36,421 bases of DNA from Planctomycetota bacterium (lineage in GTDB: Bacteria > Planctomycetota > UBA1135 > UBA2386), in NCBI GenBank assembly GCA_020425925.1, contig JAGQRB010000081.1:1-36421 (forward strand), in the 5' to 3' direction. The position numbers and the translations under genes were made by a program. Each line of letters begins with the position of its first letter. Position 1 is the stretch's first letter. This document shows, piece by piece, positions 1-36,421 of the stretch. The notes below the pieces were generated by a model that was not told where the DNA came from, made no database searches, and saw nothing but the letters and a program-made list of their open reading frames with translations.

Positions 1-1306
1 CCAGGATCGCGGCGTTCGCGAGCGACGAGATGCTGCTCGCGAGTGCGAGACCGGCGGTGCCGAGCGACGTGGTGCCGAGCAACAACAGGTTCAGCGCCGC
101 GTTGGCGAGCACGAGCCACGCCGCCAGCCGCGCCGGCGTGCGCGCATCGCCGACCGCGTAGAACGCGCGGGCGTAGAGCTGCGCGAGACCCAGGAACGGC
201 AGGCCGAGCACCAGCAGCGTCACGGTCCACACCGTCGGCCCGACGTCGGTCTCGTGGAACTCGCCGCCGAGGAACAGCACACGCACGACGTCGTCGGCGA
301 GCAGCGCGAGCCCGGCCGACGCCGGCAGCGTCACCAGGATCGTGTGACCGGCGAATCGATCGAGGGTGTGGCGGACACCGACGCGGTCGTTCGCGGTCGC
401 ATCGAGCGCGAGCTTGGGGAATGCGGCGACCCCGAGCGACATCGCGGTCAGCGCGTGCGGGAACAGCAGCAGGCGGTTGGCGAGGTAGACGTAGGTGACC
501 GCGCCCGACGACACCAGATAGTACGCCATCAGCATGTCGAGCAGCGAGCTGATCTGGTTGAGCGACATGCCGACGACCATCGGCCCCATCGCGACGAACA
601 CCGCGAACGCCGGGGTGCCGCGCCGCGGCAGCGCGACCCGCAGGCGCGGCAGTTCGCCGGCGCGAGCGATCGGCAGCGCCAGCAGCACGAGCTGCACGAA
701 GCCGCCGACCGTCAGCCAGATCGCGACCCAGACCGCGATGTCGACGTCGATCGTGTAGCCGCACGGGCCGGCGAGCAGCAGCGCCGCGATCCAGAACATG
801 TTCAGCAGCACCGGCAGCGCCGCCGGCAACGCGAAGATGCCGAGCGTGTTCATCGCGCCGGTGAGCGCGGCGCACAGGCAGATCGGCAGCGCGTAGAAGA
901 ACAGGATCGCGTTCAGCACCAGCAGCAGCCGGATCGCCGCGACGCCGCCGTGTTCGGGTGCGGGCAGCCACTCGACCGGCCACACCAGGCTCAGCGCCGC
1001 GATCAGCAGACAGAGCGGCGCGAGAATCGCCGTCACCGCGCCGAGGATGTCGGAGAGCAGCGCGCGGGCGTCGTCGGGCCCCCGCTTGCGGGCTGCGGTA
1101 TACGCCGGGACGAGTGCGGCCGACAGCGCGCCCTCGCCGAGCAGCCGCCGCATCAGGTTCGGAAACATCCACGCCAGCAGGAACGTGCCCTGCACCCAGC
1201 CGGCGCCAAACGCCTGTGCCATGAGGCGATCGCGCGCGAGCCCGAGGATGCGCGACAGCAGGGTGAACGCCGAGATCGAGCCGGCGGCGCGGACCAGCCG
1301 GTTCAC
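1..1306 (-). CDS. murJ: Lipid II flippase MurJ, C-terminus cut by window edge
   Basis: Flips lipid-linked peptidoglycan precursor (lipid II) across the inner membrane. The frame is open from a GTG at 1306 to the window edge, giving about 435 of the usual 500-530 residues. Family signatures seen: an N-terminal stretch reading SISAFTLLSRILGLARDRL, followed by FLLAWMFPNLMRRLLGEGAL, then ALVPAYT, and late in the visible part RAFYAVGDARTP and a run LALASSISSLANA. The protein is almost wholly hydrophobic with repeated membrane segments, as expected of a MOP-superfamily transporter. GTG at 1306 is chosen because the conserved N-terminus starts right after it; I saw no in-frame ATG or GTG just upstream. 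It is divergent from the carboxypeptidase gene with a 115-bp shared upstream region in which no clear promoter is seen. The family call is confident. Confidence 0.93.
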   Translation of the reverse strand, partial: MNRLVRAAGSISAFTLLSRILGLARDRLMAQAFGAGWVQGTFLLAWMFPNLMRRLLGEGALSAALVPAYTAARKRGPDDARALLSDILGAVTAILAPLCLLIAALSLVWPVEWLPAPEHGGVAAIRLLLVLNAILFFYALPICLCAALTGAMNTLGIFALPAALPVLLNMFWIAALLLAGPCGYTIDVDIAVWVAIWLTVGGFVQLVLLALPIARAGELPRLRVALPRRGTPAFAVFVAMGPMVVGMSLNQISSLLDMLMAYYLVSSGAVTYVYLANRLLLFPHALTAMSLGVAAFPKLALDATANDRVGVRHTLDRFAGHTILVTLPASAGLALLADDVVRVLFLGGEFHETDVGPTVWTVTLLVLGLPFLGLAQLYARAFYAVGDARTPARLAAWLVLANAALNLLLLGTTSLGTAGLALASSISSLANAAIL

Positions 1307-1421
1307 CGACCGGTCTCGCTCTGGGACGGAAACGCTCGTTGCACGGAGTGGGACTTCTAGCCGAACCGGCGATGCGGAAGAATGATCACGCCACGAGCCC
1401 CGCTCTGCTTTCCCTCCCGAA

Positions 1422-2999
1422 ATGCCAACCCGCCGCTTCACCACCCTCGTTCTGCCCGTCGTCGCTGCCGCGCTGACGGCGCAGGACCCCGCCTACTTCA
1501 CCGTCGCCGAGATCGAGGCGCAGATCGACGCCCAGGTCGCGGCCTACCCCGCGATCGCGGCGAAGGTCGACCTCAGCGCCCTGCCCGGCGGGGTCCGCAC
1601 CCACGAGAACCGGCCGATCTACGCGCTCAAGATCAGCGACAACGTGCAGCTGGACGAGGACGAGCCGGCGTTCGTGATCGCGTCGCAGCACCACGCGCGC
1701 GAGCTCAACTCGCCGGTCATGACGATCGAGGCGATGAAGAAGGTGCTGCAGCTCTACGCCACGGATCCGACGATCCAGGCGGTGGTCGACGGCTACGAGC
1801 TCTACTTCGTGCCGATGGTCAATCCCGACGGCGTCAACTACGTCTGGACCACCTACAACCTCTGGCGCAAGAACCGCCGCCCGAATGGCGGTAGCAGCTA
1901 CGGCGTCGACCCGAACCGCAACTACCCCTTCCTCTGGGGCCTGTGCGGCTCGTCGGGCTCGACGAATTCGGAGACCTATCGCGGCCCGTCCGCCGGCAGC
2001 GAGCCCGAGGTCCGGACGATGCGCAACCTGATCGCGCACCTCCGCCCCGAGGTCTACATCGACTTCCACAGCTACGGCCAGGACGTGCTGCGGACCTACG
2101 CACCGTGCGCGACCGTCAGTCCGACGATCTACAACTTCCTCGAGACCTACGTCGAGGACATGCGCAGCCTGCTCGGCTACTCGAAGCGCGATCCGTCGGG
2201 CTCCGGCGAGGCGCCTGAGGATCACTGGGCGTCGGGCGGCACGCTGTCGTTCCTGATCGAGGTCATGACGTCGTTCCAGCCCTCGTACGCTTCGGCGGTC
2301 AACGAGGCCAACGGCATCGTCTGGCCCGGAGTGCGGCGCGCATTGACGGGGTGGCGTCCGGCGGTGCGCGGCCACGTGATCTCGTCGCTCGGCAGCGCGC
2401 CGCTCGAATCGACGATCACGTTCTCGCCCAACCAGTTCAACCACGGCGAGGTGACGAAGAGCCGGGCGCGCGACGGCCGCTACGGCCTGTGGCTGCCGAT
2501 CGGCAGCTGGAACGTGACCTGGAGTGCGCCGGGCCACGTCAGCAAGACGCTGCCGGTGACGGTCTCGAGCTACAACGCGCCGATCATGATCGACCTCGCG
2601 CTCGAGCCGAGCGGGCCGGTCGCGACGATCACGAAGAGCGGCGCCGGCAACATCGGCACCAACGTCGGGCTGACCTACACCAGCCCCGGCGACAACGGCA
2701 GCCTCGCGCTGTTCGGCTGGTCGCTCGGCACGGCGCCGGGCTTCGACCTCGGCAACCAGCGCGTGATCCCGCTCAACCCCGACTTCCTGTTCACGGCCGC
2801 GGTGAGTGGTAACGCGTTCTTCACGCCGACCTGGGTGGCGCTCGACGCCGCGGGTCAGGCGAACTCGACGCTGATGATCCCCAACCAGACCTGGCTGATC
2901 GGGTTCACCACCTACATGGCCGGCATCACGTTCGACCCGGGCTACCAGTACGGCATCAAGACCTGGAGCTCGGCGATCTCTGTCACTCCGATCCCGTGA
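1422..2999 (+). CDS. Secreted M14-family zinc carboxypeptidase with C-terminal beta domains
   Basis: A 525-residue exported metallopeptidase of the carboxypeptidase A/T type, removing C-terminal residues from peptides. Residues 1-21 form a short signal peptide (RR then a hydrophobic run ending near ALTAQ). The zinc site is visible: H91 and E94 in HHARE, and H216 in DFHSYG; the catalytic glutamate is E280 in SFLIEVM. The peptidase domain covers about 25-310. Residues about 315-395 look like a carboxypeptidase-regulatory beta sandwich. The last about 125 residues form a glycine-rich beta domain that I associate with secreted proteins of this bacterial group (inference). The stop overlaps the next gene by one base (TGATG), so the two are probably translationally coupled. 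The ribosome site is weak. Specificity (A, B or gamma-D-glutamyl) cannot be told. Confidence 0.9.
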   Translation: MPTRRFTTLVLPVVAAALTAQDPAYFTVAEIEAQIDAQVAAYPAIAAKVDLSALPGGVRTHENRPIYALKISDNVQLDEDEPAFVIASQHHARELNSPVMTIEAMKKVLQLYATDPTIQAVVDGYELYFVPMVNPDGVNYVWTTYNLWRKNRRPNGGSSYGVDPNRNYPFLWGLCGSSGSTNSETYRGPSAGSEPEVRTMRNLIAHLRPEVYIDFHSYGQDVLRTYAPCATVSPTIYNFLETYVEDMRSLLGYSKRDPSGSGEAPEDHWASGGTLSFLIEVMTSFQPSYASAVNEANGIVWPGVRRALTGWRPAVRGHVISSLGSAPLESTITFSPNQFNHGEVTKSRARDGRYGLWLPIGSWNVTWSAPGHVSKTLPVTVSSYNAPIMIDLALEPSGPVATITKSGAGNIGTNVGLTYTSPGDNGSLALFGWSLGTAPGFDLGNQRVIPLNPDFLFTAAVSGNAFFTPTWVALDAAGQANSTLMIPNQTWLIGFTTYMAGITFDPGYQYGIKTWSSAISVTPIP

Positions 3000-3628
3000 T
3001 GCGGCGGATCTTCGTCGGCGACATCCAGGGTTGCCGCGAAGCGCTCGAGCGCCTCGTCGTCGCGGTCGGATTCGAATCCGGCCGCGACCGTCTGCTGCCG
3101 GTCGGCGATCTCGTCAACAAGGGCCCCGACTCGGACGGTGTGCTCGATCTGCTCATCGAGCTGCAGGCCGAGCCGGTGCTCGGCAACCACGACCTGTCGT
3201 GGCTGCGCAAGGACCGCACGCGCGACGCGCGGCACCGGGCCTGGCTCGAGCAACAACCCACCGTGCGGATCTTCGACGACGTCGTCATGGTGCACGCCGG
3301 ACTGCACCCGCACTGGCGCGAGGACCGTCTGCTCGAGCTGTCGGAGAGCGAGCGCAGTTACGCGGTGACGGTGCGCTACTGCGACGCCGACGGCAATCGC
3401 CCGGCGTCGGACTGGCCACCGCCGGGACCGCCCTATCGGCCGTGGGACGACTTCTATCACGGCAGCAAGCGCGTCGTGTTCGGACATTGGGCGCGGCGCG
3501 GGCTGGTCCAGCGGCCGCACGCGGTCGGGCTCGACACCGGCTGCGTCTACGGCGGGCCGCTGACCGCCTGGATCGCCGAGGAGGATCGCATCGTGCAGGT
3601 GCCGGGCTACTTGCCGATGAGCCGGTAG
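2999..3628 (+). CDS. ApaH-like calcineurin-type metallophosphoesterase
   Basis: Cytoplasmic phosphoesterase of the PPP/calcineurin fold, 209 residues. The metal-binding motifs are in the expected order: GDIQGC (residues 7-12), GDLVNKGPDS (36-45), GNHD (62-65), a histidine in VMVHAGL near 99, GHWA near 160 and a final GLDTGCVYGG. This pattern matches symmetrical bis(5'-nucleosyl)-tetraphosphatase (ApaH), which splits Ap4A into two ADP, although the enteric enzyme is about 280 residues, so this is a short member. The ATG at 2999 is preferred over an adjacent GTG at 2996; it shares one base with the carboxypeptidase stop. The 3' end overlaps the convergent kinase gene by 22 bp. Substrate is inferred from motifs; a PrpE-like or protein phosphatase role is possible. 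Confidence 0.85.
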   Translation: MRRIFVGDIQGCREALERLVVAVGFESGRDRLLPVGDLVNKGPDSDGVLDLLIELQAEPVLGNHDLSWLRKDRTRDARHRAWLEQQPTVRIFDDVVMVHAGLHPHWREDRLLELSESERSYAVTVRYCDADGNRPASDWPPPGPPYRPWDDFYHGSKRVVFGHWARRGLVQRPHAVGLDTGCVYGGPLTAWIAEEDRIVQVPGYLPMSR

Positions 3629-5049
3629 ATGTCGAGGCTCGGGAAGTGGTACTTCAGCCCGAGCAGCAGCGCGATCACGATGAAGGCGCTGATCGAGAAG
3701 ACCACGAGCTCGCTGAGGACGCGGGCCAGCAACGCCTTGTTGCGGTTGCGGCCGCCGGCCCGGCCGGGCTCGCCGGTCGAGCGCGCGCGCGCGACCGTCG
3801 CGGGCCGCGGCGCGCGGTCGACGCGTGGGTAGCTGTCGGGCAGGATCAGGTCGTCGAGGCGTTCGAGCAGCTGGGTCGCGCTCTGCGGCCGGTCGTCGGG
3901 ATCCTTAGCCATCAGGGACTCGACCACCAGCTGATCGAAGTGCCACGGCACCGGCAGGCCGAGCCGCTGCAGTGATTCGGGTGTGTCCTTGAGGTGGCCC
4001 TTGGCGATCTCGTCCTTGCTGCCGATGAACGGCGCGCGCCCGGTGAGCGCGGCGTAGATCGTGCAACCGAGCGCGTAGAGATCGGTGCGCGCGTCGACGT
4101 CGCGGCGCAGGATCTGCTCGGGCGCCATGAACGCGACGGTGCCGGCCTGCAGCGTGCCCGAGGCCAGGCCGAGGTCGGTGAGCTTGGCGCGTCCGCTGGC
4201 GGTGAGCAGCACGTTTGCCGGTTTGACGTCGCGGTGCACCAACCCGGCGCGGTGCGCGGCGGCGAGCGCGCCGGCGAGATCGCGCATCAGCTCGAGGCCG
4301 GCGCGCCAGTCGAGGGGACCGTCGCGGCGGACCTTGCGGGTGAGGCTGCCGCCGCTCACCAGCTCCATCGACAGGAAGTGCAGCTCGCCGTCCTGGCCGA
4401 CGTCGTGGATCTGCACCAGGTGCGGATCGTTGATCGAGGCCGCCGCGCGCGCCTCGCGCAGGAACGCCTCGACGCGCGCCGCGCCGTCGCCGGCCCGATC
4501 GTCGAGCCGCAGCACCTTGAGCGCGACCTCGCGGCCGAGCTGGATCTGCTGGGCGCGGTAGACGACGCCGAAGCCGCCGGTGCCGAGCACCTCGTCGACG
4601 CGATAGCCACCGATCACCTGGCCGGGTTCGGCCGGCAGGTCGTCGTCGGCGAAGACGACCGCGGGCTCGGGCGTGCGCGGCTTCGGCTCGGGCTCGGGTT
4701 CGGGTGCGGGTGGGGCTTCTGGTTCCGGCTCGGGTGGCGGTTCGCTGCCCGCGTCGAGCACGGCCTCGAATGTCAGGTGGGCGGCGCCGAGCTGGCAGCT
4801 GTCACCGGGTGCGAGATCGCAGCGGTCGACGCGTTCGCCGTCGTGCACGACGCCGTGCTTCGAACCGAGGTCGTTGAGGCAGAGGCGTCCGTTGGTGAAG
4901 ATCGCGACGCAGTGTTCCCGCGACACGCTCTTGTCGTTGATCTGCACCGCGCACGACGAGGCGCGTCCGATCGTCGTCAGCTCGCCTTCCTGCAGCGTGA
5001 AGCGCTGGCGCTTCCCCTGGACCTTCGTCGTGATCGTAGCTCGGCTCAT
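3607..5049 (-). CDS. FHA-domain Ser/Thr protein kinase with C-terminal membrane anchor
   Basis: A Hanks-type kinase, 480 residues. Residues 1-98 form an FHA phosphothreonine-binding domain (GRASS, SREHC and NDLGSKHG motifs). Residues 99-145 are a Pro/Glu-rich linker. The kinase domain covers about 148-400: glycine loop GTGGFG, VALK with K178, HRDVKPAN with the catalytic HRD at 272-274, a DLG in place of DFG, and APEQ. A single hydrophobic helix at about 446-465 lies close to the C-terminus, leaving a short tail, so kinase and FHA domains are cytoplasmic and membrane-tethered. N-terminal FHA fused to a kinase with a C-terminal helix and no extracellular sensor is a planctomycete-like layout (inference). 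It converges on the ApaH-like phosphoesterase gene with a 22-bp overlap. Targets are unknown. Confidence 0.92.
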   Translation of the reverse strand: MSRATITTKVQGKRQRFTLQEGELTTIGRASSCAVQINDKSVSREHCVAIFTNGRLCLNDLGSKHGVVHDGERVDRCDLAPGDSCQLGAAHLTFEAVLDAGSEPPPEPEPEAPPAPEPEPEPKPRTPEPAVVFADDDLPAEPGQVIGGYRVDEVLGTGGFGVVYRAQQIQLGREVALKVLRLDDRAGDGAARVEAFLREARAAASINDPHLVQIHDVGQDGELHFLSMELVSGGSLTRKVRRDGPLDWRAGLELMRDLAGALAAAHRAGLVHRDVKPANVLLTASGRAKLTDLGLASGTLQAGTVAFMAPEQILRRDVDARTDLYALGCTIYAALTGRAPFIGSKDEIAKGHLKDTPESLQRLGLPVPWHFDQLVVESLMAKDPDDRPQSATQLLERLDDLILPDSYPRVDRAPRPATVARARSTGEPGRAGGRNRNKALLARVLSELVVFSISAFIVIALLLGLKYHFPSLDIYRLIGK

Positions 5050-5103
5050 CGCGGTTCGGGTCGCCTGTCGGTCGGCGGCGATCCGCGCGCAGCATAGCCG
5101 CGG

Positions 5104-6534
5104 CTACTTGAACGGCACCACGAGCGTGTCGACGAGCGGCACTTCGCCGCTGATCGCGTTGGCGACGAACACGATGCGGAACTGCAGGAAGCGGTAGCCG
5201 TCGGCGATGTCCGGACTCGCCGACCAGGCGGTCGGATTGGCGCCCGAACCCGTCGCCGCGCCGCGGTACTCGACCTGCACGCCGGTGCCGGCGGGCAGCG
5301 ACGCGGCGATTCCGGGTGCTTCGTAGTCGGGCGCGCCGTTGCCGGAGTCCAGCCACGGCGACAGCGCGTCGGTCTCGACGCGGGTGAACTCGAGCTGCAG
5401 CTGGGCGAGCCAATTGTCGCCCTGGCCGGTGGTGACGGCGTAGGGATTCACCGGCGAGGAAGGTGTTCCGCCGGCCGTGTTTCGCGCCGCGGGATTCGGG
5501 CTCGACTGCACCATCACGGCGCCGAACATGCCGTTGAACCCGTTTGCCAGCGGATCGGGCGGCAGCTTGAACTCGACGAGCAGGCTCGACGCGCCGTCGT
5601 AGCGGAACGGCGCGAGCACCGGCAGCGGCACGTAGCCATCGGGTCGACGCATGGCCGGGACCAGGTCGTAGCGACCGTTGTAGATCGTCTGCGGTGCCGC
5701 GCCGCCGTAGTTGCTCGCGAACGTCGAAGCGAGGCCCGAGCTCGGCGCGACCGGCAACGCGGTCCACGGGTCGACGGCGTAGTCGGGCGTGACCGGCGTG
5801 TGCCCGACCAGCAGCTCGAGCTGGGCGAAGCTGTCGTTGAAGACCGGTCCGAGCGAATACCAGCGGATCGCGGTGACGATCTCGGCGTTGCCGGTCGCGC
5901 CGACGTCCTGCGCGCGGAAGACCATCTGTTTGCGCGAACCGTGCGGGTTGAGCGGGTTGTTGAGCGCGATCGGGAAGAACACGCCCTGCGGATCGATCGT
6001 CTCGTGGGTGCGGCGCGTGACCGGTCCGCCAGCGATGTGACCCACGACGCTCTGCGAGTAGCTGCCCGTGAATCCCGCGGCGGCCGGGTCGTCGAACTTG
6101 ACCGCGATCGCGAACGGCGAGCCGTGCGCCACGCCACTCTCGGCGTTCGTGGTGCGGAACAGGCCGTTCGGTGCGCTCGCGTCGAGCACCGCGCACTGGC
6201 CGAACACGGCGAGACCGAGCGCACCCGCGAACGCGGGGATCAGGATCTGCCCGGCGGCGACGCCGCCCGCCGGCATGACGCCGGCATCCAGCGTCACCAG
6301 TGTCGGCGAGAAGCCGAGATAGAAGCGTTCGCCGAGGAGGTCCGTCGGCCCGCCGTCGAGGTTGCCGAGCGTCGCGTAGACCGTGCCCTGGACCGCGGTC
6401 AGGTCGAACGCCAGCGTGCCGCCAGCCGGGCCGAGGCGGACCGCCGGATCCATGCGGAACGTCGGGGCTTGCGCAATGACGGTGGTGGCCAGTGCGGCGA
6501 CGCCGACGGCCGTGCGGAGGAATCGAGTGTTCAT
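5104..6534 (-). CDS. Secreted protein of unknown function
   Basis: A 476-residue exported protein that I do not assign to a named family. Residues 1-23 are a signal peptide (basic MNTR, hydrophobic core, then AQA). The mature part is rich in Gly, Ala, Val and aromatic residues with few cysteines, as in beta-sandwich surface proteins. The stretch LGPAGGTLAFDL near residue 33 and the phrases FYLGFSP and LVFRAQ-type strands recall secreted proteins of marine planctomycetes (inference). The ATG at 6534 is chosen because the signal peptide starts there; the frame is open further upstream but that part is arginine-rich and not signal-like. It lies 62 bp after the IMPase-family gene and 54 bp before the kinase gene, all on the minus strand, so co-transcription is possible. 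Confidence 0.75.
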   Translation of the reverse strand: MNTRFLRTAVGVAALATTVIAQAPTFRMDPAVRLGPAGGTLAFDLTAVQGTVYATLGNLDGGPTDLLGERFYLGFSPTLVTLDAGVMPAGGVAAGQILIPAFAGALGLAVFGQCAVLDASAPNGLFRTTNAESGVAHGSPFAIAVKFDDPAAAGFTGSYSQSVVGHIAGGPVTRRTHETIDPQGVFFPIALNNPLNPHGSRKQMVFRAQDVGATGNAEIVTAIRWYSLGPVFNDSFAQLELLVGHTPVTPDYAVDPWTALPVAPSSGLASTFASNYGGAAPQTIYNGRYDLVPAMRRPDGYVPLPVLAPFRYDGASSLLVEFKLPPDPLANGFNGMFGAVMVQSSPNPAARNTAGGTPSSPVNPYAVTTGQGDNWLAQLQLEFTRVETDALSPWLDSGNGAPDYEAPGIAASLPAGTGVQVEYRGAATGSGANPTAWSASPDIADGYRFLQFRIVFVANAISGEVPLVDTLVVPFK

Positions 6535-6564
6535 CGTTTCAGAGGGGTCGTGTCGCAGGGATTG

Positions 6565-6595
6565 CTCGGCCCGAATAGCCCTGGGCCCGGCCGAG
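6565..6595. other. GC-rich hairpin between two minus-strand genes
   Basis: CTCGGCC at 6565-6571 pairs with GGCCGAG at 6589-6595 around a 17-nt loop. It starts two bases after the stop codon of the phosphatase gene. There is no T-run on the transcript side, so it is not a canonical intrinsic terminator. It may stabilise the 3' end or be chance in GC-rich DNA. Confidence 0.3.
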
Positions 6596-6596
6596 G

Positions 6597-7604
6597 TCAC
6601 AACCCGAGCAACCGCTCCACCTCTTCGCGCACGATCGGCAGCATCCGCGCCGCGAGCGCCGCATTGGCGTAACCCGCGAACCCGACGTTCGTCGTGACGT
6701 CGAGCGGCGCATCGAGCGGTGCCCCCGATGGATCGCGGATCACACAGCCGGCCTCGTGCGCGACGAGCCACGTGACGAGGTCGTAGGGCCGACATGCCAG
6801 CGACGACGCCGCGCCGAGCGCGCGGTGCACGAGCGGTCGCACGTCGAGCACGAAGCGATCGCGCCCGAGCGCGAGCTCGGCGAGCTGGCCGCCCGACGAG
6901 ATGTACTGATCGCAGTAGACCTCGGCCTTGTCCGGGTTCCACGGTCCGAGCGCACGCGCGAGGATCGCTTCCTCGAGGCGCGCGATGAGCTCCTTCCCGC
7001 CCTGGAAGAAGTTGCTCACCGACGCGAAGCCGTGCAGCAGCGTGTCGGCCTGGCTCGGCCGTAGCGGCAGCGGACGGATCGTGGCGCGAACGAGATCGTG
7101 GCGTTCACCGAACGCGCCGCCACCGGCAGTCGCCCACAGCACATCGGACGTCGCCTGCCGCGTCGTCGGCAGCTCGACCATCATCGCGACCTCGACGTCC
7201 GCAAGTCGCGTCGCCTCGCCACGGTCGGGTGCCGCGCCCAGCAGACACCAGGCCGAGCGCTTGTCGAACATGAGCCCACGCGTCCCGTCGATCGGATCCA
7301 CCAACAGGCGGAACGGTGGGGTGGAGGTCGCGCTGGAGTCGGTGCCGAACGTGATGCCGGCGGGGTCGAGCCCTTCGGCGAGCAGCGTGAAGCGCTGCGA
7401 TCCGCCCCAGGTCTCGCACTCACGGATGAGGGTGTCCTCGACGTGTGCGTCGATCCCGAAGATCGTGTCACCGAGGTCATCGCGCACGGTGCGCGCGAGC
7501 ACCTCGGTCGACTGCTCGAGCATGTGCGCGCGCAACGCGTCGCGGATCGCGCTGCCGATCGCCCGGAAGTGCGCGAGGATCGAGCCGTGGTCGAGTGTTG
7601 CCAT
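6597..7604 (-). CDS. Inositol monophosphatase-family phosphatase
   Basis: A 335-residue enzyme of the Mg-dependent, lithium-sensitive phosphatase superfamily (IMPase/FBPase/CysQ). The diagnostic motif DPIDGTRG is at residues 103-110. The upstream glutamate motif appears as AEG (E77), and the C-terminal metal-binding region is a YDLVTWLVAHEAG stretch in place of the usual WDxAAxxxLVxEAG. Such enzymes hydrolyse inositol-1-phosphate, fructose-1,6-bisphosphate or 3'-phosphoadenosine 5'-phosphate; the sequence does not decide which. The ATG at 7604 begins a sensible N-terminal helix. The gene is divergent from the tRNA, whose promoter region overlaps its start. It is the last host gene before the integrated element. 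Confidence 0.82.
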   Translation of the reverse strand: MATLDHGSILAHFRAIGSAIRDALRAHMLEQSTEVLARTVRDDLGDTIFGIDAHVEDTLIRECETWGGSQRFTLLAEGLDPAGITFGTDSSATSTPPFRLLVDPIDGTRGLMFDKRSAWCLLGAAPDRGEATRLADVEVAMMVELPTTRQATSDVLWATAGGGAFGERHDLVRATIRPLPLRPSQADTLLHGFASVSNFFQGGKELIARLEEAILARALGPWNPDKAEVYCDQYISSGGQLAELALGRDRFVLDVRPLVHRALGAASSLACRPYDLVTWLVAHEAGCVIRDPSGAPLDAPLDVTTNVGFAGYANAALAARMLPIVREEVERLLGL

Positions 7605-7644
7605 GCCGGGGTCGACGCGATCCTATAGCTTGCGTCGGTCGAAG

Positions 7645-7718
7645 GGGCCCTTAGCTCAATTGGTCAGAGCCGGCGGCTCATACCCGCTTGGTTGCAGGTT
7701 CGAGTCCTGCAGGGCCTA
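7645..7718 (+). tRNA. tRNA-Ile (CAT anticodon), attachment-site tRNA
   Basis: Full cloverleaf seen by hand: acceptor stem 7645-7651 with 7711-7717 (first pair G-T), D stem 7654-7657/7667-7670, anticodon stem 7672-7676/7684-7688, loop 7677-7683 with CAT at 7679-7681, T stem 7694-7698/7706-7710 with loop TTCGAGT, discriminator A at 7718. CCA is not encoded. CAT could be Met or Ile2, but the stretch around the variable loop (CGCTTGGT) and the CCCTTAGCTCA start match the E. coli minor tRNA-Ile rather than its Met tRNAs, so the wobble C should be modified to lysidine by TilS. A weak -10-like TATAGC is at 7624-7629. The 3' half is overlapped antisense by the integrase gene. Confidence 0.93.
7678..7718. 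other. Left attachment site (attL), inferred
   Basis: The 3' half of the tRNA gene, from anticodon loop to discriminator base, lies next to a tyrosine integrase gene that points towards it. This is the standard layout of tRNA-targeted elements. The exact crossover cannot be set because no second copy (attR) of this segment is recognisable in the window. Confidence 0.6.
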
Positions 7719-9168
7719 CATTTTGGAGATGTGCGGTGGGCTCCGGCCAGGAGCGGCCAGCAGCGGCCAAAGGCGGCCTGGAAGGCCACGTGTGGGCGAC
7801 GTTCGGGGATTCGGTGGTCGCGCGTGTTGAGGGGTCGAACGGCCCCGAGCGGCCAGCATCGGCCCCGGTCGGCCCCGAGCGTACTGTCACTGGTACTGTC
7901 ACGGACTCGGCGCCAGCGGCCGCGCGGAGGGCGGACGCGACGGGTAGGCGTCCGAGTTCGCGGCGCAGTTCGTCGACCTCCACCTTGTCGTAGGTGCCGA
8001 GGCCGAGGTCGGTCGACTTGTGGCGCATCAGGCGCATGCGGAGCGACGGGTCGGTCGCGTTCCGGCGCAGGGTCGTGTTGAAGCCGGCGCGGATGCCGTG
8101 CACGGTCGTCGACCGGCCGCGCGCGTCGCACAGGCCGATGCCGGCCCACGCGGCGTCCAGCTTCAGCCACCGCAGCAGGGATGAGGACACTCGGAAGACC
8201 TTGTCGGCGTTCCGGACCGGGCCGCGCCCCTTCCGGACCGAGGCGGTGGAGCACTCCTTGCGGTGCCGGCGCAGCATCTCGGCGAGCATCGGGTGCAGCA
8301 CCACGATCGCGTCGTCGCGCCCCTTCTGCTTCCGGGCTTCGATCTCCGCCACCTCCTGCCCCTGGATCAGGTCCAGCTCGCCCCACGTCAGGGCGGCGAG
8401 CTCGCCGACGCGGAGCCCGGTGTAGGCGAGCGTCAGGTAGATCCGGCCCCGGAAGACGCCCTCGATCCGGAGGCTCTCGAGCTTCTCGGCGCTGGCGTTG
8501 GGGTGCGTCCGCCGCCACTCCTGCACCGGCCGGATCTCGGCGGCCTGCACAAGCAGGTCGATCTGCTCCGGCGTCAGCGCCCGGTTCACCCGGGTCCGGT
8601 CGGCCGCGGTCAGCTTCTTCGCCTGCAGCATGTCGAACGGGTTGTTCGGCCAGGTGCCACGCCGGTGCAGGTAGCGCCCGAAGGCCTTGAGCGTCACCTT
8701 GTACCCGCGCACGGTGGCGGCGCTCGCGGGCTTCCGCGGCTTGGGCTTGCCGCCCTTGTGGGTCGGCCGACCCGGCCGCACCTCGCCGAGCTGCAGCTTG
8801 GTGAAGAACAGCTCGGCCCGCGGGATGTCGAGGTCCGCGAAGGTGCGGGCACCCATCTCGTGGAACGCGAGCAGCAGCCGCTCCCGCTCGCCGACGAGGT
8901 GGCGAGGGTTCTGGCCCTTGGCGTCCGGCCGCCGGATGTAGGTCTCGACCAGCTTCGTCAGGGGTTCGCGCTTCCCGGCCTCGAACGGGTCGACGAGGCC
9001 GACCTCGCCGCGGTCCACCCGGCGCTGGTGGTCCACCATCCGCGTCCGGGTCGCGTCCTTGTCGGTGAACCCGATGAACTCGCGCCACCGGCCCTCGATC
9101 TTGACCGTGTAGCACCACCGCTTGGACTCGTTCGCCTTGCCCCTCCGGTGCTTGTAGATCGAGCCCAT
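7678..9168 (-). CDS. Tyrosine site-specific integrase of the tRNA-integrated element
   Basis: Catalyses integration and excision at the neighbouring tRNA. All catalytic residues are visible: R253 (TGLRVGELAAL), K282, H357 and R360 (VHGIRAGF), H383 (MRHKS) and the nucleophile Y393 (GTYDKV). An SAM-like core-binding domain covers about 65-180. The frame ends with GPAGLEPATKRV, which is simply the antisense of the tRNA T-arm region; its TGA is templated by the anticodon loop (7678-7680). The last about 75 residues are low in complexity and carry DNA direct repeats, so the functional protein may end near residue 420, and the free (excised) form of the element would have a different C-terminus. 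It lies seven bases after the HTH gene, last in the replication/excision operon. Confidence 0.93.
   Translation of the reverse strand: MGSIYKHRRGKANESKRWCYTVKIEGRWREFIGFTDKDATRTRMVDHQRRVDRGEVGLVDPFEAGKREPLTKLVETYIRRPDAKGQNPRHLVGERERLLLAFHEMGARTFADLDIPRAELFFTKLQLGEVRPGRPTHKGGKPKPRKPASAATVRGYKVTLKAFGRYLHRRGTWPNNPFDMLQAKKLTAADRTRVNRALTPEQIDLLVQAAEIRPVQEWRRTHPNASAEKLESLRIEGVFRGRIYLTLAYTGLRVGELAALTWGELDLIQGQEVAEIEARKQKGRDDAIVVLHPMLAEMLRRHRKECSTASVRKGRGPVRNADKVFRVSSSLLRWLKLDAAWAGIGLCDARGRSTTVHGIRAGFNTTLRRNATDPSLRMRLMRHKSTDLGLGTYDKVEVDELRRELGRLPVASALRAAAGAESVTVPVTVRSGPTGADAGRSGPFDPSTRATTESPNVAHTWPSRPPLAAAGRSWPEPTAHLQNVGPAGLEPATKRV
7751..7902. repeat. Direct repeats near attL (possible integrase arm sites)
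   Basis: GAGCGGCCAGCA occurs at 7751-7762 and again at 7847-7858, 96 bp apart; a partial copy AGCGGCCA starts at 7762. GTACTGTCAC occurs at 7881-7890 and 7893-7902. These lie within the last about 75 codons of the integrase frame, between the catalytic domain and the tRNA, where arm-type integrase or excisionase sites are normally found. The binding role is inferred. Confidence 0.45.
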
Positions 9169-9175
9169 CGCGCTG

Positions 9176-9508
9176 CTACCCCGCGGCCTCCCGGAGTTCG
9201 TCGAGCAGGTCCTGCACGACGAAGCGCACGCGTCGGCCCGCGCGAAGCACTGCGCGCTGCACGCGACCCGTCGCGACGAGGCGGCGCAGGGTTCGCTCCG
9301 GGCAGATGCCCAGCGCGGCGACTTCGGCGTAGGTGATCACGGGACGGACATGGAGGGGCATGCCTGCGGGGACATCCAGGGCGTTCTGCTCGTTCCCGGG
9401 CGCGCACGGAAACCCGGCCTCCCGGCTTGGCTTGTGCGCCGCGGTCCGGCTGTCTGGCGCGACGCCGTCGGTCCGGCTGCCGGGCCGGGCTTGGTGCTGG
9501 TCACTCAT
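9176..9508 (-). CDS. Small HTH protein, excisionase-like
   Basis: 110 residues. The N-terminal half (1-50) is polar and probably disordered. Residues about 55-108 form a winged-helix/MerR-like DNA-binding domain of the excisionase type: VITYAEVAALGICPERTLRRL, then a wing GRVQRAVLRAGRRVRF and a final helix. Position directly upstream of the integrase (seven-base gap) and the fold suggest a recombination directionality factor. The ATG at 9508 overlaps the stop of the upstream SpoVG-like gene by eight bases, so the start is well placed. It could instead be only a repressor of the operon. Sequence identity to a named Xis is not claimed. Confidence 0.72.
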   Translation of the reverse strand: MSDQHQARPGSRTDGVAPDSRTAAHKPSREAGFPCAPGNEQNALDVPAGMPLHVRPVITYAEVAALGICPERTLRRLVATGRVQRAVLRAGRRVRFVVQDLLDELREAAG

Positions 9509-9806
9509 GGTTGTCCCCCGTCGCGTCGCGCGAGATGCCGAGCGCGGCGAACACCGCGTCTTCGATGACCCGTCGGGCGCTGTCGTCCAGCGGCCGGTAG
9601 TACGGGTGCCGCTCGCCGCGCCGGTCTGTGCGATTCGGGAACGACAGCGTGTGCTTGCTGGCCGCAGTCCGTCGGAGGACGAGGCCGTCGAGCAGCAGCA
9701 GGTCCGCGAACGTGAGCGTGACGTAGCCGACCAGTCCTTCACGCTGGTCTTGCGCGCTACCGGGGGTGAAGCCGACGCCGCTGATCAGTCGGACGGTCTT
9801 GGTCAC
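9501..9806 (-). CDS. SpoVG-like small protein
   Basis: 101 residues. Residues about 25-95 follow the SpoVG pattern: a beta strand (GYVTLTFADLLLLDGLVL), then the TLSFPNRT stretch corresponding to FVAMPSKR of SpoVG, a polar loop, HPYYRPLDD in place of HPINS, and a final helix ending AVFAALG. SpoVG proteins bind nucleic acid and often sit in phage and plasmid replication operons. The GTG start at 9806 overlaps the stop of the primase gene by four bases (GTGA), a typical coupling. Function within the element is unknown. Confidence 0.65.
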   Translation of the reverse strand: MTKTVRLISGVGFTPGSAQDQREGLVGYVTLTFADLLLLDGLVLRRTAASKHTLSFPNRTDRRGERHPYYRPLDDSARRVIEDAVFAALGISRDATGDNHE

Positions 9807-12259
9807 TCGGCACCTCCCTTCCCCGGGGATTTCTGCGGAATGTGCGATTTCTGCGATGGGGGGTCACCCTTTCCGTGCACGCCCGGGTTCACCTCGTAGC
9901 GAGGGCTCGGCGGCCGGCCGCGGCCTGGTTTCGGCACCGGGCCGCTCGGCCGGATCCGGTGTCGCTCCTCCAGGAGATCGAGCGCCGGATCGATGTCCTC
10001 GACCCGAGCACACAGGTTCTTCAGCTGGTTGAAGGCGTCGCGCCGGGTGAAGGACATCAGGCGCCCGCGGCGCACCCAGGCGTCGATTCGCCGTGCGATC
10101 TCAACAGTGGGATCTTCGCCGGCGAGGATCGCCACCCGTTCGTAGTGCGAGACGAGGTAGTGGTGCAGCGACAGGGCGCTCTGCAGCGTCTCGACTCCGA
10201 TCTCACGCGTGGACGGGGAGTCGAACGTCCTCAGGATGCCGGCGACACGGGCGAGGCCCCCTGGCAACTTGCTACCCCACGCGCGCACAGGGGAAAGCGC
10301 GCCGTCCGGCCGAAGGTCGCGCTCGTTGTTCTCCCGGTAGCTGAGGAACAACTCCTGGGCCTGGGGTGAGAACCGAATGATCTCGGGTTCCTTGGGCAGC
10401 CAAGCGCTGAGGTTCCTCTGCATTGCCGTGCCGAAGCGGTCCGTGAGGATCGCCGGAATAGGGTCGGTCTGGAGTTCACGGAAACCGACCTTCGACTCCG
10501 GCAGGCTGAAGAAGAACCGCGCCAAGACGCCGCGGCCGTGTGCTGCTCGCGACGCGAGAAGCCCCGTGATGACATCGGGTTGAACCGACAGCGCGACCTG
10601 CAACGCGGGGCGGGCGAGGCGATCGGGCCCGCGCCCACGGCGCACGCTGTCGATGGAGTCGCCCGAGTGGCCCGCCAGCCAGACGCCGAAGTTCGGGCTG
10701 CCGGAGTAGCGACCCAGCATGATGTCGATCGCGTCGCCCTCGGCTGCCGCGAGCATCGCGCGCTCCTGGTTCAGCACGAGCGTCCGGGCGATCGCCTCCG
10801 AGGTCCCCTCCGTGACGAGGAGTGACGGCGGCCGCGGCTTCGTCGCGGCGACGGTCGCGAGTTGGCCGGCGAGTTCGTCGAGGTCCGGGTGGTCGTCCGA
10901 CTGGATCTTGGCGGCTCTCCGACGGGCTTGGTCGAGGCGGCTCTTGAGCACCTGCTCGTCGTTCTCGAAGCGACGGAGGTCGTTCGCCATCCCCGAGGCA
11001 GTCTCCGCCTGCCACGCGTAGATCGGTGCGAGCAGCTCCCGCATGACGGCGGTCTTCCGCTCGCCGCTCGGCAGGACGACGGCGACGTAAAGGCTCAACT
11101 GCTCTCGCCAGCCCCGCTGCGGTTCGACCTCGAGCCGCTTCGCCAGGCCGAGTCCCATGGTCGGCAGGATCAACATCGCCACCGCGTCGACCGGGACTTG
11201 GAAGCAGTCCGCGATCGCGACGACGTACTCGCGGAGCCAGTCGAGGTGGGACGGAAAGGCCGTGTCGATCGGGAACGCCGGCAGCGGCTGGTGGTCCACG
11301 ACGGGGCGAGGATCCGGCCACCGAAATCGACCCCCCCCATCCGCAGAAACCGCACATTCCGCAGAAATGCCCCTGGGCGCCTCCGTGTCCGATCCGTTGG
11401 CGCCGAGGTAGCCGGCCTGGCGAAGGCATTCGACCCGCGAGCAGCCTCGTGCGTGTGCGTGCAGATCGAGCACGTCGCCGTGCCACCCTCGTGCGCCGCG
11501 CACGCCCACGCCGCCGCTGTCGGCCTCGTGCCGATCGGAGAAGCAAAACCATCTCGAGGAGTCCGTCGGCAACCGCCCGAAGCAGTCGTTGTGCCTGCAG
11601 AGCGGGCACGTCCCGCCGCTCCGCGGCACCTCCAGGGGGTAGGCGGCGCGGTACGCCGCGACGGCCGCGGCCACGTCATGAAGTCCCGCGTCTCGCTCGT
11701 CGGGGAGCAGGTCGTCCAGGTCGACTTCTTCACCGACCACCTGAAGTTCCGCGTCGCGCTGGCGACCGTCGACCATGGCGTTCGGTGTCCAGAAGATCCG
11801 GGCAAAGTCGAGCGATGCGCCGCGGTCGACCCGGAAGCCGGACTGGGCAAGGTGTTCGTCGAGGGAATCGCAGAGGGCCGTCGTGGCCCGGACCCACGAC
11901 TTGCGATCGCTTGTCGCCTCACGGAGCACCCAGATGATCCGGGCACCGCGGGGTGTCAGGTGACAGACGGTCGCGCCGAGTTCGCTGGCGGCTTGAATCG
12001 GAGTCTGAGCCCGATCACCGGGAGGTGGGACGTGCTTTGCGGCGGCATCGTAGTAGTCGACGTCGACGACGATCGCGGACGCAGCACTCCAGTCGTCTGC
12101 GCGCCGGCGATCGTGCTGCCAGACGTGCGGGCTCCACCATGCGTCGCGACCGGTGTGTGGAACGAGAGCAGGCGCCCATTCGCCGTCGCCGAGCGACTTC
12201 CTCGTTGCCCGCGTCGATCCCCGGCCCTGGCCGAGCGAGAACTGCCGCTCGCTCGTCAT
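9803..12259 (-). CDS. Primase-helicase replication protein (AEP-like, zinc finger, DUF3987)
   Basis: 818 residues, probably the replication initiator of the element. Residues 1-190 resemble an archaeo-eukaryotic primase (prim-pol) domain with the acidic pair in VDVDYYD (66-71) and a later HLTPRGARIIW strand. Residues about 215-285 are a CHC2-like zinc finger (C218, C221, C226, C239, then GDVLDLHAHA). From about 330 the DUF3987 helicase-like region follows, with a degenerate P-loop LPSGERKTAV (396-405), an acidic motif near GDAIDIMLGR, and the family phrase AGHSGDSI. The C-terminus is Pro/Lys/Ser-rich. ATG at 12259 overlaps the upstream stop (ATGA). The gene contains an inverted pair of about 38-bp DNA repeats, described separately. 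Confidence 0.85.
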   Translation of the reverse strand: MTSERQFSLGQGRGSTRATRKSLGDGEWAPALVPHTGRDAWWSPHVWQHDRRRADDWSAASAIVVDVDYYDAAAKHVPPPGDRAQTPIQAASELGATVCHLTPRGARIIWVLREATSDRKSWVRATTALCDSLDEHLAQSGFRVDRGASLDFARIFWTPNAMVDGRQRDAELQVVGEEVDLDDLLPDERDAGLHDVAAAVAAYRAAYPLEVPRSGGTCPLCRHNDCFGRLPTDSSRWFCFSDRHEADSGGVGVRGARGWHGDVLDLHAHARGCSRVECLRQAGYLGANGSDTEAPRGISAECAVSADGGGRFRWPDPRPVVDHQPLPAFPIDTAFPSHLDWLREYVVAIADCFQVPVDAVAMLILPTMGLGLAKRLEVEPQRGWREQLSLYVAVVLPSGERKTAVMRELLAPIYAWQAETASGMANDLRRFENDEQVLKSRLDQARRRAAKIQSDDHPDLDELAGQLATVAATKPRPPSLLVTEGTSEAIARTLVLNQERAMLAAAEGDAIDIMLGRYSGSPNFGVWLAGHSGDSIDSVRRGRGPDRLARPALQVALSVQPDVITGLLASRAAHGRGVLARFFFSLPESKVGFRELQTDPIPAILTDRFGTAMQRNLSAWLPKEPEIIRFSPQAQELFLSYRENNERDLRPDGALSPVRAWGSKLPGGLARVAGILRTFDSPSTREIGVETLQSALSLHHYLVSHYERVAILAGEDPTVEIARRIDAWVRRGRLMSFTRRDAFNQLKNLCARVEDIDPALDLLEERHRIRPSGPVPKPGRGRPPSPRYEVNPGVHGKGDPPSQKSHIPQKSPGKGGAE
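9825..9865 (+). repeat. Inverted repeat copy A inside the primase gene (C-terminal codons)
   Basis: A unit built from ATTTCTGCGGAATGTGCG followed by TTTCTGCG and a G-run lies on the plus strand at the 3' end of the primase gene. The second copy, at 11331-11373, is in the opposite orientation. The two match over about 38 positions with one substitution and two or three single-base gaps in and beside the G-run. Each copy is itself a near-tandem of a TTTCTGCG(G) unit. Confidence 0.7.
11331..11373 (-). repeat. Inverted repeat copy B inside the primase gene (linker codons)
   Basis: Minus-strand copy of the unit at 9825-9865. It codes for the linker between the zinc finger and the helicase region (around residues 297-309, ISAECAVSADGGG), whereas copy A codes in the opposite sense for PSQKSHIPQKSPG. 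The two read different protein sequences, so the conservation is at DNA level. Confidence 0.7.
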
Positions 12260-12516
12260 CGGGCCTCCCGTCGGCCGGGCTGCTGGCCCGCGACCCAGCG
12301 CGCGATCGCCGCCGGGGAGCAGACTCGCCGGCCGGCAACGAGCAGTGATTCTAGATGGCCTGCGATCGTGGCGCGGAGGAGCGTCCGCATGCTGGGGACC
12401 GGCCGAAGGCCGGCCTCGCGGGCAGCATCCGCGAGGGGCAGCGTTCCCTCCCCGAGCAGCCGAGCCGTCATGTCGTCGATCGAGTCCCTGTGGGTCGATG
12501 TGGCGTGATCTGTCAC
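12256..12516 (-). CDS. DUF1580-like small HTH protein
   Basis: 86 residues, first gene of the replication/excision operon. Residues 18-80 look like a short winged-helix/HTH domain of the DUF1580 or excisionase-like type: LPLADAAREAG, a basic helix around RTLLRATIAG, a wing VAGRRVCSPAA, and a closing helix ARWVAG. DUF1580 is known to me mainly from planctomycetes, which fits the host (inference). ATG at 12516 is used; the stop overlaps the primase start by four bases (ATGA), indicating coupling. It may regulate the operon through the palindrome about 45 bp upstream. Confidence 0.6.
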   Translation of the reverse strand: MTDHATSTHRDSIDDMTARLLGEGTLPLADAAREAGLRPVPSMRTLLRATIAGHLESLLVAGRRVCSPAAIARWVAGQQPGRREAR

Positions 12517-12551
12517 ACCCCCTACGACGATATCAGCAGGGCCTGCGATCC

Positions 12552-12582
12552 TGCGTAACGCGCGTAACGCATGCGTTACGCG
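12552..12582. promoter_or_regulatory. 22-bp perfect palindrome plus extra half-site, operator or origin candidate
   Basis: 12561-12582 reads CGCGTAACGC then ATGCGTTACGCG and is identical to its reverse complement. A third half-site GCGTAACG lies at 12553-12560 in direct orientation. The site begins 45 bp upstream of the first gene of the replication operon and overlaps the stop codon (12576-12578) of the preceding gene. No T-run follows, so it is not an intrinsic terminator. A dimeric-repressor operator or an initiator-binding site are the likely roles. Confidence 0.6.
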
Positions 12583-14039
12583 TCTCGGGGAGCCCCCTGC
12601 CGGATCGCGGCGATGAGCGGCTCCCAGTCGGCTCGGCGATAGAGATCGCGGCGCTCTTCGTTCTTTGCGATCGGTTTCGGTTGGTCTGTCCTTGCCTTGC
12701 GAAGCCTCCTCGATGCCAGCGTTGAGTAGGGGATGCCGGTCTCGTCCGCGAGGCCCTGGATGGAGACCAGGTCGTTCGCAGCTTCGGGCGACTGCGGCTG
12801 CGGACTCGGCGCGCCTCGACCTGGTTCGGCGCGTTCGGGATCGCGAGGTTTGCTGCCAACGTCGGTTGGTCGTGGCCGATGAAGGGGAGCCCCGAGTCGT
12901 TCATGCACCGTATCGGCCGGCGCAGCGGGCACCCGGTCCGCGGAACTCGTCTCGTCCTGGCGCGGCACTTCGTGTGGCAGCGCTGCGCTCTCTGAACTCG
13001 ACGGCAGCTTGTGGTTGGGTTCCTCCGGGTGTTTATGAGGCGACTTCGTTTCCAGATCCGGCTTCCATGCGATAAGGACCGCTGCGATTTCCGCGGCAGC
13101 ATCCGCGCGAAGACCGACCAGCTTGGAATCGCGTGCGAAACGGGCTCGCGCCTGGTCGACATCTCCTGGCAGACCGATCATCGCGCCCCGCAGTGCCAAT
13201 AGGGCGTTTCGGGGTCTTCCAAGAGCCTCTGCAGCCGTGGCAAGTCTCAGGCTCGTGCCCCAGAACAGACGCAGATCGTTCTCCATCGGGTTGCCGGTCG
13301 GCGCGGCGAGATTCTCGGCCGCGATGTGCCAGAGTTCCGCGAGCCGCGGAACATCGGCACACGCCATTGCGTCTTCGATCTGCTGACGGTGGGCCGCTTG
13401 ATGCTCCTGGATTAGGCGCGCCCGATCTTCGTTCGACATCTGCCGCTTCTTGGGCGGTGACGCCGTCGATAGGATGCGCTGCTGCACGGTGGCGAGAATC
13501 CAGTCGAAGACGATTTCTGCATGAGGCACAAAGTCGGCAAGTTCTCGCAAGTGACGCTGACGCTCCCAACGCATTCGCTTCAGATCGTTCGAAGTAGCTG
13601 GCAATGGAAAGGCGCTCTGTACTTCGCTGGGCCGGCCCACCGACTTCCTGGTTGTGCTATCGCCGTTCGAGCGGATCGCCGGAATTGCATACCTGAGGAG
13701 GTTGGGGCAATCTGCAGTTTGCAGGTGGTCGATGACTGCTTCGTGCAGTGAAGTGCGCGCGTCGTCTGGATAGGCACCAAGAGCATCCGGTTGTCCGGCG
13801 AGTTCGTAGGATTGGTCGTTGCGGACTATGACGCCTTTCTTCTCGAGGTAGTCGATCCAGGCATCGAGAAGGTGACCGGGGCAAGGTCGAAGAACCGCAC
13901 CCATGCTCTCAAGCTGCATGAGCCAGTAGGGCCATAAGTGCCGGGGCGGGCAGCACCCGAGGATGCCCGACAGAAGCCGATACAGGTACTCGCGCGAAAC
14001 TACTGCCGGTCTCTCTTGATGCTCTTGGACTGGTTCCAT
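12576..14039 (-). CDS. Unknown protein with C-terminal HTH
   Basis: 487 residues; I do not recognise the family. An N-terminal region (about 15-90) has several short helices including LLSGILG and DAWIDYLEKKGVIV, possibly winged-helix. A central helical part (about 160-330) contains AMACADVPRLAELWHIAAENLA and ATAAEALGRPRNALLALRGA. Residues about 335-415 are a disordered Pro/Glu/Ser linker. The last 70 residues form a MerR/excisionase-like HTH: LADETGIPYSTLASRRLRKA, then RRDLYRRADWEPLIAAIR. It lies between the second recombinase and the replication operon on the same strand. A regulatory or replication-accessory role is inferred only from position and the HTH. Confidence 0.7.
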   Translation of the reverse strand: MEPVQEHQERPAVVSREYLYRLLSGILGCCPPRHLWPYWLMQLESMGAVLRPCPGHLLDAWIDYLEKKGVIVRNDQSYELAGQPDALGAYPDDARTSLHEAVIDHLQTADCPNLLRYAIPAIRSNGDSTTRKSVGRPSEVQSAFPLPATSNDLKRMRWERQRHLRELADFVPHAEIVFDWILATVQQRILSTASPPKKRQMSNEDRARLIQEHQAAHRQQIEDAMACADVPRLAELWHIAAENLAAPTGNPMENDLRLFWGTSLRLATAAEALGRPRNALLALRGAMIGLPGDVDQARARFARDSKLVGLRADAAAEIAAVLIAWKPDLETKSPHKHPEEPNHKLPSSSESAALPHEVPRQDETSSADRVPAAPADTVHERLGAPLHRPRPTDVGSKPRDPERAEPGRGAPSPQPQSPEAANDLVSIQGLADETGIPYSTLASRRLRKARTDQPKPIAKNEERRDLYRRADWEPLIAAIRQGAPRDA

Positions 14040-14108
14040 CCGCCTTGGAGGGATCTTGAGACTGTGGTCGCCATGGTAATTGAGGAAGGGCTCGCAGAAT
14101 AGAAGCTA

Positions 14109-14984
14109 TCAGGCGCCTAGGACGTCCCGCAGCCTCGCCCGATCGACAGCCGTGTAGATCGTTGTGCTCACGATGCTGGCGTGATTCAGCGCCGCCTGCA
14201 CCAGCCGCAGGTCCCCGGTGCGCGCGAGCAGATCGGCCGCGAACGAGTGCCGCAAGCTGTGCGTGCTCCGCCCGGCAATCCTGGACGCGGCGAACCACTG
14301 CGACAGCCGGCGCTGCGCGTGGCGCGTCGAGAGCCGACGGTCGCCAGCTACGAAGACCGGGCCGGTTGTCCGCCCCGCGAGGAACCCGCGCAGCTGCTTC
14401 ACGATGTCCGCCGGGAGGACCGCGGTCGTGGGGCGATCGCCCTTCGTCGACCGCAGAGCCAGTTCGCCGTGCGCGAGGTCGACGTCCTCGACATCGAGTG
14501 CGAGGGCGCTGCCGACCCGGATGCCGGCACCCAGGAGCAGCTCGATCAGCATGCGGTCGCGCAGCGCCTCGGGCTTTGTCGCCTTGGCGAGCGCCCGGCG
14601 CAGTCGTTCGATCTCGTCGGGGCGCAGCGCCTTCGGCGGCGGCGGTGCACAGCGCGCGCGGCGGAGCAGCCGGGCCGGGTTCGAGGCGACGAGGCCGGAC
14701 TCGTGCAGGTGCCCGCAGAAGCACCGAATCGAGGTGCGCATTGCGTTTAGCGAGACGGCCTTCTTCGGCCCGCCGCGGCAGGACATCTTGGCCGCGCCGT
14801 CGGCGAAGAACTGCGCAAGCAACTCGGGCGTCAGCGCGGCGACTACCTTCACCTGGCGGGTCGCGAGCCAGGTCACGAGCGCCGCGCCGTGGCGACGGTA
14901 CTGCCCGATGGTGTGCGGCGACCGGCCGTCGGCCTCGATCTGGAGGAGGAACGCTTGGAATGCGGCTTGGAGGTGCATGGCCAT
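14109..14984 (-). CDS. Second tyrosine recombinase, XerC/D-like
   Basis: 291 residues, the size of XerC/XerD. The N-terminal SAM-like core-binding domain covers about 1-105 (SPHTIGQYRRH at 22-32). Catalytic residues: R156 (GAGIRVGSAL), K181 (STKGDR), H242 and R245 (THSLRHSF), H268 (LNHAS) and Y277 (TTIYTAV). There is no extra helix between patches II and III as in integron IntI, so it is not a standard integron integrase. It is distinct from the tRNA integrase at 7678-9168. The start is either 14984 or two codons later. Upstream lies 388 bp of spacer with the first of the dispersed 24-nt sites 153 bp from the start. Possible roles are dimer resolution of the element or cassette recombination at those sites. 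Confidence 0.9.
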   Translation of the reverse strand: MAMHLQAAFQAFLLQIEADGRSPHTIGQYRRHGAALVTWLATRQVKVVAALTPELLAQFFADGAAKMSCRGGPKKAVSLNAMRTSIRCFCGHLHESGLVASNPARLLRRARCAPPPPKALRPDEIERLRRALAKATKPEALRDRMLIELLLGAGIRVGSALALDVEDVDLAHGELALRSTKGDRPTTAVLPADIVKQLRGFLAGRTTGPVFVAGDRRLSTRHAQRRLSQWFAASRIAGRSTHSLRHSFAADLLARTGDLRLVQAALNHASIVSTTIYTAVDRARLRDVLGA

Positions 14985-15136
14985 GACTCAGCCATGGGCG
15001 GGGCGAACACCTCAAGCCGGATTCGCAGGGAGTCGGACGGACTCGGGCCCGGCGGCTGTCCGGCGGCGGGGCGACGCCACCGCAGCAGGAACCGCGCCAA
15101 GCGCGGCGACCCGAGCAGGGGCCGGTCCGCGGGGGG

Positions 15137-15160
15137 GTCGCATGCGGGAGGGAATGCGAC
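15137..15160 (+). repeat. Dispersed 24-nt site, copy 1 (in the 14985-15372 spacer)
   Basis: GTCGCAT, ten bases, ATGCGAC: a perfect 7-bp inverted repeat with the conserved GGGA-ATGCGAC half on the plus strand. It lies in the 388-bp spacer between the divergent second recombinase and the first HNH gene. The rest of this spacer holds no gene that I can support; a GCAGAAC half-site is at 15302-15308. Confidence 0.7.
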
Positions 15161-15372
15161 GCTGTGGCCATCGACGACCGCGACGAAATCGACGATCGTG
15201 AGAAGTGTCGATCCCCAGAGCTTCTCGGGCACCACCGTCGGAGCACGCCGACGCACATGCCCTGCAGAAGCCTGCCCACGGCAACGACGGGGGGATAGAC
15301 TGCAGAACATTGGATTAGTCGGTCTTCGACACTTCACATGAGGAAGACGCTGGGCATGCAGGTATCTCGCTG

Positions 15373-16179
15373 ATGGACTTCTTTGCCTCACCAAACGCTC
15401 GCGCTGTTGGTCAATGCATCTACTGCGGGTGTAGCTCTGGTAAGCTGTCGAGAGAGCACGTCGTTCCGTATGGTCTCAATGGGCCCTGGGTCCTCTTGGG
15501 CGCGAGCTGCGCACCTTGCGCACAAATCACTGCCGAATTTGAGCGCACCGTTCTGCAAGAGCTTTGGCCGATGGCTCGACACATCTTAGGGTTGCAGACT
15601 CGACGCAAGAAAGATCTCAAGCAGCCGTGGCCGATCGTTGTAGAGCGCGGCAACCGGCAGGAGGAGGTGTTCGTTGCGCCGGATCGGTGCCCGCTGTATC
15701 TGCCAAGCCCCAGGCTGCGCTCACTGCGGGATCTCTCGACCTCGTCGGACCCCGATCCAATGCTCGAGTTCCGGCACATCGCGGGGCCCACGCTTCAGCA
15801 GATTGGGCCCGCCTATGATGCTGAGTTCGCGGGGGCAAGGCTTCGCTACAGACCGCATGACTTCCGCCGACTGCTGGCGAAAGTTGGCGTGTGCGCGGTT
15901 GTGTATGCGCTGGGGCTTGATCCACTTTCCGGCTCTTCACTTCCAGCCGCTATCGTCGACGAGACCTCGACATTCGACCACATCGTCGGTGCTTGGACTG
16001 GAGAGCCGGTCAATCCGTCGGGTGGCGGCCTCCACGAAATGCGGGTCAAGACCACCGGGTGCGACCTGCATGTCATCGTCAGGCTCTTCGCTCAATTTGG
16101 CGCCCCAGAGTACCATGTAGATCTCGGCGCGGCCAACCCAGCGTTCGTTGACTCCGAGAAATGGCCGTTCAGAGCTTGA
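15373..16179 (+). CDS. HNH-type zinc-finger protein A
   Basis: 268 residues. N-terminal zinc-binding HNH-like core: C15-x2-C18 (CIYCG), then SREHVVP with H29, and C46-x2-C49 (SCAPC). This is the layout of HNH nucleases of the HNH_5/McrA-like type, where the His after the first cysteine pair is catalytic. The remaining about 210 residues are not recognised and presumably recognise the target. It shares the layout, but little sequence, with proteins at 20767-21621 and 22770-23597. GC is visibly lower than in the host genes, consistent with recent acquisition. It converges with the gene at 16327-16869. A solitary defence or homing nuclease is plausible; nuclease activity is inferred from the motif only. 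Confidence 0.7.
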   Translation: MDFFASPNARAVGQCIYCGCSSGKLSREHVVPYGLNGPWVLLGASCAPCAQITAEFERTVLQELWPMARHILGLQTRRKKDLKQPWPIVVERGNRQEEVFVAPDRCPLYLPSPRLRSLRDLSTSSDPDPMLEFRHIAGPTLQQIGPAYDAEFAGARLRYRPHDFRRLLAKVGVCAVVYALGLDPLSGSSLPAAIVDETSTFDHIVGAWTGEPVNPSGGGLHEMRVKTTGCDLHVIVRLFAQFGAPEYHVDLGAANPAFVDSEKWPFRA

Positions 16180-16270
16180 GTCTCTGTGGTGCCCAACAAG
16201 GACCTTGGAGCCGACGGGTGCCGGAGCGGCGCTTGTCGGCTGATGGCCAAAGACCTTTGGCCTGCCCCAT

Positions 16271-16294
16271 GCGCGTTCCCTTCAGCAATTCGCC
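16271..16294 (-). repeat. Dispersed site, degenerate copy
   Basis: GCGCG then TTCCCTTCAGCA matches copy 4 (GTCGCA then TTCCCTTGAGCA) over most positions, but the right arm is lost. It lies in the spacer between the HNH-A gene and the 180-residue gene, as expected of a boundary element. The 11-mer TGCGCGTTCCC also occurs in the spacer at about 23654-23664. Confidence 0.35.
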
Positions 16295-16326
16295 GTCAGG
16301 CCTTGTCCAGGTTTTTGCCGAGTTCA

Positions 16327-16869
16327 CTATTCGCTGACAAGTTCCGTCGGCGGTCGGAGCGGAGCATTCCGAAACCCGCGGACGGCCGCCCAAAGAGCCT
16401 TCTCGAGGGTCTCGCCAACCGAGATCGCCGTCCTCCGACGCTTCTTGTGTGGACCTGTCGTTATGCCCAGTTGATCGGAGAACCGGACGCCCCACTTACC
16501 ATTGGCCATTTGCGCCGCAACGAGCCTCACGTCCCAACCGCCACAGATGTCGTCTGTCTGGTCGAGGAGGTCCCGTTGGTCGAACTGCCACCGGTAGGGC
16601 TCTTCGACGCCGGCCCTTGTCATGCGGCTGTACTCGGGCGTCGGTCGCAATACCAAGACGGGCCCGAGAGTGACCCAGGACTTGTCTCCGGCGCGCTCGA
16701 TTCCGAAGCCGATCTGGCCCCGTGTCCTCCCCCACATCTCTGGAAGCACCAGGTCGTCCGTAGTGAGGCGGGTCTCAGATGCCATATCCAGGAACGCCGT
16801 GCAACACGCGTAGTGTTGCTCTGCTCCGTTCCACTTCACGACTTCAACGATGAGTTCTTCGAAACGCAT
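16327..16869 (-). CDS. Unknown 180-residue cytoplasmic protein
   Basis: 180 residues, no signal peptide or membrane segment; family not recognised. It opens MRFEELIVEVVKW, has several aromatic-rich beta strands (PYRWQFDQRDLLDQ, GKWGVRF) and a basic patch PHKKRRR near residue 143. The C-terminus is a helix (ETLEKALWAAVRGF). It is alone between two dispersed sites and convergent with HNH-A; a cognate-partner or anti-nuclease role would be guesswork. A promoter is placed so close (-10 at 16876-16881) that the mRNA may be leaderless. GC is lower than the host average. Confidence 0.65.
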   Translation of the reverse strand: MRFEELIVEVVKWNGAEQHYACCTAFLDMASETRLTTDDLVLPEMWGRTRGQIGFGIERAGDKSWVTLGPVLVLRPTPEYSRMTRAGVEEPYRWQFDQRDLLDQTDDICGGWDVRLVAAQMANGKWGVRFSDQLGITTGPHKKRRRTAISVGETLEKALWAAVRGFRNAPLRPPTELVSE

Positions 16870-16875
16870 TGGACT

Positions 16876-16906
16876 ATTGTAAGCAGCGGGTCGCCGGAGC
16901 GGTCAA
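16876..16906 (-). promoter_or_regulatory. Promoter of the 180-residue gene, possibly leaderless
   Basis: On the minus strand TTGACC (16906-16901), a 19-base spacer, then TACAAT (16881-16876). Both hexamers are close to the sigma-70 consensus although the spacer is long. Transcription would begin at or within a base or two of the ATG at 16869, leaving no room for a ribosome site. Confidence 0.5.
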
Positions 16907-16913
16907 GCGCGAT

Positions 16914-16930
16914 GTTCTGCTGTGCAGAAC
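16914..16930. promoter_or_regulatory. 17-nt inverted repeat upstream of the 180-residue gene
   Basis: GTTCTGC (16914-16920), TGT, GCAGAAC (16924-16930): a perfect 7-bp inverted repeat directly upstream of the -35 hexamer at 16901-16906. It may be an operator. A single GCAGAAC also lies upstream of HNH-A at 15302-15308. Confidence 0.4.
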
Positions 16931-16948
16931 TCTATGCGGCGATCGGAT

Positions 16949-16972
16949 GTCGCATGCCATCGGAAATGCGAC
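16949..16972 (+). repeat. Dispersed 24-nt site, copy 2 (in the 16870-17180 spacer)
   Basis: GTCGCAT, ten bases, ATGCGAC, with CGGAA before the right arm. The 7-bp arms are perfect; an outer CGGA/TCCG pair (16944-16947 with 16976-16979) can extend the stem. It lies in a 311-bp divergent spacer that otherwise holds only the promoter elements listed separately. Confidence 0.7.
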
Positions 16973-17086
16973 CTGTCCGGGCGTCTTTCGCGCGCGTGCT
17001 GCCGCCACCGCTTGTGACGGTGGAAACGGCTTCGGGAGAGTCGACACAAGGCTCCCTCGCGTCGCGCCTTGCGTCGAGGCGCCAGC

Positions 17087-17115
17087 TCGACGTCCGGTGC
17101 CACCAGTGCTAGTCT
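17087..17115 (+). promoter_or_regulatory. Putative promoter of the DUF5681-like gene
   Basis: TCGACG (17087-17092), 17 bases, then TAGTCT (17110-17115) preceded by TGC, an extended -10. The hexamers match the consensus only partly. It would give a leader of about 60 bases ending in a strong AGGAGG ribosome site at 17167-17172. Confidence 0.35.
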
Positions 17116-17180
17116 GATCCACGAGTCGAACCGTCCAAGCGCACCTCCAAGTCGGCCACGTTCCGCAGGAGGTGATCGCC

Positions 17181-17663
17181 ATGGACAACCCAGAACCGAC
17201 GCGCGACAGCAACGGTCGCTTCGCCCCGGGCAACCCCGGCGGACCCGGACGCAGCCGGGGCCGGGGCTACGAGCTGCTCCGCGCCGCCCAGGAAGCGGTC
17301 ACCCCCGAGCACATGACTGCGATGATGCGAAGGGCGCTCCGGATGGCGCTCGAAGGCAACCTCAGCGCGATGCGCTTCGTGGCCGAGCGGACCCTCGGCC
17401 GGCCGGCGGACGCGCCCGCCGCGGGAGAGCCGCTCGACGTCTCCCTGCCGAAGCTGGTCGGCATCGACGACTGCCTCGCGGCGATCGACCGCGTGAACGA
17501 CGCGATGGTCCGCGGCGCGATCACGGTCGAGGTCGCGAAGGCGTTCCTGGACATGATCCAGGTGCGAGTGAAAGCCATCGAGGTCAAGGACCTCGAGCAG
17601 CGGCTCACGGCGCTGGAGGAGTCGGCCTCGGCCGTCGACCTCGGGGGCCGTCGCCGGTTCTGA
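17181..17663 (+). CDS. DUF5681-like small protein
   Basis: 160 residues. The N-terminal phrase RDSNGRFAPGNPGGPGRSRG (residues 7-26) is the signature of DUF5681, found next to phage packaging and methyltransferase genes. The rest is helical: a REALRMALEGNLSAMRF-like helix, and a C-terminal leucine-containing helix that may be a coiled coil (about 118-150). The ATG at 17181 has a perfect AGGAGG eight bases upstream, so it is preferred over GTG at 17172. The 3' end overlaps the convergent gene at 17605-18456 by 59 bp. Function unknown; proximity to a ParB-domain methylase is typical of prophages. Confidence 0.72.
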   Translation: MDNPEPTRDSNGRFAPGNPGGPGRSRGRGYELLRAAQEAVTPEHMTAMMRRALRMALEGNLSAMRFVAERTLGRPADAPAAGEPLDVSLPKLVGIDDCLAAIDRVNDAMVRGAITVEVAKAFLDMIQVRVKAIEVKDLEQRLTALEESASAVDLGGRRRF

Positions 17664-18456
17664 CGGCGTGCCAGAGCCCCGTCTTCGCCAGTTCGGAGAG
17701 CTCGGCCAGGCTCGGTTCCCGTTCATCTCCGATGTTCCGCGCCAGCCGGTCGAGCAATGCCATCGCCCTGCTCACATCCATCCCCTGTCGGTGCGCCTGC
17801 AGAAGATCGAGGCCGAGGTTCACGAGGACCCCCTCCAGGAGCAGCTCGTCATCCGGGAGCACACTGTCCCCGAAGAAGGCCGCAAGGGCTTCGCTCTGCG
17901 CGTCCATCCAGCTCGGGTCATCCTGCGGGATGCGACCCCGGAAGTTGTCCAGCCGAACGAACAGCCGCTTCGCCTCGGCCTCGTACGGCGGGATCGCGAG
18001 CTTCCCCGGGTAGCCGCAGACGTGCAGCGCCACGCAGCCGTAGCCGGGGACGCCATGCCGTGCGGCGAACCCCGGATTCTGGACGTCACCACCCCAGGCG
18101 ACTTCGGTTGCGATCACGGAACGGGCGAGGTTGCGAAGCGGCTGACTCTCGAACAACGCCTCGTCGAACAGCAGCCCCCGGACCGTCGGGGGCCATTCGT
18201 CGCGAGGTCGCTGCCGATCCTGGTAGGCGACGGCTGCCTGGCGCACCCGCCTGGTCAGCACAGCTCCCTCCACGGGCGGGGCTTCGGCGCCGCCGCGCAA
18301 GGCCTGCTGCACGACCTCGTAGGCAACGTGGACGTGCTCGTGGAGTTCGCCGAACATGGTGAACCACTCGTACGCTTCGCGAAGCAGATGCTTGCGAACC
18401 GGCGAGGCGTCGATCGCGTAGGCGACCCGCTCGATGCGCTTGTCGCGAGCGCGCAT
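17605..18456 (-). CDS. Unknown protein, downstream paralogue of a tandem pair
   Basis: 283 residues, no signal peptide, mostly helical; family not recognised. Its core aligns with the preceding gene product (18456-19217): RIER with RINR at the start, a central GYP with GWP, then LFVRLDNF with LDRLLEQQ, ALAAFFGDSVLPDDELLL with ALSAFLTSGILPSEPRFL, and LLDRLA with SFDAIA. The C-terminal 20 residues are Arg/Pro-rich and overlap the convergent DUF5681-like gene by 59 bp. Its ATG shares one base with the upstream stop (TGATG), so the pair is coupled. With the ParB-methylase it forms a three-gene operon, suggesting a role tied to DNA modification or packaging (inference). Confidence 0.72.
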   Translation of the reverse strand: MRARDKRIERVAYAIDASPVRKHLLREAYEWFTMFGELHEHVHVAYEVVQQALRGGAEAPPVEGAVLTRRVRQAAVAYQDRQRPRDEWPPTVRGLLFDEALFESQPLRNLARSVIATEVAWGGDVQNPGFAARHGVPGYGCVALHVCGYPGKLAIPPYEAEAKRLFVRLDNFRGRIPQDDPSWMDAQSEALAAFFGDSVLPDDELLLEGVLVNLGLDLLQAHRQGMDVSRAMALLDRLARNIGDEREPSLAELSELAKTGLWHAVRTGDGPRGRRPRPTPPAP

Positions 18457-19217
18457 CAGCGCCTCTCTTCGGTCGCCGCGACCTGCAGCTCGCCGAGTCG
18501 CCCCAACGCAGCTTCACGATCTGCTGGGCTCCCGGTCGCGATGGCGTCGAATGACGCGAGCAAGTCCTCGCTGCCCCTACCGAAGTAGTGACCGTGCAGC
18601 GCGAGCTGTTCGCTTGTCGTCAGCACGAACGGAAGGAACCGCGGCTCGGACGGTAGTATTCCGCTCGTCAAGAAGGCCGAGAGAGCCCGTCCCGCTCCCC
18701 TGTCCCACTCCGCGTCACTGCGCGGCCGGTTCGCCTGAACGATGCCTTGCTGCTCGAGCAGGCGATCCAGCTGCGCTCGGTACTGCGGGCGCACGTAATC
18801 CTGCGGCCAGCCGAGCAGGCGCATGCTGATGGTCGCGAGGTTCGTCGGCTCCATCTCCGGCCCGATCAACGCGGCATCGGTCGGGTCGTAGCCGGCCTGG
18901 ACTATCGCGCGGAGCAGGAGCCGCGCGAGGGCACGAGCCGGCCCGAGCGAGCAGCAGGCCTCGCGGAACAGCATCTCACGGGTCCCGCCGTAGGGCTGAT
19001 ACAGCGGTCGGTCTCCGGCCCGCGCGAGGTCGTCTGCATCGGGCGGAAGCGGCTTCCTCGCGTGCAACACGCGCTCCAGCACCCGCCACGCGAGAGGGTT
19101 GTCGTCTGGCAGGACGCCGCGGTCGAGGAATCGAGCGTAGGCCTCGTCGATCGCTTCGTAGCGGTAGGGGAACCGGTTGATGCGATCCTGCGCCGCCTGC
19201 AGACGTCGGGTGTTCAC
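18456..19217 (-). CDS. Unknown protein, upstream paralogue of a tandem pair
   Basis: 253 residues from the GTG at 19217; family not recognised. This start is chosen because it overlaps the methylase stop in a GTGA, and upstream codons in the frame are arginine-rich shadow of the methylase. The protein is helical, with RINRFPYRYEAIDEAYARFL at about 10-29, FREACCSLGPARALARLLLRAI in the middle and GILPSEPRFLPFVLTT late. It aligns with the next gene product over most of its length (see that entry), so the two arose by duplication. No catalytic motif is evident. Confidence 0.72.
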   Translation of the reverse strand: MNTRRLQAAQDRINRFPYRYEAIDEAYARFLDRGVLPDDNPLAWRVLERVLHARKPLPPDADDLARAGDRPLYQPYGGTREMLFREACCSLGPARALARLLLRAIVQAGYDPTDAALIGPEMEPTNLATISMRLLGWPQDYVRPQYRAQLDRLLEQQGIVQANRPRSDAEWDRGAGRALSAFLTSGILPSEPRFLPFVLTTSEQLALHGHYFGRGSEDLLASFDAIATGSPADREAALGRLGELQVAATEERR

Positions 19218-20491
19218 GGTTCGAGCCCTCGCTCGGCGGCGATCTCGGCGAACGATCGACCGTCGCCGTCCAGCGTCGCCTGCTCGCCAGTCGCCTTCTG
19301 CCAGCGGCGGATCGCGACGTCGACGAACGGCGGGGAGATCTCGATTGCGCGACACCGGCGGCCGGCGCGTTCCGCGGCGATGATCTGTGACCCACTGCCG
19401 GAGAACGGCTCGAAGACGACGTCACCGGGCGCGGTGTGCTTCTTGATCGGGCGGACGAAGAGCTCGACGGGCTTCGAAGTTGGATGTTCGGTCGACACCC
19501 GAGCCTTGCCCTCCCAGTCGACTTCCCAGACCGAGTCGTGTTCGTGCACGCCGTCGTGCTCCGGCTTGTCGCCCTGCCGCCAGCCCATCACGCAGGGCTC
19601 GTGCCGGAAGTGCCAGTAGACGCGGCCGAACACGGGCGTCGGCTTCACCCAGATGATCTGCTGGTGGTCGAGGATGCCGAGATCCCGCCAGATGCGCTGG
19701 ATGTCGCCACACCGCTTGTGCGCGTGCCAGCAGTAGATCGCGCCCTTCGGTCCAAGGATCTCGAGGACGTTTGCGAACACGGCGCGGAAGAAGCCGTCGG
19801 CGTCCTCGATGTCGATCTCGCGGTAGGTGGCGGTCCAGTCCTTGCCCGAGTCGTTCGGGCGCTCGCCCGTGTAGTCGACGAGGTACGGCGGGTCGGTCGC
19901 GACAAGCGCGGCTTGGTCGCCGGCCATGACGCGGAGCACGTCCTCCAGGTTGGTAGAGTCACCGCAGAGCAGGCGATGCTCGCCGAGGACCCAGAGGTCG
20001 CCGGGCTGGGCGATGGCGACAGCTGGCGGTTCCTCGGGACCGTCGTCGGTCAGGTCCTTGTCGACCTTCTCCTGTTCGCGCAGCTGCTGGACCAGGGCAT
20101 CGAGGTCGTCCTCGGTGTAGCCGACGCCGTCGAGGGCGTCCTCGGCCTTGAGCTGCTCCAGAAGGGCGGCCAGCTCGGCGTCGTTCCACTCTGCGAACTC
20201 GTGGGTGCGGTTGTCGGCGATGGCGAAGGCGGTGGCGGCCAAGTCATCCCCGTCGAACCACCACACTGGCACCTCGGTCATCCCGAGGCTCTGGGCGGCC
20301 TTCAGGCGCGTGTTGCCGGCGACAACCTCACCCGAGCGCCGGGCGACGATGGGCTGCTGCCAGCCGAACCGGCGCAGGGAGGCCGCAACGTGGGGGACGG
20401 CCGCGTCGTTCAGGCGCGGGTTGGCGGGGGAGCAGAACAGGCGGTCGATCGGGACGGTCTCGACCGGCGACGGAGCAGCGCGCTTCGACAA
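19214..20491 (-). CDS. ParB-domain DNA adenine/cytosine-N4 methyltransferase (beta class)
   Basis: 425 residues. Residues about 10-100 are a ParB/sulfiredoxin-like domain (VPIDRL, GNTRLKAAQSLG at 59-70, IADNRTHE). Residues about 165-410 are an amino-methyltransferase: DPPY at 200-203 precedes FSGSG at 363-367, the beta-class order of N6-adenine or N4-cytosine methylases. CWHAHKR and PTSKP motifs lie between. Such ParB-methylase fusions are common in prophages, where methylation protects the phage genome. A TTG at 20491 is chosen: it has GAGG six bases upstream and places the ParB domain right at the N-terminus; a far upstream ATG would add an arginine-rich tail. The stop overlaps the next gene (GTGA). 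No cognate restriction enzyme is adjacent. Confidence 0.88.
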   Translation of the reverse strand: MSKRAAPSPVETVPIDRLFCSPANPRLNDAAVPHVAASLRRFGWQQPIVARRSGEVVAGNTRLKAAQSLGMTEVPVWWFDGDDLAATAFAIADNRTHEFAEWNDAELAALLEQLKAEDALDGVGYTEDDLDALVQQLREQEKVDKDLTDDGPEEPPAVAIAQPGDLWVLGEHRLLCGDSTNLEDVLRVMAGDQAALVATDPPYLVDYTGERPNDSGKDWTATYREIDIEDADGFFRAVFANVLEILGPKGAIYCWHAHKRCGDIQRIWRDLGILDHQQIIWVKPTPVFGRVYWHFRHEPCVMGWRQGDKPEHDGVHEHDSVWEVDWEGKARVSTEHPTSKPVELFVRPIKKHTAPGDVVFEPFSGSGSQIIAAERAGRRCRAIEISPPFVDVAIRRWQKATGEQATLDGDGRSFAEIAAERGLEP

Positions 20492-20557
20492 GGAACACCT
20501 CGGGCGGGATCGGGAGCCGCTTGGAGGTGGCCTTGGACGGGGGCTCGGTCGGGCGCG

Positions 20558-20566
20558 AGTGTAGCA
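20558..20566 (-). promoter_or_regulatory. Extended -10 promoter of the methylase operon
   Basis: On the minus strand TGC followed by TACACT (20563-20558), an extended -10. No good -35 is seen at 16-18 bases; instead dispersed site copy 3 (20589-20612) lies where a -35 and activator would bind. The leader to the TTG at 20491 would be about 60 bases. Confidence 0.4.
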
Positions 20567-20588
20567 CGCAGGGCGCGACCGCCGGAGG

Positions 20589-20612
20589 GTCGCATTTCCC
20601 CACGCATGCGGC
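20589..20612 (-). repeat. Dispersed 24-nt site, copy 3 (in the 20492-20766 spacer)
   Basis: On the minus strand GCCGCAT, ten bases ending GGGAA, ATGCGAC. One arm base differs from the consensus. It lies in the divergent spacer between the methylase operon and the second HNH gene, 14 bases from the CTACGGT hairpin. Confidence 0.68.
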
Positions 20613-20625
20613 CTGCAAATACCGG

Positions 20626-20644
20626 CTACGGTCTCCAACCGTAG
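20626..20644. other. CTACGGT hairpin next to site copy 3
   Basis: CTACGGT (20626-20632), CTCCA loop, ACCGTAG (20638-20644): perfect 7-bp stem. CTACGGTC followed by CCAACC nearby is also found beside site copy 6 (from 28219), so it may belong to the same repeated unit. Confidence 0.45.
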
Positions 20645-20766
20645 GGCCAGCTATCGCGGACCGCCTGGTTGAACGGTTGTTTGCTTCGACGCGCGTCACG
20701 TCACGAGGGGCACGCCATTCGACCGCTTGCGGCTGGGCATCCGGACCACTACGGTTGCTCTGGGCG

Positions 20767-21621
20767 ATGGTTACAAGCTGTATCTTCTGCGGTGACCTGG
20801 AACTCACTCCGGAGCACGTCTTTTCCAAGTGGATATCGAAGGCGCATCCGAAGGAGACTTTCACGGGAGAGGGGCACCATGCCTACGGGATTGTCTTGAG
20901 CAATCCAGAAGCAGACGATTTGGACAACTTGTGGGAAAAGCGAAGAGAGCTGTACAACTCTGGCGATTGCAGGGTGTCTCGACTGGCTGCGCGCGCAGCG
21001 AGCGCAGTCGTCGTATGCAGGAAATGTAACAACGGGTGGATGAGTCTCTGCGAACAGAAGCTAAGAACCTTCATGAAGCCGTACATCGAAGTGGATAAGC
21101 CGTCGAATCCGATGTACCTACGGCTGGCGTCCTCGCAGTGGGATACTTGCGCGCATTGGGTCGCCATGAAAGCAGCGGTCATTGCTGCAGATGCGGGTTA
21201 TTTGTTACCCGCCGGTGACCTCTTCAATATCAAGGATGGCAGGATCCCACCAGACGCCAGGATTGAATACATGCCAAGTTCAGTAGCTGCGGATGCCTAT
21301 GGCGTTGTCGTGCATGGGATTAGATCGAAGGAAACTGGTGACTTGAGGTGCGCGGTTGTAGCCATTCGATTCACCGGTCAGATGTTCCGTTACGCATGGG
21401 CGGGAATTCCAGGCAAGCGATTGAAGTCAGGCGGTGCCTTCCTCACTTGGAGTGTGCAACCTCGCACCAAGGTTCCGATAATGCAGTGGGCTGAGGATTT
21501 GGTGAAGAGAGGTTTCCGACGCTTCGAGAGTTACATGAAGGAACTCGATGAGTTCGCTTCGGACGTTGACTTGGAGGATGTCCCTCCGGGTGAAGGAACC
21601 AACGTCGATGGAGTCGGGTAG
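20767..21621 (+). CDS. HNH-type zinc-finger protein B
   Basis: 284 residues from the ATG at 20767. HNH-like core at the very N-terminus: C5-x2-C8 (CIFCG), LTPEHVFSKW with H17, and C84-x2-C87 followed by NN (CRKCNNGW). The two zinc pairs are about 75 residues apart, separated by an acidic/basic insertion. The C-terminal 190 residues are not recognised (AHWVAMKAAVIAADAGYLL, TGQMFRYAWAGIPG). Codon use and base composition are clearly more AT-rich than in the host genes, pointing to transfer. The gene stands alone between site copy 3 and a degenerate site. Starts further upstream would put arginine-rich residues before the zinc finger. A defence or mobile nuclease is inferred. Confidence 0.72.
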   Translation: MVTSCIFCGDLELTPEHVFSKWISKAHPKETFTGEGHHAYGIVLSNPEADDLDNLWEKRRELYNSGDCRVSRLAARAASAVVVCRKCNNGWMSLCEQKLRTFMKPYIEVDKPSNPMYLRLASSQWDTCAHWVAMKAAVIAADAGYLLPAGDLFNIKDGRIPPDARIEYMPSSVAADAYGVVVHGIRSKETGDLRCAVVAIRFTGQMFRYAWAGIPGKRLKSGGAFLTWSVQPRTKVPIMQWAEDLVKRGFRRFESYMKELDEFASDVDLEDVPPGEGTNVDGVG

Positions 21622-21648
21622 TCGACGCCAGGTTCCGGACCGGCGCCT

Positions 21649-21676
21649 GTCCGATGCTTGCTTGAGGGAATCGGCC
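21649..21676 (+). repeat. Dispersed site, degenerate copy with 14-nt centre
   Basis: GTCCGAT (21649-21655), 14 bases ending GAGGGA, then ATCGGCC. The left arm equals that of copy 6 read on the minus strand, and the GGGAAT junction is kept, but arm pairing is imperfect. It separates the HNH-B and PIN genes; the rest of the 21622-21839 spacer shows nothing else. Confidence 0.4.
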
Positions 21677-21839
21677 GGACTTGCTGTGAGATCCCGGCGT
21701 CTCGGGTGTAGGCGGAGAGTGCAGTGCGCCTCGGACCCGACCGACGCTCGTCCTGCCCCCTGTTTTCGCTATGCTCAGCGGCGTCGACGTGCAGACTTCC
21801 TCGCCGGAGAATGCAAACCGCTGGCGACCACCTTCGACG

Positions 21840-22691
21840 ATGCTCTACCTGGACACCTCGGCCATTCGCCACTTGGCAGATGAAGAGCGGTACGCTGCTC
21901 TTCGCGGAGAGCTTGTCCGGCGCGCTGCGTTCGGACCCGTGTTTTGCACCAGCATCCTCGCACTCGAGGAGATTTTCACGTCGACCAGAGAGAACCCGCA
22001 GGCTCGCGACGCGGCTTTCCGGCTGCTGCGGCAACTGGTCCCCGAAGGTGTGCTGTGGCATTGGCACCCTGTTGTGCGACAGTGGGTTTCTGCGCCCACC
22101 GAGTTCAGGCCATCGCCCTGCTGGGAAACCCGTCCATGGAGTGCTCTGGGAGCCAGCATCAGAGAGCAAGACGTAATACGGATGCGGGAAGAGCAGGAGA
22201 AGCTACAGGATGGCGCGCAGCGGTTTCGCGACGCCGTGGCCCGGGATCTCACACAGTCGGGGCACTTGGACTGCTCCGCAGAGAAGGCTTCCTTCTGGGC
22301 GAATCCGGCCAGCGTCGTGCAGAAGGCCGGCGAGCTGAGTGACTACCTGTTCGGCGTCCGGGGCAACTTGGCGGCCCTCATGCACAGCCTAGGCAGGGTC
22401 TCCGACGCCGATGCCTGCTGGAAGGCCAGGGGGAACCTCTGGGTCCGAATGTGCGCGCGGCACCTCGTGATCGGCGTCGTTCGCCGGGTTTGCGGACGGA
22501 CAAGTGACAACAACCTGCGGGGCGAGCTCTATGACAACATCCACATTGCGTTCAGTTCGGTGGCCGATGGAATCGTCACGCAGGACCGCTGGCTGCGTCG
22601 CTCGGTGAGCATGTGGGAGGGTGCGCAACAGCGCCATGTAGCGTTGTCGCTGGACGATTTGCCTGCGGCACTTGATACCAAGACCGGATAG
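21840..22691 (+). CDS. PIN-like domain protein
   Basis: 283 residues, much longer than VapC toxins (about 130). It starts MLYLDTSAI with D5, the first PIN acidic residue; E43/E44 in LALEEIF fit the second; D232 (YDNIHIAF) and D249 (GIVTQDRW) fit the last two, with the typical phrase IxxAxxxxDGIVTxD. A long helical insertion (about 60-220) separates the halves. This is a Mg-dependent RNase fold; solitary large PIN proteins occur in defence and toxin loci. No antitoxin gene is adjacent. The ATG at 21840 puts the first strand at the N-terminus; an alternative ATG at 21771 would add 23 polar residues. It is bounded by a degenerate site and by site copy 4, 22 bp after its stop. Confidence 0.72.
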   Translation: MLYLDTSAIRHLADEERYAALRGELVRRAAFGPVFCTSILALEEIFTSTRENPQARDAAFRLLRQLVPEGVLWHWHPVVRQWVSAPTEFRPSPCWETRPWSALGASIREQDVIRMREEQEKLQDGAQRFRDAVARDLTQSGHLDCSAEKASFWANPASVVQKAGELSDYLFGVRGNLAALMHSLGRVSDADACWKARGNLWVRMCARHLVIGVVRRVCGRTSDNNLRGELYDNIHIAFSSVADGIVTQDRWLRRSVSMWEGAQQRHVALSLDDLPAALDTKTG

Positions 22692-22712
22692 CCACAGGTG
22701 CATCCGAACCGA

Positions 22713-22736
22713 GTCGCATTCCCTTGAGCATGTGGA
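22713..22736 (-). repeat. Dispersed 24-nt site, copy 4 (between convergent genes)
   Basis: On the plus strand GTCGCAT then TCCCTTGAGC then ATGTGGA; the conserved half AGGGA-ATGCGAC is on the minus strand and the other arm is weak. It lies between the stops of two convergent genes (22691 and 22770), so it cannot serve as a promoter operator. Confidence 0.6.
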
Positions 22737-22769
22737 GCATCAAGACGCCGAATGGGAGGCGGACCCGGT

Positions 22770-23597
22770 TCATGGCTCATCCATGTCGGCGGTGATGCAC
22801 ACGTCATCATTGAGCATGAGCGCATCGCTCACGTTGGGGCTTTCTGGCCAACTCGGGCGAAGGCTATCTGACATTCTCGTCGGCACAGAGTGCTTCACTA
22901 CTTGACCGACTTGGTGTCCACGGGCTTCGAGTTCGAAGCGCGCAAACTTCTGCGGGACAGGCTGAGGGGGGTCATAGGTGACCATGAATGCCAGGGGAAG
23001 GTACTTTAGGAAATCGCCCACCAGCATCCTCAGTGGAGAGACGACGCCAAGATCGAAGAGGACGCCCACTCCGCGCAGTACTACCTGACGTTTTCCCCAG
23101 TAAGGCCAGACGAAGACGCGCAGGTTGGGTGGCAGGTCGAGTGTGGAGTCCAAGACGTAGTCTCGCATCGATTGCTGCATTGGGGCGGAAGACGGATGCA
23201 GAGCCATGTCGGCCCGCAGTTCCGCAGCCAGAAGGTGGCCCATCACGGCCCTGGCTACGTTCGCCGGCTGGATGTCGACATCAATGTGGCCGGGAAGTGT
23301 TAGGCGACGACCAACTCGCATGATCTGTCCAACCTTGCGGCTGAATTGGTGCAGAGCCGGGTCGTAGGATAGTCCAAGTAGGTCGTTGTTGCACGAGGCG
23401 CACAGAGTGCGGAACTTCAGACCATTCTGGGATAGGCGACGGATCCGCTTGTCTGGCGGCTTGAGCTTGGGAATCAGCTTCTGGACCCAGACACGACTCG
23501 TGTGCGTGGGGTCCCAGCTGCCGCGGGGCGGAACGTGGTCTTCAGTCAGCCTAGCCCGGGTTGAGCAGATGTTGCAGCGACCGTAGTTCGTGCTCAT
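22770..23597 (-). CDS. HNH-type zinc-finger protein C
   Basis: 275 residues. HNH-like core: C8-x2-C11 (CNICS), LTEDHVPPRG with H21, then C66-x2-C69 and NN (CASCNNDL), the same second-pair context as HNH-B. The remainder is unrecognised, with VARAVMGHLLAAELRADMAL in the middle and a LRVFVWPYWGKR strand. The ATG at 23597 lies four bases downstream of a long inverted repeat (23601-23654), so its mRNA leader or promoter would include that structure. It is a single-gene unit between site copies 4 and 5. GC is moderately low. Nuclease activity is inferred from the motif. Confidence 0.72.
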   Translation of the reverse strand: MSTNYGRCNICSTRARLTEDHVPPRGSWDPTHTSRVWVQKLIPKLKPPDKRIRRLSQNGLKFRTLCASCNNDLLGLSYDPALHQFSRKVGQIMRVGRRLTLPGHIDVDIQPANVARAVMGHLLAAELRADMALHPSSAPMQQSMRDYVLDSTLDLPPNLRVFVWPYWGKRQVVLRGVGVLFDLGVVSPLRMLVGDFLKYLPLAFMVTYDPPQPVPQKFARFELEARGHQVGQVVKHSVPTRMSDSLRPSWPESPNVSDALMLNDDVCITADMDEP

Positions 23598-23600
23598 GTG

Positions 23601-23654
23601 AGGCGAGGCCTTCGCGTCGCATACTACGGGAAATGCGACGCCGAGGCCTCGCCT
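23601..23654 (+). repeat. Dispersed site copy 5 inside a 54-nt inverted repeat
   Basis: The 24-nt site itself is 23616-23639: GTCGCAT, ACTACGGGAA, ATGCGAC. Around it AGGCGAGGCCT (23601-23611) is perfectly complementary to AGGCCTCGCCT (23644-23654), separated from the inner arms by four unpaired bases on each side. The spacer 23598-23801 also holds a weak minus-strand reading with MGAAIYLKGWAH that I cannot support as a gene. Confidence 0.7.
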
Positions 23655-23801
23655 GCGCGTTCCCGATGACCCACTTCACCCCGTTGCTGACGACGGTGTG
23701 GCCTGGGTTCGCGCCCGGCGCGTGCGCCCATCCCTTAAGGTAGATTGCGGCGCCCATCAAGCCGTTCCAGCTTGGGGTCCAGTTCGTGCTGAGCCTGAGA
23801 G

Positions 23802-24659
23802 CTAGAACGGCGAGATTCGGGCGTCCAACTCAATCGCGAACTTCTCGACTGCCTCGATCAGGGTCGTGAGTTCAGCTTTCGCCACCGAGGATAAGTCGCC
23901 GTCTGGCGTCTTACCGCCACGGTGGACGATGTCATGCCGCTTGCGGACCGCTGGCCCGATGACGTCGAGGCCAGCCGGAATCTGGATCTTGAACGTCCAG
24001 CGATACATGGAGGCCGCCTTCCCGACGTTGTGCCAGAGCATCTTCATGAGGTGTTCCTTCACCTCGTCTCGCAGCCCCTCGCGTCGCTTGAAGAGGTTGG
24101 GGAGGTCGAGCTTTCGCTCGCGGAACTCCGGCTCGCCCTCGACGTAACGCCTGAGCAAGTCCTCGTCACCTAGCACGTTTCCCGCGAACGTATCGAGCAG
24201 GAAGGCTTCGAGTGCGCTGACTACACCGACGAGAGCGAGGCTCCTCAGGTAGTCGTCGTCGAGCCGGGTGACCAGAGCCTCCGTCTTGGTCAATGCACCT
24301 CGCAGCGTCCCCAGCGGATGTGTGTCGGCGTCGATGGCATCCGACTGGTAGTCGTCATACATGTCGTCGAGTTCGGCCTTGCAGACCCAGTCCGCACAGT
24401 CAGAACTCAGATCGTCGGCCGCTGCCTCAATGACGTTGGGCGGCACGATGTCGTCAAACCTCTCGGAGAGAGCGTCAGTCGCATCGTGCGAACCTCCGAC
24501 CAACCACCACACGTAGCCACCCTCTTCGCTGTCATAGGGGAGATGATGGACCGGATCCTCGTAGCGCGCGAGGAACCACTCCTTCATCATCTCGACTTGC
24601 TCCTCGCGCTGGGCGTCGCGAAGGTCGTTATCGTCGATGTCGTCCGGTTCGCGGGTCAT
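23802..24659 (-). CDS. HEPN protein with HEPN/RES-type N-terminus
   Basis: 285 residues. The N-terminal part (about 15-95) resembles the HEPN/RES N-terminal domain: YEDPVHHLPYDSEEGGYVWW, then FDDIVPPNVIEAAADDLSSDC. The C-terminal half is a RiboL-PSP-type HEPN domain with VVSALEAFLLDTF and the catalytic R-x4-H motif RHDIVH (R241 to H246), as in metal-independent HEPN RNases. Such proteins act as toxin or abortive-infection RNases. The ATG at 24659 is chosen for its upstream AGGGG; an ATG at 24716 would add 19 residues and overlap the small upstream frame. It follows the HsdR-like gene on the same strand and may be part of one defence operon. Confidence 0.75.
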   Translation of the reverse strand: MTREPDDIDDNDLRDAQREEQVEMMKEWFLARYEDPVHHLPYDSEEGGYVWWLVGGSHDATDALSERFDDIVPPNVIEAAADDLSSDCADWVCKAELDDMYDDYQSDAIDADTHPLGTLRGALTKTEALVTRLDDDYLRSLALVGVVSALEAFLLDTFAGNVLGDEDLLRRYVEGEPEFRERKLDLPNLFKRREGLRDEVKEHLMKMLWHNVGKAASMYRWTFKIQIPAGLDVIGPAVRKRHDIVHRGGKTPDGDLSSVAKAELTTLIEAVEKFAIELDARISPF

Positions 24660-24700
24660 GTCAGTCAATCCCCTGGTCCTTGGCCGCTCCTGAGCCTGGA

Positions 24701-24820
24701 TCAAGTGCCGCAGCATCCTTGCGTAGCGGGCAGGAACGCGTCGATCTCAAGATCCGTGAACGTCTCGTCGACCCAGGAGATCGTCGGCTTCTCGTGGTCG
24801 AATCGGAGGAGGGGGTTCAC
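24701..24820 (-). CDS. Possible 39-residue protein coupled to the HsdR-like gene
   Basis: A GTG at 24820 overlaps the stop of the HsdR-like gene in a GTGA, the same coupling seen for several sure gene pairs here. The product runs NPLLRFDHEKPTISWVDETF and on to a TGA at 24703-24701. It is acidic and soluble with a reasonable amino-acid mix. It fills most of an otherwise 157-bp gap in a minus-strand gene series. No family is recognised; it may be a non-coding stretch. Confidence 0.4.
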   Translation of the reverse strand: MNPLLRFDHEKPTISWVDETFTDLEIDAFLPATQGCCGT

Positions 24821-25635
24821 GGGTTGCTCACCTCGGATTGCTCACTCTCGGGGGCCATCACTTCTGCCACGGCTTTGTCGCCGTTCGCCCGAACGGCTCG
24901 GCCAGCCTTGGCGGCCCGTAGCACCAACCGCTCGGCGTCGGCGGCTTCGGGCCCTTCGAGCGCCTCGCGTTTGATCACCTCGTGCCGAAGGACCTGCTTG
25001 ATGGCGTGGCAGTCGACCAGCATGTCCGTGATCTTCCTTAGCTCTCGACGGATGACGGCGACCACGTCGTCGTCGTTCAGCAGGAGGCTGGCGACCAGGA
25101 ACCGGCTCGTCGCGGCTTGGCGTTCGGCGTACTCCTGCAACGCGCTGCGCTGGAACCCTTCGCGGCTGAGAAGGTAGAGCCTCTCCACGTCGTCCTTCGA
25201 TCGGACGTTGACCGTGAGCATGTCGAACTCGGAGGCGAGCTTCGCGTCGATCGGCTTCGCGAAGACGACGCGGTAGAGCCGCCACTGGATCGAGTTCGTC
25301 AAGACCACCCAGTCCACGCCCTGGTTCGCGGCGTAGTCGATGGCTTGCTTCGCGTGGCGGTCGGTGAGCTGAATGCCGATCGCCTTGACCTCGACGAGCA
25401 GCCGCAGCTTGCCATCCAGCTTGACGGCGAGATCGCAGTACGTGCCACGGATGGCGTGTTCGCTCGTCAGTTCGGCGTACTTGTCGAAGCCGAGCATGCT
25501 CGACATCAGGTCCTTAACGAGGGTGACCGTGTCGGCCTCGGAGACATCGCGGTCTCGCTGCGCTTGCAGGACGGGCACGAACTGCTTCAGCGCGGCCTTG
25601 ATCCTGTCTACGACTCTCTTCGGTGCTCCTGCCAT
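24817..25635 (-). CDS. HsdR-N / PD-(D/E)xK restriction-type protein
   Basis: 272 residues from the ATG at 25635 (AGAGG upstream). Residues about 25-180 match the type I restriction R-subunit N-terminal domain: TVTLVKDLMSSMLGFDKYAELTSEH, then the nuclease motif D68 (YCDLAVKL), E82 and K84 (LLVEVKAIG), then QAIDYAANQGVDWVVLTNSIQWRLYRV. There is no helicase part and no HsdM/HsdS, so it is a stand-alone nuclease-fold protein. The C-terminus is helical and acidic. It is divergent from the GIY-YIG gene at 25808 with 172 bp between them, in which no strong promoter is obvious. With HEPN downstream it looks like a defence module. Confidence 0.8.
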   Translation of the reverse strand: MAGAPKRVVDRIKAALKQFVPVLQAQRDRDVSEADTVTLVKDLMSSMLGFDKYAELTSEHAIRGTYCDLAVKLDGKLRLLVEVKAIGIQLTDRHAKQAIDYAANQGVDWVVLTNSIQWRLYRVVFAKPIDAKLASEFDMLTVNVRSKDDVERLYLLSREGFQRSALQEYAERQAATSRFLVASLLLNDDDVVAVIRRELRKITDMLVDCHAIKQVLRHEVIKREALEGPEAADAERLVLRAAKAGRAVRANGDKAVAEVMAPESEQSEVSNP

Positions 25636-25807
25636 GACTCTACCTCTTGCGGTCGGGGCCTCCCTCGCGTGAAGAGCATGACGCCTGGGGGCTACGGAAG
25701 CCAGGGCGAGGTCCGCAGCGTCGGTGGTCTTGGTCCACTCGGCGCCACGCAACCCTCCGCGACGCGGCGAGGTTTGGAGCGGCCGGCTTCTCTGCCGATG
25801 GGGAGCC

Positions 25808-26635
25808 ATGCTCAAGTTCACGTCGCTCCTGCGCGAGGCCGGTATCGATCCGGCTGGGGTTCGCCTACTCCGGCACTGCGATCCTGACGTTCAGCGGCAG
25901 GTCTACCAAGCCGCCATTCACGCCGATCCGCGGTTCGACCTCTACCAGAACGCTCAGGTCGTCCCGCGGGTGATCGATGCGTTCCGGGCGGCCCGCTACC
26001 TAGCCGCGTTCGTGGTGGACCCGGTTGGGGATTGCGTTTTCGTCGGGCTGTGGGAAGTGACTGGCGAATCGAGCGATCCCTACACAGATCCCTTCCCCGG
26101 CGCGGCCGCGATGCCGCGAAGTCCGACCGTCTTCGAGACTCGGCGCGTCCCCGAACTCGACTGCTATCGCGGGCGCCTCGTGATTGAGTGGGGGCCAGGG
26201 CAGCGTGCGTGGGTGCAAAGGGCTGACTCCAAGGAGAAGCCGATCGTCGAGCTGCGCCGCCAGATCGTCGAGCCCGAGTTCGTGGGCTACCTGGCGTTTC
26301 GCTGCGGGCTCGCGGAGGTCGAGGCCCTGCCAAGCACCTGGATCGCGGCGCTGCGGGCCGTGGGCGGCGTCTATCTCCTGGTCCACCGTGAGCGCGCCGA
26401 GTTCTACGTCGGCTCGGCGTCCGGGGCCGACGGATTCTTCGGTCGGTGGCTCAGCTACCAGAACGGCCATGGGGGCAACGTCGGCATGCAGGCGATCGAG
26501 GGCGAGGCGGCCGACTACGACGTGTCGATCCTGGAGACGGCCGGCAGCGGCCTGGATGAGCGCGCGGTGCTCCAGCTCGAGTCCCGATGGAAGGAGAAGC
26601 TCGCGAGTCGGCTCCACGGACTGAACCGGAACTGA
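25808..26635 (+). CDS. GIY-YIG nuclease-like protein with N-terminal accessory domain
   Basis: 275 residues from the ATG at 25808. The C-terminal 90 residues hold a GIY-YIG-type domain: GGVYLLVHRERAEFYVGSA, GFFGRWLSYQNG, then YDVSILE and a late LQLESRWKEKL carrying the family glutamate. The N-terminal 180 residues begin FTSLLREAGIDPAGVRLLRH, a domain I recall in stand-alone bacterial GIY-YIG proteins of unknown role. Divergent from the HsdR-like gene and convergent with a second GIY-YIG gene. Probably a Mg-dependent DNA nuclease in defence or mobile-element competition (inference). Confidence 0.78.
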   Translation: MLKFTSLLREAGIDPAGVRLLRHCDPDVQRQVYQAAIHADPRFDLYQNAQVVPRVIDAFRAARYLAAFVVDPVGDCVFVGLWEVTGESSDPYTDPFPGAAAMPRSPTVFETRRVPELDCYRGRLVIEWGPGQRAWVQRADSKEKPIVELRRQIVEPEFVGYLAFRCGLAEVEALPSTWIAALRAVGGVYLLVHRERAEFYVGSASGADGFFGRWLSYQNGHGGNVGMQAIEGEAADYDVSILETAGSGLDERAVLQLESRWKEKLASRLHGLNRN

Positions 26636-26934
26636 CCGTTCCGGCGTCAGGCGACGCGGAGCCGAAGGTTCGCGAAACAGCTCCCGTGTCCCTACCTGGT
26701 AGCGCCGGTGCCGGGGATGGCTGGTCCCCGAAAGTCGGTGGGCGCCGTCAGAAGAGTTGTGCCGGGGAGAACTTCGGGAAAAGGGGAAGAAGGAGAGTCG
26801 AGTTTCACGTCCGTCGCGGACAACCCCGGCACATGTGCGGTTGGCGGCGGGGCAGGCCCTCTCGGTCGATCCCGTCACCGAATGCTGATTCTGTTTTCGA
26901 TCTCGGGGCCGTCGGGGTCAAGACCCGGAATGGT
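26636..26934. other. Convergent spacer without a gene
   Basis: About 300 bp between the ends of the two GIY-YIG genes. TGTGCCGGGG near 26759 and CCCCGGCACA near 26823 form a 10-bp inverted repeat about 55 bases apart. No reading frame with coding character, clear terminator or dispersed site is seen. Confidence 0.4.
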
Positions 26935-27684
26935 TCAGCAGTTCACGTAGCGCACCGGGTTCTGCGATGCCTGGCCGAGGTAGGCGCTCACGTCGCCGCC
27001 GACCAAATGCTGCAGTTCCGCGGCCCGCGTGCCGACGAAGCGCCACCGGTTCCGTCGCTTCTGGTGTGGGCCGTCCGATACGACTGGCTCCCACTGCTCG
27101 ATCCGGTACACCGCCCGGACGAGGCCGCGGAAGACCGACAGCGCGAACCGGGCCTTCGCCCGCCGCGGCCCGACCACCCAATCACCCCGCGTGATCTCGT
27201 ATAGCTGCTCGGCGCCGGTGTTCCGCGCGAACCGCCGGTTCACGATGATCAGCAGGCAGGGCTCGGTGAGTGTGACCGGCTGGGCAGCGTAGAGCGCCAC
27301 GATCTCGGGCACAGTCATTCGCCCGCGACGCGCTGCGTGGTGCCCGCCCACCGCGTTCGCGAGGTCATCGAGGCCGAGCCAGTCGATGAGCGCCGACTCG
27401 ACCTCGAACGCTTGGTCCTCGGTGAGCCCGTGTCGGATCACCTCGTAGTCGACCTCGCGGCCCGCCGCGTGGATCGCCCGGATGCGGTCGAGCTTCTCGG
27501 TGATCGCGGGTCGCTCGATGGCGGCGGCCACGTGGGCAAACAGCCGGTTGCCGGTGCCCTTGCCGACGTAGAAGACGGCGCCGTCCCGCGGGTCGCGTAG
27601 GGCGTAGACGTAGAAGCCGAGGTGCTCGACGACGCCGAGCGGGAGAGCCATCGCTCGCTGGTGGACCCCGTCACTTACCGGCAT
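26935..27684 (-). CDS. LEM-3-like GIY-YIG nuclease protein
   Basis: 249 residues. Residues about 18-110 are a GIY-YIG domain of the LEM-3-like type: LGFYVYALRDPRDGAVFYVGKGTGNRLFAH, with a later glutamate in DQAFEVESALIDWLG. The C-terminal 130 residues are unrecognised but basic and aromatic-rich (YEITRGDWVVGPRRAKARFALSVFRG), perhaps for substrate binding. ATG at 27684 is used; an ATG 11 codons later (27651) is also possible. The gene follows the small HTH gene by 64 bp on the same strand. It is a different subfamily from the GIY-YIG protein at 25808, so this is not a recent duplication. Confidence 0.8.
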   Translation of the reverse strand: MPVSDGVHQRAMALPLGVVEHLGFYVYALRDPRDGAVFYVGKGTGNRLFAHVAAAIERPAITEKLDRIRAIHAAGREVDYEVIRHGLTEDQAFEVESALIDWLGLDDLANAVGGHHAARRGRMTVPEIVALYAAQPVTLTEPCLLIIVNRRFARNTGAEQLYEITRGDWVVGPRRAKARFALSVFRGLVRAVYRIEQWEPVVSDGPHQKRRNRWRFVGTRAAELQHLVGGDVSAYLGQASQNPVRYVNC

Positions 27685-27748
27685 GGCAGCATCTTGCCGG
27701 CCGCCGTCGCGGAGAAGAAGGGAAGGGCGCCGTTCCGCGCGAACCGGG

Positions 27749-28096
27749 CTACGCCAGCGCGGACGCGACCAGATCGCGGATCCGCTCCAGCGCCGCTCGC
27801 ATGCCTGCCCGCTCCCGGTCGGCGGCCTGGACTGCGGTGACGAGCTGCTCGAGCCCGTTCGCGCCTGGAGCCTTCGCGCTCCCGCTCTTCTGCGGCCGGC
27901 CCGTCCGACGGGCCGCACCCGTCCCGCTCATGCGCGACTTCACGTTGTAGACCAAGCCGGTCGTTGCCCCGACCTGCTTCGCTATGGCGCCGGCCGGCAT
28001 CCCGGTCTTCAGCAGCTCGCGGATCTTGTCGGACTTCGAACCGCCGACGGTGGATCCGGCAGGCCGCCCGCGGCGCGCTTTCTTCTTACTTGTCAT
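27749..28096 (-). CDS. Small HTH DNA-binding protein
   Basis: 115 residues. A basic N-terminus (SKKKARRGRPAGS, AT-hook-like) is followed by a homeodomain-like HTH at about 20-55: SDKIRELLKTGMPAGAIAKQVGATTGLVYNVKSRM. A Lys/Arg/Gly linker and a C-terminal helix (LEQLVTAVQAADRERAGM) that may dimerise complete it. The ATG at 28096 is chosen; a GTG two codons upstream is an alternative. It may regulate itself and the LEM-3-like nuclease gene just downstream. Site copy 6 lies 99 bp upstream of the start. Confidence 0.68.
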   Translation of the reverse strand: MTSKKKARRGRPAGSTVGGSKSDKIRELLKTGMPAGAIAKQVGATTGLVYNVKSRMSGTGAARRTGRPQKSGSAKAPGANGLEQLVTAVQAADRERAGMRAALERIRDLVASALA

Positions 28097-28140
28097 GGCC
28101 ACATATTGTGGTGAGAGGCGCTAGTGCGCTCAATCGGCGA

Positions 28141-28180
28141 TCTCCGAAATCCGGAGACCGGAAATCGAAAAGGCATTTCC
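28141..28180. other. Two adjacent hairpins next to site copy 6
   Basis: TCTCCG (28141-28146) pairs with CGGAGA (28152-28157) around AAATC. GGAAAT (28160-28165) pairs with ATTTCC (28175-28180). The second includes a partial dispersed-site half (GCATTTCCC, 28173-28181). Together with copy 6 they give a row of hairpins in the 410-bp divergent spacer 28097-28506. Confidence 0.5.
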
Positions 28181-28194
28181 CTCACTGGAGATGC

Positions 28195-28218
28195 GTCGCA
28201 TTTCCCTTCGAATCGGAC
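28195..28218 (-). repeat. Dispersed 24-nt site, copy 6
   Basis: On the plus strand GTCGCAT, TTCCCTTCGA, ATCGGAC; the conserved AGGGAA-ATGCGAC half is on the minus strand and the opposite arm has two swapped bases. It is followed at once by CTACGGTC as near copy 3. This is the rightmost copy seen and lies before the RHS gene. Confidence 0.65.
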
Positions 28219-28435
28219 CTACGGTCAGACCCAACCAGTTGCCCTTGCTTCACCGTCGGACCTCGTTGGAAACCTAAGAAGCGCGGTGAACTACGGGTCG
28301 CCAGCCGCCTCTTTTCGAAGGAAACTTGTGCGCGTTGGACCAGCCACAACCGACCTGACGTCTGCGGGATGCGATAGCGCCCGCTGTCGCAAGGTGAGAG
28401 TTGTTCGTTTCTTGGTCGGCTGAGGGGGTTGCCAA

Positions 28436-28448
28436 GGGGCGATGCCCC
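28436..28448. other. Short GC hairpin upstream of the RHS gene
   Basis: GGGGC (28436-28440), GAT, GCCCC (28444-28448), 59 bp before the RHS start. It may sit in the mRNA leader. No T-run follows on either strand, so a terminator role is unlikely. Confidence 0.3.
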
Positions 28449-28506
28449 CATATGGTGCGGGCGTGAGCGAAGGCGCATGCCGCCTCACGAAGAAGAGAGA
28501 GGAGTT

Positions 28507-31500
28507 ATGGACAAGAGTCGTCTGCCCTTGCGGTCTCTGTTCTCTGGCAATCCCGCATCCCCGGCGCGAGACGGGTGCGGCACGGAACCGCGGAGTCTCC
28601 TGCTGGTGAGGCTCTATCGTCTGTTCCCGCGCCGTTCACAGGTCACGATGGTGGCGGCACTTGCTACGATCCCGGTCTATGGGCTTGAAGCCCAGAGCAT
28701 GATGCCGAACGAGAACTGCTCTGAGCCGAAGGTCAACAGTTCTCTGCATGAAGGCGACAGGGCAGCCGACTTCATGGATGCGGGCGCCGGGACCACGACG
28801 GTCTCAACCTACGGCACCGCAATTCGCGAGGTGCCGATGCCGTCGGCCAAGGACGGGATGCAAGGCCTCTCGAGGCTCTACCACCACACGTTCCGCTTCG
28901 ACGTCAGCTACTCGGCCTGGGGAAGCCCCGACACGCTCGTAGGCGGCTCCTTCCCCGTTCCAAATCTCAGCGCCGCGAACTTCGACGATGGGGATCCGAA
29001 CCCCTCGGTGGAGGACGAGCCAAAGATGGTGCAGCCGCGGCCGGGGACCATGCCCGGACTCTATCTCTACCAGGAGACGAGTTCAGGCGCGTTCTACCAC
29101 TACGGGGGGCCGCTCGAGTCGGGCGCAAGCCCACAGACCACAGCGGAATACACGACGACCGATAGCGGTTCTGGGCCTTGGGTGTACTACAACCAACTCT
29201 CCGGCGCGCAGTTGTGGCACTACAATCCCGGAACGGGAACTGCCTACGTCGAGATCAAGCATGTCGATGGTACTGTGGCCCGTTTCGAGAGCTTCGACCC
29301 CTACAAGTCGACCTATTCCAGCGGAGGCGTGCTTTGGCGACTTGAGAGGGTCATCGATCCATACGACAACGTCGCCGAGTACGCGTACGATGGCCTTGAG
29401 CGACTCGTTCAGGTCGACTTCCCTTCCGGCCGGCGCATCTTGTTCGACTACAACCCGACCTCTGGCGGATGGGCATCTTGGACTTGGTCGAACACGCAGT
29501 CCGGGCTGCAGGTCCGGTACGAGCAGGTCAGCGGGACCACGACGCACGCGTTGTCCGACCAGACGTGGGGCATCGTGTTCAAGGACGCCAACGGGACGAC
29601 CGGCGGCACTCACTTTGCGCTACGCCCTCACCGCATCTACTCGGCCGTCAGGAAAGTGCAGGAGGAGCAGCTGACCGCGGATCAGCCGTACGTCGCATCC
29701 GCAGTAGTCTGCCAGATCGTGCACGAGTTCACTTTCGACGGCGTAAATGGCGTCCTCACCGAGTCAAATAACGCGCACGTCTTGGGCACGACCTTTGATT
29801 CAACCCTGGATCAGACCTCCCCGCTGCCCAGCCGTGTGATACTGGAAACGAGCTTCGACACTACATCCAAGCGCGTTGACTCCCAGGTCAAAGATCAAGT
29901 CGCCGTCTCGCTGGACTTCGCCTACACAACTGGTGTCCGGACCATGGATCTGGGTGATTTGCCCTCTGGCTCTTCGCTTTCCGCGGTCGAGGTCACCGAC
30001 GCAGAGGGAAACACGCGATTCTACGAGTACCACGCGGCTACGGGCAAGTTGTATTCAATCACGACTACACCCAACACCAACTCCATCGGGAGTCCCCGCG
30101 CCAATGCGAGCATCACCATCGGTGGTTCTGCCACTACCGAAGTCGAGCCGACAAAGATCGAAATCTACCGCATCTTCGGCACGTCAAGCTGCACGTGCCA
30201 GAAGCCGATCGAGGTGCGAACGAAGGCAACTCGGGCCGGCAGCACGGAAGAACGAATCGTCTACTACGAGTATGATTCCGTTTCCAAGCTGGTCACCAAA
30301 CGGTCTATTCCAAACCCTACGACCGTGGGGGGGCAGCCGACTCACGTCGACTATGGCTACTCCTACGTGCAGGCCAAGACAGGTAGTCAGACATGGGGGG
30401 CTTGGCTCCCCGACGAAGAGATCACGCCAGATGGAACCTGGGAGTACGACTATGATGACTGGCTGAACCGAGCCGACGCAACGCAGCACGGTCGAATCCC
30501 TGGCAAGGTCACCCGTCAGATCGCAGGCGTTCGTATCCAGAGCACCCTCTCCGGAAGCCCGGCAACGACTTCGACGGTGTCGGAGGTGCTGTACCGAAAT
30601 CTGTCGAACAGCCCCGGAGGCTTGAGTCAGTCCGGCGACATCAGCGGGCAACCGCGTCGTATCGTGGATGGTGACGGAGTGACCCAGACCTTCGAATACT
30701 CGGACGAAGGCTGGCTAGAAGTTGAATGGGAGCATGGATCCGAGACCAAGCGTGTTTACGCTCACGATACCGCCGGGAACGTGACGAGCGTTACGGATCG
30801 GGCGACGGCCGGCACTTCCACTCATGCGCTGGTTTGGAGCTTCCCGAGCCAGAGCGGGTTCGGCCTTGTCTACGAGGCAGAGAGCACAAGCGGCACTCCG
30901 GTTCGGGAAATCGAGTACTACTACGATCGCTACGGTCACCTTGCGGTCCAGCGCCGCAACAACCTCGGCTCGGATGGCTACGCGCCTACGAAGCACGGAG
31001 CGTCCAGCACCCCGCGGGCCTGGGTGGAGTCACAATGGCACTACCAGCACCACCAGCTCTGGGACACATACGAGGACCGGCAGCCACTCGACGAGGCCGC
31101 TGGTTCCGACCGGTTCTTGCAGACCCTGTACACGTATCGAGATAATGGGCAGTTGGAGGCAACACGGAACCCGAATGGCGGGATGACGGAGTATCAGTAT
31201 GACGGATACGGGACCCTCTTCACTACCGTGATCAAGAGTCCGAGTGGGACCGTTTCCGTCACGCAGCCGCTCCGGCTTATCAATGAGTTCCTGGAGCTGA
31301 CGATCCTCTACGACAAGGTCTCGAGCACGGACGAGCTCGTGACATCGGTTACACGAAACGACAGCGGCGCCATCACACAGGTCATCGAGCCCGAAACGGA
31401 CGACCCATTCACGGGCTTCCCGGGCGCCACCGGTGGAGCGGCATACCAGTTCAGCCTGGATGAACTCGGTCGAGTCACAAAGGTGGTCGCCAACCCGAGC

Positions 31501-34500
31501 TCATCCAGTTCGACTGAGTTGATCGCGCGCGAGCTTCGGCATGACCAGCTTGGTCGGAAGATCTGGCAGCGCGATCACGTCCTCGGATTCGGATCTGGAG
31601 ACCGGTACTCAGCGTGGCGTTACCAGGGCGGCAAGGAGACGTGGCTTCAGACGTTTGAAACCACGGGCGTCGATCCGACAACCTACGTCTACGATGGGAC
31701 GACCGGCTTCCTCGATTCCGTCACCGACGGGTTCGGCAGTACCGGAAACAAGACCGAGTACGCCTACCACAGCAAGACAGGGTTCGTCTCATCAGTCACC
31801 CAGACGGATCAGGACCCCCTCTCCGGAACGCGAGTGACATCCTCGGAGTACAGCGTTGATGCGTTTGGAAACGTGCTGATGATGCGGTCGACAGGTTCGA
31901 CGAACCTGGACCACGTCTACGGCTACAACAGCTTGGGGCGAGTTGATCGCTACACCGACCCCGATTCGAAGCTTCAGAAGTTCCTGCCCGACGGTCTCGG
32001 GCGTGTCGTCGAACACGTTCGCGTGGGGTCCGGGAGCGACTACATCCGAAACCGGTCGACCTTCGTTGACTTCGGGGCTTCCGAGGGAGACGGTCGGACC
32101 AAGGTGGCGCGATTCGACCATCTGGATCACCCGACGATCACTCACTACGACTTCGCCGGGCGCCCCTTCATCGTTCAGAACCCCGGTGGCGGCACGGCGC
32201 CGACTGCATCGTCGAAGAATGAGCCGATGTGTCTTTACGCGGAGTACGATCTCGCATCGCGACTTGCGGCAGTCTACGACGGCGACGACGGGAAGACCGT
32301 CTACTGGCGCGACGGGCCGGGCCGCCTGATCATGCGCGAGTTGGTCGCCTTGAACGACGACTTCATCAGCACTTGGAACTCCAAGGACGTCATCGAGCGC
32401 GATGAGGTCGGTCGCATCAAGGAAGCCAACATGTGGGGCGGCGGACCAGCCCTCAGTCACGCCTTGGCGGTCGCAACGGAACAATTCGACGTCGACAGTC
32501 TGGGGCGTACCCACGAAGAGCGCTACCAGTTCAACTACGCCTCGAACAACATCCTCGCGATTGCGTCGAGCTACTCGACTGGCAACCCCTACCGATCCGA
32601 TCTGGATTACATCGACAACCTGTCGAGTGCTTCGGCTCCTCTTTCGATGGACTTCGAGCATGACGACATCGGTCGCCTGTCGGTGATCGACTGGACCGGG
32701 ACGGGATCCGCGTCTCAACTCGCCGAGTACGGCTGGGCCGGTGGACTCCGGCGCACTCGGGAGGTGCGATACGCCGCATCAGCGACCCCGGCTGGGAGCA
32801 CGGAGTTCACCTACGACAGCCACAGCCGGCTGACTGGCATCACCGACGAAATCGACGACGGAGTCAACCCACCGGTAGTGAAGTCGCAGTTCACGTACGA
32901 ATATGATCTCGCGAGCAACCTCACCAAGGAGACCTACGATAAGGTCGACACCTCGCTGGGTGACCGCTTCGGGTACGACGCATACCACCGCCTGACCTCG
33001 GCGGCAATGGGGGTGACGTCGATGACCGGCGGAATGCCTACCGGCTACTCTTCCGGAGCGATGCACACGTTCCTGACCTACGGTTTGGATAGGGCCAACA
33101 ACCGCGAGGACACCTTCGCGCAGGACGCCATTGGGTCGTCGACCGTCGACTACGAGATTCAGGATGGTTCCCATCCGCAAGGTCCTAGCAACCGTTATGA
33201 CACGGTGGACACAGGGACATCACTCACGCTCGAGTATGACAACAGGGGCAACCTGACCTATGACGGGCAGTTCTACTACTGCTACGACTTCCTCAGCCGT
33301 CTCCAGGAGGTTTACCAGGTCACGGATGCCACTTCGAGTTCCTCATCAACCAGCAGCTCCGCTACCCAGAGTTCGTCATCGAGTGCTCGATTTGCGGTCA
33401 CCGATACCGCGGTGCTGCGATCGACTCGAGACGCGATTCGAGATGGTATCCAGGACTTTCAGGCTCGGCTGCCGAATGAGATTCGGGACCCGGTGTTCCG
33501 GGCTCGGCTCAGGGCGTCGGTTCCAGGGGGTGCGATGCGCGTCTCCGGCGGTCCTGCTGGAAGTAGTGCGACCTCCTCCATGTCAACGGGCGTAGACCTA
33601 GAACTTATCGCAGTCTATGCTTATGACGCCTTCAATCGAAGGATCATGACGGTCGAGGTGCAGACTTTCGCAACGCAGTTCCACACTTGGGACGGATGGC
33701 GGCAGGTCGCGGATTACGTGCAGGCGGGATCTCCACCTTATGATGCGGAGCCGGTGAAGGAGTTTGTGTGGGGCGCGCGTCTGGATGAGCTTGTGAGTTA
33801 CCGGCGGAGGGTAGGGTCGTCGTCGAGCGGCTACAGTTGGGAGAATTACTTCGTTCTGCACGGAGGCCAGGATACGGGAGCGAAGCTCATAGACTCCAAT
33901 GGGGACATAGTTGAGACCTATGAGTACGATCCGTACGGGAAAGCGTCGGTCTATGCTGGATCAAGCACGACGCCGACCGTCAGTTCGATGGCTGGTTTGC
34001 CTTTCCTGTGGAAAGGCGCACGAGTAGATTCTAGAACGGGACTTTCCTATATGCGAAATCGGTATTACTCGACGAAACTGGGACGGTTCTTGTCTAGAGA
34101 TCCGCTGGGTGTGTGGGCCGACGCGGTCAACGCCGGGAACGGCTATGTCTATTGCGGTAATCGAAGCCTTAGCATGGGCGACCCATTTGGCCTTCAGAGT
34201 GATGACGTTCCCTTTGTCGACCCTGGAAGCCTGACTCTTGAAGATCTGATAGGAGATCTGTATCCCAAGACGCCCAAGGTGGTGCACTTCTGGGAGTGGC
34301 AAGCCATCACTTGCGAGGAATCGTTTGACGACATTATTGGCATCTTGAGAGAGAGGGGTGATCCGCCATTCAGGCTCCCCCCTGTGGGCGATCGCGACTG
34401 GCTGTGGGAGGAGCGGTATCACCCTTTCCTTAGGCCACCGACAGACAGTGGCGACTACTGGGAGAAACAATATAAGAGGTATGCAGCAAAGGCGGTTCGG

Positions 34501-34680
34501 AAAGGCATCCAGAAGCTCAACGGGCGCTATGGCGAGCCAGCAGATGCGAAGGATGCGCTACCGCTCCGTGAGCCGGGCTCCGGTGAACGGCTCGACACCA
34601 ATGTTTCTTTTAACTTGGATCTGCCGGAGCTTCCGAAGGTAGATGCTTCATTGAAAGTGGAGCTGATACTGAGATGGTGA
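28507..34680 (+). CDS. Giant RHS/YD-repeat protein with unknown C-terminal tip
   Basis: 2057 residues. The ATG at 28507 has GAGAGGAG just upstream. The N-terminus carries a basic region and a hydrophobic segment (VTMVAALATIPVYG, about 46-60), probably an unusual signal. Residues about 250-1890 are filled with YD/RHS repeats (YDGLERLVQVDFPSGRRILFDY and many more) that form a closed beta shell. A Ser-rich insertion lies at about 1608-1698. The RHS core ends with the signature RNRYYSTKLGRFLSRDPLG (about 1850-1868) and DPFGL (1892-1896). The last 161 residues are a variable tip that I do not recognise, rich in Trp, Asp and Pro; in RHS systems the tip is usually a toxin. From about 33600 on, base composition falls, so the tip is likely a later addition. 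Export and toxicity are inferred. Confidence 0.88.
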   Translation: MDKSRLPLRSLFSGNPASPARDGCGTEPRSLLLVRLYRLFPRRSQVTMVAALATIPVYGLEAQSMMPNENCSEPKVNSSLHEGDRAADFMDAGAGTTTVSTYGTAIREVPMPSAKDGMQGLSRLYHHTFRFDVSYSAWGSPDTLVGGSFPVPNLSAANFDDGDPNPSVEDEPKMVQPRPGTMPGLYLYQETSSGAFYHYGGPLESGASPQTTAEYTTTDSGSGPWVYYNQLSGAQLWHYNPGTGTAYVEIKHVDGTVARFESFDPYKSTYSSGGVLWRLERVIDPYDNVAEYAYDGLERLVQVDFPSGRRILFDYNPTSGGWASWTWSNTQSGLQVRYEQVSGTTTHALSDQTWGIVFKDANGTTGGTHFALRPHRIYSAVRKVQEEQLTADQPYVASAVVCQIVHEFTFDGVNGVLTESNNAHVLGTTFDSTLDQTSPLPSRVILETSFDTTSKRVDSQVKDQVAVSLDFAYTTGVRTMDLGDLPSGSSLSAVEVTDAEGNTRFYEYHAATGKLYSITTTPNTNSIGSPRANASITIGGSATTEVEPTKIEIYRIFGTSSCTCQKPIEVRTKATRAGSTEERIVYYEYDSVSKLVTKRSIPNPTTVGGQPTHVDYGYSYVQAKTGSQTWGAWLPDEEITPDGTWEYDYDDWLNRADATQHGRIPGKVTRQIAGVRIQSTLSGSPATTSTVSEVLYRNLSNSPGGLSQSGDISGQPRRIVDGDGVTQTFEYSDEGWLEVEWEHGSETKRVYAHDTAGNVTSVTDRATAGTSTHALVWSFPSQSGFGLVYEAESTSGTPVREIEYYYDRYGHLAVQRRNNLGSDGYAPTKHGASSTPRAWVESQWHYQHHQLWDTYEDRQPLDEAAGSDRFLQTLYTYRDNGQLEATRNPNGGMTEYQYDGYGTLFTTVIKSPSGTVSVTQPLRLINEFLELTILYDKVSSTDELVTSVTRNDSGAITQVIEPETDDPFTGFPGATGGAAYQFSLDELGRVTKVVANPSSSSSTELIARELRHDQLGRKIWQRDHVLGFGSGDRYSAWRYQGGKETWLQTFETTGVDPTTYVYDGTTGFLDSVTDGFGSTGNKTEYAYHSKTGFVSSVTQTDQDPLSGTRVTSSEYSVDAFGNVLMMRSTGSTNLDHVYGYNSLGRVDRYTDPDSKLQKFLPDGLGRVVEHVRVGSGSDYIRNRSTFVDFGASEGDGRTKVARFDHLDHPTITHYDFAGRPFIVQNPGGGTAPTASSKNEPMCLYAEYDLASRLAAVYDGDDGKTVYWRDGPGRLIMRELVALNDDFISTWNSKDVIERDEVGRIKEANMWGGGPALSHALAVATEQFDVDSLGRTHEERYQFNYASNNILAIASSYSTGNPYRSDLDYIDNLSSASAPLSMDFEHDDIGRLSVIDWTGTGSASQLAEYGWAGGLRRTREVRYAASATPAGSTEFTYDSHSRLTGITDEIDDGVNPPVVKSQFTYEYDLASNLTKETYDKVDTSLGDRFGYDAYHRLTSAAMGVTSMTGGMPTGYSSGAMHTFLTYGLDRANNREDTFAQDAIGSSTVDYEIQDGSHPQGPSNRYDTVDTGTSLTLEYDNRGNLTYDGQFYYCYDFLSRLQEVYQVTDATSSSSSTSSSATQSSSSSARFAVTDTAVLRSTRDAIRDGIQDFQARLPNEIRDPVFRARLRASVPGGAMRVSGGPAGSSATSSMSTGVDLELIAVYAYDAFNRRIMTVEVQTFATQFHTWDGWRQVADYVQAGSPPYDAEPVKEFVWGARLDELVSYRRRVGSSSSGYSWENYFVLHGGQDTGAKLIDSNGDIVETYEYDPYGKASVYAGSSTTPTVSSMAGLPFLWKGARVDSRTGLSYMRNRYYSTKLGRFLSRDPLGVWADAVNAGNGYVYCGNRSLSMGDPFGLQSDDVPFVDPGSLTLEDLIGDLYPKTPKVVHFWEWQAITCEESFDDIIGILRERGDPPFRLPPVGDRDWLWEERYHPFLRPPTDSGDYWEKQYKRYAAKAVRKGIQKLNGRYGEPADAKDALPLREPGSGERLDTNVSFNLDLPELPKVDASLKVELILRW

Positions 34681-35004
34681 AGTATCTGCCCAATAGAGCG
34701 TTGAGATTGGCGGTAAGGGCCTCCCTAGGTCCGACATGGTGTGCAATAGCGGGGCGTAGCGCCAAGCGGGAGTGGATTGGCGGCGATGCGACGACCCATA
34801 ATTCCAACGCGGCGATGAAGCCGATAGTGCGCCGCGACGGCGACGGTACTGTGGAACGTCTATCTAACGAAGCTGGCGAAGGAGGGCCGGTATCGAGGAT
34901 CCGACTACCCCGGCTCGCGAATCACGAAAGATGAAGTTCGGCACCACTGGGTTCGCCTGCAATGCCGAGCACGCCTTCGGCCTGCCACTCCACTGGTCTT
35001 GTAG
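34674..35004 (+). pseudogene. Gene remnant downstream of the RHS gene
   Basis: A frame starting ATG at 34674 overlaps the RHS stop and runs to 34934, with MKPIVRRDGDGTVERL in the middle. At about 34850 the coding character moves to another frame (34828-35004) reading LWNVYLTKLAKEGRYRGSD and then PGSRITKDEVRHHWVRLQC before a stop. The second reading looks like genuine protein, so a frameshifted leftover of one gene is plausible, perhaps an old RHS tip or immunity gene. The rest of the spacer to 35135 holds nothing that I can support. Confidence 0.35.
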
Positions 35005-35135
35005 GTGTCGGGTGACCCTTCGTGCCAGATTCCGTCGAGTTCGCGGCTCGTGTGCTTCTGGCCTGCGTAGCGGCAACCCGCATGAGGCGATGAAGCAGTA
35101 TTGACTCTACGCTCTCGTTCATACAAGATCTTGCT

Positions 35136-36077
35136 ATGGTTCTCCATTACTTGCTTCTGTTGTCCCTACTTTTCCTGAATGCGGGGTGCGTTGCGCAGGC
35201 GCCGGGAGCGGGGGGGGGAGATCAGTCGTCGCGCTCGGTGCTCGAAGTGGGAGATGTCCCACCGACTGAGAGGGTTCTTGACGAGGCGCGATCGGCTTTG
35301 AATACGGGAGACTTGATCGCCGCACTCCGACTCGTTGATCAGGCGATTAGGCATGGCAACGGTGATCCGGTCCTCGTCAAGAAGCGAGGGATGCTGTATG
35401 TCCTACTCGACGCGTATGAGCCTGCACTATTGGACTTCCAGGCCTACCTCCGCGTGGCGCCTCTAGACGGTGAGGTCTACTATTACAAGGGTCGCGTCCT
35501 GTTGGCGACGGGGTTGGTAGCGAGAGCGAAAGCCTGTCTGGAGCGTGCGAAGGAACTTGATGAAGAGTCGGCGGGGTTGAGCAGTGCGCTTGACGAGGCT
35601 GAGCGCGAGGTGAGAAAGCGAATTGGTTACCTGGGAATGGCTCGCGCTATCCCGATTGAAGCCCGCGACGGGACATACTGGTGGCGGCGCATTGTCCTCG
35701 AGGTAGAGCTGGGCAGGCTGGAAGATGCATCGGATAGCGCGGGCATGTGGGAGCATCTAGCTGAGGATGCGGTCCTCGGTAATTGGGGGCAGGGACCCGT
35801 TCTCGTCGCCAGAGGGGATTTCGACGGGGCTAGGGAGCTCTTTGCGGAAGCGCGCGCTCGCGGTATGGAGGTGCAGGCGGATAAGGCCCTGGCAGAGCTG
35901 GCCGCAGAGGTGGGTGATTGGAGCGAGGCGGCGCGACGGGCAGCATCTGTGCTGAAAGACCAAAAGGACGACAATGTTGCTAACCGACTGCATCGCCTGT
36001 GTCTGCTTGCAACGGGGAAGTACGAAGAATACTGTAGCGCCATCAACGCTGCCAGATCGGCCGAGGAGCACAAGTAG
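35136..36077 (+). CDS. TPR-repeat lipoprotein
   Basis: 313 residues. Residues 1-17 are a lipoprotein signal with lipobox LNAGC, the lipidated cysteine being C18. After a short Gly-rich spacer, tetratricopeptide-like helix pairs follow: LDEARSALNTGDLIAALRLVDQAI, KKRGMLYVLLDAYEPALLDFQAYL, YYYKGRVLLATGLVARAKACLERA, and later GDFDGARELFAEA and GDWSEAARRAASVL. TPR lipoproteins act as scaffolds in the periplasm or outer membrane. It lies downstream of the RHS gene on the same strand but 455 bp away; a partner or immunity role for the RHS tip is only a possibility. GC is lower than in the host genes. Confidence 0.8.
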   Translation: MVLHYLLLLSLLFLNAGCVAQAPGAGGGDQSSRSVLEVGDVPPTERVLDEARSALNTGDLIAALRLVDQAIRHGNGDPVLVKKRGMLYVLLDAYEPALLDFQAYLRVAPLDGEVYYYKGRVLLATGLVARAKACLERAKELDEESAGLSSALDEAEREVRKRIGYLGMARAIPIEARDGTYWWRRIVLEVELGRLEDASDSAGMWEHLAEDAVLGNWGQGPVLVARGDFDGARELFAEARARGMEVQADKALAELAAEVGDWSEAARRAASVLKDQKDDNVANRLHRLCLLATGKYEEYCSAINAARSAEEHK

Positions 36078-36205
36078 CCCGTCCTGTCCGGAAATTGCGC
36101 CGAGCGCGTTCGTGGACGAAACTGGTCCTCCGAGGCCGATGTCAGGCGACGCGCCGAGTCGGAGATGTGTCGACCGGACGGACCGGTGGCTCTGATCGAT
36201 GGCGC
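36078..36205 (+). repeat. Direct repeat unit, first copy
   Basis: 128 bp beginning CCCGTCCTGTCCGG and ending CTGATCGATGGCGC, repeated 216 bp later at 36294-36421 with about 90 percent identity by eye. It starts directly after the lipoprotein stop. It contains CGACCGGACGGACCGG and other GC-rich stretches. Only the minus strand shows a short frame ending LLRSYRRVA between the copies. Confidence 0.75.
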
Positions 36206-36293
36206 GGAACCGGTCCTTCGAAGTCCACTCGGCCGTCAGGCCACGCGGCGGTAGCTGCGAAGCAGCCCGCCGAGGCGCTCGTCGGTGACGATC

Positions 36294-36421
36294 CCCGTCC
36301 TGTCCGGAAATGGCGCCGAGCGAGTTCGTGAGCGAAACTGTTCCTCCGAGGCTGTTGTCGGGCGACGCGCCGAGTCGGAGATCCGTCGACCGGACGGACC
36401 GGTGGCTCTGATCGATGGCGC
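36294..36421 (+). repeat. Direct repeat unit, second copy, cut by window edge
   Basis: Second copy of the unit at 36078-36205 with the same spacing throughout (216-bp offset). It reaches the last base, so the array may continue outside the window. The 88 bp between the copies is not repeated within the visible part. Confidence 0.75.

Follow-up and report, generated by a model that had tools for sequence, protein, structure and literature searches.

We analyzed a 36,421-nt stretch of DNA (the window) from contig JAGQRB010000081.1 of assembly GCA_020425925.1, an uncultured Planctomycetota bacterium. The window contains a gene for an Xer-like tyrosine recombinase and six copies of a 24-nt site. 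The original prediction had described these as an integron-like layout. We found, in addition, that both sit inside a mobile island that starts near a tRNA-Met gene at 7645. The features, from left to right, are:

7645-7719, + strand: tRNA-Met, the likely attachment site of the island (Rfam, ARAGORN)
7678-9168, - strand: island integrase (Pfam), conserved in 16 loci; its open frame overlaps the 3' end of the tRNA
9803-12259, - strand: DUF3987 helicase/primase, a backbone gene (Pfam, 2.2e-85; phrog DNA helicase, 2.4e-51)
14109-14984, - strand: Xer-like tyrosine recombinase, the proposed cassette recombinase (291 aa; Pfam Phage_integrase, 1.8e-28)
15137-15160, + strand: site 1, recombinase-proximal, in an attI-like position (0 mismatches)
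15373-16869: interval A, an HNH-like gene (15373-16179, +) and an unknown gene (16327-16869, -), called as open reading frames with no Pfam match
16949-16972, + strand: site 2 (0 mismatches)
17172-20638: interval B, a DUF5681 gene (17172-17663, +), two unknown genes and a ParB/N4-N6 DNA methyltransferase gene
19214-20638, - strand: open reading frame of the ParB/N4-N6 DNA methyltransferase (phrog_498, 6.8e-120)
20589-20612, - strand: site 3 (1 mismatch)
20767-22691, + strand: interval C, an HNH-like gene (20767-21621) and an unknown gene (21771-22691), no Pfam match
22713-22736, - strand: site 4, left arm weak and right arm intact (2-3 mismatches)
22770-23597, - strand: interval D, an HNH-like gene (called by eye), no Pfam match
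23616-23639, + strand: site 5 (0 mismatches), the sole window copy with a long flanking stem (fold z-score -3.7)
23802-28102: interval E, HEPN-like (weak), HSDR_N-like, UzuA, GIY-YIG and HTH-like genes (Pfam)
25724-26635, + strand: UzuA of the Uzume anti-phage defence system, within interval E (PADLOC, 2.1e-70)
28195-28218, - strand: site 6, left arm weak (2 mismatches)
28429-34680, + strand: interval F, open at the contig end, a 2083-aa YD/RHS-repeat-like gene

The island and its recombinase

From tRNA-Met, the backbone runs in the order integrase, small gene, DUF3987 helicase/primase, unknown gene and then recombinase. The tRNA was the only Rfam match in the window, and a search of the window for a second copy of the tRNA-Met end (attR) found none; the contig stops short of the island's right end and of the end of its last interval. 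The DUF3987 gene region also has a 39-nt inverted repeat (87%; 9825-9863 and 11334-11372).

The same backbone is common to related islands, mostly from Planctomycetota assemblies, and many distant relatives have terminase subunits and a ParB-methyltransferase upstream of the recombinase. The satellite-type genes in the window are those for the integrase, DUF3987 helicase, DUF5681 and methyltransferase; the large and small terminase subunits were found only in relatives. Based on this shared backbone and the terminase and ParB-methyltransferase genes of the relatives, the islands look like phage satellites, a label that is not proven. They share with P4/PICI-like satellites a tRNA integrase, a DUF3987 helicase/primase, terminases (in relatives) and defence cargo. 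They differ in having a second, Xer-like recombinase with an array of sites.

The recombinase has a SAM-like N-terminal domain (Pfam) in addition to its catalytic domain. R156, K181, H242, R245, H268 and Y277 are invariant across 22 homologues, in agreement with the claim that all six catalytic residues (R-K-H-R-H-Y) are present. The best NCBIfam model was XerC (142.7 bits, under the equivalog cut-off). The integron-integrase model TIGR02249 (NCBIfam) gave only 72.5 bits against a cut-off of 265, split over two stretches. The AlphaFold model (mean pLDDT 91) had XerA and XerH as its nearest solved folds by E-value, and structural alignment to IntI4 needed ~36 extra gap columns, whereas alignment to XerA needed none. 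The insertion specific to IntI is thus missing, as had been predicted. By sequence and predicted fold the protein is a member of the Xer-type family and not an IntI; it falls under both the XerC and XerD equivalog cut-offs and is therefore a divergent member. The gene starts at 14984 and reads leftwards with site 1 upstream, also as predicted, the distance to the start being 152 bp.

The site and the intervals between its copies

The consensus of the site is GTCRCAT-KC-NNNN-GG-RA-ATGCGAC. Its six copies in the window, two of them weak, span 15137-28218. A search of the window with up to 3 mismatches gave 9 matches at these 6 places; 0.12 were expected by chance. Every copy in the whole assembly (7.76 Mb, 987 contigs) was on this one contig, and the reversed pattern, used as a control over the same 7.76 Mb, had no match. 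These genome-wide counts, like those given below, are based on pattern searches.

The sequence logo has 24 conserved nucleotides and random flanks, and bears out the claim that the GTTRRRY/RYYYAAC order of attC is absent. Complementarity of the flanks, which an attC-like stem beyond the 24 nt would require, was no better than in shuffled sequence (p=0.12). We rejected attC-like folding of the flanks; only the site at 23616 had a long stem. The arms and spacing, CGCAT-2-[6]-2-ATG, fit the geometry of dif. Judged from its sequence, the site is dif-like (in arm spacing only) and not attC. The dif layout is 11-6-11 (PMC12907356). From the likeness of the two arms we infer that a single enzyme could act on both. 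The centres differ among neighbouring sites and recur between unrelated places: 32 pairs of sites with unrelated flanks had identical centres, compared to 17.4 +/- 4.1 expected, although relatedness was not fully removed from this count. In the GC-rich DNA of distant relatives, searching de novo for other palindromic sites was uninformative.

Two kinds of repeated sequence were seen outside the site. At the contig end (36078-36421) there is a 128-nt repeat (92%) with copies 216 bp apart, and its ~50-nt core is found again next to a site in L088 (2239-) and at other places in other genomes. A conserved stretch of ~160-200 nt directly adjoins sites in G026 and G008 (L088:2239-2401, L176:914-1077, L083:5203-5305 and L188:10230-10427), as if it were a regulatory or end element travelling with the site.

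The original prediction had an array of site-bounded genes extending rightwards. The intervals are present, but the sites are of mixed orientation (+,+,-,-,+,-), and the number of genes per interval ranges from one to several, with both directions represented. The HNH-like gene in interval A was called by eye (CxxC...EHV...CxxC). The HNH-like genes of the window, in three separate intervals (15373-16179, 20767-21621 and 22770-23597), are different from one another, and another HNH-like gene (1241-2158) fills the variable zone of L108. Interval B is a module common to other islands. Its methyltransferase probably starts nearer 20490, because the open frame overlaps site 3. The methyltransferase region (19516-20576) has 85% DNA identity to a locus in another genus (L178), which suggests, from sequence, that the module was recently transferred. 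At site 3, DNA homology with the methyltransferase regions of other genomes ends 12-13 nt away.

Other cargo recurs in other genomes. A UzuA homologue (cluster c31) is present at L098:12234-13040, where it belongs to the first module of another genome's island. Very long YD/RHS-like genes lie directly after a site in three genomes (the window, L081:7894-14388 and L087:1629-), and the gene in L081 has a site on its far end too. The DNA of the RHS-gene homologues that adjoin sites was too diverged to show junctions. The module containing DUF5681 and the methyltransferase lies directly after the proximal site in L103. In L101, L098 and the window, one extra site-bounded module is between the proximal site and this module. 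That order is compatible with insertion at the proximal site, although which arrangement came first is not established.

Sites and junctions in related genomes

If the recombinase and the site are linked, the original prediction held, then the site should recur near close homologues and not elsewhere. The first part was nearly always so. Among 11 recombinases at least 50% identical, two (L102 and L107) were excluded, their contigs ending within 75 bp upstream. In 8 of 9 testable recombinases at least 52% identical, a site (0-4 mismatches) was present upstream, 55-264 bp from the start. For the ninth (L119), the contig extends just 244 bp upstream, and the best match there has 5 mismatches. L119 is a 59% identical recombinase on a 4.6-kb contig in a MAG labelled Aggregatilineales (Chloroflexota), possibly misbinned. 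Approximately 3% of random 400-bp segments from the same loci reached 4 mismatches, some of them true sites.

Sites with at most 1 mismatch were found in 16 of 249 related genomes, and the reversed pattern in none. A refined pattern, allowing 2 mismatches, had 66 hits in 15 genomes of the family compared to 3 for the reversed control (near-palindromes can count on both strands in this total). Six of the 8 genomes with a homologue at least 50% identical had the site, compared to 10 of 241 others (Fisher test, p=7e-7). The 10 include three genomes of genus g29 (G044, G084 and G117) whose single sites are apparently one conserved locus and are not taken as support. Sites were also near three more distant homologues (L108, L076 and L080), with a variant site in L072 and L073, and on the tree the recombinases with sites group together (6 changes, compared to a mean of 11.7 after shuffling).

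The second part of the expectation held only with qualifications. Three genomes with sites (G001, G008 and G019) lack this recombinase and have only generic Xer-like proteins; fragmentation, decay or use of the sites by host XerCD could account for these. One such locus, L081 (G019:C32:138000-157999), has four sites in 12 kb with no recombinase nearby and is CALIN-like. Many distant homologues (42-48% identity) had no site and had packaging or methyltransferase genes directly upstream; sites were mostly absent wherever such genes directly precede the recombinase. Viral contigs contained no close recombinase with sites, and one solo site. Since sites occur in genomes without the recombinase and distant homologues are site-less, the link, so far as sequence can tell, holds for some clades and not for the whole recombinase family.

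We looked for junctions by aligning paralogous loci of the same genome with each other. Of the 204 alignment ends from all such pairs, 12 fell on sites, compared to 0.46 expected. Because each junction was counted twice or more, the 12 stand for five independent ones, spread over four genomes and more than one clade of recombinase. In G016, two islands match at 85% identity on the array side as far as the final base of the proximal site, immediately past which they are unrelated. At the second site of these two islands, the 24 nt are identical and the DNA is unrelated on both sides; the same module is at a third place in that genome, beginning at the site. In G043, three contigs share methyltransferase-side DNA (92-97% identical); across the site, it adjoins the recombinase in one of them and something else in the other two. 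In G011, a ~220-bp stretch is repeated from a site onward, and two islands of G150 keep 82% identity on the recombinase side as far as the site's end. In a sixth pair (L108 and L113, G141), the backbones are 94% identical and the variable zones share only the 24-nt site, which is 100% identical.

Sequence thus changes within or just beyond the site, as would be expected for strand exchange there, which remains an inference. All of the genomes are draft metagenome assemblies, in which short repeats can misjoin contigs, although the sites at several junctions differ in sequence. The genome of the window has only one such island and therefore offers no junction test for the window itself. Comparison of genomes shows that recombinase and site are linked, what the exact extent of the site is, that junctions fall at sites, and that islands alike in other respects differ in their modules.

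A proposed system of cassette exchange

Based on these results we infer, with a probability of roughly 0.7, that the recombinase and its sites are a dedicated Xer-type cassette-exchange system on a satellite-like island. The original prediction had proposed a functional link and cassette capture unlike that of known integrons. The upstream sites, the junctions and the failed integron tests support this; capture by the enzyme is still inferred. The recombinase would bind the two inverted arms of the dif-like site and exchange strands in its variable centre. Next to the recombinase gene, on its upstream side, is one site; the rest would mark the edges of gene modules. Whole modules would then be added, removed or swapped when sites of co-resident islands recombine with each other or with a circularised module, chiefly in the stretch from the recombinase to the DUF5681/methyltransferase module, or past that module.

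That this protein is the catalyst is inferred, as are the positions of cleavage, circular intermediates and a preference for matching centres. Insertion and excision of cassettes by the recombinase rest on comparative junctions only; no enzyme activity has been shown. The mixed orientation and different centres within an array should hinder excision by a Cre- or Xer-like enzyme. Exchange between co-resident islands seems at least as likely as cassette-by-cassette excision, because centres differ between neighbours and recur elsewhere, as in the xrs cassettes of Acinetobacter. Exchange of those cassettes between replicons needs closely related centres (PMC11705084).

The pdif modules depend on host Xer enzymes. 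It is possible that the sites are pdif/xrs-like and used by the chromosomal XerC and XerD of the host, and that the island recombinase is a relative with another task, adjacent by descent only. The genomes with sites and only generic Xer-like proteins fit this, as do the arm geometry, which matches dif, and two features known from Acinetobacter xrs cassettes, mixed orientation and divergent centres (PMC11705084). The islands also share with these plasmid modules recurring centre types, exchange between replicons and, as the pdif criterion requires, genes bounded by sites that are dif-like (in arm spacing only). But sites are strongly tied to this recombinase and to a position a short way upstream of it; Xer-like proteins occur generally, whereas most genomes have no site; and the site logo fails the criterion of XerC/XerD arms with ATAA-centre-TTAT, motifs that XerCD sites need (PMC11705084). 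The islands are also chromosomal, not plasmids, and encode a recombinase beside the first site, whose similar arms could make one enzyme sufficient. A canonical dif for comparison was not found in this genome, and eight related genomes gave one weak match. We consider use by host XerCD unlikely.

We give little credence to a second possibility, that the recombinase mainly resolves multimers of the island, with the proximal site as its resolution site and module swapping as an accidental by-product. XerA, XerH/difH and Cre/lox likewise use one tyrosine recombinase on a short inverted-repeat site, and XerA and XerH are the closest solved folds. These systems resolve replicon dimers at one site, whereas here several sites in series bound different accessory modules, and solo sites lie away from any recombinase. 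The recombinase is in the backbone even of islands without sites or modules, which counts for multimer resolution and, as regards the missing sites, against it.

That the palindrome is instead a parS- or operator-like binding site for the ParB-domain methyltransferase or another regulator is very improbable: many site-bearing islands do have a ParB/methyltransferase gene, but many others have that gene without any site, and a regulator's binding site would not account for homology stopping there and giving way to unrelated DNA.

The best-known case of a dedicated enzyme that collects gene cassettes is the integron. The islands share the geometry of integrons (a recombinase reading away from a proximal site, an array of bounded accessory genes opposite) and, as in CALINs, there are arrays or solo sites without a recombinase. 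The criterion of an attI-like site beside the integrase with the array on the far side was met, in 8 of 9 testable close homologues. Still, a true integron with an unusual integrase can hardly be reconciled with the integrase score, the absence of an attC-like stem and boxes, and the mixed orientation. Here the enzyme is Xer-like and has no IntI insertion, the site is 24 nt long where integrons have a folded attC, the proximal site does not differ in type from those of the array, orientation is mixed, and modules are multi-gene, with genes in both directions, on satellite-like islands.

The best reading is that the dedicated Xer-type system works like an integron or a pdif module and belongs to neither. 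Searches of the literature, limited to open-access papers, found no description of such a system or of an island site array. Whether it is a third gene-cassette platform, of an origin independent of integrons, is evenly balanced in our judgment. In such a platform, a single dedicated Xer-type recombinase and dif-like sites would let satellite-like islands of Planctomycetota trade modules, including defence genes. If so, cassette exchange would have arisen more than once, here with an Xer-type enzyme of the system's own and a simple site of 24 nt. It would also explain how islands swap cargo such as defence genes, and the site sequence would be a direct handle for finding further cargo.
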